A stretch of DNA of 50,183 nucleotides from Fimbriimonadia bacterium (GTDB taxonomy: Bacteria; Armatimonadota; Fimbriimonadia; Fimbriimonadales; JABRVX01), in the NCBI GenBank assembly GCA_039961735.1, contig JABRVX010000014.1:1-50183 (forward strand), read 5' to 3'. Both the position numbers and the translations under genes were made by a program. Position 1 is the first letter of the stretch. Every line of letters begins with the position of its first letter. This document shows, one piece after another, positions 1-50,183 of the stretch. The notes beneath the pieces are model-generated. The model ran no database searches and was not told the origin of the DNA. It saw only the letters and a program-made list of their open reading frames with translations.

Positions 1-267
1 CGGCGGACGCGGGCCGGGGCATGGGTTTCGGAGCCCCGGCGCGGTCCTTGGGTTCGCGGTGTGCGGGCGGTGGTTGCATAGCGGCGGACGCGGGCCGGGG
101 CATGGGGTTCGGAGCCCCGGCGCGGTCCCTGGGTTCGCGGTGTGCGGGCGGTGGTTGCATAGCGGCGGACGCGGGCCGGGGCATGGGGTTCGGAGCCCCG
201 GCGCGGTCCCTGGGTTCGCGGGGTACGGGCGGTGGTTGCATAGCGGCGGACGCGGGCCGGGGCATGG
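1..267. repeat. 81-bp tandem repeat, about 3.3 copies
   Basis: Three full 81-bp units (1-81, 82-162, 163-243) are followed by a 24-nt partial unit (244-267). Copies differ at only a few positions, for example in the third unit where GGTGTGCGGG is GGGGTACGGG. The array probably continues to the left of the window. Because 81 is a multiple of three, open frames run through it, but nothing suggests they are translated. A diverged single unit occurs at about 22901-22983, so this is a dispersed family and not only a local expansion. There are no unique spacers, so it is not CRISPR. Confidence 0.95.
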
Positions 268-304
268 AGATACCACTCGCAATAGCGAGAGACGGGACTC
301 GGGC

Positions 305-340
305 GACAAAAACGATTGGGCGGCGCTGAACGCGCCGCCC
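305..340 (-). terminator. Rho-independent terminator after the prepilin gene
   Basis: Read on the minus strand, a perfect 9-bp GC stem (GGGCGGCGC at 318-326 with GCGCCGCCC at 332-340, 5-nt loop) is followed within 5 nt by a run of five T (308-312). It lies about 30 nt past the prepilin stop codon, which fits termination of that transcript. Confidence 0.75.
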
Positions 341-370
341 AGGTAGGCGAAACCGACGAGAAGAAGCGAC

Positions 371-1270
371 CTACTCCAGAGTGTCCCAGAGGAAGCGGTC
401 GTAGTCGATTACGTTGTCGTAGTTCGCATTCATGCCGTCCACGAGCGCCCCACTACGCAGATTCTTCACGTGGCCGTCGAGGAATGCAACCGTAAAGCCC
501 TCACCGAACGGGTGGAACGGGAACGCCTTGCCGAAGGCCGTAGCTGCAGTGGCACACGCCGCGTTGTTCAGGTCGCCCCTGGCGATCGAATAGCAGCCCC
601 AACCGAGCTGGCTGTTGAGGAACGGCGGGGTCATGCCGGCGGGCTTTCGGATCGTGGTGGGAGCGAACGGCGAGTCCACGATGAAGCAGCCGCCACCAGT
701 CGGAGAACCGTCACTGGTTCGACCGTAGATGCTGTCTATGAACAGAACCGTCATTGCTGGAGCTGCGACGCCCGACTGCGTGGCGATGTGGTCCTGTCGG
801 GCAGTGCCGGTACCGGTTACGTACGCGAGCCAGTTGTAGTTATAGCCAAGGTTGGTGTGGAAGCCCTCGCAGATGCGCTTAATGCGCTGAGCGGTATTCG
901 CCGGGACGTCGCTGATGTTTCGCGGGTTCTTAGCGTGATTATCCTCGGGGTCCGCGGGGCAGATCAGAATCTCATAGCTTTTCATGTACCCCTGCATGAG
1001 GCTCGGCCAAGCCAAGTCCTCATTGCCCGCAGGAATGGTCAATCCCCATTGGACGTTGTCCAGGCCACGGCGGTTTGTGGGGACGAGGTAGTCGTCGTTG
1101 TCGTTCGCGTACATGATCATGGACTTGATGCCCTGGTTGTGGTTCGACTGGCAGCCGGATTGGCGCGCCTTCTCCCGGGCTTGCGCGAAGACGGGGAAGA
1201 GGATGGCGGCCAGAATCGCGATGATCGCGATGACCACCAGCAACTCGATGAGGGTGAACCCTCGCTTCAC
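371..1270 (-). CDS. Type IV pilin-like prepilin (DUF1559 / H-x9-DG type)
   Basis: About 299 aa. The N terminus has a class III prepilin signal: a short basic leader (VKRG) then [16 protein letters not shown] with Glu at position +5 of the mature protein, and then [13 protein letters not shown]. Prepilin peptidase would cut after the Gly. The C terminus has the H-x9-DG motif ([14 protein letters not shown]) found in the DUF1559 family, which is expanded in Armatimonadota and Planctomycetes. I choose the GTG at 1268-1270 because AGAGGTGAG lies just upstream of it and the leader then has normal length; the longer ATG reading would put about 26 extra residues before the signal. It is probably a secreted pseudopilin of unknown role. 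It lies downstream of the OppD/OppF pair but has its own terminator and possibly its own promoter. Confidence 0.9.
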
Positions 1271-1422
1271 GTTTCTCACCTCTGAATACTTCTGTGGATT
1301 GGTGTTGCCCCCGCTGAGCGGGAACGATCGTTGCGCTGTCTCTATCATAGGGACGGAAGAAAACCGCGAATCGTTCGAATGGCCGGACGCTTACGACTCG
1401 TCGCAGTCCAATCTAATCGCCT

Positions 1423-1454
1423 ACTATACCCACCCAAGAGCACGGTTTCGTCAA
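1423..1454 (-). promoter_or_regulatory. Weak candidate promoter for the prepilin gene
   Basis: On the minus strand, TTGACG (1449-1454) and TATAGT (1423-1428) resemble -35 and -10 boxes, but they are 20 nt apart, longer than the usual 16-18. It lies about 150 nt before the GTG start, in the 185-nt gap after the OppF-like gene. Confidence 0.3.
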
Positions 1455-1455
1455 A

Positions 1456-2430
1456 TCAAGCCCGACTCCAACCAGACTCGGCAGCAATCTCCGCGGCGAA
1501 GTGGCATCGGACGCGGACTGTACCGTACTCCTGTGGCTCCGGGTCCGACTCGGCGCAGAGATCTCTGGCATATCGGCATCGGGTGCGGAAGGCGCAGCCG
1601 CTCGGAAGCCGACTCGGGTCCGGCACCTCGCCCTCCAGCACCGGCGGCAAGCTCCCAAACTCGCCGACCTCCGGCATGGAGCGAACCAGCGCCTGGCTAT
1701 ACGGGTGCAGGGGCTGCCCGACCACCTGCTCCGCTGGACCCATCTCGACCAGTCTGCCCGCGTACATCACCGCCACTCGGTCGGCCAGGTATCGCACCGT
1801 CGCCAAGTCGTGGCTGACGAACAGGACCGCTAGGTGCAGGCGCTGCTGGAGGTCCCTGAGCAGGTTGAGCACCTGCGCGCGGATGGACACGTCCAGAGCC
1901 GACGTCGGCTCGTCTGCAATCAGCAGCTTCGGTCCCGCCGACAGCGCCCGTGCGATGGCTACGCGCTGCCGCTGCCCGCCCGACAGCTCGTGCGGACGGC
2001 GAGAAAGTAGCTCGATATCCAGTCCGACGAGATCGGCCAACTCGCGCGCTCGCGCACGCAGATCATCCCGGCCCGCTCCGCCCTGCACCGCGAGCGGCTC
2101 GGTAATCAGCGCCTGAACGCTCCATAGCGGGTCGAGCGAAGCGAACGGGTCCTGAAACACGACGCCGATGCAGCGCCTCCATGCCCGCCAATCCTTTTCT
2201 TTGCGCGGAAGCGGCAACCCATCGAATACGGCCTCGCCGCTCGAGGCAGGCACGAGGCCGACAAGGGCCATCGCTACGGTGGTCTTCCCGCAGCCCGACT
2301 CCCCCACCAAGGCCAACACTTCGCCCTGCGCGATCTCGAAGCTGACCCGGTCTGCGGCTCGGAAACTGCGTCCGTCCGCGCCGACGTACTCCACGGTCAG
2401 GTCACGGACCGAGAGAAGCGTCTCAGGCAC
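1456..2430 (-). CDS. Oligopeptide/dipeptide ABC transporter ATP-binding protein (OppF/DppF-like)
   Basis: 324 aa. This is an ATPase of a peptide- or nickel-type importer, acting at the cytoplasmic face of the membrane. Walker [10 protein letters not shown] is at residues 43-51, signature LSGGQ at 149-153, Walker B LLIADE at 169-174 and the switch His at 207. The C-terminal tail includes the oligopeptide-family segment with [14 protein letters not shown], a Cys-containing motif typical of OppD/OppF C-domains. Its start overlaps the end of the OppD-like gene by 8 nt, so the two are translationally coupled. No permease or solute-binding gene is adjacent, so the substrate cannot be inferred from context. 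Confidence 0.93.
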
Positions 2431-3385
2431 GAACGGGCTCCTCCACCGGCGACCAGCATGCCACGGTTCCCCCGCTGAGCGGCTCTAACGTGGGCGGCTC
2501 TGCGGCACACCGCTGCAGCCGTCTCGGGCACCTCGGCTCGAACGGGCAGCCGGCGAGTTGTTCGAACGGCCCCGGTGGCTGGCCCGGAATCGGTTCGGGC
2601 CTCACGTGCTGCCGCGGGAGAGAGTTCAGCAGGCCCACGGTGTACGGGTGCCTCGGTGCACCAATCACCCTCTGCGGGGTGCCTGCTTCGACGATGCGCC
2701 CAGCATACATCACGGCCACCGAGTCGCAAAGTGCGCCGACCACTCCGAGGTCGTGCGAGATGAACACGCAAGCAAGCCCCAGCTCTCCTTGCAGGTCACG
2801 CAGGAGCGCCAGAATCTGTGCTTGCAATGTCACGTCGAGAGCGGTCGTGGGCTCGTCAGCGATCAGCAGCTTCGGTCGGCAGGCCAGCGCCATGGCGATC
2901 AGCACGCGCTGCTGCTGCCCGCCGCTGAGCTGGTGGGGATAGCGCCGATATGTGTCACTGGGAGCCGGGAGCCGAACGTGCGCAAGTTCCTGTTCCGCGA
3001 GCCGTCTCGCTTCTCTTGCCGACACGCTTCGATGCAGCCGAATCGACTCGGCTACCTGGTCTCCCACGCGCATTAGGGGGTTGAGAGAGGGCGAAGGATC
3101 TTGGAACACCATGCCGATATCACTTCCGCGAAGCCTGCGGTACTCTCGCTCCCCGATGCCCACCAACTCGCGCCCTTTGAGGCGGATGCTGCCTTGCACG
3201 CACGCTCCCGCAGGCGGCAAGCCGATAATCGCGAGGCCGGTCATTGTCTTGCCGCAGCCCGACTCGCCCACCAGGCCTAACGTCTTTCCTTGCTCCAGGG
3301 TGAACGAAACGCCGCGAACCGCCTCCACCAAGCCCCGGGAAGTTGGTATAGTTACGCGGAGGCAGGTCACCTCGAGCAGAGACAT
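2423..3385 (-). CDS. Oligopeptide/dipeptide ABC transporter ATP-binding protein (OppD/DppD-like)
   Basis: 320 aa, partner of the downstream OppF-like ATPase. Walker A GESGCGKT is at residues 40-47; the signature LSGGQQQR, Walker B LLIADE and the H-loop SHDLGVV follow in order. The C terminus has the family Cys segment [14 protein letters not shown]. No Shine-Dalgarno sequence precedes the ATG; TATCCT, a possible -10 box, ends only about 9 nt before it, so a leaderless mRNA is possible. The gene is divergent from the response regulator at 3444. Confidence 0.93.
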
Positions 3386-3443
3386 CGCGGGACAGGATAC
3401 CAGAGCCGCATCACGGCCTTAGTGAACGCGGAGGACGCACAGA

Positions 3444-4097
3444 ATGGACACAATCCGAGTGCTCGTCGCAGACGACGAGCCGAACTACCGGTCGGCGCTT
3501 CAGAAAGTTCTGAAGCTCGCGCCGGAAATCGAGTTGGTCGGCATGGCCGCAGATGGGCGGGAGGCATTCGATTTGGCTCAAGAGACCGAGCCGGATGTGC
3601 TCCTGACCGACATCAACATGCCGTACCTGAATGGTCTTCAGCTCACGAACCGACTCACACGCATCATGCCGGAGCTCCAGGTGGTCATCCTCACCGTGAG
3701 CGAGGACTCGGAAGACGTGTTCGAGGCCATCCGCTCCGGAGCCATTGGATACATTCTGAAGGACAGCACTCCGAAAGACGTGATCGAGGCCATTCGCGAG
3801 GCAATGCGGGGCGAATCGCGCATGACGCCGCGTATCGCGAAGCTGGTGATCGAAGATTTCCGAAGGCTGGTCGGGGCAGGGCGTCCCACCGAGGAAGAAC
3901 ACTTCTACGAGTTGAGCAAGCGTGAGCGCGAGATGTTACAGTTCCTCGCGGAAGGGAAGAAGAACAAAGAGATCGCTGACGCACTATCCCTCGCCGAGAA
4001 GACCGTGAAGAATCACGTGTCGAGCATCCTCCGTAAATTGCACGTAAATACGCGGACGGAGGCGGCGATGAAGGCAGTCCGCGAAGGCCTTGTCTAG
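3444..4097 (+). CDS. NarL/FixJ-type response regulator
   Basis: 217 aa. The N-terminal receiver domain (about 1-120) has the acidic pair D10/D11, phospho-acceptor D56 in LLTDINMP, T84 and K106 (YILKD). The C-terminal LuxR-type helix-turn-helix (about 150-217) reads LSKREREMLQFLAEGKKNKE, then AEKTVKNHVSSILRKL. All phosphorylation residues are present, so it should be a phosphorylation-controlled DNA-binding regulator. GGAGGA lies 8 nt before the ATG. No histidine kinase is adjacent, so the partner and target genes are unknown. It is followed by nuoB, but a palindrome and a 141-nt gap separate them. Confidence 0.93.
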   Translation: MDTIRVLVADDEPNYRSALQKVLKLAPEIELVGMAADGREAFDLAQETEPDVLLTDINMPYLNGLQLTNRLTRIMPELQVVILTVSEDSEDVFEAIRSGAIGYILKDSTPKDVIEAIREAMRGESRMTPRIAKLVIEDFRRLVGAGRPTEEEHFYELSKREREMLQFLAEGKKNKEIADALSLAEKTVKNHVSSILRKLHVNTRTEAAMKAVREGLV

Positions 4098-4188
4098 CGC
4101 TCTGCCCTGGGCTGATAGCGCCGGGCCTACGGGGTCCCGGTCATCGCGCCGACATCTCGACAGCCAGTGGCGTAGCATTGAGGGGTCA

Positions 4189-4214
4189 GACCTGTCGGAC
4201 TCATCCGACAGGTC
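4189..4214. repeat. Perfect palindrome (REP-like) upstream of nuoB
   Basis: GACCTGTCGGA (4189-4199), loop CTCA, TCCGACAGGTC (4204-4214): a perfect 11-bp stem with a 4-nt loop. There is no T run after it, so it is not a standard terminator. It ends 14 nt before the nuoB Shine-Dalgarno. The sequence (GGGGTCAGACC arm and TGTCGGA core) resembles short dispersed palindromes seen in many GC-rich genomes. It may be a REP element, an mRNA stabiliser or an operator. Confidence 0.7.
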
Positions 4215-4238
4215 CAACTCACCCACTACGGAGTGCCC

Positions 4239-4823
4239 ATGCCGAGAAGAGTAGAGGAAATCATCCTTCACGACTCAGCAACGCCACCCATCGGGGATGT
4301 CAATCACGGGGGCGGGGTGTTGATTGGCGTGTTGGACGACCTGATCCGAGAGGCTCGCATCAATAGCCTGTGGCCGCTTACCTTCGGCCTCGCCTGCTGT
4401 GCCATCGAGATGATGTCCACCGCAGCCGCGCGGTTCGACATCTCGCGCTTCGGCATGGAGGCTTTTCGCGCGACTCCCCGACAGGCCGACGTGATGATCG
4501 TCGCGGGGCGTGTGAGCAAGAAGATGGCGCCCATCCTTAGGCAGATTTACGATCAGATGCCCGAGCCGAAATGGGTCGTCTCCATGGGGGCCTGTGCCTC
4601 TTCGGGCGGGGTTTACAACAACTACGCCATAGTGCAAGGTGTGGACCAGGTGGTTCCCGTGGACGTGTACGTTCCCGGTTGCCCGCCCAGCCCGGACGCC
4701 CTTCTGTACGGCCTTCTCAAATTGCAAGCTAAGATCAGGGCCGAGCGCCTAGGTGGGTTGATAGAGCTAAAGCCTCGAGTGAAAGAATCCGTTCAGGCAG
4801 GCGAGGAGCTGTCGAAGTCATGA
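4239..4823 (+). CDS. nuoB: NADH-quinone oxidoreductase subunit B
   Basis: 194 aa. NuoB holds the terminal [4Fe-4S] cluster N2 of complex I, next to the quinone site in the peripheral arm. The four cluster ligands are visible with family spacing: tandem C53-C54 (FGLACCAIE), C119 (MGACASSGG) and C148 (VPGCPP). The ATG at 4239 is preferred over the GTG at 4233 because CGGAG ends 5 nt before it. The stop overlaps the nuoI start by 4 nt (ATGA). Only nuoB and nuoI are here; the other complex I genes must lie elsewhere. Confidence 0.95.
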
Positions 4824-5326
4824 TACGCGACCTCGTACGGGACATCTTCCGGCCCTTGGCCACGGGCTTCGGCATCACCGGTAAGCGACTGAAACGTGAG
4901 AAGGTCACGGTGATGTATCCCGAGCAGCGACGGGAGACCTACCCCCGGACCCGCTGGCGGCATGTGCTGACGCGTTACGACAACGGGCTGGAGCGCTGCA
5001 TCGGCTGCTCCCTCTGCGCGGGTGCCTGCCCGGCGAAGTGCATCTACGTGGAGGCCGCCGAGAACACCCCGGAAGCCCGCTATAGCCCCGGAGAGCGTTA
5101 CGCCGTCCGGTACGAGATCAATATGCTCCGGTGCATTTTCTGCGGTTATTGCCAGGACGCCTGCCCCACAGGCGCCATTGTTCTGCGAGACGACTTCGAG
5201 CTCGCGGACTATGATCGCAAAGACTTCCTGTACACGAAAGAGATGCTTCTCGAACCGTTCGCGGTTCTGGACTTTGGGAGCGAAGAGCAGCCCCAGCCCG
5301 TGGCGCAAGCCGCCTCCAGCGGGTAA
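4820..5326 (+). CDS. nuoI: NADH-quinone oxidoreductase subunit I (2x[4Fe-4S] ferredoxin-type)
   Basis: 168 aa. NuoI carries clusters N6a and N6b, which pass electrons toward NuoB. There are two ferredoxin motifs: C60-x2-C63-x2-C66-x3-CP and C103-x2-C106-x2-C109-x3-CP, each matching C-x2-C-x2-C-x3-C-P. The start overlaps nuoB (ATGA), which implies coupled synthesis of two subunits that touch each other in the complex. The ends vary within the family; the C-terminal Pro/Gln/Ala tail is not conserved. Confidence 0.94.
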
Positions 5327-5347
5327 ACTCGCCCCTCGAATCACACA

Positions 5348-5408
5348 CCGTCGGCCCGCGCCCGCACGGGTCCCGGATTTCCGGGCTTGCAGGAGACCGT
5401 ACCGACGG
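5348..5408 (+). promoter_or_regulatory. Candidate structured leader of rpsB
   Basis: CCGTCGG (5348-5354) can pair with CCGACGG (5402-5408), enclosing a second perfect hairpin CCCGGA-TT-TCCGGG (5372-5385). The structure ends about 28 nt before the rpsB ATG and about 11 nt before its AAGGAGGAA. S2 autoregulates through its mRNA leader in some bacteria, so this is a plausible S2-binding site, but I cannot match it to a known leader class. Confidence 0.4.
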
Positions 5409-5435
5409 GAGGGATAACCCGAAGGAGGAAACAGA

Positions 5436-6494
5436 ATGGCAGCTCTCTCAATGAAGGAGCTCCTCGAATCCGGCGTCCATTTCGGTCATGTGACCCGACG
5501 CTGGAACCCCAAGATGAAGCCGTACATTTACGGCGCTCGCAGTGGCATCTACATCATAGACCTTCACCAGACCATCAACCTGTTCGACGAGGCTCAAAAG
5601 TTCGTGCAGGATGTGGTCTCCCAGGGCGGGCACGTCCTTTTCGTCGGCACGAAGAAGCAAGCGCAGGCAGCGGTGCGCGAGGCGGCACAGCGCAGCAAGC
5701 AGTACTATGTTACTGAGCGATGGCTCGGCGGAATGCTCACCAACTGGAAGACGATGCTCACCCGCATCGCGCGGCTTCGAGAACTGGAGAAGATGGAAGC
5801 GGATGGCACCTTTAGCCGCTTCACCAAGAAAGAAGCCATGCAGCGCCGCGAGGAGTTGGCCCGGCTCAACCGCTATCTCGACGGCGTAAAGGACATGCCA
5901 GGGCTGCCCAAGCTTATGTTTGTCGTGGACCTGAAGAAGGAAGCCATCGCCGTCGCTGAGGCAAAGAAGCTGGGTATCCCCATTGTGGCCATCGTGGACA
6001 CCAACTGCGACCCGGACGACGCTACCTATATCATTCCCGGCAACGACGACGCGATTCGAGCCATCAAGTTGGTGGCGGGCAAGATCGCCGACGCAATCAT
6101 CGAGGTGCTGCCCATCTCCGAGGAAGAGCGGCTTCTGGAAGAAGAGGTCACGGCCGCTGAGGCGGAAGCGGTCGAGGGTGTCTCCGAAGAGGACCTACTC
6201 GGCAAGGAGATCCCTGTAGGTCTCGACGAGATCGAGATTGATCGGCTAGCCGCCGAAGTCGGCCTCTTGGACGAGGCTGATATCCTGTCCGACGAAGACC
6301 TGAGGGTAGGCGTAGTGGAACTGGAGCCCGAGCCAGAGGAAGAGGTTACGTCCGAAGAGTTGGAGCGCATCAAGCGGCTAACTGCCCAGGAGCTAGAGCG
6401 AGAGATGCTCAAGCAGACCGAGGGTGAGGAAGAGGACGTAGAGGAGTTCAAGAGCGGCGCCAAGCGCGAACGAAGAACGAGCAAGGAGGTCTAG
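5436..6494 (+). CDS. rpsB: 30S ribosomal protein S2 with long acidic C-terminal tail
   Basis: 352 aa, about 100 longer than usual for S2. Residues 1 to about 228 are a normal S2: [14 protein letters not shown], then [29 protein letters not shown] and IPGNDDA. From about residue 229 an extension rich in Glu, Asp and Leu follows ([14 protein letters not shown] and onward) and ends in a basic cap ([10 protein letters not shown]). A strong GGAGGAA precedes the ATG. It leads the classic rpsB-tsf-pyrH-frr order. The core assignment is certain; the function of the tail is unknown. Confidence 0.97.
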
Positions 6495-6496
6495 GA

Positions 6497-7348
6497 ATGG
6501 AGATTACCGCCACACAGGTGAAAGAACTGCGAGAGCAGACAGGCGCGCCGATGATGGACTGCAAGAGGGCGCTTGTCGAGAAGGGCGGCGACTTCGAGGC
6601 TGCCAAGCAGTATCTACGAGAGCGCGGCGCCGCTGTACAGGATAAGCGAGCCGAGCGCCACGCCGCCGCCGGCGTCGTAGCGGGTGCGTCCACCCCCGAC
6701 CACAGGAAGGCTGTGCTCGTCGAGCTCAACTGCGAGACGGACTTCGTTGCCCGCAACGAGGAGTTCATCGCTCTTGCCTCTGCCATTGCGCAGGCGGCAC
6801 TGGCGGATGGCAAGGCCGGTGCGGATACGGATGCTCTCAACGCACTCACCATCGGCGGTACGAGCGTCGCGTCGTCGGTGGACACCATTCGCGGGAAGAT
6901 CGGAGAGAAGATTGGGCTCGGCAAAGTCGTTGTCAGAGAGACCACCGGCGTTCTGGATACCTATATCCACCACGATCGCACGAAGGGCGTGATGGTCGAG
7001 GTCGAAGGCAACAACTCGGATGCGGTGGTCGAGGCCGCGCATAAGATCGCCACGCACATCGCTTGGGCCGCCCCGGAGTTCATCACCAAGGAAGAGGTGG
7101 ATCCAGAGCGAGTGCGGCAGGAGATCGAAATCGAGACTCACCGCGCTATCAACGAGGGCAAGCCGGAGTCCCAGGCCGAGAAGATTGCGGAGGGTCGTGT
7201 GAACAAGAACTTCTTCCAGAAAGCTTGTCTGCTGGAGCAGCACTACCTCGGCCAGCCCGAGACCATCAAGCAGATTCTCGAGGCAGCGAAGGGAGACGGT
7301 GAGGAGCCTAGGGTCACCTTCTTCACGCGCATCGCGGTAGGAGCGTGA
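6497..7348 (+). CDS. tsf: Elongation factor Ts
   Basis: 283 aa. EF-Ts is the nucleotide exchange factor for EF-Tu. The N-terminal UBA-like part has VKELREQTGAPMMDCKRAL, and the core has ELNCETDFVARN, the region that contacts EF-Tu. Length is normal. The start lies 2 nt after the rpsB stop, with AAGGAGG inside the end of rpsB, so the two are coupled. Confidence 0.97.
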   Translation: MEITATQVKELREQTGAPMMDCKRALVEKGGDFEAAKQYLRERGAAVQDKRAERHAAAGVVAGASTPDHRKAVLVELNCETDFVARNEEFIALASAIAQAALADGKAGADTDALNALTIGGTSVASSVDTIRGKIGEKIGLGKVVVRETTGVLDTYIHHDRTKGVMVEVEGNNSDAVVEAAHKIATHIAWAAPEFITKEEVDPERVRQEIEIETHRAINEGKPESQAEKIAEGRVNKNFFQKACLLEQHYLGQPETIKQILEAAKGDGEEPRVTFFTRIAVGA

Positions 7349-7354
7349 TCCCTG

Positions 7355-8098
7355 GTGACGCCCGGAGCCCCCTCGCACCCACGGTATAACCGCGTTCTTC
7401 TGAAGCTCAGCGGCGAGGTCTTGTCGGGCGGCAGGGGGTTCGGCATCGAGACCGCCGCGGTGGATGGGATCGCCCGACAGGTCGCGGACGGCTATGCGCT
7501 CGGCGTACAGCTCGCGCTGGTCGTTGGGGGTGGGAACATCATCCGAGGCAGCCAAGCATCCAGAGATGGTGCGGAGCGCGCAGTTGCTGACTACATGGGC
7601 ATGCTCGCCACGCTGATCAACGCCCTGGCTTTACAGCAGGCGCTCGAGCGCATTGGGTTGGATACACGGCTCCAAAGCGCGATCACGGTGCAGTCGGTGG
7701 CGGAGATGTTCATCCGAAGACGCGCAATCCGGCACCTGGAGAAGGGGCGAATCGTGATCCTAGCAGCAGGCACGGGTAATCCCTACTTCAGCACGGACAC
7801 CGCTTCGGTGCTCCGGGCACTCGAACTCGGGGCCGATGCGCTGCTCAAGGCCACCAAAGTGGATGGCGTATACGACAAGGATCCGATGGCGCATCCGGAG
7901 GCGAAGAAGTACGATAGCTTGACGTATGATCAAGCAATCGAACAGCAACTCGCCGTAATGGATCAGACCGCGTTCACGATGTGTCGGGAGCACTCGCTGC
8001 CGATCGTCGTGTTCGCACTCAACGAGCCGAGCGCGATCCGCAGGGCTCTTCTGGGAGAGCCCATCGGCACTACTGTAGGAGGGCAATCGAATGGTTGA
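7355..8098 (+). CDS. pyrH: UMP kinase
   Basis: 247 aa. It phosphorylates UMP to UDP with ATP in pyrimidine nucleotide synthesis (amino-acid kinase fold). Landmarks are RVLLKLSGEVLSG near the N terminus, VVGGGNIIRG, ILAAGTGNPYFSTD and LKATKVDGVYDKDP. The GTG start at 7355 follows TAGGAG with about 10 nt spacing. The stop lies 8 nt inside frr. Confidence 0.96.
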   Translation: MTPGAPSHPRYNRVLLKLSGEVLSGGRGFGIETAAVDGIARQVADGYALGVQLALVVGGGNIIRGSQASRDGAERAVADYMGMLATLINALALQQALERIGLDTRLQSAITVQSVAEMFIRRRAIRHLEKGRIVILAAGTGNPYFSTDTASVLRALELGADALLKATKVDGVYDKDPMAHPEAKKYDSLTYDQAIEQQLAVMDQTAFTMCREHSLPIVVFALNEPSAIRRALLGEPIGTTVGGQSNG

Positions 8099-8648
8099 CG
8101 ATATCATCGAAAAGGCCGAGGAAAAAATGAAGCACTCGGTCGAAGCTGCGGCCCACGACTTTCAGCGTTTGCGCACGGGTCGCGCCAACCCCGCGATGTT
8201 GGATCGCATCACCGTGGACTATTACGGGACGCCGACACCCCTGAATCAGATGGCCAACATCAGCGTTCCGGAGCCTAGACAACTGCTCGTTCAGCCCTAC
8301 GACAAGCAGATGACGCCGCAGATTGAGCGGGCGATCATGAAGAGCGATCTCGGTATCAACCCAATCACCGACGCCGCAGGCATCCGCCTCAACATCCCCA
8401 TGATGACCGAAGAACGACGCAAGGAGATGGTCAAGCAGCTTCATGCACGGGCCGAGGAGGGTTGCGTCGCAATCCGCAACATTCGCCGCGATGCGCATAA
8501 CCACCTGAAACAGGCGGAGAAAGCGCACGAGATCACCGAAGACGACATGAAAGACGACGAGGCGACTCTACAGAAGCTGACCGATAAGTACATCGCCGAA
8601 ATCCACGCCATCGCCAAGAAGAAGGAACAGGAGTTGATGGAGGTCTAA
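8091..8648 (+). CDS. frr: Ribosome recycling factor
   Basis: 185 aa, normal length. With EF-G it splits post-termination ribosomes. Typical sequence includes LRTGRANPAMLDRITVDYYG, TPLNQMANISVPE and RRDAHNHLK. AGGAGGG sits in the end of pyrH, which it overlaps by 8 nt, and its TAA shares one base with the uppS ATG (TAATG). Confidence 0.97.
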   Translation: MVDDIIEKAEEKMKHSVEAAAHDFQRLRTGRANPAMLDRITVDYYGTPTPLNQMANISVPEPRQLLVQPYDKQMTPQIERAIMKSDLGINPITDAAGIRLNIPMMTEERRKEMVKQLHARAEEGCVAIRNIRRDAHNHLKQAEKAHEITEDDMKDDEATLQKLTDKYIAEIHAIAKKKEQELMEV

Positions 8649-9439
8649 TGGGCGCAGCCTCCTCGCTGGGCCTGCTCCCACCGACCGATACGCTGATCCG
8701 CACACGGGCTCTGGCGGCCGGTGTGGACCTGGAGCGTCTTCCGCGCCACATCGCTATTGTCATGGACGGCAACGGAAGGTGGGCGCAACAGCGGGGGCTA
8801 CCGCGTCTCATCGGCCATCGAGAAGGCTACAAGAACCTCCGTCGGGTGCTACTCGACGCAGCGGACCTCGGCATTCCAGTTATGACCGTGTATGCCTTCT
8901 CCACCGAAAACTGGAAACGTCCCGCAGACGAGGTCAACGGACTGTTCCATCTTATCGAGCGGGCGGCGCGTGACGAGCTGAGGACCCTCCACCAGAGCAA
9001 CGTACGGGTGTTGGTGAGCGGACGCCTGCACGAAGTACCCGCGTCGCTACGCGATGCGCTTCTCGCTGGAGTCGATCTGACCCGCGACAACAACCGTATC
9101 GTCTTCAATCTCGCCATCAACTACGGAGGTAGGGCAGAGGTCGTAGACGCGGTCCGAGCCATCGCACAGGATGCGGCCGAGCGGCGCATAGCCCCTTCCG
9201 ACATCACGGAGGACCTGATCTCGGCACATCTGTATCACCCCGAGCTGCCGGACCCCGATCTGGTGATCCGCACTGCCGGGGAGCAACGGATCAGCAACTT
9301 CCTGCTGTGGCAGTCCGCTTACGCCGAGTACCACGTTTGCCCGGAACCGTGGCCGGCATTCGATGAGAAGTGCCTTTTCAGGGCGGTGAAGGACTACGAG
9401 GAGAGGGTCCGCAAGTTCGGGAGCGTCGTGGGTGCCTAG
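8648..9439 (+). CDS. uppS: Isoprenyl transferase (undecaprenyl diphosphate synthase)
   Basis: 263 aa. This cis-prenyltransferase makes the C55 carrier lipid for cell-wall synthesis from FPP and IPP. The catalytic motif HIAIVMDGNGRWA contains Asp40; FSTENWKRP, INYGGRAE and the IPP-binding RTAGEQRISNFLLWQ also match. The start is coupled to frr (one shared base) and its end overlaps dxr by 8 nt. In most genomes cdsA follows uppS; here it is missing. Confidence 0.95.
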   Translation: MGAASSLGLLPPTDTLIRTRALAAGVDLERLPRHIAIVMDGNGRWAQQRGLPRLIGHREGYKNLRRVLLDAADLGIPVMTVYAFSTENWKRPADEVNGLFHLIERAARDELRTLHQSNVRVLVSGRLHEVPASLRDALLAGVDLTRDNNRIVFNLAINYGGRAEVVDAVRAIAQDAAERRIAPSDITEDLISAHLYHPELPDPDLVIRTAGEQRISNFLLWQSAYAEYHVCPEPWPAFDEKCLFRAVKDYEERVRKFGSVVGA

Positions 9440-10580
9440 ACGGGTCCTGATCCTCGGCTCCACCGGCTCGATTGGCACCCAAGTGCTCGATGTCTGCGCC
9501 CGTCTCGGCGACCGAGTGCGCGTGGTAGGGCTCGCCGCACACTCCAACGCCGAGGCCCTGGCATGCCAGGCTGCCGAATGGAAGCCCGACTGGCTGGGCC
9601 TTGTCGAGGGTGCTGTCGTGCAGGAAGGCTTGGGCGGCAAAGTTCTTGTCGGTCCGGACGCGCACGCACGCCTAGCACAAGAAGCCGACTACGACGTGCT
9701 GGTCGTGAGCGTCTCCGGCATGATTGGACTCGAGCCCACGATGATTGCGCTTAGGCGCGGCAAGACGGTCGCGCTGGCCAGCAAGGAGGTGCTCGTTTCA
9801 GGAGGCGAGGAGGTCACCAGAACCGCGGCGCAGTCGGGCCGTATCGTCCCTATTGACAGCGAGCACAGCGCCGTGTTTCAGTGCATGCAAGCCGTCGCGA
9901 AAGAGGACGTGGCCGAGATCATCCTGACCGCATCGGGCGGGCCATTCCGAGGGTGGTCCCGCGAGAGACTGCAGACCGTAACGGCAGAACAGGCGCTCGC
10001 CCATCCGACATGGCGCATGGGGCCCAAAATCACCGTGGACTCCGCCACGCTGATGAACAAGGGACTCGAGGTAATCGAAGCCCGCTGGCTCTTCGGTCTC
10101 CCCGCCGATCGCATCACCGTAGTCGTTCACCCTCAGAGCATCATCCACTCGATGATTCGAACTCGGGACGGCTCGGTTCTGGCCCAAATGGGCCTGCCCG
10201 ACATGCGACTGCCCATCCAAGTGGCCTTGCTGGACCTAGAGCGGGTGAACACCGGCCTGCCGGTTTTCGACCCGCTACAGTGCACTCCGCTCACCTTCGA
10301 ACCTGTGGACCGCTCTGCCTTCCCGTGTCTTGACCTGGCCTACGAGGCGGCCCGCCTCGGGGGCACCATGCCCGCCGTGATGAACGGAGCTAATGAGGCT
10401 GCCGTACCGATGTTCCTGGAAGGGAGGATCGGTTTCACGGAGATCGCCGAAGTCGTAAGGAGAGTCATGGATGAACACTGTCCCGTGGAAGCGCGTCTCG
10501 ATGCGGTCCTCGAAGCCGACGCATGGGCTCGCGAGACCGCGCGGAAAGCATCGTGCGCTTCGACAAGGGGAGCTCCGTAG
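9432..10580 (+). CDS. dxr: 1-deoxy-D-xylulose 5-phosphate reductoisomerase
   Basis: 382 aa, normal length. It performs the NADPH-dependent second step of the MEP isoprenoid pathway, which feeds the substrate of UppS. GSTGSIGTQ is the NADPH loop; ALASKEVLV, the active-site SEHSAVFQCM and MNKGLEVIEARWLF are all present. GTG start, overlapping uppS by 8 nt. Its position between uppS and rseP is the usual one. Confidence 0.96.
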   Translation: MPRRVLILGSTGSIGTQVLDVCARLGDRVRVVGLAAHSNAEALACQAAEWKPDWLGLVEGAVVQEGLGGKVLVGPDAHARLAQEADYDVLVVSVSGMIGLEPTMIALRRGKTVALASKEVLVSGGEEVTRTAAQSGRIVPIDSEHSAVFQCMQAVAKEDVAEIILTASGGPFRGWSRERLQTVTAEQALAHPTWRMGPKITVDSATLMNKGLEVIEARWLFGLPADRITVVVHPQSIIHSMIRTRDGSVLAQMGLPDMRLPIQVALLDLERVNTGLPVFDPLQCTPLTFEPVDRSAFPCLDLAYEAARLGGTMPAVMNGANEAAVPMFLEGRIGFTEIAEVVRRVMDEHCPVEARLDAVLEADAWARETARKASCASTRGAP

Positions 10581-10586
10581 CATCCC

Positions 10587-11657
10587 ATGACACCCATTCT
10601 CAGCTTTGTCTTCATCATCTTCCTCATCGTGGTCGTGCACGAGCTCGGTCACCTGCTTGCCGCAAAATGGGCACGGATGAGAGCCGACCGCTTCCAGGTA
10701 GGATTCGGTCCCCCCATCATCCGAATCGGGCGCTGGAACGAGACGGAGTTCAGCATCGGCCCATTCCCGCTCGGTGGCTTCGTCGCTATCCACGGCATGG
10801 AGCCGAAAGAGTACGCACCCGAAGAGCGCGCCTTCGTGGACCAGCCGCTCTCCAAGCGCATGATCACCATCGCAGCAGGGCCGTTCATGAGCATCGTGCT
10901 CGCGCTGGTGCTCTTCATGGTCGTCGGAACCGTGTTCGGCCTCGGCGAGTTCGTGAAGCCGCCGCGCATCGGCGAGGTCGTCGAGGGCAAGGTCGCCGAT
11001 CTGGCCGGAATCCGCGAGGGGGACCGAATCCTCCGCGCCGGGGTCGTGCCCGTCACGGAGTGGCCCGAGGTGTCTGGAGTCATCCACAACAACGCCGGCC
11101 TTCCGGTGTATCTGATCTTGGAGCGGGCAGGGAAGACATTCTCGCTGGTGGTTTTCCCGGAGAGCGACCTCGTCCCCGAGCTGACCGATCCCCTAAGACC
11201 GACGAAGCGCTCGGTCGGCCGCATCTTCTGCACCCCACAGCTCACGCGCACCAGGGTCGGGCTGGTCGATTCGGTCAAGATCGCCGTTCAGCACTCCTAC
11301 ATGAACGTCCAGCTCCTGTTCGGGACGCTGTTCAGCAGTCGAGTGATGCAGGACGTGGGTGGGCCGTTAGCCATTGCGGGTTTGTCGGGGAAGGCCGCCA
11401 AGCGTGGGTTCGCGGACCTGCTCGAGCTGGCCGGGCAGCTTAGCTTGACCATAGGTATCATCAACCTTTTCCCAATCCCGGTGCTGGATGGCGGACACCT
11501 GATGCTGTACACCATCGAGTGGCTCCGCCGGGGCAAGAAGCTGTCGCCAAAGATGCAACTTAGTCTCCAGTACGCCGGCCTGCTGATACTGCTCGTGCTC
11601 TTCGTTCTCGTGACGACGCTGGATATCGGACGGATGATCCGAGGGGAGACGCCCTAG
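10587..11657 (+). CDS. rseP: Site-2 zinc metalloprotease RseP family
   Basis: 356 aa integral membrane protease of the RseP/S2P family, which cleaves membrane-bound anti-sigma factors or signal peptides inside the membrane. The first transmembrane helix contains zinc motif HELGH (H18, E19, H22). A single PDZ-like region lies around residues 125-190 (VEGKVADLAGIREGDRILRA). The third zinc ligand is in NLFPIPVLDGGHL near residue 300, and a last hydrophobic helix follows. It starts 6 nt after dxr. The substrate is unknown; no anti-sigma factor gene is nearby. Confidence 0.94.
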   Translation: MTPILSFVFIIFLIVVVHELGHLLAAKWARMRADRFQVGFGPPIIRIGRWNETEFSIGPFPLGGFVAIHGMEPKEYAPEERAFVDQPLSKRMITIAAGPFMSIVLALVLFMVVGTVFGLGEFVKPPRIGEVVEGKVADLAGIREGDRILRAGVVPVTEWPEVSGVIHNNAGLPVYLILERAGKTFSLVVFPESDLVPELTDPLRPTKRSVGRIFCTPQLTRTRVGLVDSVKIAVQHSYMNVQLLFGTLFSSRVMQDVGGPLAIAGLSGKAAKRGFADLLELAGQLSLTIGIINLFPIPVLDGGHLMLYTIEWLRRGKKLSPKMQLSLQYAGLLILLVLFVLVTTLDIGRMIRGETP

Positions 11658-11781
11658 CCGCCCGGGACTTTCATAGGTTCCCACCACACGCTTGCCGAAC
11701 AAGACAGAGCGGGATCCTCCGTGCCGGGCACCAGGTTCGGCTAATCATCGGCCTCAGAAACGCCGAAAACTAGAGTGGGTT

Positions 11782-13089
11782 ATGAACATTTGTGTTGTCG
11801 GTACGGGATACGTTGGGTTGGTTACCGGAGTTGTGTTCGCGGACCTCGGGAACGACGTCGTATGCGTGGACAAAGACCCGAACAAGATCGCCATGCTAAA
11901 GGATGGCAAATCGCCGATCTACGAGCCCGGAGTCGAGGAGCTAATCGCCCGAGGCCTGGCGGAGGGCCGCCTATCGTTCACCACCGACCTTGCCGACGCA
12001 TGCCGATGGGCCGAGGTGGTGTTCATCGCGGTCGGGACGCCATCTGGCGAGGACGGCCAGCCAGACCTGAGCCAGGTCGAAGCGGTCGCCCGGTCCATCG
12101 CACACAACATGAACGGCTACAAAGTGATCGTAAACAAGAGCACCGTGCCGGTGGGCACCGGCGACTGGGTGCGCGAGATATTGCTGGAGGAAGGTGCCCC
12201 CGAGGGCTCGTTCGATGTCGTTTCGAACCCGGAGTTCCTTCGCGAGGGCTCGGCGGTCCACGATACGCTCTACCCAGACCGCATCGTGATCGGCTCATCC
12301 AAGCGCGATGCCTCCAACAAACTGGTGGAGCTGTATGCGCCGCTCGAACGCCCAATGCTGATCACCGACCTGCATAGCGCGGAGATGATCAAGTACGCCT
12401 CGAACAGCTTTCTCGCGATGAAGATCAGCTTCATCAACGCGATTGCCAACCTCTGCGAGGCGTGTGGCGCCGACGTGGCGATGGTGAGCAAGGGGATGGG
12501 TGCGGACAGCCGCATCGGCCCGCAGTTCTTGCAGGCAGGCCTCGGGTGGGGCGGTAGCTGCTTCCCGAAAGACGTGCTCGGCCTGATCACCGTGTCCAAC
12601 CGGCTCGGCTACCGCTTCGGGCTCTTGGAAGAGACCTACGAGATCAACAAGGAGCAGCCGAAACGCTTCATGGACAAGGTGCGAAAGCACCTGGGCGGTC
12701 TGCGGGGCAAGACGGTAGCGGTCCTCGGGCTGGCCTTCAAGCCCAACACGGACGACCTGCGCGATGCCAAGTCTATCGAGCTAGTTAGGATGCTGCTAGA
12801 CGAGGGGGCAACGGTGCGGGCATACGATCCTGTAGCTATGGACGGTTTCCGCAACCTGTTCCCCGACCTTACCTATTGCCATAATCCTTATGAGGCAGCA
12901 GAAGGAGCGGATGCCGTGCTCATCGTCACCGAGTGGAACGAGTTCAAGCAACTCAACCTGGAGCGTCTGCGCTCGGTGACCCGCCAGCCGTATCTGTTCG
13001 ACGGAAGGAACATCTACGACCCCAACCGCGCGGCCAAAACCGGCTTCCGTTACTTCGGTGTGGGGCGTACCGGACCGGCCAACTCGTAA
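11782..13089 (+). CDS. ugd: UDP-glucose 6-dehydrogenase
   Basis: 435 aa. It oxidises UDP-glucose to UDP-glucuronate with two NAD+, for polysaccharide synthesis. The N-terminal Rossmann loop is VVGTGYVGLVTG; the catalytic Cys260 is in GGSCFPKD; the C-terminal UDP-binding domain has GLAFKPNTDDLRDAKS. I use the ATG at 11782 because the protein then starts directly at the first beta strand; a frame extending upstream to 11692 has no family similarity. Only a weak ribosome site is visible. UDP-mannose or UDP-GlcNAc dehydrogenases are close relatives, so the substrate is probable but not certain. Confidence 0.9.
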   Translation: MNICVVGTGYVGLVTGVVFADLGNDVVCVDKDPNKIAMLKDGKSPIYEPGVEELIARGLAEGRLSFTTDLADACRWAEVVFIAVGTPSGEDGQPDLSQVEAVARSIAHNMNGYKVIVNKSTVPVGTGDWVREILLEEGAPEGSFDVVSNPEFLREGSAVHDTLYPDRIVIGSSKRDASNKLVELYAPLERPMLITDLHSAEMIKYASNSFLAMKISFINAIANLCEACGADVAMVSKGMGADSRIGPQFLQAGLGWGGSCFPKDVLGLITVSNRLGYRFGLLEETYEINKEQPKRFMDKVRKHLGGLRGKTVAVLGLAFKPNTDDLRDAKSIELVRMLLDEGATVRAYDPVAMDGFRNLFPDLTYCHNPYEAAEGADAVLIVTEWNEFKQLNLERLRSVTRQPYLFDGRNIYDPNRAAKTGFRYFGVGRTGPANS

Positions 13090-13109
13090 GGGGCCGAAGG
13101 AGGAGCAAC

Positions 13110-14015
13110 GTGTCGGTAGTCGGGAGAATGATGGGTTTCGGGCGCGACGACAACTACGACCGTGCCATTCGGCTGTATGATCAGGGTGACTACCCAGGGG
13201 CCATCGAAGCCTTCACACAGGTGCTCGCGTGTGGTAAGGACCCTGTCGTCGTACGTCTGGCAAAGTTCTACACCGCCGAGGCGTATTCGTGTCTCGGACA
13301 AGAGGCGATGAAGCGTCACGAATACCGTCACGCGGCCGACTACTATGACAAGGCACTGGCGATTCATCCCAACTACGCCGACCTGCGCTACCATGCCGCC
13401 CTCGCATGCCGTAAACTGAAGGACTATGAAGCGGCCGAAGAGCATCTGCACGAGGCGCTCACTATCAACCCGAGGTTTGCGCGCGCGGTGTACGAACAGG
13501 GGTTGCTTTCCTATGAACAAGGCAATCGCGAGATGGGGCTCAAGAGGCTACAACAGGCACTGAGCCTTAACCCCCCGTTCCGCAATGAGAAATTCGCCAG
13601 GGCCTTCGAACTGCATGAGAAGGGTCAGCATGAGCGGGCTCTCACTACGTTCGAGGCGGTGATAGAGGAAGAAAGCCCCGTTGCAGTTCACGCCCGAGTG
13701 GCAGACGCGCTCTACAAACGAGGGCTTTTCCTTCAGGCAGCAGAGGAGTACGAGAAGGCCATCCACCTAGCACCGACCTATGCCGACCTCCGTTGCCACT
13801 ATGGCCTTGCACTGCACGCGCTGGGACGCACCGATGAGAGTATCGAGCAGTACAAGAAGGCGCTGGAGATCAACCCCAAGTACGTTGCAGCGCAGTTACA
13901 CCTAGCGGTTACCTACCGCGACACCGATCAACCGGAGATGGCACAGGAGGCCTTCCAGCGCGTCCTCGAACTCGACCCCAACAACATCATCGCCAAGAAC
14001 AACATCCACCCCTAA
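13110..14015 (+). CDS. Tetratricopeptide repeat protein
   Basis: About 301 aa made almost entirely of TPR units (about eight), for example YDQGDYPGAIEAFTQVL, HAADYYDKALAIHPNYADLR and ALGRTDESIEQYKKALEINP. TPR domains are protein-protein scaffolds. No signal peptide or membrane helix is seen, so it is probably cytoplasmic. The GTG at 13110 is chosen because AAGGAGG ends 6 nt before it; ATG codons at 13128 and 13131 are alternatives. It starts 20 nt after ugd and is probably cotranscribed. Function unknown. Confidence 0.85.
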   Translation: MSVVGRMMGFGRDDNYDRAIRLYDQGDYPGAIEAFTQVLACGKDPVVVRLAKFYTAEAYSCLGQEAMKRHEYRHAADYYDKALAIHPNYADLRYHAALACRKLKDYEAAEEHLHEALTINPRFARAVYEQGLLSYEQGNREMGLKRLQQALSLNPPFRNEKFARAFELHEKGQHERALTTFEAVIEEESPVAVHARVADALYKRGLFLQAAEEYEKAIHLAPTYADLRCHYGLALHALGRTDESIEQYKKALEINPKYVAAQLHLAVTYRDTDQPEMAQEAFQRVLELDPNNIIAKNNIHP

Positions 14016-14083
14016 CCATCCAGCCCTGCCGGGACACACGTAAGTTCGCCGACTCGACAATGAGGTCCAGCGGGACGCCGGGA

Positions 14084-14941
14084 TTACCGCGGTGGCTCGA
14101 CTGTCAAGCTCAAGCGGAGTGGCTCGCCGGCGCGCATGTCGCTACGCACCTCGCTCCACTGCGAGACAGCCGCCCGTGAAAGGTGGCCGTCGAACCTCGG
14201 GAAGAGCAGCATCTCTGCGACGAGCCCTCCAGAGTCTGCCGCGCGAACGCCCCGACCGACCTGGCCAACGCTGTCGTGGACGGACTGCTCCGCCACCGCA
14301 GGGCGGAAGACGACCTCCAGCTTCCACATGTCCAACATTTCACCTAGGTAGCGGATATAGGGCCCGCGAGGTGATGGGTCAACGTAACGGTAGTCGGGCA
14401 AGAATCGGATGACCCGATCCGGCGCCCCGCCGCTATTCCCCTCCAGCAACAGCAGTGGGGCGAACGAACCGACCACCCGTCCTTCGCGGACCCACTGGAC
14501 TCCCGGTCCGACGGTGGTCTCGACGAACCGTGCGTCCAGCCCGGAGCCTAATCGGAAGTGCGGCTCGAAATGCGGCCTGGCCCCAGGGCGCGGCTTAGCG
14601 GTTCGCATGGGGCGCGTGGCAGCCTGCCGCGGTGCGTCTGGCTGAGAGGCCAGCAACACCGGCACTCGAATGAAGACCGCGTCCTGGGGTGCAAGCGCGT
14701 AGCACCGAAGTTCGCACGGCCCCCCGGTGGTTCTCACGCGCCAGGTCGCTGTCGTGCCTGCGACACGCGGTGGCCCGAGCACCTCCGCCCCACGGAGAGG
14801 CGCCAGAATGGGTGGCGTCGAGAACCCGGCACTGCGTGACACCGACACCTCGAACGTCTCGCCGGGCACCCGAATGGGACCGACCAGCGGAGGCAGCGTC
14901 ATGCCCTGCGCTGCCACCACGGCCGCGGCGAGCCAGATCAT
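14084..14941 (-). CDS. Secreted protein of unknown function
   Basis: 285 aa. The N terminus (MIWLAAAVVAAQGMTLPP) looks like a short signal peptide. The rest is rich in Pro, Arg and Gly with predicted beta character and two Cys (CELRC). I do not recognise a family. The ATG at 14941 is chosen because it overlaps the stop of the upstream HD-domain gene (ATGA) and leaves the signal peptide at the N terminus. It is the last gene of the minus-strand operon and converges with the TPR gene ending at 14015; no clear terminator is seen in the 68-nt gap. Confidence 0.7.
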   Translation of the reverse strand: MIWLAAAVVAAQGMTLPPLVGPIRVPGETFEVSVSRSAGFSTPPILAPLRGAEVLGPPRVAGTTATWRVRTTGGPCELRCYALAPQDAVFIRVPVLLASQPDAPRQAATRPMRTAKPRPGARPHFEPHFRLGSGLDARFVETTVGPGVQWVREGRVVGSFAPLLLLEGNSGGAPDRVIRFLPDYRYVDPSPRGPYIRYLGEMLDMWKLEVVFRPAVAEQSVHDSVGQVGRGVRAADSGGLVAEMLLFPRFDGHLSRAAVSQWSEVRSDMRAGEPLRLSLTVEPPR

Positions 14942-15627
14942 CCTAGGGTGACCCCGTTCGCGGTCAGGCGAAACACGTAGCCCAGGGTGTCTGCCGACTG
15001 CCGGCACATCACCATGCGGTCCAAGAATATCTCGAAATACTCCATCACACTCGCCGAGTCGGTGTCGATCTCCAGCTCGAGGGATATCAGTTTCTTGTCC
15101 ACCTCCACGTTCACGCGCGAGCGCTGGACGGCATGGTTCACCCGGTCGTGGATGTCGTACGTCTCGGGGATGGGATTCTGCACGCGCGAGTAGTGGACGT
15201 CCGATTTATCCGCGATGATCAACGACGCCGTGATCTCGTTGAACGGTAGCCCATCGCGCTCCTCGTGATTCGCGATTGCGCCGATGATCAGAGCCACCTC
15301 GGAGGCGTCCATGCCCATCTCGTCCAGAATGTGGAAAGCCATCCCGGCGCCGCTCACGGGGTGCATCGTCCTGCTCATCACGTTCCCGATATCGTGAAGG
15401 TAAGCGGCGATGGACGCCAGTTCGGTCCTTCGCGGATCGGCGCCCATCGTGTCCATGATGTATCGGGCGATGGAGGACACGATCCCGGCGTGACGATGCC
15501 CGTGCTCGGTGTATCCGATGGCTGCGAGCAACGTGTTCGCACCCTCGATATAGGTCCGCACCTTGGGGTTGCTCCGAACATCTCGCAGCGTGATCAGGTT
15601 TGCGCCCTGTGTTTGTGAAGTGGTCAT
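14938..15627 (-). CDS. HD-domain phosphohydrolase-like protein
   Basis: 229 aa. Metal-dependent HD signature: a first His in HGHRHAGIV, then AYLHDIGNV (the HD pair), HPVSG and NHEERDG in the order expected of HD domains (about residues 40-150). Substrate unknown; HD enzymes often act on nucleotides or cyclic dinucleotides. The C-terminal half (EVDKKLISLELEIDTDSASV) looks like a separate small alpha/beta domain. I use the ATG at 15627; the longer frame to 15699 would overlap tgt and lacks support. It lies 31 nt after tgt and overlaps the secreted-protein gene by 4 nt. Confidence 0.82.
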   Translation of the reverse strand: MTTSQTQGANLITLRDVRSNPKVRTYIEGANTLLAAIGYTEHGHRHAGIVSSIARYIMDTMGADPRRTELASIAAYLHDIGNVMSRTMHPVSGAGMAFHILDEMGMDASEVALIIGAIANHEERDGLPFNEITASLIIADKSDVHYSRVQNPIPETYDIHDRVNHAVQRSRVNVEVDKKLISLELEIDTDSASVMEYFEIFLDRMVMCRQSADTLGYVFRLTANGVTLG

Positions 15628-15658
15628 TCCATCCCCCGTGCCTGCTAGCGAAGGAATC

Positions 15659-16771
15659 TTAGCCTGTTTCGCCCAAACGGTGCAGCGTCTCGTCCACATA
15701 GGCGGCGTAGTAACCGTCCAGGATGGCCCGCCTGGCGCCCGCGACCAGTTCGAAGTAGTAGTGAAGGTTGTGGTAGGTCAGCAGCCGTGCCCCCGTCGGC
15801 TCCTTCATTCTGCACAAATGTCGGAGGTAGGCCGCCGAGTAGCGCGCGCAGACCGCGCACGTGCACTGCTCGTCCAGGGGGCCGAACCGCTCCTCGAAGG
15901 ACTTGTTCGTGATATCCGCCCGCCCGGCTGGGGTGTAGACCACGTTGTGCCGCCCGCCTCGCGTAGGCAACACGCAGTCGAACATATCCACGCCGCACCC
16001 GATGGCATGGAGGATGTCGGCGGGTTGGCCAACTCCCATTAGGTACCTCGGCTTGGTTTTCGGCAGCAGAGGCGCGGTCATCTGCACCACGGGTCGCTGC
16101 AACTCTGTCGGCTCGCCGACGGATACTCCCCCGATGGCCAACCCGTCGAAGTCCATCTCGGCGGTCCGCTCCGCACTCGCTCTCCTCAGGTCCTCATGCA
16201 CTCCGCCCTGCACGATGCCGAACAGGGTTTGGTCCTCGGCGCGTGCTCTTAGACAGCGTTCGGCCCATCGAGCTGTTCGTTCCGTCGCCAGTGCGGCCTC
16301 GTCTCGCGTGCACGGGTAGGGCGGGCACTCGTCTAGCGCCATTCCGATGTCAACGCCCAGTCGCCGTTGCACCTCGGTCACGGACTCCGGGGTCAGCATG
16401 TGCTGATCGCCATCCAGATGCGAACGAAACAGCACGCCCTCTTCGCTCACCTTGCGGAACTCGCACAGGCTCATCACCTGATAGCCGCCGCTATCAGTGA
16501 GCAAGGCATGCCGCCAGCCCATGAAGGACCCGAGTCCGCCCGCACGCTCGATGAGCCCCACTCCCGGCCGCAGCCATAGGTGATAGGTGTTCGCCAGCAC
16601 TAGGCGATACCCGAGCGTTTCGAGGTCTTCCTGCGCGAGCGTCTTCACGACGCCGAGAGTGCCTACCGGCATGAAGGCAGGGGTCGGCACGTCGCCGTGG
16701 GGAGTGTGAAGAACACCTGCTCGGGCGCCGACCGGGTCTTCGGCCTCTAGCGTGAACCGCAGTCGGCCCAT
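15659..16771 (-). CDS. tgt: tRNA-guanine transglycosylase
   Basis: 370 aa. It exchanges G34 of GUN-anticodon tRNAs for preQ1 in queuosine synthesis. The TIM-barrel active site has D93 in LLTDSGGYQ and the nucleophile region FDCVLPTRGGRHN; the zinc site is CTCAVC followed by a downstream His (TYHNLHY). Length matches bacterial Tgt. It starts 5 nt after the upstream PD-(D/E)XK-like gene, so they share a transcript. No queA or other queuosine gene is in the window. Confidence 0.95.
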   Translation of the reverse strand: MGRLRFTLEAEDPVGARAGVLHTPHGDVPTPAFMPVGTLGVVKTLAQEDLETLGYRLVLANTYHLWLRPGVGLIERAGGLGSFMGWRHALLTDSGGYQVMSLCEFRKVSEEGVLFRSHLDGDQHMLTPESVTEVQRRLGVDIGMALDECPPYPCTRDEAALATERTARWAERCLRARAEDQTLFGIVQGGVHEDLRRASAERTAEMDFDGLAIGGVSVGEPTELQRPVVQMTAPLLPKTKPRYLMGVGQPADILHAIGCGVDMFDCVLPTRGGRHNVVYTPAGRADITNKSFEERFGPLDEQCTCAVCARYSAAYLRHLCRMKEPTGARLLTYHNLHYYFELVAGARRAILDGYYAAYVDETLHRLGETG

Positions 16772-16776
16772 GGCGA

Positions 16777-17157
16777 TTAGCCAGCTCGGCGTCGGCGGAC
16801 CGGGGCGACAGCCTCGTCCGCTTCGCCCTCTCCGTACTTCAGCATCAGCTTCACAAAGTCACCGGGGTTGAACAGCTTGATGCTCACGTCGGGATACATC
16901 TGCTCGGTGAGGGCGATGCGGCGGAGCTTGCGGGTCGCGAGGTTCTTGCGGCGAGTGGTCAGTTCGATGTAGTAGCCGAAATCGGGGAGGTAGAAGTCAG
17001 GGGTGAAGGACTCTTTCACTTCGCCGTGTTCGTCCCACTCGAGGACGAACACGTGCGGTTCGTAATCCCATCGCACGCGGTAATAGTCCAGCAGTCGCGC
17101 GAACTCTTCCTCGCTGCGATGGGCGAAGCATATCTTGTTGCGCTTTCCTTCGCCCAA
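16777..17157 (-). CDS. Small PD-(D/E)XK nuclease-like protein
   Basis: 126 aa. The sequence shows SEEEFARLLDYYRVRWDYEP, then FTPDFYLPDFGYYIELT, then KNLATRKLRR and YPDVSIKLF. This order (Glu helix, Asp in PDF, Glu in IELT, downstream basic residues) is that of restriction-endonuclease-fold proteins, though the usual ExK is ExT here. Similar modules occur, as I recall, fused to or beside phosphoribosyltransferases in several phyla. Start is probably TTG at 17157, with AAAAGG upstream; the frame begins there. It is the first gene behind the consensus promoter and is coupled to tgt. Function unknown. Confidence 0.7.
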   Translation of the reverse strand: MGEGKRNKICFAHRSEEEFARLLDYYRVRWDYEPHVFVLEWDEHGEVKESFTPDFYLPDFGYYIELTTRRKNLATRKLRRIALTEQMYPDVSIKLFNPGDFVKLMLKYGEGEADEAVAPVRRRRAG

Positions 17158-17186
17158 ACGGACTAGCCTTTTCTCAGGTTTGCATT

Positions 17187-17215
17187 ACTATACCATGGAA
17201 GCTTCGCGCTGTCAA
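17187..17215 (-). promoter_or_regulatory. Consensus sigma-70-type promoter of the tgt operon
   Basis: On the minus strand, TTGACA (17210-17215) and TATAGT (17187-17192) are separated by exactly 17 nt. The -35 is perfect and the -10 has 5 of 6 consensus bases. Transcription would start near 17180, about 23 nt before the TTG start codon, and cover the PD-(D/E)XK-like gene, tgt, the HD gene and the secreted-protein gene. Confidence 0.85.
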
Positions 17216-17285
17216 CAATGCAGGCAAATTTGTCTACATCCCCCGCCCCACGCCGGGGACTTCGAGGTGCCGACAATATCACCGG

Positions 17286-19157
17286 GTGGAAATCCGCGCT
17301 TCCCTACGCATCGTTCTGTATAGCGCCGCCGTCGCATGGGCCGTGGCAAATGGCCTGGATTGGCTATCGGCAGCGCGCGTCTCGGCTCTGATGGCAGCGG
17401 CCTTCGGCGCGTCGCTCGTGTTCGCACGCCGGGCGGGTGATCTGGGCTTCCTGGTCGGTGCGTGGCTGGAAGCAGTCTCGGTCGCCTTCCTCTTGTGGCT
17501 GGCACCGAGCCGGCCAGAGCTGCTGTGGGTTGTCCTTGTCCCGATGTCCGTCGCGAACCATGTTTCGTGCCGCGCGGCCTCCGTCATGGCTTTGGCGTGT
17601 GGTGGGTGCCTCGTCGCATCGGGAATCCAGGCGGGCGTATTGAGCGCAACGCACGCACCGGCTCTCGCTGCGGCCGTTGCTGGTCTCGTATCGGTGCCCT
17701 TGTTGTTCCGCAACCACGAGGTGAGGGTGCCGGAAGAACCGATCGAGCGGCAACCCGACCCCGGTCTGCTTGCCGAACTGGAAGCAACGCGAGAGTCGGA
17801 GCGCGAGGCCCGACGAGCCTACCGAGAAGTGGTCGGCCTGCACAAGCAGCTTCGCGCTGTCCACGACCAGATGGCATGCTCTTATCGGCTGATGATTGCT
17901 GCAACGGATCGGGATTCACCCGGCGAGAGAGTCCTCGATGAGGCCATAGCGATAGCAGGTGCGGGCGCTGGCACGCTGTGGCTCGTGGAGGGTGATGGGG
18001 CCCGCCTAGCGGTGCGGTCCTGCAGCGGTCCTCATGCGTTGCGCACTGACCGGATCAGCGTGGACTCGGCCGAGGACCTCGCTCGAACCGTTCGAGAGAA
18101 GGGCGCGGCATTCGCATCGTCGCTCTTCTCCGGTCCGACGGCCGGCACAGAGGAGATCGTCATTCGAGATGGCGACCGGCTGCTCGGCTTGCTGACGCTC
18201 CGGCCGCATCGCAAGCCCTTGGACCCTACCGCAATCGCGCAGTTGTCGCAATGCCTTCCCGAGGCGGTTCGCATCGTCCTGAGTCGAGAGAGAGACAAGA
18301 ACAAGCTCGCCTTCGCCGAGGCGCGCGTGCAGGCGACGGACCTCATCGCCTGCTCCGACCCTCCAAGCGGCGTGGCCGCGCGTGCCATCGAGCTAATGCG
18401 TCGCTTCTTGGACGCCGAGCACTGGTCGGTGTGGATGCTTCGTGGCAGCAAGCTGGAGATGCTCGCGGAGCGCGGGCGGTCCTTGGATCTGCCTTCGCTG
18501 ATGGACTTCGGTGCGGGCGGCGTCATAGGCTGGATCGCTTCCGACCATATCCTTTTCTCTGGCGACGCAACGGCCGACGGAACGCTTCGGGGCGAGCAGG
18601 CGATTCGTGCCAGGGTGCGATCTGTTCTCGCGATACCCCTCGAGTCGGGAGGGAAGGCCGTGGGTGCGGTATTCGCGGCGCACTCGCTTCCCGACCGGTT
18701 TCCGGCGACGGAGCGTGCGCCTGTTTTGCTCCTGGCCACACCTCTGGCGCGCGCCGTGGAACTGTCGGAGATTCGGTCGAGACCTCTTGCGTTGGTACGC
18801 CTCGATCCGAGCACAGGCATGCTAGCGTATGGCGAACTCATGGACCGGCTTTCCGAGGACCTAGCGCAGAGCCATCGCCCCGCGCTCATCCGGTTCGCTC
18901 TCGGTGCCGTCGTGGACGCAGAGCGGCGCGAGGCACTGGGGAGAGCGATTGCAGAAGCGCTCGGCCGAAGGGGCTTTGCTGCCCCCGTAGGGGAAAGGGA
19001 GTTCGTCGTCTGCCTTCCGAATGCGAGCCGCCCCCAAGCCGAAGCGATTGCACGTCTCATCGTGGGGCGCTTCGCCGACATGCGGATCGAGACTCGAGTG
19101 GCGATCGCAGGCGAAGACGGCCTTACGAGACACGGTCTCATCGAAGCCTTGGGTTGA
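17286..19157 (+). CDS. Membrane protein with two GAF-like domains and a degenerate GGDEF domain
   Basis: 623 aa. Residues 1 to about 140 contain several hydrophobic helices (membrane anchor). A charged helical stretch follows (about 150-195, coiled-coil-like), then two GAF-like modules (about 195-335 and 350-500; the second contains AGGVIGWIASD and VRSVLAIPLESGGKAVGAVF). The last part (about 505-620) follows a GGDEF pattern: RLDPSTGMLAYGELMDRL, then GEREFVVCLP at 569-578 where GGDEF is expected. The signature is lost, so c-di-GMP synthesis is unlikely and a sensory or allosteric role is more plausible. GTG start; the ribosome site is weak, so the exact start is uncertain. Confidence 0.8.
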   Translation: MEIRASLRIVLYSAAVAWAVANGLDWLSAARVSALMAAAFGASLVFARRAGDLGFLVGAWLEAVSVAFLLWLAPSRPELLWVVLVPMSVANHVSCRAASVMALACGGCLVASGIQAGVLSATHAPALAAAVAGLVSVPLLFRNHEVRVPEEPIERQPDPGLLAELEATRESEREARRAYREVVGLHKQLRAVHDQMACSYRLMIAATDRDSPGERVLDEAIAIAGAGAGTLWLVEGDGARLAVRSCSGPHALRTDRISVDSAEDLARTVREKGAAFASSLFSGPTAGTEEIVIRDGDRLLGLLTLRPHRKPLDPTAIAQLSQCLPEAVRIVLSRERDKNKLAFAEARVQATDLIACSDPPSGVAARAIELMRRFLDAEHWSVWMLRGSKLEMLAERGRSLDLPSLMDFGAGGVIGWIASDHILFSGDATADGTLRGEQAIRARVRSVLAIPLESGGKAVGAVFAAHSLPDRFPATERAPVLLLATPLARAVELSEIRSRPLALVRLDPSTGMLAYGELMDRLSEDLAQSHRPALIRFALGAVVDAERREALGRAIAEALGRRGFAAPVGEREFVVCLPNASRPQAEAIARLIVGRFADMRIETRVAIAGEDGLTRHGLIEALG

Positions 19158-19235
19158 GGCTGAGGACAGCCCAGCGAATATCACGGATTGTGCCTGAACG
19201 GGAACTCTTTCGGTACATCCTGTGCCTTTGACTAG

Positions 19236-19264
19236 TTGACATGCCACAGGACCCGTTTGATAAT
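19236..19264 (+). promoter_or_regulatory. Near-consensus promoter upstream of the TPR gene
   Basis: TTGACA (19236-19241), 17-nt spacer, GATAAT (19259-19264). This is one of the best -35/-10 pairs in the window. Transcription should start near 19271, about 360 nt ahead of the next start codon. Confidence 0.8.
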
Positions 19265-19268
19265 TGAT

Positions 19269-19631
19269 GCCGAGAGCAAAAGAATCTGTCGGACTCGGCG
19301 CGTGTCCCGCGTCCGTGTGTTTGAGTTGCCGTCTTTGGCGCTGTAGAGGAAGGGAAGAGAGCATTCGTGAGAAGGGAGCCCGCATCGGTTTTCGACCCCC
19401 GATCGGCCGAGGTGCCGGTCGTGGGGTGTTTGCTCCTGTGTCGGTACCTCGTGCCCATCCCACTGCGTCCAGGTCATACGGCTGCCTAGCCCACTGACGC
19501 CCGACGGGTGATACGAGCGATTTTGCGGCAACGTTCATCCCGCGACGCGGGGTGGCTGAGAGTGGCGACGATTGGCGGGTAGGGTCGCCCGTCCGCTACG
19601 CAAAGAGCCGACGGTCTTAGGTGATTTGCCA
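19269..19631 (+). other. Long structured 5' leader or non-coding RNA
   Basis: About 360 nt without a convincing gene lie between the promoter and the TPR start. Stems seen by eye: GCCGAG (19269-19274) with CTCGGC (19294-19299), right at the predicted 5' end; CGAGGTGCC with GGTACCTCG (about 19408-19451, one G-U pair); and GGCGAC with GTCGCC (about 19564-19589). I could not match it to RNase P RNA, tmRNA, SRP RNA or a known riboswitch. It could be a regulatory leader or an RNA gene. Confidence 0.45.
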
Positions 19632-20411
19632 ATGGCTGGACTGCATGACAACGGGCCTCGGGCCGAGGTCTCGTTGACGGGAGAGGAATACTGCACCGCG
19701 GTGCCGCTTGCGGCAGTAGCCAACGCCTTAGGTCTCCAGGATCAGGAAGGCGAGCGGGCTGCTGTTGCGCACTACCGCCAGGCCGCCGAAATCCTGCGGC
19801 TATGTGGGCGCTGGACGGAAGCCGTCGAGGCCGCGCGCAAGGCGATCGCGCTGGACCCGCACGACCCGGGCGGCCGCAATCTTCTCGTGGATATTCTCCT
19901 CGAGCGAGGCGAGTACGAGGACGTGATCCGTGAGTCCTCGTCCTGGCTCCTACTTCAACCCTACAACTCCGCTGCGCTGGAAGCGTTGGCCAAAGCCTAT
20001 TGGTACTGCGGCGACCTGGTCGCTGCGCAGCGCGTGATGAACCGTCTGCTAGAACTCAACCCATACGAACCTGCGTACCGCTATCAGCGAGGCGTGCTCC
20101 ACCAGTATCAAGGGGCGTGGGGTAGGGCGATGGAAGACTTCTTGGCTGTGCTCGAGGCCGCCCCCGGGCCGGAGCTTCGCGTTCACGCAGAGGCTGCCGC
20201 TGCCAGCCTCGAAAGGTGGCAACTGCGGCTCATCGCAATGCTGATCGTCGAGGATCCGCTGTTCCGGATCCAGTTCGATCAGGATCCGGAAGGTGCGGTG
20301 AACCGGCGCGGTTTTCGCTTGACCGAGGCGGGAACCGCGCTTCTGCGGTGCCTGCCTCACGACTCCGGCATCGAGGGCGTCGGCGAGCACACCGGTTTCC
20401 TTCGTCAATGA
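19632..20411 (+). CDS. TPR-repeat protein
   Basis: 259 aa. About four TPR units occupy residues 40-185 (AEILRLCGRWTEAVEAARKA, LLERGEYEDVIRESSSWL, YWYCGDLVAAQRVMNRLLEL, YQGAWGRAMEDFLAVLEAAP). The C-terminal 70 residues are a different, unrecognised module (VEDPLFRIQFDQDPEGAVNR). No signal peptide. The ATG at 19632 is chosen because TTAGGTGA ends 7 nt before it; an upstream TTG at 19572 lacks a ribosome site. Transcribed from the promoter at 19236 and ended by the terminator at 20434. Function unknown; the C-terminal module could be a peptide-binding part. Confidence 0.8.
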   Translation: MAGLHDNGPRAEVSLTGEEYCTAVPLAAVANALGLQDQEGERAAVAHYRQAAEILRLCGRWTEAVEAARKAIALDPHDPGGRNLLVDILLERGEYEDVIRESSSWLLLQPYNSAALEALAKAYWYCGDLVAAQRVMNRLLELNPYEPAYRYQRGVLHQYQGAWGRAMEDFLAVLEAAPGPELRVHAEAAAASLERWQLRLIAMLIVEDPLFRIQFDQDPEGAVNRRGFRLTEAGTALLRCLPHDSGIEGVGEHTGFLRQ

Positions 20412-20433
20412 GTGCGTGTGCACTCCTCTGGTA

Positions 20434-20470
20434 GGGAGCGGCCTTGGGCTGAGGCTGCTCCCTTTCTTTC
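20434..20470 (+). terminator. Rho-independent terminator after the TPR gene
   Basis: GGGAGCGGCC (20434-20443) pairs with GGCTGCTCCC (20453-20462) with one mismatch, followed by TTTCTTT. It begins 22 nt after the stop codon. Confidence 0.75.
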
Positions 20471-20486
20471 CCTTGTCAGCGATATA

Positions 20487-20861
20487 CTATGGAGCAGCGC
20501 TCCTGGCACGGCGCGCGCAAAGAATCAACGGAATCAGCAGCGCCCAGAGCGCGCTCGGCTCCGGCACCGGGCGGGAGAGCCATAGGTCATAGCCGGACTG
20601 CGTCTTCGTCAGCCACAGCACGTCACTGTGCGAGTTCGCCACGATCGACTCCCATGCGTACAGCGTCATCGGGTCCACGCTGGCTTCCCTCGTTAGGTTG
20701 TGGCTCCCGATGAACAGACCGTGATCTCGTGTACCACCGCCGATCCATACCGGAACCTCCCCAGCGAAGCCTACCGGACCCGCCCACCGCTCATCACCGA
20801 GCAGATCGTGCGTGAGGTTCGCCCTGTCCAGGAAGATGTCGGAGTTGCCGGTACCGAGCTA
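20487..20861 (-). pseudogene. C-terminal remnant of a PEP-CTERM secreted protein
   Basis: In one minus-strand frame about 124 codons follow an in-frame TAG (20859-20861). The end is a PEP-CTERM sorting signal: VPEPSALW, a hydrophobic stretch (ALLIPLILC) and a basic tail (ARRARSA). Before it are repeat-like segments with the pattern DIFLDRANLTHDLLGDERWA and GLFIGSHNLTREA, as in extracellular repeat proteins. Only the last two or so repeats survive, with no start codon, signal peptide or ribosome site, so I read it as a decayed gene. PEP-CTERM proteins are exported and processed by exosortase. Confidence 0.75.
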
Positions 20862-21200
20862 ATCCGAATTCCCGACCCTCAGCACGCGGCCCGAGCGTGA
20901 GACCATGCCCGGACGGGAGTGACTCGTTCTGCGCGTGGGCCCAAGGAGCTCCGACAGGTTCTCTCAGTTCCGATACACATCCCACACCTCGCCCGTGTTT
21001 CCCAGAGTGTCTCGCTTGGAGTACGTCACATAGTAGCGCCGAACCCCAATCTTGTCAACACAATTCGCAGCTCGACACCCCGTGCACACGTCCAGTGCCC
21101 GAGTACACAAAGTGCCCCCAGCTCCCACGCTCGAAGCTGAGCAAGCCCTGCTAAGCGGGGGACATACGGGTGCAGACGAAACCTCTATGATACGCCTAGG
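20862..21200. other. No intact gene recognised (decayed region)
   Basis: In the same minus-strand frame as the PEP-CTERM remnant, an open stretch ending at a TGA (20964-20966) reads GVRRYYVTYSKRDTLGNTGE and continues to WDVYRN. It looks protein-like but has no start and I cannot place it. It may be another fragment of the same or a neighbouring secreted-protein gene. Confidence 0.4.
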
Positions 21201-22045
21201 TCACAGATCGGGGGCGTCCGTCGCACTGCACCCGACCCACTCCACATCCTCACCCAGTCGCCCGCGCATGACCCGGATGGCCCCCGGGTTGTTGTCTATA
21301 AGGATGAACCGCCTGCCGAGTGCCGCCGCCGCAACCCCGGTCGTCCCGCTGCCAGCGAAGAAGTCCAGCACCACGTCGCCGGGGCGCGAGGACACCGAGA
21401 CGATGCGCCGTAGGATGCCGAGTGGCTTCTGGGTGGGATAGCCCGTGCGCTCCGGGCCCGAGGTGGGCACTATGGTGTGCCACCAGGTGTCGGTGGGTAG
21501 CTTGCCCAGCGCAGCCTTCCGAGCACCCACCAGGCCGGGTGCCATGTACGGGATGCGGTCGGCGGCGTCCGGATCGAAGTGGTAGAGTGCGGGGTCCTTT
21601 ACATCGTATCGTGCTTGGTCGGCCAACACCGCTTCGAGCGTCCGCCGTAATCGTATGCCCAGATGATCTCGTTCACGAAGCACTCGCGCCCGAAGATGCC
21701 GTCGAGCAGCACTTTGCAGTAGTGCACCTCTCGGTAGTCGAGATGCACGTACAGGCTGTCGGTAGGCTTGAGCAGGCGGTGTGCCTCGACGAAACGCGGC
21801 TCCAGAAGACCGAGATAGTCATCGTGGTGGTCGGAGAAGCTGATGGTGCTGACCGGTTCCGTTCGGTAGCGAGTGCCTCCGAAGCCCGCCCGCTCGCCCT
21901 GCTCCGAGCGCTGAGCCCGGAGTCTCTGCATCCGACGAACCGAGCCTGTGTTGAAGGGCGGGTCCACGTAGATCAGGTCCACGCTCTCGGGTGGAGGGAT
22001 TCGGAGGAAGGGTAGGGTGTCACCGAGGTAGACGACGTTACGCAC
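21201..22045 (-). pseudogene. Frameshifted site-specific DNA methyltransferase (N6-adenine/N4-cytosine, beta-type order)
   Basis: The first frame (22045 to 21599) holds motif IV DPPFNTG, then SLYVHLDYREVHYCKVLLD and NEIIWAYDYGGRSKR, and stops in TKHDTM-stop. The second frame resumes with VKDPALYHFDPDAADRIPYM, TGYPTQKPLGILRRIV and motif I DFFAGSGTTG. Motif IV before motif I is the beta-class order. At the junction (about 21600-21612) family members read KHDT, a few residues, then YVKDP, so a loss of 1, 4, 7 or 10 nt explains the break. Apart from that it is complete (about 280 aa). No restriction enzyme gene is adjacent, so it was probably a solitary or phage-type methylase. A sequencing error cannot be excluded. 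Confidence 0.85.
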
Positions 22046-22186
22046 TTCTCCCGGAGCATACGACCGAGGGACCTGCTAAGACTTATGGCTCACCAGGGAA
22101 CCGCACCGCAACGCGACACGTCTCTTACTCGTCTCTGTTTTGTCGTTGGCAGTGTTCCACGTTGATAACAAAATACAGGAGGTTAA

Positions 22187-22486
22187 ATGCAGAAACGCTC
22201 GTTGAACGGGCAACAGGGGCTCATCTATCCCGCTCCTTACTCGCAGGTATCGAAGCGCCGCAAGAAGCGGGGCAGCACATGGGATCTAGACAGCTTGTCG
22301 GAACTACTCGTCGACTCCAGCGAGGTTCAGGCCAAGGTTCGCATCGTTCGCAACGGGTGGGTGGTAACGGACACGGAAGGCAGCCAGTTCTACTACACCG
22401 ACCCGACCGACGCGCTCCACGCCATCGCCGTTCATCTCGAGATGCCCCCCGTGAACCCTCTGGCCGTTCTCGCGGCCACCGACTAG
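22187..22486 (+). CDS. Small protein of unknown function, paralogue A
   Basis: 99 aa. I do not recognise a family. The N-terminal third is basic (SKRRKKRG). The second half has a clear pattern: V-x-NGWVV-x-D, a Gly, QF-x-Y, then PTD-x-LHA-x-A-x-HLE-x-PP-x-NPL-x-VL. The same pattern is in the gene at 23133, so the two are paralogues. AGGAGGT lies 3-4 nt before the ATG, and a perfect terminator follows 20 nt after the stop, so this is a real, probably single-gene transcription unit. No signal peptide or membrane helix. A small alpha/beta domain is plausible. Confidence 0.8.
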   Translation: MQKRSLNGQQGLIYPAPYSQVSKRRKKRGSTWDLDSLSELLVDSSEVQAKVRIVRNGWVVTDTEGSQFYYTDPTDALHAIAVHLEMPPVNPLAVLAATD

Positions 22487-22506
22487 AGCGTTCGGACACA
22501 GTCTCT

Positions 22507-22544
22507 GGGGCCGCGGAGCCACACCGCGGCCCCTTTCGCGTTTT
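22507..22544 (+). terminator. Rho-independent terminator after small gene A
   Basis: GGGGCCGCGG (22507-22516), 7-nt loop, CCGCGGCCCC (22524-22533): a perfect 10-bp stem, then TTTCGCGTTTT. Confidence 0.85.
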
Positions 22545-22579
22545 CCCTGAACCTCCGTTCCCCGCCGGCCACCAGCCAT

Positions 22580-22605
22580 CTTTCCACCCGCTATCGGGTG
22601 GAAAG
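22580..22605. repeat. Short perfect hairpin in the repeat island
   Basis: CTTTCCACCCG, loop CTAT, CGGGTGGAAAG: an 11-bp perfect stem with no T run. It lies 36 nt past the terminator of small gene A in non-coding sequence. Confidence 0.7.
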
Positions 22606-22685
22606 CGGGGCGATGCGGACACCAGGCCCGGTTTGCCTCCATCCGAGGGCGAGGGTGGGTCGGTGACAACGAGCGCTGCGGCCGC

Positions 22686-22794
22686 CCGTCATGCTGAGCC
22701 TGTCGAAGCATGCCTTCGTGAGCCGCATGGCAGTAGTATCGTGAGTGAGGTTCGCGGCCAGTGCAGGCATGCTTCGACAGGCTCAGCATGACGG
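22686..22794. repeat. Pair of inverted 30-bp REP-like units
   Basis: Left arm 22686-22715 and right arm 22765-22794 are exact reverse complements over 30 bp, with a 49-nt spacer. Each arm is itself imperfectly palindromic (CATGCT near one end, AGCATG near the other, around GAGCCTGTCGA). The core resembles REP-type elements seen in many bacterial genomes. A head-to-head pair is the usual BIME-like layout. No transposase is adjacent. Confidence 0.85.
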
Positions 22795-22827
22795 ATACCA
22801 CTGACCCAGTCTTGAGGGCGGATGGGG

Positions 22828-22847
22828 GCCTCGGAGTTTGCCGAGGC
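22828..22847. repeat. Short perfect hairpin
   Basis: GCCTCGG, loop AGTTTG, CCGAGGC: a 7-bp perfect stem between the REP-like pair and the dispersed 81-bp-family unit. No T run. Confidence 0.5.
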
Positions 22848-22855
22848 GGCGTATT

Positions 22856-22983
22856 CCCGGCGTCCCGCCAGTTCCGATCGTGACGGGGGATGGCGAACCT
22901 AGGAGTGCCCCGGCGCGGTCCCTGGGTCCGCGGGAGGCGCAGTCGTCGCAGAGCCCGGCGGGGACGCCGGGCCAGGGCATGGC
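22856..22983. repeat. Dispersed unit related to the 81-bp tandem repeat
   Basis: The segment around 22901-22983 aligns with the 81-bp units at 1-267: GGAG then CCCCGGCGCGGTCCCTGGGT, one variable base and CGCGG, a diverged middle of similar length, then ACGC and GGGCC-x-GGGCATGG. It is partly enclosed by an inverted pair, CCCGGCGTCCCGCC (22856-22869) and GGCGGGGACGCCGGG (22957-22971, one bulge). This makes the element a dispersed non-coding repeat, amplified in tandem at the left end of the window. Confidence 0.7.
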
Positions 22984-23132
22984 GGACACCTACATCGCCG
23001 CGAAGGCGAACGCACGCCTCCGGTCCCGGGACCCGCAACCATTCGGTGGGCGCAACCGTCTAACCCTTCGCATTTCTGCAGCGAACCTTGAGAAAAACAA
23101 GCAAACGCTGCCTCAAGAAGGAGGCGAGGCCC

Positions 23133-23396
23133 ATGCCAAGCCTCGACGGTCGCCAGGTGGCGTACCCAGTTCCGTTCTCTGTCGGAAAGGGATTCGGACG
23201 CAGCTCGTGCTCGAGCCTGTTCGATGGCGACTCGTGCACCGTCACGGTCGAGGCTCGAGCGAACGGATGGGTTGTGTACGACAGCTTCGGCAACCAGTTC
23301 GTGTACGTGGAGCCTACCGACGTGTTGCATGCCGTGGCTCTGCACCTCGAGCTGCCTCCAATCAACCCGCTGAGCGTTCTGCCACAGCGCGGCTGA
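23133..23396 (+). CDS. Small protein of unknown function, paralogue B
   Basis: 87 aa. It shares the C-terminal pattern of the gene at 22187: RANGWVVYD, a Gly, NQFVYVEPTDVLHAVALHLE and then PPINPLSVL. The N-terminal parts differ; this copy has FGRSSCSSLFDGDSC with two Cys. AAGGAGG ends 8 nt before the ATG at 23133, which I prefer to an in-frame TTG at 23088. It has its own terminator at 23463. The pair lies directly upstream of the str ribosomal operon. Function unknown. Confidence 0.8.
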   Translation: MPSLDGRQVAYPVPFSVGKGFGRSSCSSLFDGDSCTVTVEARANGWVVYDSFGNQFVYVEPTDVLHAVALHLELPPINPLSVLPQRG

Positions 23397-23462
23397 AGAA
23401 GAGGCCTGACGCGGATGTTTCACGTCTCTCGGTTTCCATAGTCAACATAGGGCGGACGAGCA

Positions 23463-23491
23463 GGGAAACGGGCTGGGGCCCGTTTCCCTTT
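23463..23491 (+). terminator. Rho-independent terminator after small gene B
   Basis: GGGAAACGGGC (23463-23473), loop TGGG, GCCCGTTTCCC (23478-23488): a perfect 11-bp stem followed by TTT. It lies 66 nt after the stop codon and insulates the small gene from the str operon promoter. Confidence 0.75.
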
Positions 23492-23608
23492 GAGCCGCAG
23501 CGAGTCGAATAAGCCGGTATTCATGCGCGGATTCGCGGTAGATCGGCCCCGTCGTGGGTCTGGTGCTCGTCCCCTCCGGCGGCCCAACGCTTCTTTTCCT
23601 GGGCGTTG

Positions 23609-23638
23609 TTGACAAAATCATGGAGAGTGGGGCACAAT
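23609..23638 (+). promoter_or_regulatory. Promoter of the str (rpsL) operon
   Basis: TTGACA (23609-23614), an 18-nt spacer and CACAAT (23633-23638, 4 of 6 bases of TATAAT). The start site would be near 23645, giving a leader of about 220 nt before rpsL. A perfect hairpin (GCGGCTCGG at 23648-23656 with CCGAGCCGC at 23662-23670) lies at the 5' end of that leader. Confidence 0.65.
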
Positions 23639-23691
23639 ACCCCCTCGGCGGCTCGGCCTGGCCGAGCCGCGTGCCAGTCCGAAGCGATTGT

Positions 23692-23820
23692 AAGGAGGGC
23701 GAAGCCTTGGCCCGGGGGTTTTCCCGTGGGCCGGCAGCAAGAAGGCAAGCGACGAGTTCTGAGCCGCACGAGGCCGAAAACGACGATGAGCCCTCCGCAC
23801 GCGTGGATGAGGGCTTTTTT
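23692..23820 (+). promoter_or_regulatory. Candidate transcription attenuator in the rpsL leader
   Basis: A terminator (AGCCCTC 23789-23795, GAGGGCT 23809-23815, then TTTTT) sits 45 nt before the rpsL start, inside the operon leader. GGAGGGC at 23694-23700, part of an AAGGAGG Shine-Dalgarno, is exactly complementary to GCCCTCC at 23790-23796, the 5' arm of that terminator. The two pairings exclude each other. A further hairpin (GGCCC at 23709 with GGGCC ending at 23732) lies between. Such a layout can let ribosome binding or a ribosomal protein decide readthrough. The mechanism is inference. Confidence 0.55.
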
Positions 23821-23865
23821 GGTGTGTCGGGCAAGGAGCCCGGCCCAAGCGATATCGGAGGATGA
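23707..23865 (+). CDS. Possible 52-codon leader ORF ahead of rpsL
   Basis: A TTG at 23707 follows AAGGAGG (23692-23698) with 8-nt spacing, and the frame stays open to a TGA at 23863-23865, directly before the rpsL ATG. It runs through the terminator hairpin, so its translation would influence attenuation and couple to rpsL. The product (MARGFSRGPAARRQATSSEP at its start) resembles no known protein. It could equally be a chance open frame in GC-rich DNA. Confidence 0.3.
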   Translation: MARGFSRGPAARRQATSSEPHEAENDDEPSARVDEGFFGVSGKEPGPSDIGG

Positions 23866-24246
23866 ATGCCAACGGTTAACCAACTGGTTCGCAAGGGGCG
23901 CATGACCCCGAAAGCCAAGAGCAAGTCGCCTGCACTGCAGGAAAATCCTCAGCGCCGCGGCGTTTGCACTGTCGTGCGTACTGTCAACCCGAAGAAGCCC
24001 AACTCGGCGCTTCGGAAGGTCGCCCGCGTGCGCCTCACTAACGGTATCGAGGTCACCGCGTATATCCCGGGTATCGGCCACAACCTGCAGGAGCACAGCG
24101 TGGTTCTGGTGCGTGGTGGCCGTGTGAAGGACCTACCCGGAGTGCGCTACCACATCATCCGAGGCACTCAGCAGACTGCCGGGACTGCTAACCGCATGCG
24201 CGGCCGGAGCAAGTACGGCAGCAAGCGCCCGAAGGCGTCGTCGTAA
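23866..24246 (+). CDS. rpsL: 30S ribosomal protein S12
   Basis: 126 aa. S12 lies at the decoding centre. It shows [31 protein letters not shown] with the Lys of the streptomycin-sensitive PKKPNSA loop, [20 protein letters not shown] and PGVRYH. GGAGG ends 4 nt before the ATG. First gene of the str operon, behind the putative attenuator. Confidence 0.98.
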
Positions 24247-24260
24247 GGAGGACCTACCAC

Positions 24261-24731
24261 ATGCCAAGGAGAGCAGCGACACAGCGAAGACGAATTCCCC
24301 CGGACCCCGTGTACGGCAACGAGATGGTGCAGCGATTCATCAATCGTCTCATGCTGCGCGGCAAGAAGTCGGTTGCCGAGAAGATCACCTACACGGCACT
24401 TTCGGCTCTCGAAGAGCGAACCGGCAAGCCTGCCATCGAGGTGTTCGAGCGAGCGCTGGCGAACGTCACCCCTCAGGTCGAGGTGCGCTCCCGCCGCGTG
24501 GGTGGCCAGACCTACCAGGTCCCCGTCGAAGTGAATCCACTGCGCAAACGTTCGCTGACCCTACGGTGGCTCATCACTTTTGCACGGAAGCGTTCGGGTA
24601 AGAGCATGGTGGACAAGCTAACCGCGGAATTGCTCGACGCCTACAACAATACCGGAGCGGCGGTCAAGAAGCGGGAGGACACTCACCGCATGGCCGACGC
24701 CAACAAAGCATTCGCACACTATAAGTGGTAA
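24261..24731 (+). CDS. rpsG: 30S ribosomal protein S7
   Basis: 156 aa, normal length. S7 nucleates the 30S head and touches the E-site tRNA. Typical parts are [48 protein letters not shown] and [26 protein letters not shown] lies 10 nt before the ATG. In other bacteria S7 represses this operon; no obvious site between rpsL and rpsG was recognised. Confidence 0.98.
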
Positions 24732-24734
24732 ACC

Positions 24735-26849
24735 ATGCCTCCAGCTCCTAGCCTACAACAGACCAGGAACATCGGCATCGCCGCTCACATAGACGCCGGT
24801 AAGACGACGACTACGGAGCGGATGCTTTACTATACCGGTCGTATCCACCGCATGGGAGAGGTGCACGAAGGCGCCGCTACTATGGACTGGATGGCTCAGG
24901 AGCAGGAGCGTGGTATCACCATCACCTCCGCAGCTACTACGTGCTATTGGAACGACCACCGCATCAACATCATTGACACCCCCGGCCACGTGGACTTCAC
25001 GGTGGAGGTGGAGCGGTCTCTCAGGGTGTTGGACGGTGTGGTAGCAGTGTTTTGCGCCGTGGGTGGAGTTCAGCCTCAGTCGGAGACCGTGTGGCGACAG
25101 GCCAATCGCTACGGCGTTCCACGCATTGCCTACGTCAACAAGATGGATCGTCTGGGTGCGGACTACTTCGACGTGGTGGACAAGATCAGGGCGCGCTTGG
25201 GCTCCAACGCCGTGCCGATCCAGGTTCCTATCGGCGCCGAATCAGCCTATGTCGGTTACGTGGATTTAGTGACCCGCCAAGCCCACTACTACATGGATGA
25301 CGAAGGTTTGGAAATCGAAGTCCGCGACGTTCCCTCCGAGATGGCAGACGCAGTAGATGCGTGGCGAGAGACTCTGATCGAGGCTCTCGCGTACTTCGAC
25401 GACACGCTGATGGAGAAGTACCTCGCAGGGGAGGCGATCACGGTCCCGGAGCTAAAGGCCGTGATCCGAAAGGCCACACTGAGCTGCGACCTCGTCCCCG
25501 TCATCAGCGGCTCATCCTTTAAAAATAAGGGCGTGCAGGCGCTGTTGGACGCAGTCGTTGATTACCTCCCGAGCCCGATCGATAAGGGCGCGGTGACCGG
25601 CACGCACCCCGACACAGGAGAACCACTCGTTCGCGAGCCGGATCCTTCGGCTCCGCTGTCCGCTCTGGCATTCAAGATCGCTACGGACCCGTACGTCGGC
25701 CGTCTCACCTACGTCCGGCTCTATTCCGGCACGCTGAAAAAGGGCTCGCAAGTCGTGGTGCTCAACAAGACCATGCAGGGCCTCAAGGAGAAGTCCGAGA
25801 GGGTCGGCCGCATCCTTCACATGCATGCCAACTCTCGAGAGGACGTGGATTCTGCGGAGGCCGGTGACATTGTAGGAGTCATCGGCCTCAACAATGTTTT
25901 CACTGGCGACACGCTGTGCACCAAGTCCCATCCCATTCTTCTGGAGCGCATCGCGTTCCCCGAGCCGGTCATCAGCCTGGCCATCGAGCCCAAGTCGAAG
26001 GCCGACCAGGACAAACTCGGTGTCGCGCTGCAGAAGCTGGTCGAGGAAGACCCTACGCTGCGCGTCACGACGGACGCCGAGACGGGACAGACCATTCTCT
26101 CGGGGATGGGCGAGCTGCACCTGGACATCATCTTGGACCGTCTGAAGCGCGAGTTCAACGTTGAGCCCAATAAGGGCAAGCCTCAGGTGGCTTACAAGGA
26201 GACCGTACGCGCAGCAGCCAAGGCGGAGGGCAGATACATCCGGCAGACGGGAGGGTCCGGCCAGTTCGGGGTGTGCGTGCTCGAGGTCGGTCCGCTTGCC
26301 GAGGGCCAGGGCTTTAAGTTCGAGAACGCCACGGTGGGCGGGGTCATACCCAGGGAGTACATTCCGGCCATCGAAAAGGGCGTGCGCGAGGCGATGGAGG
26401 CCGGGGTGCTGGGCGGGTATCCCGTCGTGGACGTTCACGTAAAGCTGTTGGACGGGCAGTTCCACGAGGTGGACTCGAACGAAAACGCTTTCAAAATGGC
26501 GGGTATACTGGCTTTCCGCGAGGCCGCGAGCAGGGCTCGGCCCTGTCTCAAAGAGCCGATCATGTCGGTTGAGGTCACGACCCCGGAGGAGAATCTAGGG
26601 GACGTCATGGGTGATATCAACCGGCGGCGCGGGCGCATTGAATCGACAGAACCGGCCGCCGGCGGAGTGCACGTAATCAGGTCGCAGATCCCGCTGGCGG
26701 AAATGTTCGGGTACGTTACCGAACTCCGTTCTCTTACGCAGGGACGCGCGTCTCCTAACGTGACTCCGTCCCACTACGAAGAAGTGCCGCAGAATCTTGC
26801 GGAGGAAATCGTCAGTCGCGCACAAGGCCGACAACTCGTGCAACGCTAG
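24735..26849 (+). CDS. fusA: Elongation factor G
   Basis: 704 aa. EF-G is the GTPase that drives translocation and, with RRF, ribosome recycling. It has G1 AHIDAGKT (residues 17-24), switch I with [13 protein letters not shown]3 DTPGHVDF with the catalytic His, and G4 NKMD; all five EF-G domains are present. It begins 3 nt after rpsG with almost no ribosome site, which suggests translational coupling. This is the canonical copy, in contrast to the paralogue at 35077. Confidence 0.98.
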
Positions 26850-26908
26850 GCATGGAGGCCGCTGTGGACGACCGACAGGAAACAGAAAACTCGTGAATGG
26901 AGTGACAT

Positions 26909-28117
26909 ATGGCCAGAGCCAAGTTTGAGCGGACGAAGCCGCACTTGAATATCGGAACCATCGGCCACGTGGACCACGGGAAGACCACGCTGACCGCAGC
27001 GATCACGCGCGTGCTCAGCGAACTCAAGAGCCTGGCCAAGTACCAGAGCTTCGACCAGATCGACTCGGCCCCCGAGGAGAAGGCACGCGGCATCACCATC
27101 AACATCTATCACGCGGAGTACGAGACGGAGAACCGTCACTACGCCCACGTGGACTGTCCCGGCCACGCCGACTACATCAAAAACATGATCACCGGCGCGG
27201 CGCAGATGGACGGAGCCATCCTGGTGGTCTCGGCAGCGGATGGACCGATGCCGCAGACCCGCGAGCACATCCTGCTCGCCCGTCAGGTCGGCGTTCCCGC
27301 CATCGTCGTCTTCATGAATAAGGCGGACATGGTGGACGACCCAGAACTGCTGGACGTTGTGGAGATGGAGATCCGCGAGCTACTCTCGAAGTACGAGTTC
27401 GATGGGGACAACATCCCGATCATCCGCGGCAGCGGTCTTAAGGTCCTCGAGGCTCCAACTCTCAGCCCGGACGACCAGTGGGTCAAGGCCATCTTCGAAC
27501 TGATGCAGGCCTGCGACAGCTACATTCCGGAGCCGCAGCGCGAGATTGACAAGCCGTTCCTGATGGCCGTAGAAGATGTGTTCACCATCACGGGCCGTGG
27601 AACGGTCGCTACGGGACGCGTCGAGCGCGGCTTGCTCAAGGCTGGAGAGGAAGTGGAGATTGTCGGATTGCGTGCCGGCAAGCCGTTGAAGACGGTCTGC
27701 ACCGGCGTCGAAATGTTCCGCAAGACCCTGGACGAGGCTCGCGCAGGCGACAACGTCGGCCTCCTGCTCCGAGGTATTGACCGCAAGGACGTGTTGCGCG
27801 GCATGGTCATCGCGAAGCCTGGCTCGATCACTCCGCACACGAAGTTCGACGGCGAGGTCTACGTGTTGACCAAGGAAGAGGGCGGACGCCACACGCCGTT
27901 CGTTTCCGGATACCGGCCGCAGTTCTACTTCCGCACCACCGACGTCACGGGTACGTTGAACCTGCCCGCCGGTGTGGAGATGGTCATGCCCGGCGACAAC
28001 ATCACCATGACGGTGGAGTTGATCGAGCCTATCGCCATGGAGGCCGGGTCGCGCTTCGCTATTCGCGAGGGCGGCCGCACGGTCGGCGCCGGCCTGATTA
28101 CGAAGATATACGAGTAG
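26909..28117 (+). CDS. tuf: Elongation factor Tu
   Basis: 402 aa. EF-Tu delivers aminoacyl-tRNA to the ribosome. It has GHVDHGKTT (G1), [11 protein letters not shown] (switch I), [20 protein letters not shown] (G3) and NKAD (G4, with Ala where Cys or Val is usual). The C-terminal domain ends in [24 protein letters not shown] precedes the ATG. Only one tuf is in the window. Confidence 0.98.
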
Positions 28118-28121
28118 TGCC

Positions 28122-28153
28122 GATGGCGGCGGGGCAATCACCCCGCCGCCATC
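28122..28153 (+). promoter_or_regulatory. Perfect 13-bp stem-loop between tuf and rpsJ
   Basis: GATGGCGGCGGGG (28122-28134), loop CAATCA, CCCCGCCGCCATC (28141-28153). There is no T run after it, so it is not an intrinsic terminator. It starts 5 nt after the tuf stop and ends 15 nt before the rpsJ ATG. It could be an mRNA processing or stability site, or a regulatory structure for the S10 part. Confidence 0.7.
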
Positions 28154-28168
28154 CACGAAGGGAATCGG

Positions 28169-28477
28169 ATGCGTCGAGACAAGGTAAGAATCAAGCTGAA
28201 GGCGTACGACCACCGGGTGTTGGACCAGTCGGTGGAGAAGATCGCAGACACCGCGCGGAAGACCGGCGTGCGGGTCGCGGGTCCCATCCCGCTGCCCACC
28301 AACATCCGCAGGTTCTGCGTCATTCGAGGGCCGCATATCGATAAGGAATCGATGGAGCACTTCGAGATCCGTACGCACAAACGGTTGATAGACATTCTCG
28401 AACCGACAGCGAAAACGATCGACGCGTTGATGCGCTTGGACCTGCCTAGCGGCGTCGACATCGAGATCAAGAGCTAG
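28169..28477 (+). CDS. rpsJ: 30S ribosomal protein S10
   Basis: 102 aa. S10 (NusE) is also part of antitermination complexes. It shows [26 protein letters not shown] and the RTHKRLIDI motif, as in most bacterial S10. AAGGG precedes the ATG. First gene of the S10-type block. Confidence 0.98.
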
Positions 28478-28582
28478 TCGAAACATAAGCCTCGCAGCGA
28501 GACGGTCGGCGACCCGTCCTACCCACACGGGGAATGCCGCAGGGGACCGTCGGTAGCGATGAGGCGGAAAGGTTGGAACCCT

Positions 28583-29209
28583 ATGCTTCCAGGTCTTCTG
28601 GGGCGAAAAGTGGGAATGACGCACGTGTTCGACACGGACGGCAAGATGATACCGGTGAGTGTTATCGAAGCCGGACCGTGCCTTGTCACCCAGGTGAAGA
28701 GCCCCGAGCGCGACGGCTACTCCGCCATCCAACTCGGTTTCGGTTCGATCCCCAAGAAGCGGGTGAGAAAGCCCCAGGCTGGGCACTTCCAGAAGGCGGG
28801 AGTCGAACCGACACGGTACCTGCGGGAGTTCCGCACAGAGGACATCACCGACGTTCAGGTCGGCCAGCGTGTCGGTGTCGAGATCTTCGAGCCGGGCGAG
28901 AAGGTCCAGGTCGCTGGAACGAGTAAGGGCCGAGGCTTCGCGGGCGTCGTCAAGCGATACGGTTTTCGCGGACAGACGGCCACGCACGGCTTCATGACGC
29001 ACCGTAGGCCCTTGGCCGCGGGTGCCACGGGGCCGGCTCGCGTGTTCAAGGGGCACAAGAACCCCGGCCACATGGGCGCCGAGCGAGTGACACAGCTCGG
29101 CCTCAAAGTCGTGAGTGTAGACGTCGAGAGAAACCTGCTGTTGGTTAGCGGGTCCGTTCCCGGCGCAAACGGTGGTCTCCTGGAAGTGCACAAGGAGACG
29201 AGGAAGTAG
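28583..29209 (+). CDS. rplC: 50S ribosomal protein L3
   Basis: 208 aa. It starts MLPGLLGRKVGMTHVF, the usual L3 N terminus; I therefore prefer the ATG at 28583 over one 24 nt upstream. Other parts: SKGRGFAGVVKRYGFRGQ, TATHGFMTHR and GHKNPGHMG. The 105-nt gap after rpsJ has no gene; GACGGTC (28501-28507) can pair with GACCGTC (28545-28551). Confidence 0.97.
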   Translation: MLPGLLGRKVGMTHVFDTDGKMIPVSVIEAGPCLVTQVKSPERDGYSAIQLGFGSIPKKRVRKPQAGHFQKAGVEPTRYLREFRTEDITDVQVGQRVGVEIFEPGEKVQVAGTSKGRGFAGVVKRYGFRGQTATHGFMTHRRPLAAGATGPARVFKGHKNPGHMGAERVTQLGLKVVSVDVERNLLLVSGSVPGANGGLLEVHKETRK

Positions 29210-29211
29210 CC

Positions 29212-29889
29212 ATGCCATCGGTCAAGCTATACGACAACCAGGGAAAGGAAGCGGGTGAGCTGCAGCTTTCGGACAGCCTCTTCGGACTCCGAGAGACGCG
29301 AACGCGCACGATCGCCGGCGAGAGCGTGGAACTGTCCCGGGATCTGGTTGCCAACCTGCACCAGGCCGTTGTGGCCGAAGAGGCCAACCGCAGGCAGGGC
29401 ACGCACAAGACGAAGGGCCGCAGCGAGGTCAGTGGCGGCGGGCGTAAGCCGTACCGTCAGAAGAAGACCGGTCGATCCCGCCAGGGCAGTATCCGTTCTC
29501 CTCTGTGGAAGGGTGGCGGTGTCGTCTTCGGACCGACGCCCCGCTCGTACCGACAGCGGATCAACCGCAAGGCGAGAAGGCTTGCCATCCAGTCCGCCCT
29601 CGGATACAAGATCGCTGAGGGAGCACTCGTCGCGGTGGACGGTGTTCGCTTCGAGCGAATCAAAACGAGAGACGCCGTGGACTTCCTCAAAGCTCATGGG
29701 TGCGAGGGTGTTCGGTCACTGGTTCTGCTACCCGAGCACGACGAGACGGCGCTGCGCTGCTTCCGGAACATTCCGAACGTCGATCTCCGCTATGTACCCG
29801 CAGTGTCGGCGCGCGACGTGATCGTGGCGCATCGGATCGTTGCGGACCGGGCCGCGCTGCAGAAGCTCGAGGAGTTGTGGTTGAAGTGA
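29212..29889 (+). CDS. rplD: 50S ribosomal protein L4
   Basis: 225 aa. L4 lines the exit tunnel through its extended loop, seen here as KGRSEVSGGGRKPYRQKKTG followed by RSRQGSIRSPLWKGGG and VFGPTPRSY. The ATG follows GAGGAAG and lies 2 nt after rplC. The TGA overlaps the rplW start by 4 nt. L4 represses the S10 operon in E. coli; nothing here shows whether that holds. Confidence 0.97.
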   Translation: MPSVKLYDNQGKEAGELQLSDSLFGLRETRTRTIAGESVELSRDLVANLHQAVVAEEANRRQGTHKTKGRSEVSGGGRKPYRQKKTGRSRQGSIRSPLWKGGGVVFGPTPRSYRQRINRKARRLAIQSALGYKIAEGALVAVDGVRFERIKTRDAVDFLKAHGCEGVRSLVLLPEHDETALRCFRNIPNVDLRYVPAVSARDVIVAHRIVADRAALQKLEELWLK

Positions 29890-30191
29890 AGAGCCCATAC
29901 GAGATCATCCTGCTGCCGCGAATCACCGAGCGCGCACTTCGGCTGGCCGAGATCGGCAAGTACACGTTCATCGTTGCCGAAGACGCGACGAAGCCTGACA
30001 TCGCGCGGGCTATCGAGCAGCACTACGCAAAAAGCAAGGACAAGGTAAAGGTCGTGGCCGTGAACACTTCTCATGTTCGCGGTCGCATCAAGGGCCGCAG
30101 CCGTTTCCGAAACCCCGGCCATACCCCTAAGTGGAAGAAGGCCGTGGTCACGCTTGCACCAGGGCAGAGACTGCCCGACTTCGGAGTGTAA
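29886..30191 (+). CDS. rplW: 50S ribosomal protein L23
   Basis: 101 aa. L23 sits at the tunnel exit and docks SRP and trigger factor. It begins [20 protein letters not shown] and contains [19 protein letters not shown] and [20 protein letters not shown] use the GTG at 29886, which overlaps the rplD stop (GTGA); GAGGAG lies 11 nt before it. A GTG 9 nt upstream is possible. Confidence 0.95.
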
Positions 30192-30193
30192 TC

Positions 30194-31024
30194 ATGCCAA
30201 TACGAGAACACAAACCAACGTCGCCAGGCAGAAGGTTTCTGAAGTCCTCGACCAACGAGGAGATCACGAAGCAGAAGCCGGAGAAGACACTCACCGAGTA
30301 CCGCAAGCGACAGGGTGGACGAAACAACTCCGGCCGCATCACGAGCCGGTTCCGCGGAGGCGGGAAGAAGCGTAGGTATCGTCTGATTGACTTCAAGCGG
30401 GACAAGTTCGAGATCCCCGGCAAGGTCGCGGCCATCGAGTACGACCCGAACCGCACGTGTCGCATCGCCCTGATCCACTACGCCGATGGGGAGAAGCGGT
30501 ACATCCTCGCACCGGATGGCCTGGGGGTCGGGGCATCCATCGTGAGCTCTACCACCGCCGACATCCAACCCGGGAATGCGCTGCAGCTCAGGGACATCCC
30601 GCTCGGAACCCAGATCCACAACATCGAACTGACCCCTGGGAAGGGCGGTCAGATCGTTCGCTCCGCCGGGACCTCGGCCCAGGTGATGGCGAAGGAGGGC
30701 GATTACGTCACGCTCCGCCTTCCGTCCGGTGAGATGCGAAGAGTGAGGATGGAGTGTCGGGCGACCGTCGGTGTCGTCGGCAACGCCGAGCACGAGAACG
30801 AGGCGTACGGAAAAGCCGGCAGGGTGCGCGCGAAGGGACGCAAACCGCATGTCCGCGGCGTCGTGATGAGCCCACGAGACCATCCACACGGTGGTGGTGA
30901 GGCCAAGAGCCCTGTGGGACGCAAGAAGGGTCCTGTGGACCGTTGGGGCAACGCCGCCAAGGGCAAGATTACGCGCAGCAACAAGCGCACGGATAAGTTT
31001 ATCGTCCGCCGGAGGAACCGCTGA
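30194..31024 (+). CDS. rplB: 50S ribosomal protein L2
   Basis: 276 aa. L2 is needed for peptidyl transferase assembly. It starts [15 protein letters not shown] and contains [36 protein letters not shown], and near the C terminus [19 protein letters not shown] with the conserved His of the PHGGG loop. It follows rplW by 2 nt, and its TGA shares a base with the rpsS ATG. Confidence 0.98.
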
Positions 31025-31305
31025 TGGCTAGGTCGGTAAAGAAGGGACCGTTCATAGACGGGCACCTTCAGAAGAAGATTGACGCGATGAACAGCGCGGG
31101 CGAGAAACGGATCATCAAGACTTGGTCGCGTCGCAGCACCGTGATGCCGGAGATGGTCGGGCACACGATAGCCGTACACGACGGTCGGAAGCACGTGCCC
31201 GTGTTTGTGACGGAGAACATGGTCGGCCACAAGTTGGGTGAGTTCGCCCCGACGCGCTTGTTCCGAGGCCACGCGGGTTCTGAGAAGACCCATAGGGTGC
31301 GATAG
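31024..31305 (+). CDS. rpsS: 30S ribosomal protein S19
   Basis: 93 aa. S19 sits in the 30S head near S13. It starts [19 protein letters not shown] and contains [20 protein letters not shown] and [22 protein letters not shown] lies in the end of rplB. Confidence 0.98.
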
Positions 31306-31307
31306 AG

Positions 31308-31886
31308 ATGGAAGTTAGAGCGGTTGTCAAGTCGAGGAGAGTGCCGCCGAGGAAAGCTCGGCTCGTCGTGGACCAGGTCCGCGGCATGAGGGCTGTGAAG
31401 GCGGCGCAGTTGCTCCAGTTCGTGCCGAACAAGTCTGCGCACCTTGTTCGCAAACTCATCCGTTCGGCGGCTGCGAACGCCGTCGAGAACCATAGCATGA
31501 ACGAAGAGGACCTGGTGATCACTCGGGCCTTCGTGGACGAGGGCGCCAGGCTCAAGCGCATTCAGGCACGCGCGATGGGTCGCGCGAACCGCATCCTCAA
31601 ACGCACTTGCCACATTACGGTGGTGGTCGAGAGCATTCCCGAGGAGCCGCGACCGAAGCGTCAGGTGCGCAAGACAGAGCCGGGGCCGAAGCCCGGCAAG
31701 CCGGAGAAGGCGAAGGCAGAATCGGTCGTGGCCGAGCCCGCAGCTACCGTCTCGGAGCCGGAGTCGCAGGTGGCGGAAGAATCGGTCGTTGCCACTCCAA
31801 AGACAGAGGAGCCAGAAGCGGCAGGGCCGGTCACTGAAGAGGGCGTGGAGCCCGCCGAGGGCGAGGCAGAAGGGAAGCAGGAGTAG
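31308..31886 (+). CDS. rplV: 50S ribosomal protein L22 with acidic C-terminal tail
   Basis: 192 aa. The first 113 or so residues are a normal L22 (VKSRRVPPRKARLVVDQVRG, AAANAVENHSMNEEDLVI, RAMGRANRILKRTCHITVVV). The remaining 80 are a low-complexity tail of Pro, Glu, Ala, Lys and Val (EPRPKRQVRKTEPGPKPGKP, then strongly acidic, ending EGEAEGKQE). L22 normally ends near the conserved domain, so the tail would protrude from the ribosome surface. The ribosome site is weak; coupled to rpsS, 2 nt away. Confidence 0.96.
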   Translation: MEVRAVVKSRRVPPRKARLVVDQVRGMRAVKAAQLLQFVPNKSAHLVRKLIRSAAANAVENHSMNEEDLVITRAFVDEGARLKRIQARAMGRANRILKRTCHITVVVESIPEEPRPKRQVRKTEPGPKPGKPEKAKAESVVAEPAATVSEPESQVAEESVVATPKTEEPEAAGPVTEEGVEPAEGEAEGKQE

Positions 31887-31890
31887 AGCT

Positions 31891-32646
31891 TTGGGTCAAA
31901 AGGTCAATCCAATTGGTTTCCGGCTGGGCGTCATCCGGACGTGGGACAGCAAGTGGTTCTTCAACAAGAAGGTTTACCCGGAGATGGTGTATGAGGATCA
32001 CCTGATCCGCACAATGTTGAAGCGCCGCTGGGCGAATGCGAGCATCTCGCGCGTCGAGATCGAGCGCCCCGCTGATCTCGTGAAGGTGACGATCCATACC
32101 GCTCGGCCCGGCGCCGTCATCGGGCGTGGCGGGAAGGGCATCGAAGAGATCAACGCCGCCGTCGAGCGCACCGTGCACAAGCGGCACAAAGACGCACAGG
32201 TGTACATCAACGTTGCCGAGGTGCAGAAGCCGGAGATGGACGCCCAGCTCGTAGCGGAGGGCATTGCGAGCCAGATCGAGAAGCGCGTCTCGCACCGACG
32301 AGCCATGCGCCAGGCCGTGATGCGAGCAACTCGCCAAGGCGTGAGGGGGATTAAGGTGATCTGTGCGGGCCGTCTGGGTGGCTCGGAAATGGCCCGGCGC
32401 GAGATCGAGAAGGATGGCAAGGTGCCGCTGCACACCCTTCGGGCGGATGTGGACTACGGATACTGTGTCGCTCGGACGATCTATGGCGCGGTGGGTTGCC
32501 GCGTGTGGATCTACCGCGGCGAGGTGTTTCAGGAGAGGGCGCGGCGCCGGGACGACTTGCTGGACGCACCGGGTCACGGCTCGGGCGACCGAGAGCGGCG
32601 GCCTCGGCGGCCGCGCAGAACTATTGCGGAGCCGGCGGGAGAGTAA
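31891..32646 (+). CDS. rpsC: 30S ribosomal protein S3
   Basis: 251 aa. S3 is at the mRNA entry. It starts at the TTG 31891 (GQKVNPIGFRLGVIRTWDSK), with AGGAG 7 nt before it. The KH domain is seen in PGAVIGRGGKGIEEI (GRGG for the GxxG loop), followed by GIKVICAGRLGGSEMARRE. The Arg/Asp-rich C-terminal end (RRDDLLDAPGHGSGDRERRP) is variable. Confidence 0.97.
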   Translation: MGQKVNPIGFRLGVIRTWDSKWFFNKKVYPEMVYEDHLIRTMLKRRWANASISRVEIERPADLVKVTIHTARPGAVIGRGGKGIEEINAAVERTVHKRHKDAQVYINVAEVQKPEMDAQLVAEGIASQIEKRVSHRRAMRQAVMRATRQGVRGIKVICAGRLGGSEMARREIEKDGKVPLHTLRADVDYGYCVARTIYGAVGCRVWIYRGEVFQERARRRDDLLDAPGHGSGDRERRPRRPRRTIAEPAGE

Positions 32647-32649
32647 GCC

Positions 32650-33231
32650 ATGTTGATGCCTAAGCGTGTAAAGCATCGCAAACAACACAGAGGCCGAATG
32701 ACGGGTAAGGCCTCGGGTGGTAACAAGATTGACTTTGGTGAGTTTGGCCTGCAGGCCCTCCAGCCTTGCTGGCTGACCAACCGTCAGATCGAGGCTGCCC
32801 GTATCGCCATCACCCGCTACATCCGGCGCGGTGGAAAGGTGTGGATCCGGGTCTTCCCGGATAAGCCGTTTACCAAGAAGCCGGCGGAGACGCGCATGGG
32901 CTCCGGCAAGGGTTCGCCCGAGGGGTGGGTCGCCGTGGTCAAGCCCGGACGCATGCTGTTCGAGCTGCGCGGCGTCAGTGAGGAAGTGGCGAAGGAAGCC
33001 GTGAGAAGGGCCATTCACAAGCTGCCGATCCGGGCGCGCTTCGTCACCCGAAGGGACTTCGAGCATCTCTATACAGAGAAGGACCGCGCGGCGGATCTGC
33101 AGCAGCAAAATGCGTTCGAGGCCACACTGACATCAGGGGCGCTCGACGTCGTGGAACCCGAGGAGCCGGCCGTTAGCACCGAGGAAGCGACGCCCACAAC
33201 GATGGAGGAGAGTGGCGATGAAGGGGCTTAG
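32650..33231 (+). CDS. rplP: 50S ribosomal protein L16 with acidic C-terminal tail
   Basis: 193 aa. The core ([60 protein letters not shown]) is a standard L16, which helps position A-site tRNA. Normal length is about 140; here about 50 residues follow, rich in Glu, Thr and Ala ([20 protein letters not shown]). The 3' end of the gene encodes this tail and also contains the rpmC ribosome site. Confidence 0.96.
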
Positions 33232-33427
33232 AAGCTCGGAGCTTCGCGAGAAGAGTACCGAAGACCTCGTGGAGGAGCTGGAGAAGGAGCGCGAGGCCGT
33301 GTACAACGTGCGACGCCAGATCATCTTCGGCCAGGTGAAGGACTTCAAGGCGATCTCCGTACACCGCAAGAACGTGGCCCGAATCATGACCCTGCTGTCA
33401 CAGCGTCAGCGGGAGGGTAAGGAATGA
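33218..33427 (+). CDS. rpmC: 50S ribosomal protein L29
   Basis: 69 aa. L29 borders the exit tunnel with L23. It starts [20 protein letters not shown] and contains the helical [20 protein letters not shown]. The ATG at 33218 follows GGAGGAG with 7-nt spacing and overlaps rplP by 14 nt; a GTG at 33212 is too close to that ribosome site. The stop overlaps rpsQ (ATGA). Confidence 0.95.
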
Positions 33428-33687
33428 GCGAGATGCTGGAGCGAGGAACCCGCAAGATTCGCGAGGGCACCGTCGTCAGCAACAAGATGCAGAAGACGGT
33501 CGTGGTGCAGGTCGAGCGCAGAGTCAAGCACCCGCTATACGGCAAGATCATCCGCCGTACGGGCCGGTTCAAGGCGCACGACGAGCAGGCGTGTGATGTG
33601 GGGGACTTCGTGGAGATCGTGGAGTGCCGGCCGCTGAGCAAGGAGAAGCGCTGGCGCGTGAGCAGGATTCTTGAGAAAGTGAAGTAG
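33424..33687 (+). CDS. rpsQ: 30S ribosomal protein S17
   Basis: 87 aa. It contains [39 protein letters not shown] and [20 protein letters not shown], the usual S17 OB fold. It overlaps rpmC by 4 nt and has GGGAGGG ahead of its start. Confidence 0.97.
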
Positions 33688-33693
33688 GCCGCG

Positions 33694-34062
33694 ATGATAC
33701 AGATCTACACGCGACTGAAAGTGGCAGACAACACGGGTGCGAGAACGCTGATGTGCATTCGCGTACTCAAGGGTTCGCAGCCACGTTACGGAACGGTCGG
33801 CGACGTGTTCGTCGGTACCGTGAAGAGTGCCACGCCGAACATGCCGGTCAAGAAAGGCGACGTCGTGAAGGCGGTCGTGGTTCGTACCAAGAAGGCGCTC
33901 CGGCGCCCAGACGGCTCCACGGTCCGCTTCGACGACAACGCATGCGTGCTGATTGACAACCAACGGGAGCCCCGAGGTACGCGCATTTTCGGACCGGTCG
34001 CGCGTGAACTGCGCGACAAGGCATACATGAAAATCGTGTCCTTGGCGCCTGAGGTGCTGTGA
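33694..34062 (+). CDS. rplN: 50S ribosomal protein L14
   Basis: 122 aa, standard length. It starts [20 protein letters not shown] and contains [40 protein letters not shown] and [20 protein letters not shown]. Its TGA shares a base with the rplX ATG. Confidence 0.98.
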
Positions 34063-34421
34063 TGGAGAAGAAGACGTCGGGTGCGAAAGCGCCCAAGTTG
34101 AAGATCAAGTCCGGTGACGAGGTAGAGGTTATTGCTGGCAAGGACAAGGGCCAGCGCGGCAAGGTCGTGGAGGTGTTGCGAGATCGAATGCGTGTGCGCA
34201 TCGAGGGTCTGAACCTCGCGACGAAGCACGTGAAACCGCAGCGCAGCGCAGCGGGTACTCGGCCGGGCGATCGCATCTCCCGCGCGATGCCCATCCATAT
34301 CTCGAACGTGAAGCTGGTAGACCCGCACAGCGGCAAAGCTACCCGTGTGGGGCGCAAGGAAGTGAACGGCAAGCTAGTGCGATACGCCAAGGTGTCCGGC
34401 GAGCTGATTGACGCCGACTAG
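34062..34421 (+). CDS. rplX: 50S ribosomal protein L24
   Basis: 119 aa. It has the KOW motif [20 protein letters not shown], then ATKHVKPQ and the end VSGELID. I choose the ATG at 34062 over the adjacent GTG 34059; both lie near GAGGTG at the end of rplN. The N-terminal extension ([13 protein letters not shown]) is short and basic. Confidence 0.95.
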
Positions 34422-34440
34422 GCGGCGGAGTGAACACAGA

Positions 34441-35061
34441 ATGGCAAAAGCTAAAGAAGCGACAAAGGACAAGGGCAGTAAGGAGAGCGTCGAGACCGGA
34501 GTGATGGACAAGGTGCCGGTCTCGCGCAAGCGCACGCATTACCTCGAGAGCGTGGTGCCAGCGCTGCGCGAGCAATTCGGCTACACCTCCATCATGGCCG
34601 TGCCTCGCCTCGACAAGATCGTCGTGAACATGGGAGTCGGCAAGGGTGAAGAGGATTCCAAGCACCTCGAGAACTCGGTCCGAGACTTATCGCTCATCGT
34701 TGGCCAGAAGCCTATCATCACCCGAGCCAAGAAGGCGGTTTCGAACTTCAAGATCCGAGAAGGTCACAGAATCGGTTGTTGCGTCACGCTCCGAGGCGAG
34801 CGCATGTACCACTTTTTCGACAAGCTGGTGTCCATCGTACTACCCCGCTTGCGCGACTTCCGAGGCATATCCCCCAAGTCCTTCGATGGACGCGGCAACT
34901 TTGCCGTCGGTCTGAAGGAGCAGATCGTGTTCCCGGAGATCGCCTACGATACGTTCGACAGGATCCGAGGCATGGACATCATCATCTGCACCACCGCAAA
35001 GACAGACGAAGAGGCGCGCGTCTTCTTGCAAAAGATGGGCATGCCCTTCCGAGAGAACTAG
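34441..35061 (+). CDS. rplE: 50S ribosomal protein L5 with N-terminal extension
   Basis: 206 aa. L5 is part of the 5S rRNA complex. The core starts about residue 42 ([20 protein letters not shown]) and includes [52 protein letters not shown] and [20 protein letters not shown]. The preceding basic, charged stretch ([20 protein letters not shown] and onward) is longer than usual. It is the last gene before the EF-G paralogue. Confidence 0.96.
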
Positions 35062-35076
35062 GAGAGAACTGGATTC

Positions 35077-37143
35077 TTGAAACGGTTTAGCGCAGACAGG
35101 ATACGGAACGTCGCAATTGTCGGCCATGGCGGCGCGGGCAAGACCACGCTTGCGGAGCACATGCTGTATGTGGCAGGAGTTGTGGACCGAATCGGTACGG
35201 TGGAGACCGAGAATACTGTCTCCGATTTCGACGCGCTGGAGCACAAGCGCAAGATCAGTCTGAACGCGAGTGTGCTACCGCTCGAGTGGCACGACCACAA
35301 GATCAACCTGATTGACGTTCCGGGGTACCCGGACTTTATCGGCGACCTTTTTGGCGTCGCCCGAGTCGTAGACGCCATGCTGATGGTCACGGAAGCCAAG
35401 GATCACGTGGACGTCGGCTTCGAGAACGCTTGGGAATTGGCAGAAGAGCTGTCCGTGCCCCGTATGATCTTCGTGAACAAGATGGAGCGGGACAACGCCG
35501 ACTTTCCCGGTCTTCTGCGATACTTCGAGAACCTTTACGGCAAGCGGATCGTTCCCATCCAGATGCCCGTGGGTGCACAGCTCGAGTTCAAAGGCGTGGT
35601 GGATCTGTTTTCGATGAAGATGATCACCGGCGCGGACCGCGAAGCATCGGCCACCGACCTCAACCCCGAACTGGCCGCCGAAGCAGAGAAATGGCACGAA
35701 AAGCTGATGGACGGCGCCGCCGAAGCGGACGACGAACTGGCGATGAAGTACCTCGAGGGCGAGCCACTCACCCAAGAGGAGGTGATGAAGGGCCTGCTTC
35801 TCGGCGTAGAGGCCGGGAAGGTCGTTCCCCTCTGCATCGGTTCTGCTGCCCACGGCATCGGAGTCAGCACACTGATGGACCGGATCGTCGGCGTCTTGCC
35901 CTCGCCCGCGGATATGCCGCACAAGGCCGGTGACACGTTTCTCAAGCCGGATGACAACGCGCCGCTGGCAGCGCTCGTGTTCAAGACGACTGCCGACCCA
36001 TACGTGGGCAAGATCAACTACTTCCGGGTCTTCAGTGGCACCTTCTCCTCGGACAGTCATGTGTGGAACGCTTCGCACGAGAAGGACGAGAGGGTAGGTC
36101 AGGTCTTTTTCCCGTTGGGCAAGAACCAGGTGTCCACTCCCGCCGTCTATGCCGGTGACATCGGCGCTGTGGCGAAGCTGCAGGAGACGAAGACGGGGGA
36201 CACACTGACCGTCAAAGGTAGTGGCATCCTGTTCGAGGAGATCAAGTACCCCAACCCAATCTACACCATCGCCGTTCACGCCGCAACTAAGGCAGATGAA
36301 GACAAGTTGGGTCCGGCCCTTACTCGAATGGTGGACGAGGACCCGACCTTCCACATGACGCACGACCCAGACCTGGGACAGGTGTTGCTGTCTGGAATGG
36401 GTGACCTGCACCTGGACGTGGTCATCGAGCGTCTCAAGGCGAAGTTCGGGGTGAATGTCGAGGTCGAAGAAGCCAAGGTCCCGTACCGCGAGACGATCCG
36501 CACCAGCGCCAAGGCGCAGGGGAAGCACAAGAAGCAAACTGGTGGCCGTGGCCAGTATGGAGACTGCTGGCTGGAGCTATCGCCTCTCGATCGGGGCAGC
36601 GGCTTCGAGTTCATTGATAAGGTAGTCGGTGGCGCGATTCCGCGCAACTTCATCCCCGCGGTGGAGAAAGGCGTGCGGGAGGCCCTAGCCAAGGGCATTC
36701 AGGCTGGCTACCCGGTTGTAGATCTCAGTGCTACCGTCTACGATGGTTCGTATCACGACGTGGACTCGAGCGAGGCGGCGTTTAAGATGGCGGGGCAGCT
36801 CGCCTTCCGCAACGCGGCTGCTCAGGCGCAGCCCATCATCCTCGAGCCCATTCTTCAGGTCGACATCATCGTGCCGGAGGAGTTCGTTGGTGACATCAAC
36901 GCGGACCTCAACGGTCGGCGTGGTCGGCTACTCGGCATGGAAGCGATTGGTGGAGGAAAGCAGCGCATTCGAGCCCATGTGCCCATGGGAGAGATGATGA
37001 AATACGCACTCGACCTGCGGTCCATAACGCGGGGCCGAGGCAAGTTTAGCACCGAGCTGGACCACTACGAGGAGCTGCCGGCGAACCTGACTCAGGAGCT
37101 GGTGAAGAAGTACGAGAAGGAGCGCGCGGAGGCCGAAGGCTAA
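35077..37143 (+). CDS. EF-G-like GTPase paralogue inside the spc operon
   Basis: 688 aa. It aligns along its whole length with EF-G (G domain, domain II, then [20 protein letters not shown] and [20 protein letters not shown]). G1 is GHGGAGKT (16-23) and NKMERD is the G4 region. Switch I lacks the RGITI core ([13 protein letters not shown]), and the G3 motif is DVPGYPDF, so Tyr84 replaces the catalytic His of DTPGH. This pattern marks the EF-G-like (EF-G2) subfamily, whose role is unclear. It starts at a TTG 15 nt after rplE, with GGAG near the start, and is co-oriented with the spc genes. Confidence 0.92.
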
Positions 37144-37186
37144 CCGCCCGTTTCGTGGGTGGTCCTGCCGCGCGACTGGAGGAACG

Positions 37187-37372
37187 ATGCCAAAAACCTG
37201 TCTGATTGCGAAGGCGCAACGAAAACCGAAGTTCAAGGTGCGAGCCTATAAGCGCTGCAGCGTGTGTGGGCGCGCCAAGGGGTACTTCCGGTATTTCGGG
37301 CTGTGCCGAATCTGCCTGCGGGAGATGGCGCATAAGGGCGTCCTTCCGGGCGTGACGAAGGCGAGCTGGTAG
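37187..37372 (+). CDS. rpsN: 30S ribosomal protein S14, zinc type (S14Z)
   Basis: 61 aa, the short zinc-binding form. It has [20 protein letters not shown], giving Cys pairs C-x2-C at each end of the zinc ribbon. It starts [20 protein letters not shown]; most S14Z begin with AKK or similar. GGAGGAA precedes the ATG. The 43-nt gap after the EF-G paralogue contains no gene. Confidence 0.96.
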
Positions 37373-37381
37373 GAGAACAGG

Positions 37382-37777
37382 ATGCACAGCGACCCCATTA
37401 GCGACATGCTGACGCGGATACGAAACGGCGGCAACGCCAGAAAGCCCTTCGTGGACGTGCCCATCTCGAAGGTCAAGGTCGAGATCGCACGCCTGATGCA
37501 GGCCGAAGGTCTCATCAAGTCGTCTGAGGTGATCACGGAGGGTAAGTTCCCCGTGCTGCGGATACACCTCAAGTACGACTCGAAGAAGCGGCACGCGATT
37601 TCCCACATCCGACGCATCAGCAAGCCCGGCTTGCGTGTGTACGGTTCCGCTGACACCATCGTCCCCGTGCGCAGCGGACTCGGTATTCGCCTCATCTCTA
37701 CGTCGCAGGGAATCCTGACCGACCGCGACGCTCGACGGCGGCACATCGGCGGTGAAGTGCTGTGCGAAGTGTGGTAA
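37382..37777 (+). CDS. rpsH: 30S ribosomal protein S8
   Basis: 131 aa. It starts MHSDPISDMLTRIRNGGNAR and contains the C-terminal block LGIRLISTSQGILTDRDARR followed by GGEVLCEVW. In E. coli S8 represses the spc operon by binding near rplE; whether the inserted EF-G gene alters this is unknown. TAGGAGAA precedes the ATG. Confidence 0.98.
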   Translation: MHSDPISDMLTRIRNGGNARKPFVDVPISKVKVEIARLMQAEGLIKSSEVITEGKFPVLRIHLKYDSKKRHAISHIRRISKPGLRVYGSADTIVPVRSGLGIRLISTSQGILTDRDARRRHIGGEVLCEVW

Positions 37778-37790
37778 GGAGCTTGTTTCG

Positions 37791-38351
37791 ATGTCCCGTG
37801 TAGGAAAACAACCGATACCGATCCCCTCGGGAGTGACCGTTACGATTGATGGTGGTCACGTCGCCGTGAAGGGACCTAAGGGCGAGCTGTCGTGCGACAT
37901 CGAGCCGCGTCTCATCGTCCAGCAGGAGGATGGGACGCTCACGGTGGATCGCCCGAACAACGAAGCGTACATGCGGCAGCAGCACGGCCTCGCGCGCACG
38001 CTCATTGCCAACATGGTGACAGGCGTGACTGAAGGGTTCGTGAAGAAGCTGACCCTGGTGGGCGTCGGCTATCGGGCCAACTTGGAGGGAAACACTCTCA
38101 CGCTGAGCCTCGGGTTCTCCCACCCCGTAGTGATCGAGCCGAGGCCGGGTGTCAGCTTCGCGGTGGAGCAAGCGGATCGGCAGCGGCAACAGGTGATCTC
38201 GGTCTCCGGGATCAACAAGCAGCAGGTCGGACAGCAGGCGGCGGATATTCGTCGCATTCGTCCGCCCGACTCCTACAAAGGTAAGGGCGTGCGATATCTT
38301 GGAGAGGAAGTCAAGACCAAGCCCGGTAAGCGCGGCGCGACCGGCAAGTAG
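37791..38351 (+). CDS. rplF: 50S ribosomal protein L6
   Basis: 186 aa. It starts MSRVGKQPIPIPSGVTVTID and contains VKGPKGELS, EGFVKKLTLVGVGYRANLEG and RIRPPDSYKGKGVRYLGEEV, all standard L6. I use the ATG at 37791 because AAGGAG lies 9 nt before it; the frame extends upstream into rpsH without meaning. Confidence 0.97.
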   Translation: MSRVGKQPIPIPSGVTVTIDGGHVAVKGPKGELSCDIEPRLIVQQEDGTLTVDRPNNEAYMRQQHGLARTLIANMVTGVTEGFVKKLTLVGVGYRANLEGNTLTLSLGFSHPVVIEPRPGVSFAVEQADRQRQQVISVSGINKQQVGQQAADIRRIRPPDSYKGKGVRYLGEEVKTKPGKRGATGK

Positions 38352-38364
38352 TAGGTTGTAAAGC

Positions 38365-38724
38365 ATGGCAGTTCGAAACGCGTATTTGCAAAGACTGAGA
38401 CGGCACCGGAGAATCCGGAAGAAAGTGACGGGCACTCCGGAACGTCCGCGCTTGTGCGTGTATCGCAGTCTCAAGCACATTTCTGTCCAGCTCGTGGACG
38501 ACGTCGGCCGGTGCACCATCGCCAGCGCGTCAAGCATGGAGAAGGACCTCCGGCAGAAGTATGGCGGCAACGTCGAGGCGGCCAAGGCGGTCGGCGCCCT
38601 CATCGGTGCGCGGGCCAAGGAGAAGGGCCTGACTAGTGTGGTGTTCGACCGCGGAGGCTACCGCTACGCCGGTCGAGTGAAGGCTTTGGCAGACGCGGCA
38701 CGAGAAGCCGGGCTCAATTTCTAG
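38365..38724 (+). CDS. rplR: 50S ribosomal protein L18
   Basis: 119 aa. It binds 5S rRNA. It contains [35 protein letters not shown], and the end [20 protein letters not shown] followed by AREAGLNF. The ribosome site is weak (TAGGTTG). Confidence 0.98.
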
Positions 38725-38733
38725 GGAGCAAGT

Positions 38734-39282
38734 ATGAGAAGAATCGAACGCAGGGATACGGCCGGAAGCGAGTTCGATGTCCGTGTGGTCCGCAACAACA
38801 AGGTCTTCAAGACTCACAAGGGAGGAAAGACCGCTAGCTGGTCGGTGCTCGTCGTGGTCGGAGACCATGCTGGCCGCGTCGGGGTCGGCTTGGGCAAGGC
38901 GCGCGGTGTGCCAGACGCCATCCGAAAGGGCGAGGAAGCAGCACGTCGAGCGATGGTCGAAGTTCCGATGATTGCCGGTACACTGCCCCACGACGTGCGC
39001 GCAAAGACCGGGGCAACTCTGGTCTGGCTGAAGCCTGCGTCACCCGGAACCGGCGTCGTTGCCGGCGGAGCGGTGCGTTCGATTTTGGAAGCCGCGGGCG
39101 TGCAGGATGTGCTCGCAAAGGTGTTCGGCTCTCGAAATGCCGTGAACTGTGCGTGGGCCACGGTCGCAGCACTTCAGCAGCTCAAGACACCGGAGGTCGT
39201 TGCGGAGTCCCGCGGGTTGCCGGTGCGAGAGCTAGTGCCTTGGATTCCGAAGCTACGTGGAGAGGCGGGAGCCGATGCTTAG
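38734..39282 (+). CDS. rpsE: 30S ribosomal protein S5
   Basis: 182 aa. It contains VVRNNKVFKTHKGGKTASWS, VVVGDHAGRVGVGLGKARGV, PDAIRKGEEAARRAM and the SNP-type loop VFGSRNAVNCAWATVAALQQ (usually GSxNxxNvv). The C-terminal tail is slightly longer than usual. The start of rpmD overlaps its end by 8 nt. Confidence 0.97.
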   Translation: MRRIERRDTAGSEFDVRVVRNNKVFKTHKGGKTASWSVLVVVGDHAGRVGVGLGKARGVPDAIRKGEEAARRAMVEVPMIAGTLPHDVRAKTGATLVWLKPASPGTGVVAGGAVRSILEAAGVQDVLAKVFGSRNAVNCAWATVAALQQLKTPEVVAESRGLPVRELVPWIPKLRGEAGADA

Positions 39283-39478
39283 GATCACTCTGAAGAAAAG
39301 CCCGATTGGGTATAGCATCAAACACAAGCGTACAGTGCGTGCGCTCGGACTGCGGGGGCTGAACGCCTCCGTGACCGTACCGGACAATGACGTGATGCGC
39401 GGGATGATCCGCAAGGTGCAGTTTCTGGTGGAAGTGTCCGTCGTGGACAACGGAGAGGAAGGCCGGAAGGATGCTTAG
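39275..39478 (+). CDS. rpmD: 50S ribosomal protein L30
   Basis: 67 aa. It starts MLRITLKKSPIGYSIKHKRT and contains LGLRGLNASVTVPDNDVMRG, the conserved bacterial L30 block. I choose the ATG at 39275, with GGGAG upstream; the frame extends further into rpsE. It overlaps rplO by 8 nt. Confidence 0.95.
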   Translation: MLRITLKKSPIGYSIKHKRTVRALGLRGLNASVTVPDNDVMRGMIRKVQFLVEVSVVDNGEEGRKDA

Positions 39479-39911
39479 ACATGACCTGCGCCCCGCCGAG
39501 GGCGCGAAGACCCCAAAGATACGCCGCGGGCGAGGTATTGCAGCAGGCAAAGGCAAGACCGCCGGTCGAGGCACCAAGGGCCAGAAGGCGCGTGAGCAGG
39601 TGTGGCAGGGCTTCGAGGGCGGTCAGACCCCCATGCACCGCCGCCTGCCGCAGAAAAAGGGTTTCCGCAACCCGAACCATAAGGAGTTCGCGGTCGTGAA
39701 CCTGGACACGCTGAGCGAGCGCTTTCAGGAGGGAGAGACCGTGGACCCCGAGAGCCTGAAGGCCAAGGGCCTCGTCAGCAAGCCGCTGGATGGCATCAAG
39801 ATCCTCGGACGAGGCGAGATTTCGAAGAAGCTGACCGTGTCGGCGCACTACTTCAGCAAGACCGCCGAGGAGAAGCTTCGCGCAGGCGGATGTGAGGTCA
39901 CCAAGCTGTGA
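39471..39911 (+). CDS. rplO: 50S ribosomal protein L15
   Basis: 146 aa. It starts MLRHDLRPAEGAKTPKIRRG and has the Gly/Arg/Lys-rich extension GRGIAAGKGKTAGRGTKGQK that threads into rRNA, then GGQTPMHRRLPQKKGFRN. The stop overlaps the secY GTG by 4 nt. Confidence 0.97.
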   Translation: MLRHDLRPAEGAKTPKIRRGRGIAAGKGKTAGRGTKGQKAREQVWQGFEGGQTPMHRRLPQKKGFRNPNHKEFAVVNLDTLSERFQEGETVDPESLKAKGLVSKPLDGIKILGRGEISKKLTVSAHYFSKTAEEKLRAGGCEVTKL

Positions 39912-41215
39912 ATTTGCGCGAGACGCTCGCGGCGGCGTGGGCCACCCCCGACCTGCGAGGCAGGATTCTCTTCCTCTTCGCGATGTTCACGGTCTACATC
40001 ATCGGCATTCACATCCCGGTGCCTGTGCCCGGCGTGGATCCCGAGAAGGTACACGATCTGATCGCCTCCAACGCTGCTCTGGGCTTTATCAATCTGTTTG
40101 GCGGAGGGGCGCTCAAGAAGCTGTCCATCTTCGCACTGGGCCTGAACCCCTACATCACCTCGTCCATCGTGATGCAGCTCATGACCGTCGGCGTTCCGTC
40201 GTTGCAGAAGATGCAGCGAGAGGAGGGCGAGTACGGTCGGCGCAAGATCAACCGCATCACTCGCTGGCTCACCATCGTACTCTGCTTCTTCCAGTCGTGG
40301 GGCTACACCAAGCTCATCACCTCGCTGGCGTCGCAGGCGGGAGCCTCTCACCTCACCTTCGTAGACCAACTCGTCATTATCGCCTTCTGGACCGCTGGCG
40401 CGATGTTCGTGTTATGGCTCGGTGAGCAGATTCAGGAGAAGGGAGTCGGCAACGGCGTATCGCTGATGATTTTCGCAGGCATCATCGTGCAGTTGCCCTA
40501 CCAGATCCATCAGCTCTACCAGAACCTAACGATTGGCCAGAACTCGAGCCTGGACGTGATGCTGCTGGCTGCGTTGTTCCTCGGTACCATCTGGATCATC
40601 GTCTTCTTCACGCAGGCGCAGCGACGAATCCCGATCCACCACATGCGGCGCATACCAGGTAGGCGGGCGATGGGCTCCCAGACCGTGTACTTGCCTCTGT
40701 CGATCAACTCGGCAGGAGTCATTCCCATCATCTTCGCGATCTCGCTTATGTACCTGCCCGGCACCTTCGCGCAGGCTTTGGGCACGGGATCACCTATTGG
40801 TGGCTTCTTTGCCACCATGCAACAGTTGTTCTCGCCCGGGAGCAGCATTCTGGGTGCCGCCATCTACACGCTGATGATCTTCGGCTTCACCTACTTCTAC
40901 ACCGCGGTCGTCTATAACGTCGAGGAGATGGCGGATAACCTGAAGCGGAGTGGCGCTTTTGTGCCGGGCGTCCGACCCGGCTCGCCGACGCGTGATTATC
41001 TAGACGGGGTGATCAGCCGCATCACCTTGGTAGGCGCTGCGTTCCTTGCCTTCGTGGCACTGCTCCAGTACTGGGTGCCGGCGTGGACGAACACTATCAA
41101 CGTCTTCACTCTCGCCGGCGGAACCTCGCTGCTCATCGTAGTCGCAGTTGCCCTGGACACGATGCGCCAGATCGAGTCGCAGGTCATCATGCGCGGCTAT
41201 GAGGAGGTCCGCTAG
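39908..41215 (+). CDS. secY: Protein translocase subunit SecY
   Basis: 435 aa. SecY is the channel of the Sec translocon, with ten transmembrane helices. The plug and first helices (LFLFAMFTVYIIGIHIPVPV), the QKMQREEGEYGRRKINRITR cytoplasmic loop, and the C-terminal QIESQVIMRGYEEVR are all recognisable. GTG start overlapping rplO. Its stop shares a base with the adk start (TAGTG). Confidence 0.98.
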   Translation: MNLRETLAAAWATPDLRGRILFLFAMFTVYIIGIHIPVPVPGVDPEKVHDLIASNAALGFINLFGGGALKKLSIFALGLNPYITSSIVMQLMTVGVPSLQKMQREEGEYGRRKINRITRWLTIVLCFFQSWGYTKLITSLASQAGASHLTFVDQLVIIAFWTAGAMFVLWLGEQIQEKGVGNGVSLMIFAGIIVQLPYQIHQLYQNLTIGQNSSLDVMLLAALFLGTIWIIVFFTQAQRRIPIHHMRRIPGRRAMGSQTVYLPLSINSAGVIPIIFAISLMYLPGTFAQALGTGSPIGGFFATMQQLFSPGSSILGAAIYTLMIFGFTYFYTAVVYNVEEMADNLKRSGAFVPGVRPGSPTRDYLDGVISRITLVGAAFLAFVALLQYWVPAWTNTINVFTLAGGTSLLIVVAVALDTMRQIESQVIMRGYEEVR

Positions 41216-41865
41216 TGCGATTGGTGCTGCTCGGCCCCCCAGGCGTCGGAAAGGGAACGCAGGCAAAGCTGCTTCAAGAGCGTCTCGGGGTGCCGCAGAT
41301 CAGCACCGGCGACCTTCTGCGGGAGGCGGTGGCGCGAGCCACCCCCATCGGCCTAAAAGCCAAGACGTATATGGACGCGGGCGAGTTGGTGCCGGATGAC
41401 GTGATCATCGGCATTGTGGAAGAGCGCCTAGCCAAGCCGGACGCACGAGAGGGTTTTCTGCTCGACGGCTTCCCGCGAACCGTGCCTCAAGCCGAAGCTC
41501 TTGCCGCACTACTCGACAAGCATTCGATCCCACTCGACGCCGTGCTCGCACTTGAGGGCAACGAGGAAACGCTCGTCCGCCGGCTGTCCGGAAGAAGGGT
41601 GTGCAGCTCCTGCGCGGCGACTTACCATGTAGACAATGCCCCTCCGAAGGTGGAGGGTGTGTGTGACCAGTGCTCGGGCAGTCTGATCGTGCGCGACGAT
41701 GACAGGCCGGAGGCCATACGCAACCGCCTGCAAGTGTACGCCCGGTCTACGGCCCCGCTCCTCGATTTCTACCGAGAGCGAGGACAACTCCTGACGGTAG
41801 ACGCATCCGGAACGGCCGCCGAAGTCTTCGAGGCAGTATGGGCGGCACTCAACCGGGCCGCATGA
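41215..41865 (+). CDS. adk: Adenylate kinase, zinc-lid form
   Basis: 216 aa. It interconverts AMP+ATP and 2 ADP. P-loop GPPGVGKGTQ, AMP-binding region STGDLLREAV, DGFPRTVPQAEAL and the LID domain with four Cys (CSSC and CDQC), the zinc-binding form. GTG start, directly coupled to secY; its end overlaps map (ATGA). The secY-adk-map order is conserved in many bacteria. Confidence 0.97.
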   Translation: MRLVLLGPPGVGKGTQAKLLQERLGVPQISTGDLLREAVARATPIGLKAKTYMDAGELVPDDVIIGIVEERLAKPDAREGFLLDGFPRTVPQAEALAALLDKHSIPLDAVLALEGNEETLVRRLSGRRVCSSCAATYHVDNAPPKVEGVCDQCSGSLIVRDDDRPEAIRNRLQVYARSTAPLLDFYRERGQLLTVDASGTAAEVFEAVWAALNRAA

Positions 41866-42617
41866 TTATCCGCAAGTCACCGGAGGACATTGACAATCTG
41901 GCATCGTTGGGCCGCCTGCTCGCAAGCATCCTGAGAAGGCTTGCAGAGAGCATACGTCCCGGGGTTACGACGACTCGGGACTTGGACACGCTGGCACTCC
42001 GTCTTCTCGAGGAGAACAACGTGTATCCTGCGTTCAAAGGGTACCGCGGGTACCCGGATGCTCTTTGTGTAGCGGTGAACGAGCAAGTGGTGCACGGCAT
42101 TCCGAACGACAAGCCGTTGCTCGAAGGCGACATCGTCGGGCTGGATATCGGTATCGTACGGGACCGCTATTACGCCGATGGCGCCTGGACCTATCCGGTC
42201 GGGCAGGTCTCGAAAGAGGCCCAACGATTGATGAACGTGACCCGAGAGGCCCTATACCAAGGGATCGCGCAGGCCAAACCCGGCAATCGCGTGGGGGATA
42301 TCTCGGCTGCCGTACAGCGGTACGTCGAGAACAATGGCTACTCGGTGGTCCGTGAGCTGGTGGGACACGGGATCGGCTTCGCCATCCACGAGGATCCCGC
42401 AGTGCCCAACTTCGGGCGGGCCGACACGGGTCCCCGGTTGGAACCGGGTATGACGATTTGCATCGAGCCCATGGTGAACATGGGCACGAAAGACGTGGAG
42501 TTCTTAGATGACAAGTGGACGGTCGTGACTCGCGACCGCAAGCTGTCGGCGCACTTCGAACATATGGTCGCAGTGACGCAAGACGGCCCGCTTATCCTCA
42601 CCGTCGAGGAAGGATGA
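41862..42617 (+). CDS. map: Methionine aminopeptidase, type I
   Basis: 251 aa. It removes the initiator Met from nascent chains. Metal ligands are visible in order: Asp in VGLDIGIV, Asp in YYADGAW, His in VGHGIG, Glu in CIEPM and Glu in HFEHMV; the substrate His is in VVHGIPND. I choose the ATG at 41862, which overlaps adk (ATGA); the frame extends 24 nt further upstream. Confidence 0.96.
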   Translation: MIIRKSPEDIDNLASLGRLLASILRRLAESIRPGVTTTRDLDTLALRLLEENNVYPAFKGYRGYPDALCVAVNEQVVHGIPNDKPLLEGDIVGLDIGIVRDRYYADGAWTYPVGQVSKEAQRLMNVTREALYQGIAQAKPGNRVGDISAAVQRYVENNGYSVVRELVGHGIGFAIHEDPAVPNFGRADTGPRLEPGMTICIEPMVNMGTKDVEFLDDKWTVVTRDRKLSAHFEHMVAVTQDGPLILTVEEG

Positions 42618-42646
42618 GCCAGAGCGCATGAACCCTATGGAGGAAT

Positions 42647-42883
42647 ATGGCCAAACCGCGAACGAGCGATAAGGAACGCGGCATACAGGTAAGCGGTGTG
42701 GTCGTCGAGGCCTTGCCGAGCGCGATGTTTCGCGTGAAGCTGGACGACGGCCCCGAGGTGCTCGCGCACGTCTCCGGCAAGATACGGATGCACTACATCC
42801 GCATCCTCGCCGGCGACCGAGTGCTCCTCGAGCTGACACCGTACGACCTGACCCGTGGCCGCATCGTGTACCGCTATAAGTAG
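42647..42883 (+). CDS. infA: Translation initiation factor IF-1
   Basis: 78 aa. It contains [20 protein letters not shown], the OB-fold core, then [20 protein letters not shown] and [22 protein letters not shown] precedes the ATG. N-terminal segment ([12 protein letters not shown]) slightly longer than the usual MAK-x-EE. Confidence 0.97.
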
Positions 42884-42909
42884 GTCCGAATGGGGTTCAC
42901 CCGGTCGGG

Positions 42910-42915
42910 TATAAT
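42910..42915 (+). promoter_or_regulatory. Candidate -10 box ahead of the alpha operon
   Basis: A perfect TATAAT lies in the 106-nt gap between infA and rpmJ. No -35 box with proper spacing is seen, so it is a weak candidate for an internal promoter of rpmJ-rpsM-rpsK-rpsD-rpoA-rplQ. Confidence 0.35.
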
Positions 42916-42989
42916 CACCATTCGCGTGCCTCGGGGTGCTCCCGTGGGCGTTGTTCGGTCGCCTGGCCGGGAAGGTTGGAGGAATCGGC

Positions 42990-43103
42990 GTGAAGGTTCG
43001 CGCTTCAGTAAAACGGATTTGTGACAAGTGCATCATCATAAAGCGGAAGGGCGTTGTGCGCGTGATCTGCAAGGTCAAGAAGCACAAGCAGCGCCAAGGT
43101 TAG
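42990..43103 (+). CDS. rpmJ: 50S ribosomal protein L36, zinc form
   Basis: 37 aa. It starts at a [23 protein letters not shown], then [17 protein letters not shown]. Zinc ligands C11, C14, C27 and H32 are all present (the C+ form). GGAGGAA lies 6 nt before the start. It is between infA and rpsM as in most bacteria and is too short for usual gene-length cut-offs. Confidence 0.97.
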
Positions 43104-43116
43104 GCGGAGGAGTAAG

Positions 43117-43494
43117 TTGGCCCGTATAGCCGGTGTTGACCTGCCGAGAGACAAGAAGATCGAATATGCGCTGCCTCATCTGTATGGGGTCGGCCTCACT
43201 ACGGCACGCATGCTGCTGGACACAGTGGGAGTGGACCGCAATACGAGGGTGCGCGACTTATCCGACCGAGAGATCGCTGCCATCCGCGAAGCGATTGACC
43301 GAGCGGTAAAAGTGGAAGGCGACCTGCGCCGGGAAGTTCAACAGAACATCCGACGCCTCATCGAGATCGGTAGCTACCGTGGGCTCCGTCATCGCCGCGG
43401 GCTGCCCACCCGAGGGCAGCGAACCCGGAGCAACGCCCGAACTCGCAAGGGACCGAAGCGCACGATTGCCGGAAAGAAGAAGGCGAGGAAGTAA
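43117..43494 (+). CDS. rpsM: 30S ribosomal protein S13
   Basis: 125 aa. It starts at a TTG ([20 protein letters not shown]) with GGAGGAG upstream. It contains the helix-two-turn-helix [20 protein letters not shown] and then [20 protein letters not shown], the basic C-terminal tail that touches P-site tRNA. Confidence 0.98.
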
Positions 43495-43500
43495 GGCACC

Positions 43501-43896
43501 ATGGCTAGGAAACGAACAACCGGAAAGACGAGGGTCAAAGAGCGCAGAAGTGTGCTGCAGGGCGTCGCCTGCATCCACTGCACGTTCAACAACTGTATCG
43601 TCTCCATCACGGATATGGACGGGAAGGTTCTCTGCTGGGCCAGCGCCGGGGCCGTGGGGTTCAAGGGTTCGCGCAAGGGAACGCCTTTCGCTGCGCAGCT
43701 CGCCGCCGACCAGTGCGCCCGAAAAGCGTTGGAGTTCGGCCTCCGCAAGATTGACATCGTGATCAAGGGTCCCGGCTCGGGCCGCGAGACCGCGATGCGC
43801 AGCCTCTGCGCCTCCGGCCTCGAGGTCGTCTCCATTCGGGACGCTACGCCCATTCCACATAACGGTTGCCGGCCGCCGAAGCGGCGAAGGGTCTAA
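43501..43896 (+). CDS. rpsK: 30S ribosomal protein S11
   Basis: 131 aa. It contains [60 protein letters not shown] and the end [18 protein letters not shown], which is highly conserved. Its start follows TAAGG; it lies 6 nt after rpsM. Confidence 0.98.
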
Positions 43897-43913
43897 GGGG
43901 AGGACATTAGGGA

Positions 43914-44552
43914 GTGTCAGTAGTCTGGGAATCGAGGTGCCGATACTGCCGCAGGGCGCTGCAGAAGCTGTACCTGAAGGGCGATCGGTGCCACACCAGG
44001 AAGTGCGCGATGGAGCGCGAGCAGCGAGTGAAGGCCCCCGGGCAGCATGGTCAAGCGGGTCAGAAGCCGCGTATCACGGAGTACGGCGAGCAGCTCTACG
44101 AAAAGCAGAAGCTGAAGAGGATGTACCAGCTCCGCGAGGGCCAGTTCTCGAAGTACATGGAGCTAGCTCAGCGACGGCGTGGCCCTACGGGCGAAAACCT
44201 GCTCCAGTTGCTCGAGATGCGACTGGACAACGTCGTGTACCGCCTGGGCTGGGCGGTCTCTCGTGGCATGGCGAGACAGATGGTTTCGCATCGCTTCTTC
44301 ACCGTGAACGGACGGCGAGTCAGTGTGCCCAGCATCCAGCTCCGTCCGAACGACGTTGTGGATTTGCATCCCTCGAAGCGGGACACCGCGCTAATCAAAG
44401 CGAGTCTGGCCCGCATGGCCACTCATAACCCCGGCTCGTGGCTCGAGCTGGATTCCAATACCTTTGCAGGCAGGGTGCTACATGCGCCCGCAAGAGACGA
44501 AGTCACGACCGACATCAAGGAGCAGATGATTGTTGAGTATTACACCCGATAG
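43914..44552 (+). CDS. rpsD: 30S ribosomal protein S4, zinc form
   Basis: 212 aa. The N-terminal Cys cluster C9-x2-C12-x13-C26-x4-C31 matches the zinc-binding S4 of Thermus. Then APGQHGQAGQKPRITEYGEQ, LLQLLEMRLDNVVYRLGWAV and the S4 RNA-binding HRFFTVNGRRVSVPSIQLRP. GTG start with GGGGAGG upstream. Its 3' end overlaps rpoA by 23 nt. Confidence 0.97.
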   Translation: MSVVWESRCRYCRRALQKLYLKGDRCHTRKCAMEREQRVKAPGQHGQAGQKPRITEYGEQLYEKQKLKRMYQLREGQFSKYMELAQRRRGPTGENLLQLLEMRLDNVVYRLGWAVSRGMARQMVSHRFFTVNGRRVSVPSIQLRPNDVVDLHPSKRDTALIKASLARMATHNPGSWLELDSNTFAGRVLHAPARDEVTTDIKEQMIVEYYTR

Positions 44553-45588
44553 CGAACGCGAGTTCGAGCCGACCCCGGCCGAACAGCAGGCGCTGCCCCA
44601 GATCGGGCTCATCGATCAGACCGAGTTCTCTGGGCGCTTCGTGTTGGAGCCGCTGGAGCGGGGATATGGTCATACGATTGGCAATGCATTGCGGCGCGTG
44701 CTGCTCTCGTCCATTCGGGGCTGTGCCATTACGGGCATCAAGGTGGACAAAGTATTACATGAGTTCGCCGCTATCCCCGGGATCAAGGAAGACGCGACCG
44801 AGCTGATTCTGAACCTGAAGGACATCGCCGTGCGAGTGGACCACGACGTGCGGCCGCCTGCAGGGGAGGACATCACGTTGACGCTGGACGTGAAGGGCCG
44901 TGGCAAGGTTACGGGCGCCGACATACAGTGTCCCCCGGGCGTAGAGATCACCACCCCAGAGACCTATCTGGCAACCATCAGTGAGAAGGATGCCGCGTTG
45001 CGGATGGAGATCTACGTGAGCACCGGTGTCGGATACGTGCTGCCGGAGAAGCACGAGAAGCACCGTCAGGTAATCGGCGTGATTCCCGTGGGCTCGCAGT
45101 TCACACCCGTCCGAAGGGTCAGCTACCATGTGGACTCGACTCGTGTTGGCTACAAGACGGACTTCGAGCGGCTCGTTCTCGACGTGGAGACCAACGGCAC
45201 CGTCTCGCCCGCCGAAGCGGTCGCGGAAGCCGGGCAGATGCTCGCGCGTTACTTCCAGATGTTCACCGACCTCGTGGAGCAGCCAGTCTACGAAGGCGAG
45301 CGACCCAAGGAGCAGGTGCTCGAGGGGCTGGAGCACGTGCCAGACAAGCGGATCGAGGAGATGGACTTCTCCCAGCGCACGTTCAACTGCCTGCGTCGGG
45401 CCAGCCTACTCACTCTGCGCGAGCTGGTCCAGGTCACCGAGAGCGATCTCAATAACATCCGAGGGTTCGGCAAGAAGTCCCTCTCCGAGGTGAAGGAGAA
45501 ACTGTCAGCGCTCGGGTTGGAGCTTCGGCCCCCGAAGGGCGGCACGAAGCAGGCCTACGTCGAAACAGACGAGGACGACGAGGGCTAG
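44530..45588 (+). CDS. rpoA: DNA-directed RNA polymerase subunit alpha
   Basis: 352 aa. The N-terminal domain (about 15-240) dimerises and has RFVLEPLERGYGHTIGNALR and RRVLLSSIRGCAITGIKVDK. The C-terminal domain (about 270-335, FNCLRRASLLTLRELVQVTE, then LNNIRGFGKKSLSEVKEKL) contacts UP elements and activators. Start is TTG 44530 with AAGGAG 7 nt upstream; TTG 44533 is also possible. The acidic end (TDEDDEG) is variable. Confidence 0.97.
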   Translation: MLSITPDSEREFEPTPAEQQALPQIGLIDQTEFSGRFVLEPLERGYGHTIGNALRRVLLSSIRGCAITGIKVDKVLHEFAAIPGIKEDATELILNLKDIAVRVDHDVRPPAGEDITLTLDVKGRGKVTGADIQCPPGVEITTPETYLATISEKDAALRMEIYVSTGVGYVLPEKHEKHRQVIGVIPVGSQFTPVRRVSYHVDSTRVGYKTDFERLVLDVETNGTVSPAEAVAEAGQMLARYFQMFTDLVEQPVYEGERPKEQVLEGLEHVPDKRIEEMDFSQRTFNCLRRASLLTLRELVQVTESDLNNIRGFGKKSLSEVKEKLSALGLELRPPKGGTKQAYVETDEDDEG

Positions 45589-45600
45589 GGAGCACGCACC

Positions 45601-46032
45601 ATGCGACATCGAACTCAACACCGAAAACTGGGCCTGCCGAGTGATCAGCGCAAGCACCTTTTGAACAACCTGGTGCGGCAGATGGTGATGCACGGCCGCG
45701 TGCATACCACCTTGTATCGTGCCAAAGAGGTCCGGCCACTCGTGGAGAAGCTGGTGACGACCGCGAAGACCGACACGCTGCACGCCCGGCGATTGGCGAG
45801 ACGAGTGCTGGTAGGCCACTCGGCCAGGCAAACCGGCCGGCGCGTCAAACTCATGAAGCCGAGTGAGCTCGAGGCCAGAAGCCTGATCACCGGCGAGGAC
45901 CTGGTCAAGCACCTGTTCGACAAGGTGGCGCCCCGCTTCAAGGAGCGCAACGGCGGCTACACGCGCATCGTTCGAACCGGGTATCGGCGGGGCGATGCCG
46001 CTCCGACCGCGCTGCTGGCTTTCGTCGAGTAG
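45601..46032 (+). CDS. rplQ: 50S ribosomal protein L17
   Basis: 143 aa. It starts MRHRTQHRKLGLPSDQRKHL and contains LVRQMVMHGRVHTTLYRAKE, VRPLVEKLVTTAKTD and the end APRFKERNGGYTRIVRTGYR, RGDAAPTALLAFVE. It lies 12 nt after rpoA. Confidence 0.98.
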   Translation: MRHRTQHRKLGLPSDQRKHLLNNLVRQMVMHGRVHTTLYRAKEVRPLVEKLVTTAKTDTLHARRLARRVLVGHSARQTGRRVKLMKPSELEARSLITGEDLVKHLFDKVAPRFKERNGGYTRIVRTGYRRGDAAPTALLAFVE

Positions 46033-46044
46033 CCGACACGAGCA

Positions 46045-46836
46045 GTGCCCATCGTCCTAGTTGTCGAGTACGATGGCACCGAGTTTCACGGATTTGCCCG
46101 GCAGCCGGGGCAGAGAACGGTTGCAGGCGTCCTGACTGACGCCGTAGCCCGGATCGAGGGCCAGAACCTTGAGTTGTTTGGAGCAGGCCGCACCGACAGC
46201 GGCGTGCACGCGAGGGGACAGACGGTTCATTTCGAGAGCCGCCTGCCCATCCCGCCAGCCCGGTGGCGAAAGGTCCTGAACCGCTCGCTGCCCAGGGACT
46301 TGCAGGTGAGAAGCGCGCGCAAGGAGCCTGATGGATTCCATGCGCGGTTCTCGGCAACTTCGCGCGTGTATCGCTACACGTGGTTGTGCAGAGCCTACGC
46401 AAGCCCGTTCGCAACGCGGTTCGCGTATCACGAGCCGAAAACGCTCGACGCCGAGCGGATGAACGAAGCGGCACAGGTGTTTCTCGGCGAGCACGACTTT
46501 CGTGCTTTGGCTAAGGCCGAGGCTTGGAAGGGACCCACCTGCCGGGGCATTCTGTCGGCAGGCGTGCGGCGAGTCGGTCCGCACGTGCGCTTCGACGTAG
46601 AGGGCACGGGCTTTATGCAGGGCATGGTTCGTATGATGGCCGGCGCACTGTCCGAAGTCGGCCTGGGTAGATGGTGTATCGAGGAGGTGCGTCGCCTGCT
46701 GAATGAGCCCATGGCGGCGAGGCGACCCCCGATGCTCCCGGCACACGGGCTTTGCCTGATGAAGGTGAACTACGCGCAGACAGGCCGTGAGGCGGCTGTC
46801 GCAACGAACAAGTGGACGGACGAGGAAGACGAATGA
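46045..46836 (+). CDS. truA: tRNA pseudouridine(38-40) synthase
   Basis: 263 aa. It isomerises uridines 38-40 of tRNA anticodon arms. It contains VEYDGTEFHGFARQPGQRTV and the catalytic Asp in GAGRTDSGVHARGQ, plus FHARFSATSRVYRYTWLCR and a C-terminal FMQGMVRMMAGALSEVGLGR. GTG start 12 nt after rplQ. Its stop overlaps the rplM start. Confidence 0.96.
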   Translation: MPIVLVVEYDGTEFHGFARQPGQRTVAGVLTDAVARIEGQNLELFGAGRTDSGVHARGQTVHFESRLPIPPARWRKVLNRSLPRDLQVRSARKEPDGFHARFSATSRVYRYTWLCRAYASPFATRFAYHEPKTLDAERMNEAAQVFLGEHDFRALAKAEAWKGPTCRGILSAGVRRVGPHVRFDVEGTGFMQGMVRMMAGALSEVGLGRWCIEEVRRLLNEPMAARRPPMLPAHGLCLMKVNYAQTGREAAVATNKWTDEEDE

Positions 46837-47261
46837 TGACAACCTTTTCGGCGAAACCGAAAGAAGTAGACAGGGATTGGTACGTCATAGACGCGGCGGG
46901 CAAGCCCCTAGGCCGCGTAGCCAGCCGTGCCGCGCAGGTACTCCGTGGAAAGTACAAGCCTACGTTCACGTACAACCAGGACGTCGGCGATCACGTGATC
47001 GTGGTCAACGCCGAGAAGGTGGTGCTAACGGGCAACAAGCGCGAGGAGCTGATCTATTGGCACACCACGTGGCCGGGGGGCCTGCGGTCGATCTCTCGTG
47101 GCAAGGTGCTGGACACGCGCCCGGAGCGATTGCTCCAAAGGGCCATCTGGGGCATGACCCCGAAGACAAGACTCGGTAGGCGAATCATCCGCAAGTTGCG
47201 CATCTACCGCGGGATGGAGCATCCGCACGCGGCGCAGAACCCGAAGACGCTGGAGGTATAG
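46833..47261 (+). CDS. rplM: 50S ribosomal protein L13
   Basis: 142 aa. It has [20 protein letters not shown], then [40 protein letters not shown], and [20 protein letters not shown], all typical. I use the ATG at 46833 (overlapping truA as ATGA); the next codon is also ATG. Confidence 0.97.
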
Positions 47262-47268
47262 AACAGGA

Positions 47269-47664
47269 ATGTCCGACAAGGTTCGATGTTACGGGACGGG
47301 AAGGCGAAAGACCGCCGTGGCCCGCGTATGGATTCAGCCAGGGTCGGGGAACATCACCGTCAACGGTCGCAAGGCAGAGGAGTACTTCGGGAGGCCGACG
47401 CTGGCTGCCATCATTGAGGCTCCGATGAAGGCCGTGGACCTCATCGGGCGCCTGGACGTGACGGCTACCGCAAAGGGCGGCGGCACATCCGGCCAGGCAG
47501 GAGCACTGGGACACGGCATCGCCAGAGCAATCCTCGAGTACGATGCGGACCTTCGAACTCCGTTGCGCCGAATGGGATTCCTGACCCGCGATCCCAGGGT
47601 CAAGGAACGCAAGAAGTACGGTCGTAAGCGCGCACGACGCGGGTTCCAGTTCGTCAAGCGCTAG
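47269..47664 (+). CDS. rpsI: 30S ribosomal protein S9
   Basis: 131 aa. It contains [20 protein letters not shown], then [13 protein letters not shown], and the C-terminal basic end [25 protein letters not shown], whose last residues reach the P-site tRNA. It lies 7 nt after rplM. It is the last gene of the translation super-cluster. Confidence 0.98.
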
Positions 47665-47685
47665 CACAGCGCGCCCGGATTCACT

Positions 47686-47722
47686 GGGGCACGTCCGCGG
47701 CTCGATTCCGGCGGCGTGCCCC
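47686..47722 (+). terminator. Hairpin after rpsI, likely end of the ribosomal operon
   Basis: GGGGCACG (47686-47693) pairs perfectly with CGTGCCCC (47715-47722) around a 21-nt loop, followed by TTGGACTTTCT, which is only a weak T tract. It lies 21 nt past the rpsI stop. It may terminate the ribosomal operon or act as an RNA-processing site. Confidence 0.45.
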
Positions 47723-47733
47723 TTGGACTTTCT

Positions 47734-48987
47734 ATGGTCGAGACGCGCGATATGCAGTCGGTAGAGGGGTTCGGGGCGAGCCTTCCCGTTTGGCGCCGTC
47801 CTCGCATTCTCTCGCTGCTGGTCATCGCCGTCTGTGCCGAGCTAGGCTACGCGGTGCTCAACATCTCTGCGATGCCGCCCTATCTCTATCTGGAGCTCGG
47901 CGTCTCGCCCAAGTTCATCGCGCTGATCATCACCGTCTTCCTCGTGTCGGAGGCGGTGTTCAAACAGTTCATGGGCCATCTGGGCGACCGGAACGGTCGG
48001 CGGAATATGTTGGTGGTCGCGCCCGTCATCTCCGTCTTTACTGCTCTGATGAGTGCGGTGACGCACAACGCCTGGGGGTTCGTGCTGCTCCGAATCGCAG
48101 ATGGTATCGGCGCAGCCATGATCTGGCCCAACGCCTTCGCAGCGGTGGGCGGCGCGGTGACGAAGGAGGAGCGGGCCGAGGCGCTGAGTGCCCTCAATAT
48201 GTGCTACTGGTTGGGCATTGCTCTCGGGCCGTTCCTGGACGGGCTCGTCGTGAAGCTCACAGGGATGCGAGTGGCGTCCTTCTATCTCGTCGCACTGCTC
48301 TTCGCAGTCGCATCGTTTGTCGCGTGGCGCTGGGTGCCTGCCGACGGGCGACAGCAGTCCGTCGTGACGAGTGACGGAGTGGAAGAGCCGAACCACATCC
48401 CGAGGCCCGCAGAGCTGCTCGCCATCATGCGCGAGGTACCCGGTCACATGCTCCTCTCGATGCTTACCTTCGTTGGCATCGGATTCCCTACGACGATGGT
48501 AAAGCTCTATGCCCACAAGGCGCTGAAGATAACGGACCTCGAGTTCGGTGCCATCGTGCTGCCTGCCGCCATCGCTATGGCGGTACTTAGCATGCCGATG
48601 GGGCGCATGGTGGAGCGCGTGGGGCGTCCTGCGTCCGTGCGAATCGGGCTCCTTACCGGTGCCGCCGGGCTATGGATCATCGCCTTCACGTTGAACAAGT
48701 GGATTCTGGCGCTCGTTGGCTCGATCGTCGGCCTGGGGTTCATTCTGGCCATTCCGGCATGGCTCGCGCTGGTCAGCGACATAGACGAGAAGCGCCGGGG
48801 CTCCTTCCTTGGGGCAATCCAGACTGCGCAGGGTGTCGGAGCCGTGATCGGGGCGCCGCTGGGCGGCGTGCTGTTCGAGAAGGTGAGTCTGAACGCGCCG
48901 TTTGTGGGCACGGCTATCGCGCTCTCGGTCGCTGCGCTCGTCAGCTTCGTCGTTATCCGCGGTCCGCGGCCTTCGGCGCACGCCTAG
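47734..48987 (+). CDS. MFS transporter
   Basis: 417 aa (435 counts only if an earlier start were used). It is a 12-helix major facilitator protein of the cytoplasmic membrane. Loop 2-3 motif GHLGDRNGRRNML (GxLaDrxGrr), then a cytoplasmic loop (VPADGRQQS to PRPAELL) between the halves, and MPMGRMVERVGRPASVRIGL in the second half. Substrate unknown; drug or sugar efflux is possible. I use the ATG at 47734; the GTG at 47716 lies inside the hairpin arm, and an ATG at 47752 is a further option. Its stop is shared with the convergent lipoprotein gene. Confidence 0.88.
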   Translation: MVETRDMQSVEGFGASLPVWRRPRILSLLVIAVCAELGYAVLNISAMPPYLYLELGVSPKFIALIITVFLVSEAVFKQFMGHLGDRNGRRNMLVVAPVISVFTALMSAVTHNAWGFVLLRIADGIGAAMIWPNAFAAVGGAVTKEERAEALSALNMCYWLGIALGPFLDGLVVKLTGMRVASFYLVALLFAVASFVAWRWVPADGRQQSVVTSDGVEEPNHIPRPAELLAIMREVPGHMLLSMLTFVGIGFPTTMVKLYAHKALKITDLEFGAIVLPAAIAMAVLSMPMGRMVERVGRPASVRIGLLTGAAGLWIIAFTLNKWILALVGSIVGLGFILAIPAWLALVSDIDEKRRGSFLGAIQTAQGVGAVIGAPLGGVLFEKVSLNAPFVGTAIALSVAALVSFVVIRGPRPSAHA

Positions 48988-49394
48988 AGGCCGGTGCTGA
49001 TGGAGCCGGGAGCCGTCTCCCCGGGCGCGGTGGGGCCGCCCGACCCCGAGCCTGAGCCGAGGGGGCTGAGGTCGCCACCTTCCAAGTAAGGTCGGTCCGG
49101 ACCCACTGCCCCAGGCGGGGGCTGGATGGTTGGTCTCGGCGTCGTTCCATCATCCAACGCGGGGGCTTCGAACCCGGCAGGCGGGCGCTCTGGTAGTCGC
49201 TCGGTGGCGCCGATGTCCGTCAGTGGCGCCTGGGAGGCGTCGGATTTCGGCGGTGCCTTCCCCGATTCCGGGATCTCCACCTTCGGGCGCATCTTCTCTA
49301 TGTCAATCGGGGTGAGCTGGCCCGACTGCTCCTGGCAGCCAACGAGCCAGGCTGCCGCAAGCACCGCCGGGGCGAGTGTGACGAAGGCTTTCAC
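48984..49394 (-). CDS. Proline-rich lipoprotein of unknown function
   Basis: 136 aa. The lipobox LVGC at residues 17-20 follows a hydrophobic signal (KAFVTLAPAVLAAAW), so Cys20 should be lipidated and anchor the protein. The mature part is rich in Pro, Gly and Ser, with PPAGFEAP, RPTIQPPPGAVGP and GSGSGSGGPTAPG, and looks disordered. No known domain. Start is GTG 49394, with little visible ribosome site. The stop codon overlaps that of the MFS gene inside one CTAG. Confidence 0.8.
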   Translation of the reverse strand: MKAFVTLAPAVLAAAWLVGCQEQSGQLTPIDIEKMRPKVEIPESGKAPPKSDASQAPLTDIGATERLPERPPAGFEAPALDDGTTPRPTIQPPPGAVGPDRPYLEGGDLSPLGSGSGSGGPTAPGETAPGSISTGL

Positions 49395-49908
49395 ACAGGG
49401 ATTCTTGGCCGACGCGGGCTCCTAACCTAGGTTGCTCCCTGGGCCACGTCTCGACATGGCCGTCTGTCAGGCGCGTCGTGGTGGGTGGAACTCGACTGCG
49501 TCTCTGGGCGGATTCCGTGTGCGGCCAGCACACGCCCTCAGAACGGGAGTATCGTGTCTGGGGGATCTGGGGGCGCACTCTTTCCCTCCAGGAAGATAGA
49601 CACCCCAGCACACCTACCAGGTTGTGGGATTCTGCACTTTTTGCGGCTCCGGAGAGGTAACGTTTTGGGGTGGAAGTGACTCCTATTCGATGGAGAACCT
49701 CCCCGTTTCCGGTATTCTTACCGGTGCCGACCCCGAAAGGCCGGGATAGGATGAGAGAGGCTCCGAGAGTACCGGGGTGTGCTTATGCTTTGTCTGAATG
49801 CTTCTCCTTGGATGGGTCGTAAGGTCGGAGTACCCGGCCCCTGCCCCGAGAATGTCGCTGGGCTCTGGCACACCCTGTCTTCCCGGCGTCAGTCCGCCGG
49901 CGTGTCAT
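49395..49908. other. Intergenic stretch without a recognisable gene
   Basis: About 510 nt. I found no protein-like frame with a ribosome site. A small perfect palindrome (CCGGTA, TTCT, TACCGG at 49709-49724) is the only clear structure. Possibly it holds the promoter of the lipoprotein gene, but no convincing -35/-10 pair is visible. Confidence 0.5.
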
Positions 49909-50039
49909 CTCCCCTGTCATTCCGAGCGAAGCGAGGGATCCCCCTCTGAAGAAAACCGCCCTCCCGTAACCCCGTGTGTGCAGGCAGCCTCCAAGGGGAG
50001 AGAAAGCGATTCCTCGCTTCGCTCGGAATGACAGGGGAG
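49909..50039. repeat. Long inverted repeat (REP/MITE-like), 131 bp
   Basis: Left arm 49909-49940 and right arm 50008-50039 are reverse complements at 31 of 32 positions, with a 67-nt spacer. The core (TGTCATTCCGAGCGAAGCGA) is a motif I have seen as a dispersed repeat in many bacterial genomes. No transposase is present. Confidence 0.8.
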
Positions 50040-50056
50040 CCAACGCCGGGAGCGTC

Positions 50057-50183
50057 GTGGCTCATATAGATGGAGTATGCAGTGTGCCGTACGGTTCGTT
50101 CTACGACTACTTCAGCCACCGTATGCAGAAGCGTAACATCGGTCTGATGCTGATGGGTGGCTGGGATACGACGGCGATCTTCG
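50057..50183 (+). CDS. Possible 5' end of a gene running off the window
   Basis: One frame stays open to the window edge and reads VPYGSFYDYFSHRMQKRNIG then LMLMGGWDTTAIF. Possible starts are GTG 50057 and GTG 50084. Composition looks protein-like, but with about 33-42 codons it is too short to recognise, and the ribosome site (TGGAG at 50071-50075) is only modest. Confidence 0.3.
   Translation, partial: MAHIDGVCSVPYGSFYDYFSHRMQKRNIGLMLMGGWDTTAIF

Follow-up and report, generated by a model that had tools for sequence, protein, structure and literature searches.

A probable transcription attenuator in the rpsL leader of the str operon of a Fimbriimonadia bacterium and its relatives

What decides whether transcription proceeds into the str operon if an intrinsic terminator stands upstream of its first gene? 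This question is raised by a locus from a Fimbriimonadia bacterium, located in a stretch of 50,183 nt which was analysed as a whole and is called the window in the following. Coordinates are window positions on the plus strand, and all sequence elements named here were found at the places given (Table 1).

The rpsL leader and the operon downstream

A preliminary description of this DNA had reported a promoter, a Shine-Dalgarno-like motif and a terminator whose 5' arm is complementary to this motif, and each of these was recovered at exactly the described position. In the promoter scan the -35 element TTGACA (23609–23614) is followed, after a spacer of 18 nt, by CACAAT at 23633–23638. The terminator is formed by the hairpin AGCCCTC-N13-GAGGGCT (23789–23815) and six T residues, ends 45 nt before the rpsL start codon and lies, as in an attenuator, between the promoter and the first gene. 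It is an unusual element, since only two sites in the 3.2-Mb genome match the pattern CCTC-N6..30-GAGG-N-Y-TTTTT. GGAGGGC (23694–23700) within the motif is the exact complement of 7 bases of the terminator arm. Furthermore, the nascent antiterminator and the terminator differ by only about 0.8 kcal/mol in the window, which fits what a switch needs. Taken alone, the complementarity in this one leader is not beyond chance (P about 0.08–0.18): a perfect complement of at least 7 bases arises in 18% of dinucleotide shuffles of the window leader, and its best duplex energy corresponds to p = 0.08. When leaders were tested singly by shuffling, the complementarity to the terminator arm reached p < 0.05 in only 14 out of 110. 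Therefore, the argument rests on comparison and not on the single case.

The leader is located in front of a ribosomal protein operon, the position in which a ribosomal protein leader is found. Downstream of tuf, genes for S10, L3, L4, L16, SecY and the alpha subunit of RNA polymerase follow in the same orientation as far as about position 45588. No plus-strand promoter match of at least 10 out of 12 bases was listed after 23638 in the scans of 18000–34000 and 34000–50183. Thus, genes beyond the four of str may also depend on this leader.

Several other elements were seen around this locus. Just 5' of the rpsL promoter there is a pair of paralogous plus-strand ORFs (22187–22486 and 23088–23396) of about 100 aa each, which share 45% identity over 91 aa and have no Pfam match. 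At 22686–22794 a pair of 41-nt inverted repeats, 88% complementary and containing GTCATGCTGAGC..GTCGAAGCATGC, resembles an intergenic palindromic repeat. Two overlapping ORFs on the minus strand (21201–22045) look, judged by their motifs, like a single DNA methyltransferase split by a frameshift. Between tuf and rpsJ, at 28124–28153, there is a strong G+C-rich inverted repeat, GGCGGCGGGG-CAATCA-CCCCGCCGCC, which has no U-tract. The leader of rplJ in the same genome (L145, positions 1320–1500) likewise has a promoter-like stretch and a GGGAGCCCTGC..GCGGGGCTCCC hairpin before the gene, for which the upstream sequence CAGGGGCTCCC could compete.

Table 1. Features of the rpsL leader and the str operon (window positions)
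Feature	Position	Strand	Basis
Sigma-70-like promoter, TTGACA-18-CACAAT	23609–23638	+	10/12 consensus bases
5' hairpin P1 of the leader RNA, 10 bp	23648–23670	+	predicted fold
Shine-Dalgarno-like motif AAGGAGGGC, putative 5' strand of antiterminator	23692–23700	+	motif enrichment and pairing specificity
52-codon open frame, TTG 23707 to TGA 23863–23865; judged not a gene	23707–23865	+	not conserved, unremarkable by chance
Intrinsic terminator, stem 23789–23795/23809–23815, U-tract 23815–23820	23789–23820	+	sequence; co-varying helix
Putative 3' strand of antiterminator, GCCCTCC within terminator 5' arm	23790–23796	+	exact complement of GGAGGGC
GGAGG, ribosome-binding site of rpsL	23857–23861	+	sequence
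rpsL (ribosomal protein S12), first gene of the operon	23866–24246	+	Pfam PF00164
rpsG (ribosomal protein S7), 14 nt past rpsL	24261–24731	+	Pfam PF00177
fusA (EF-G)	24735–26849	+	
tuf (EF-Tu)	26909–28117	+	

Comparison of the leaders across the order and the phylum

The search for RpsL succeeded in 57 out of 61 genomes from this order and in 144 out of 151 from the phylum, and the DNA upstream was read; the relatives used for comparison belong to families other than that of the window. The layout is the same in practically every leader of the order: the promoter is followed by a 5' hairpin and a purine motif, then by a hairpin region that varies, and finally by the terminator with its U-tract and rpsL. 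The promoter layout was matched by script, some of the matches being weaker, and a 5' hairpin of differing sequence is predicted by folding in nearly all relatives. The terminator is present upstream of rpsL in essentially all members of the order and in the majority of the leaders sampled from the phylum; outside the order it was placed in 60 further leaders, and in 15 none was found by the criteria of the script. For the phylum, leaders with a terminator placed before rpsL number 110. The sequence AGGRGG occurs 40–135 nt 5' of the terminator in 59 of them, versus 9.1 expected. Among 77 rpsL loci from distant phyla, which served as the outgroup, 38 have a terminator-like site before rpsL and only two an AGGRGG at the right distance.

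If the pairing is real, each motif should fit the terminator arm of its own genome better than that of another genome. For hand-picked sites the mean duplex energy was -22.46 in the order versus -17.47 with permuted partners (z = -8.6, n = 29), and -22.59 versus -19.13 in the other families (z = -6.9, n = 47); permutation within families gave 1/20000 for this latter set. Some of the hand-picked sites had been chosen with the pairing in view, hence the test was repeated with an automatic rule which takes the GGRGG nearest to the terminator. The z-scores were then -4.9 (n = 28) and -5.8 (n = 40), with 0/20000 permutations in each separate set. In a control with the automatic sites, the 30-nt flanks on either side of the motif showed no preference for their own partner.

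Covariation of the terminator helix was not reached by any of 500 shuffles (17 leaders). For the antiterminator, counted in fixed columns over 17 leaders of other families, the signal is modest, with 76.6% of the cells paired versus 74.2% after shuffling (10/500), and the count in a second register gave no support. This is partly due to a shift of the register between families, and for the same reason the duplex permutation test was preferred to this count. RNAalifold found no consensus structure in the sequence alignment of the order.

The pairing is convincing only through this comparison with relatives, which supports the conservation and covariation, across order and phylum, of a terminator and a mutually exclusive antiterminator containing the GGAGG element. 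What had been proposed from one leader thus recurs for both pairings in its relatives. The comparison therefore lends support to an alternative pairing that excludes the terminator, as is characteristic of an attenuator. We are confident, if short of certain, that the leader is a genuine attenuator switch, and very likely this switch controls the entry into rpsL-rpsG-fusA-tuf. An unregulated partial terminator, merely setting the basal level of the operon, would agree with the similar stability of terminator and antiterminator and with the fact that no ligand was found, but about 200 nt of leader, with a motif that is conserved and pairs, exceed what a fixed terminator needs; we regard this reading as improbable.

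The Shine-Dalgarno-like motif and leader reading frames

According to the preliminary description, readthrough into the str operon may be controlled by ribosome binding at the leader, where a frame of 52 codons follows the motif, or by a ribosomal protein. The antiterminator/terminator switch contained in this proposal is supported by the comparison reported above, but translation of a leader ORF is not. The frame does exist, but we judge it not to be a gene: in 55% of shuffles one frame stays free of stops for at least 52 codons, and no counterpart was found in the relatives. In the 84 leaders outside family f2, start codons are even depleted 4–13 nt 3' of the motif (18 out of 84 versus 32.6 expected), which rules out the motif as the Shine-Dalgarno sequence of a general leader ORF.

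The sister family f2, which belongs to this order, has such an ORF. It comprises 27–29 codons, starts 12–14 nt 3' of GGAGG in 11 out of 11 leaders carrying the GGAGGTTC element (L039–L048 and L051, all upstream of rpsL) and ends 22–27 nt 5' of the terminator. Its pN/pS ratio is 0.60 in frame, versus 1.35 and 1.51 in the other two. The typical sequence of the arginine/lysine-rich peptide is MNRxxxERxxARGxRxxKRRRKRRCxxx; the f2 leaders L049 and L050 are without it. These values indicate that a real, conserved leader peptide of about 28 aa is under purifying selection in frame in this one sister family only. Hence, the idea of a leader ORF holds for 11 out of 11 f2 genomes, but not for the window and most relatives, in which no conserved ORF starting behind a Shine-Dalgarno sequence was found. 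Attenuation by a leader peptide, with a ribosome on a short ORF after GGAGG deciding the folding, would account for the f2 data, but it conflicts with the depletion of start codons elsewhere and with a window frame that crosses the terminator and is neither conserved nor unusual by chance. It appears very unlikely.

If not translation, what preserves the motif? In one genus of the order (L033–L038) GGAGG has been lost and the pairing with the terminator is retained (CACGG/CCGUG); thus, the pairing and not the Shine-Dalgarno identity is constant there. The middle base of AGGRGG behaves differently depending on its kind: A is unpaired in 20 out of 40 leaders having it, and G is paired in 17 out of 17. 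Therefore, the antiterminator may not be all that preserves this sequence, and a contact of the 30S subunit or of a protein with the motif is possible. One such explanation would be that free 30S subunits are sensed. The anti-Shine-Dalgarno end of the 16S rRNA would bind the leader AGGRGG without a start codon and remove the antiterminator, so that excess subunits would halt the synthesis of S12, S7, EF-G and EF-Tu. The over-representation of AGGRGG speaks for this explanation, as do the frequently unpaired A, the ability of both A and G to pair with CCUCC and the usual 3' end of the 16S rRNA, GGATCACCTCC. However, most leaders lack a following start codon, in which case 30S binding would be weak, and some lineages have lost the Shine-Dalgarno-like sequence (L033–L038, L023, L026). 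On balance we hold it to be unlikely. Still somewhat less credit is due to the bolder version, that the phylum limits its ribosome biogenesis by counting free 30S subunits directly, a Shine-Dalgarno sequence without start codon doubling as antiterminator and bound 30S leading to termination.

Proposed mechanism and known systems

We consider it moderately likely that the leader attenuates transcription of the str operon under feedback from one of the ribosomal proteins encoded there when this protein is in excess, with S7 as the first choice. Transcription would start near 23645, the P1 hairpin being made first, followed by AAGGAGGGC. Upon its emergence GCCCTCC could pair with GGAGGGC, and the resulting antiterminator would permit readthrough into rpsL-rpsG-fusA-tuf and probably further into the S10-spc-alpha genes. 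With the motif occupied, the 5' arm of the terminator would pair with its own 3' arm and transcription would stop near 23820. In most leaders the terminator is predicted to be favoured by a few kcal/mol and the antiterminator to form first. The alternative pairings and their conservation were shown by sequence comparison; from these we infer switching in the cell, a direction in which a ligand on the motif side would favour termination, and the existence of the ligand.

S7 is favoured because it is the known regulator of the str operon in E. coli and because the gap between rpsL and rpsG (-1 to 22 nt in 26 members of the order) is too short to hold the E. coli site. With such a gap, control by S7, if any, would have to be exerted elsewhere. 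Sequence comparison with the 16S rRNA, by sharing of 8–10-mers and by local alignment, gave no localised peak of 16S-like sequence in the leaders; S7 as the putative ligand is therefore a guess, and a tentative one. The sequence AGGGGGCGA was considered as a likeness of the 3' strand of 16S helix 18, the site of S12, and was rejected, as the 16S rRNA varies there between genomes and the leader does not follow.

In the window the str operon, with its genes for S12, S7, EF-G and EF-Tu, continues into S10-spc-alpha, so that a single switch may govern a large part of the cell's translation capacity. A leader with a defined antiterminator throughout a phylum makes the regulation of str testable, and a Shine-Dalgarno-like sequence kept without a start codon makes direct counting of subunits a possibility. 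Regulation of the str operon by S7 has been called unstudied outside the phylum of E. coli, except for a likely cyanobacterial case (PMC10931766). This phylum and rpsG go unmentioned in a survey of 20 new ribosomal leaders (PMC7247131), and no Rfam match at gathering score, rpsL leaders included, was found in the window.

The preliminary description knew of no str-operon attenuator of this kind. Such attenuators had, however, been predicted in other phyla (Merino and Yanofsky; Naville and Gautheret 2010, PMC2965389). As a kind, the str attenuator is already known; the phylum-wide variant is apparently new, no description of it having been found in the literature searched. The rpsL leaders of Listeria, Xanthomonas, Pseudomonas and Rickettsia (PMC2965389) likewise have an intrinsic terminator and a possible antiterminator before rpsL, and S7 was suggested as ligand there as it is here. 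No feature common to those groups was reported there, whereas here one purine motif and one layout recur across a phylum which was not treated in that study. The Bacillus subtilis rplJL leader, subject to attenuation by L10(L12)4 (PMC10931766), also combines an antiterminator with a terminator before a ribosomal protein operon, and its feedback ends transcription. It differs in having an anti-antiterminator with a kink-turn, an element not noticed in the present leader, and in operon and ligand. The E. coli str operon (PMC10931766) is the same operon, and its regulator S7 is our first guess for the ligand. In E. coli, however, S7 blocks translation from a site between rpsL and rpsG, whereas in the window this gap measures 14 nt and the proposed switch is the terminator in front of rpsL.
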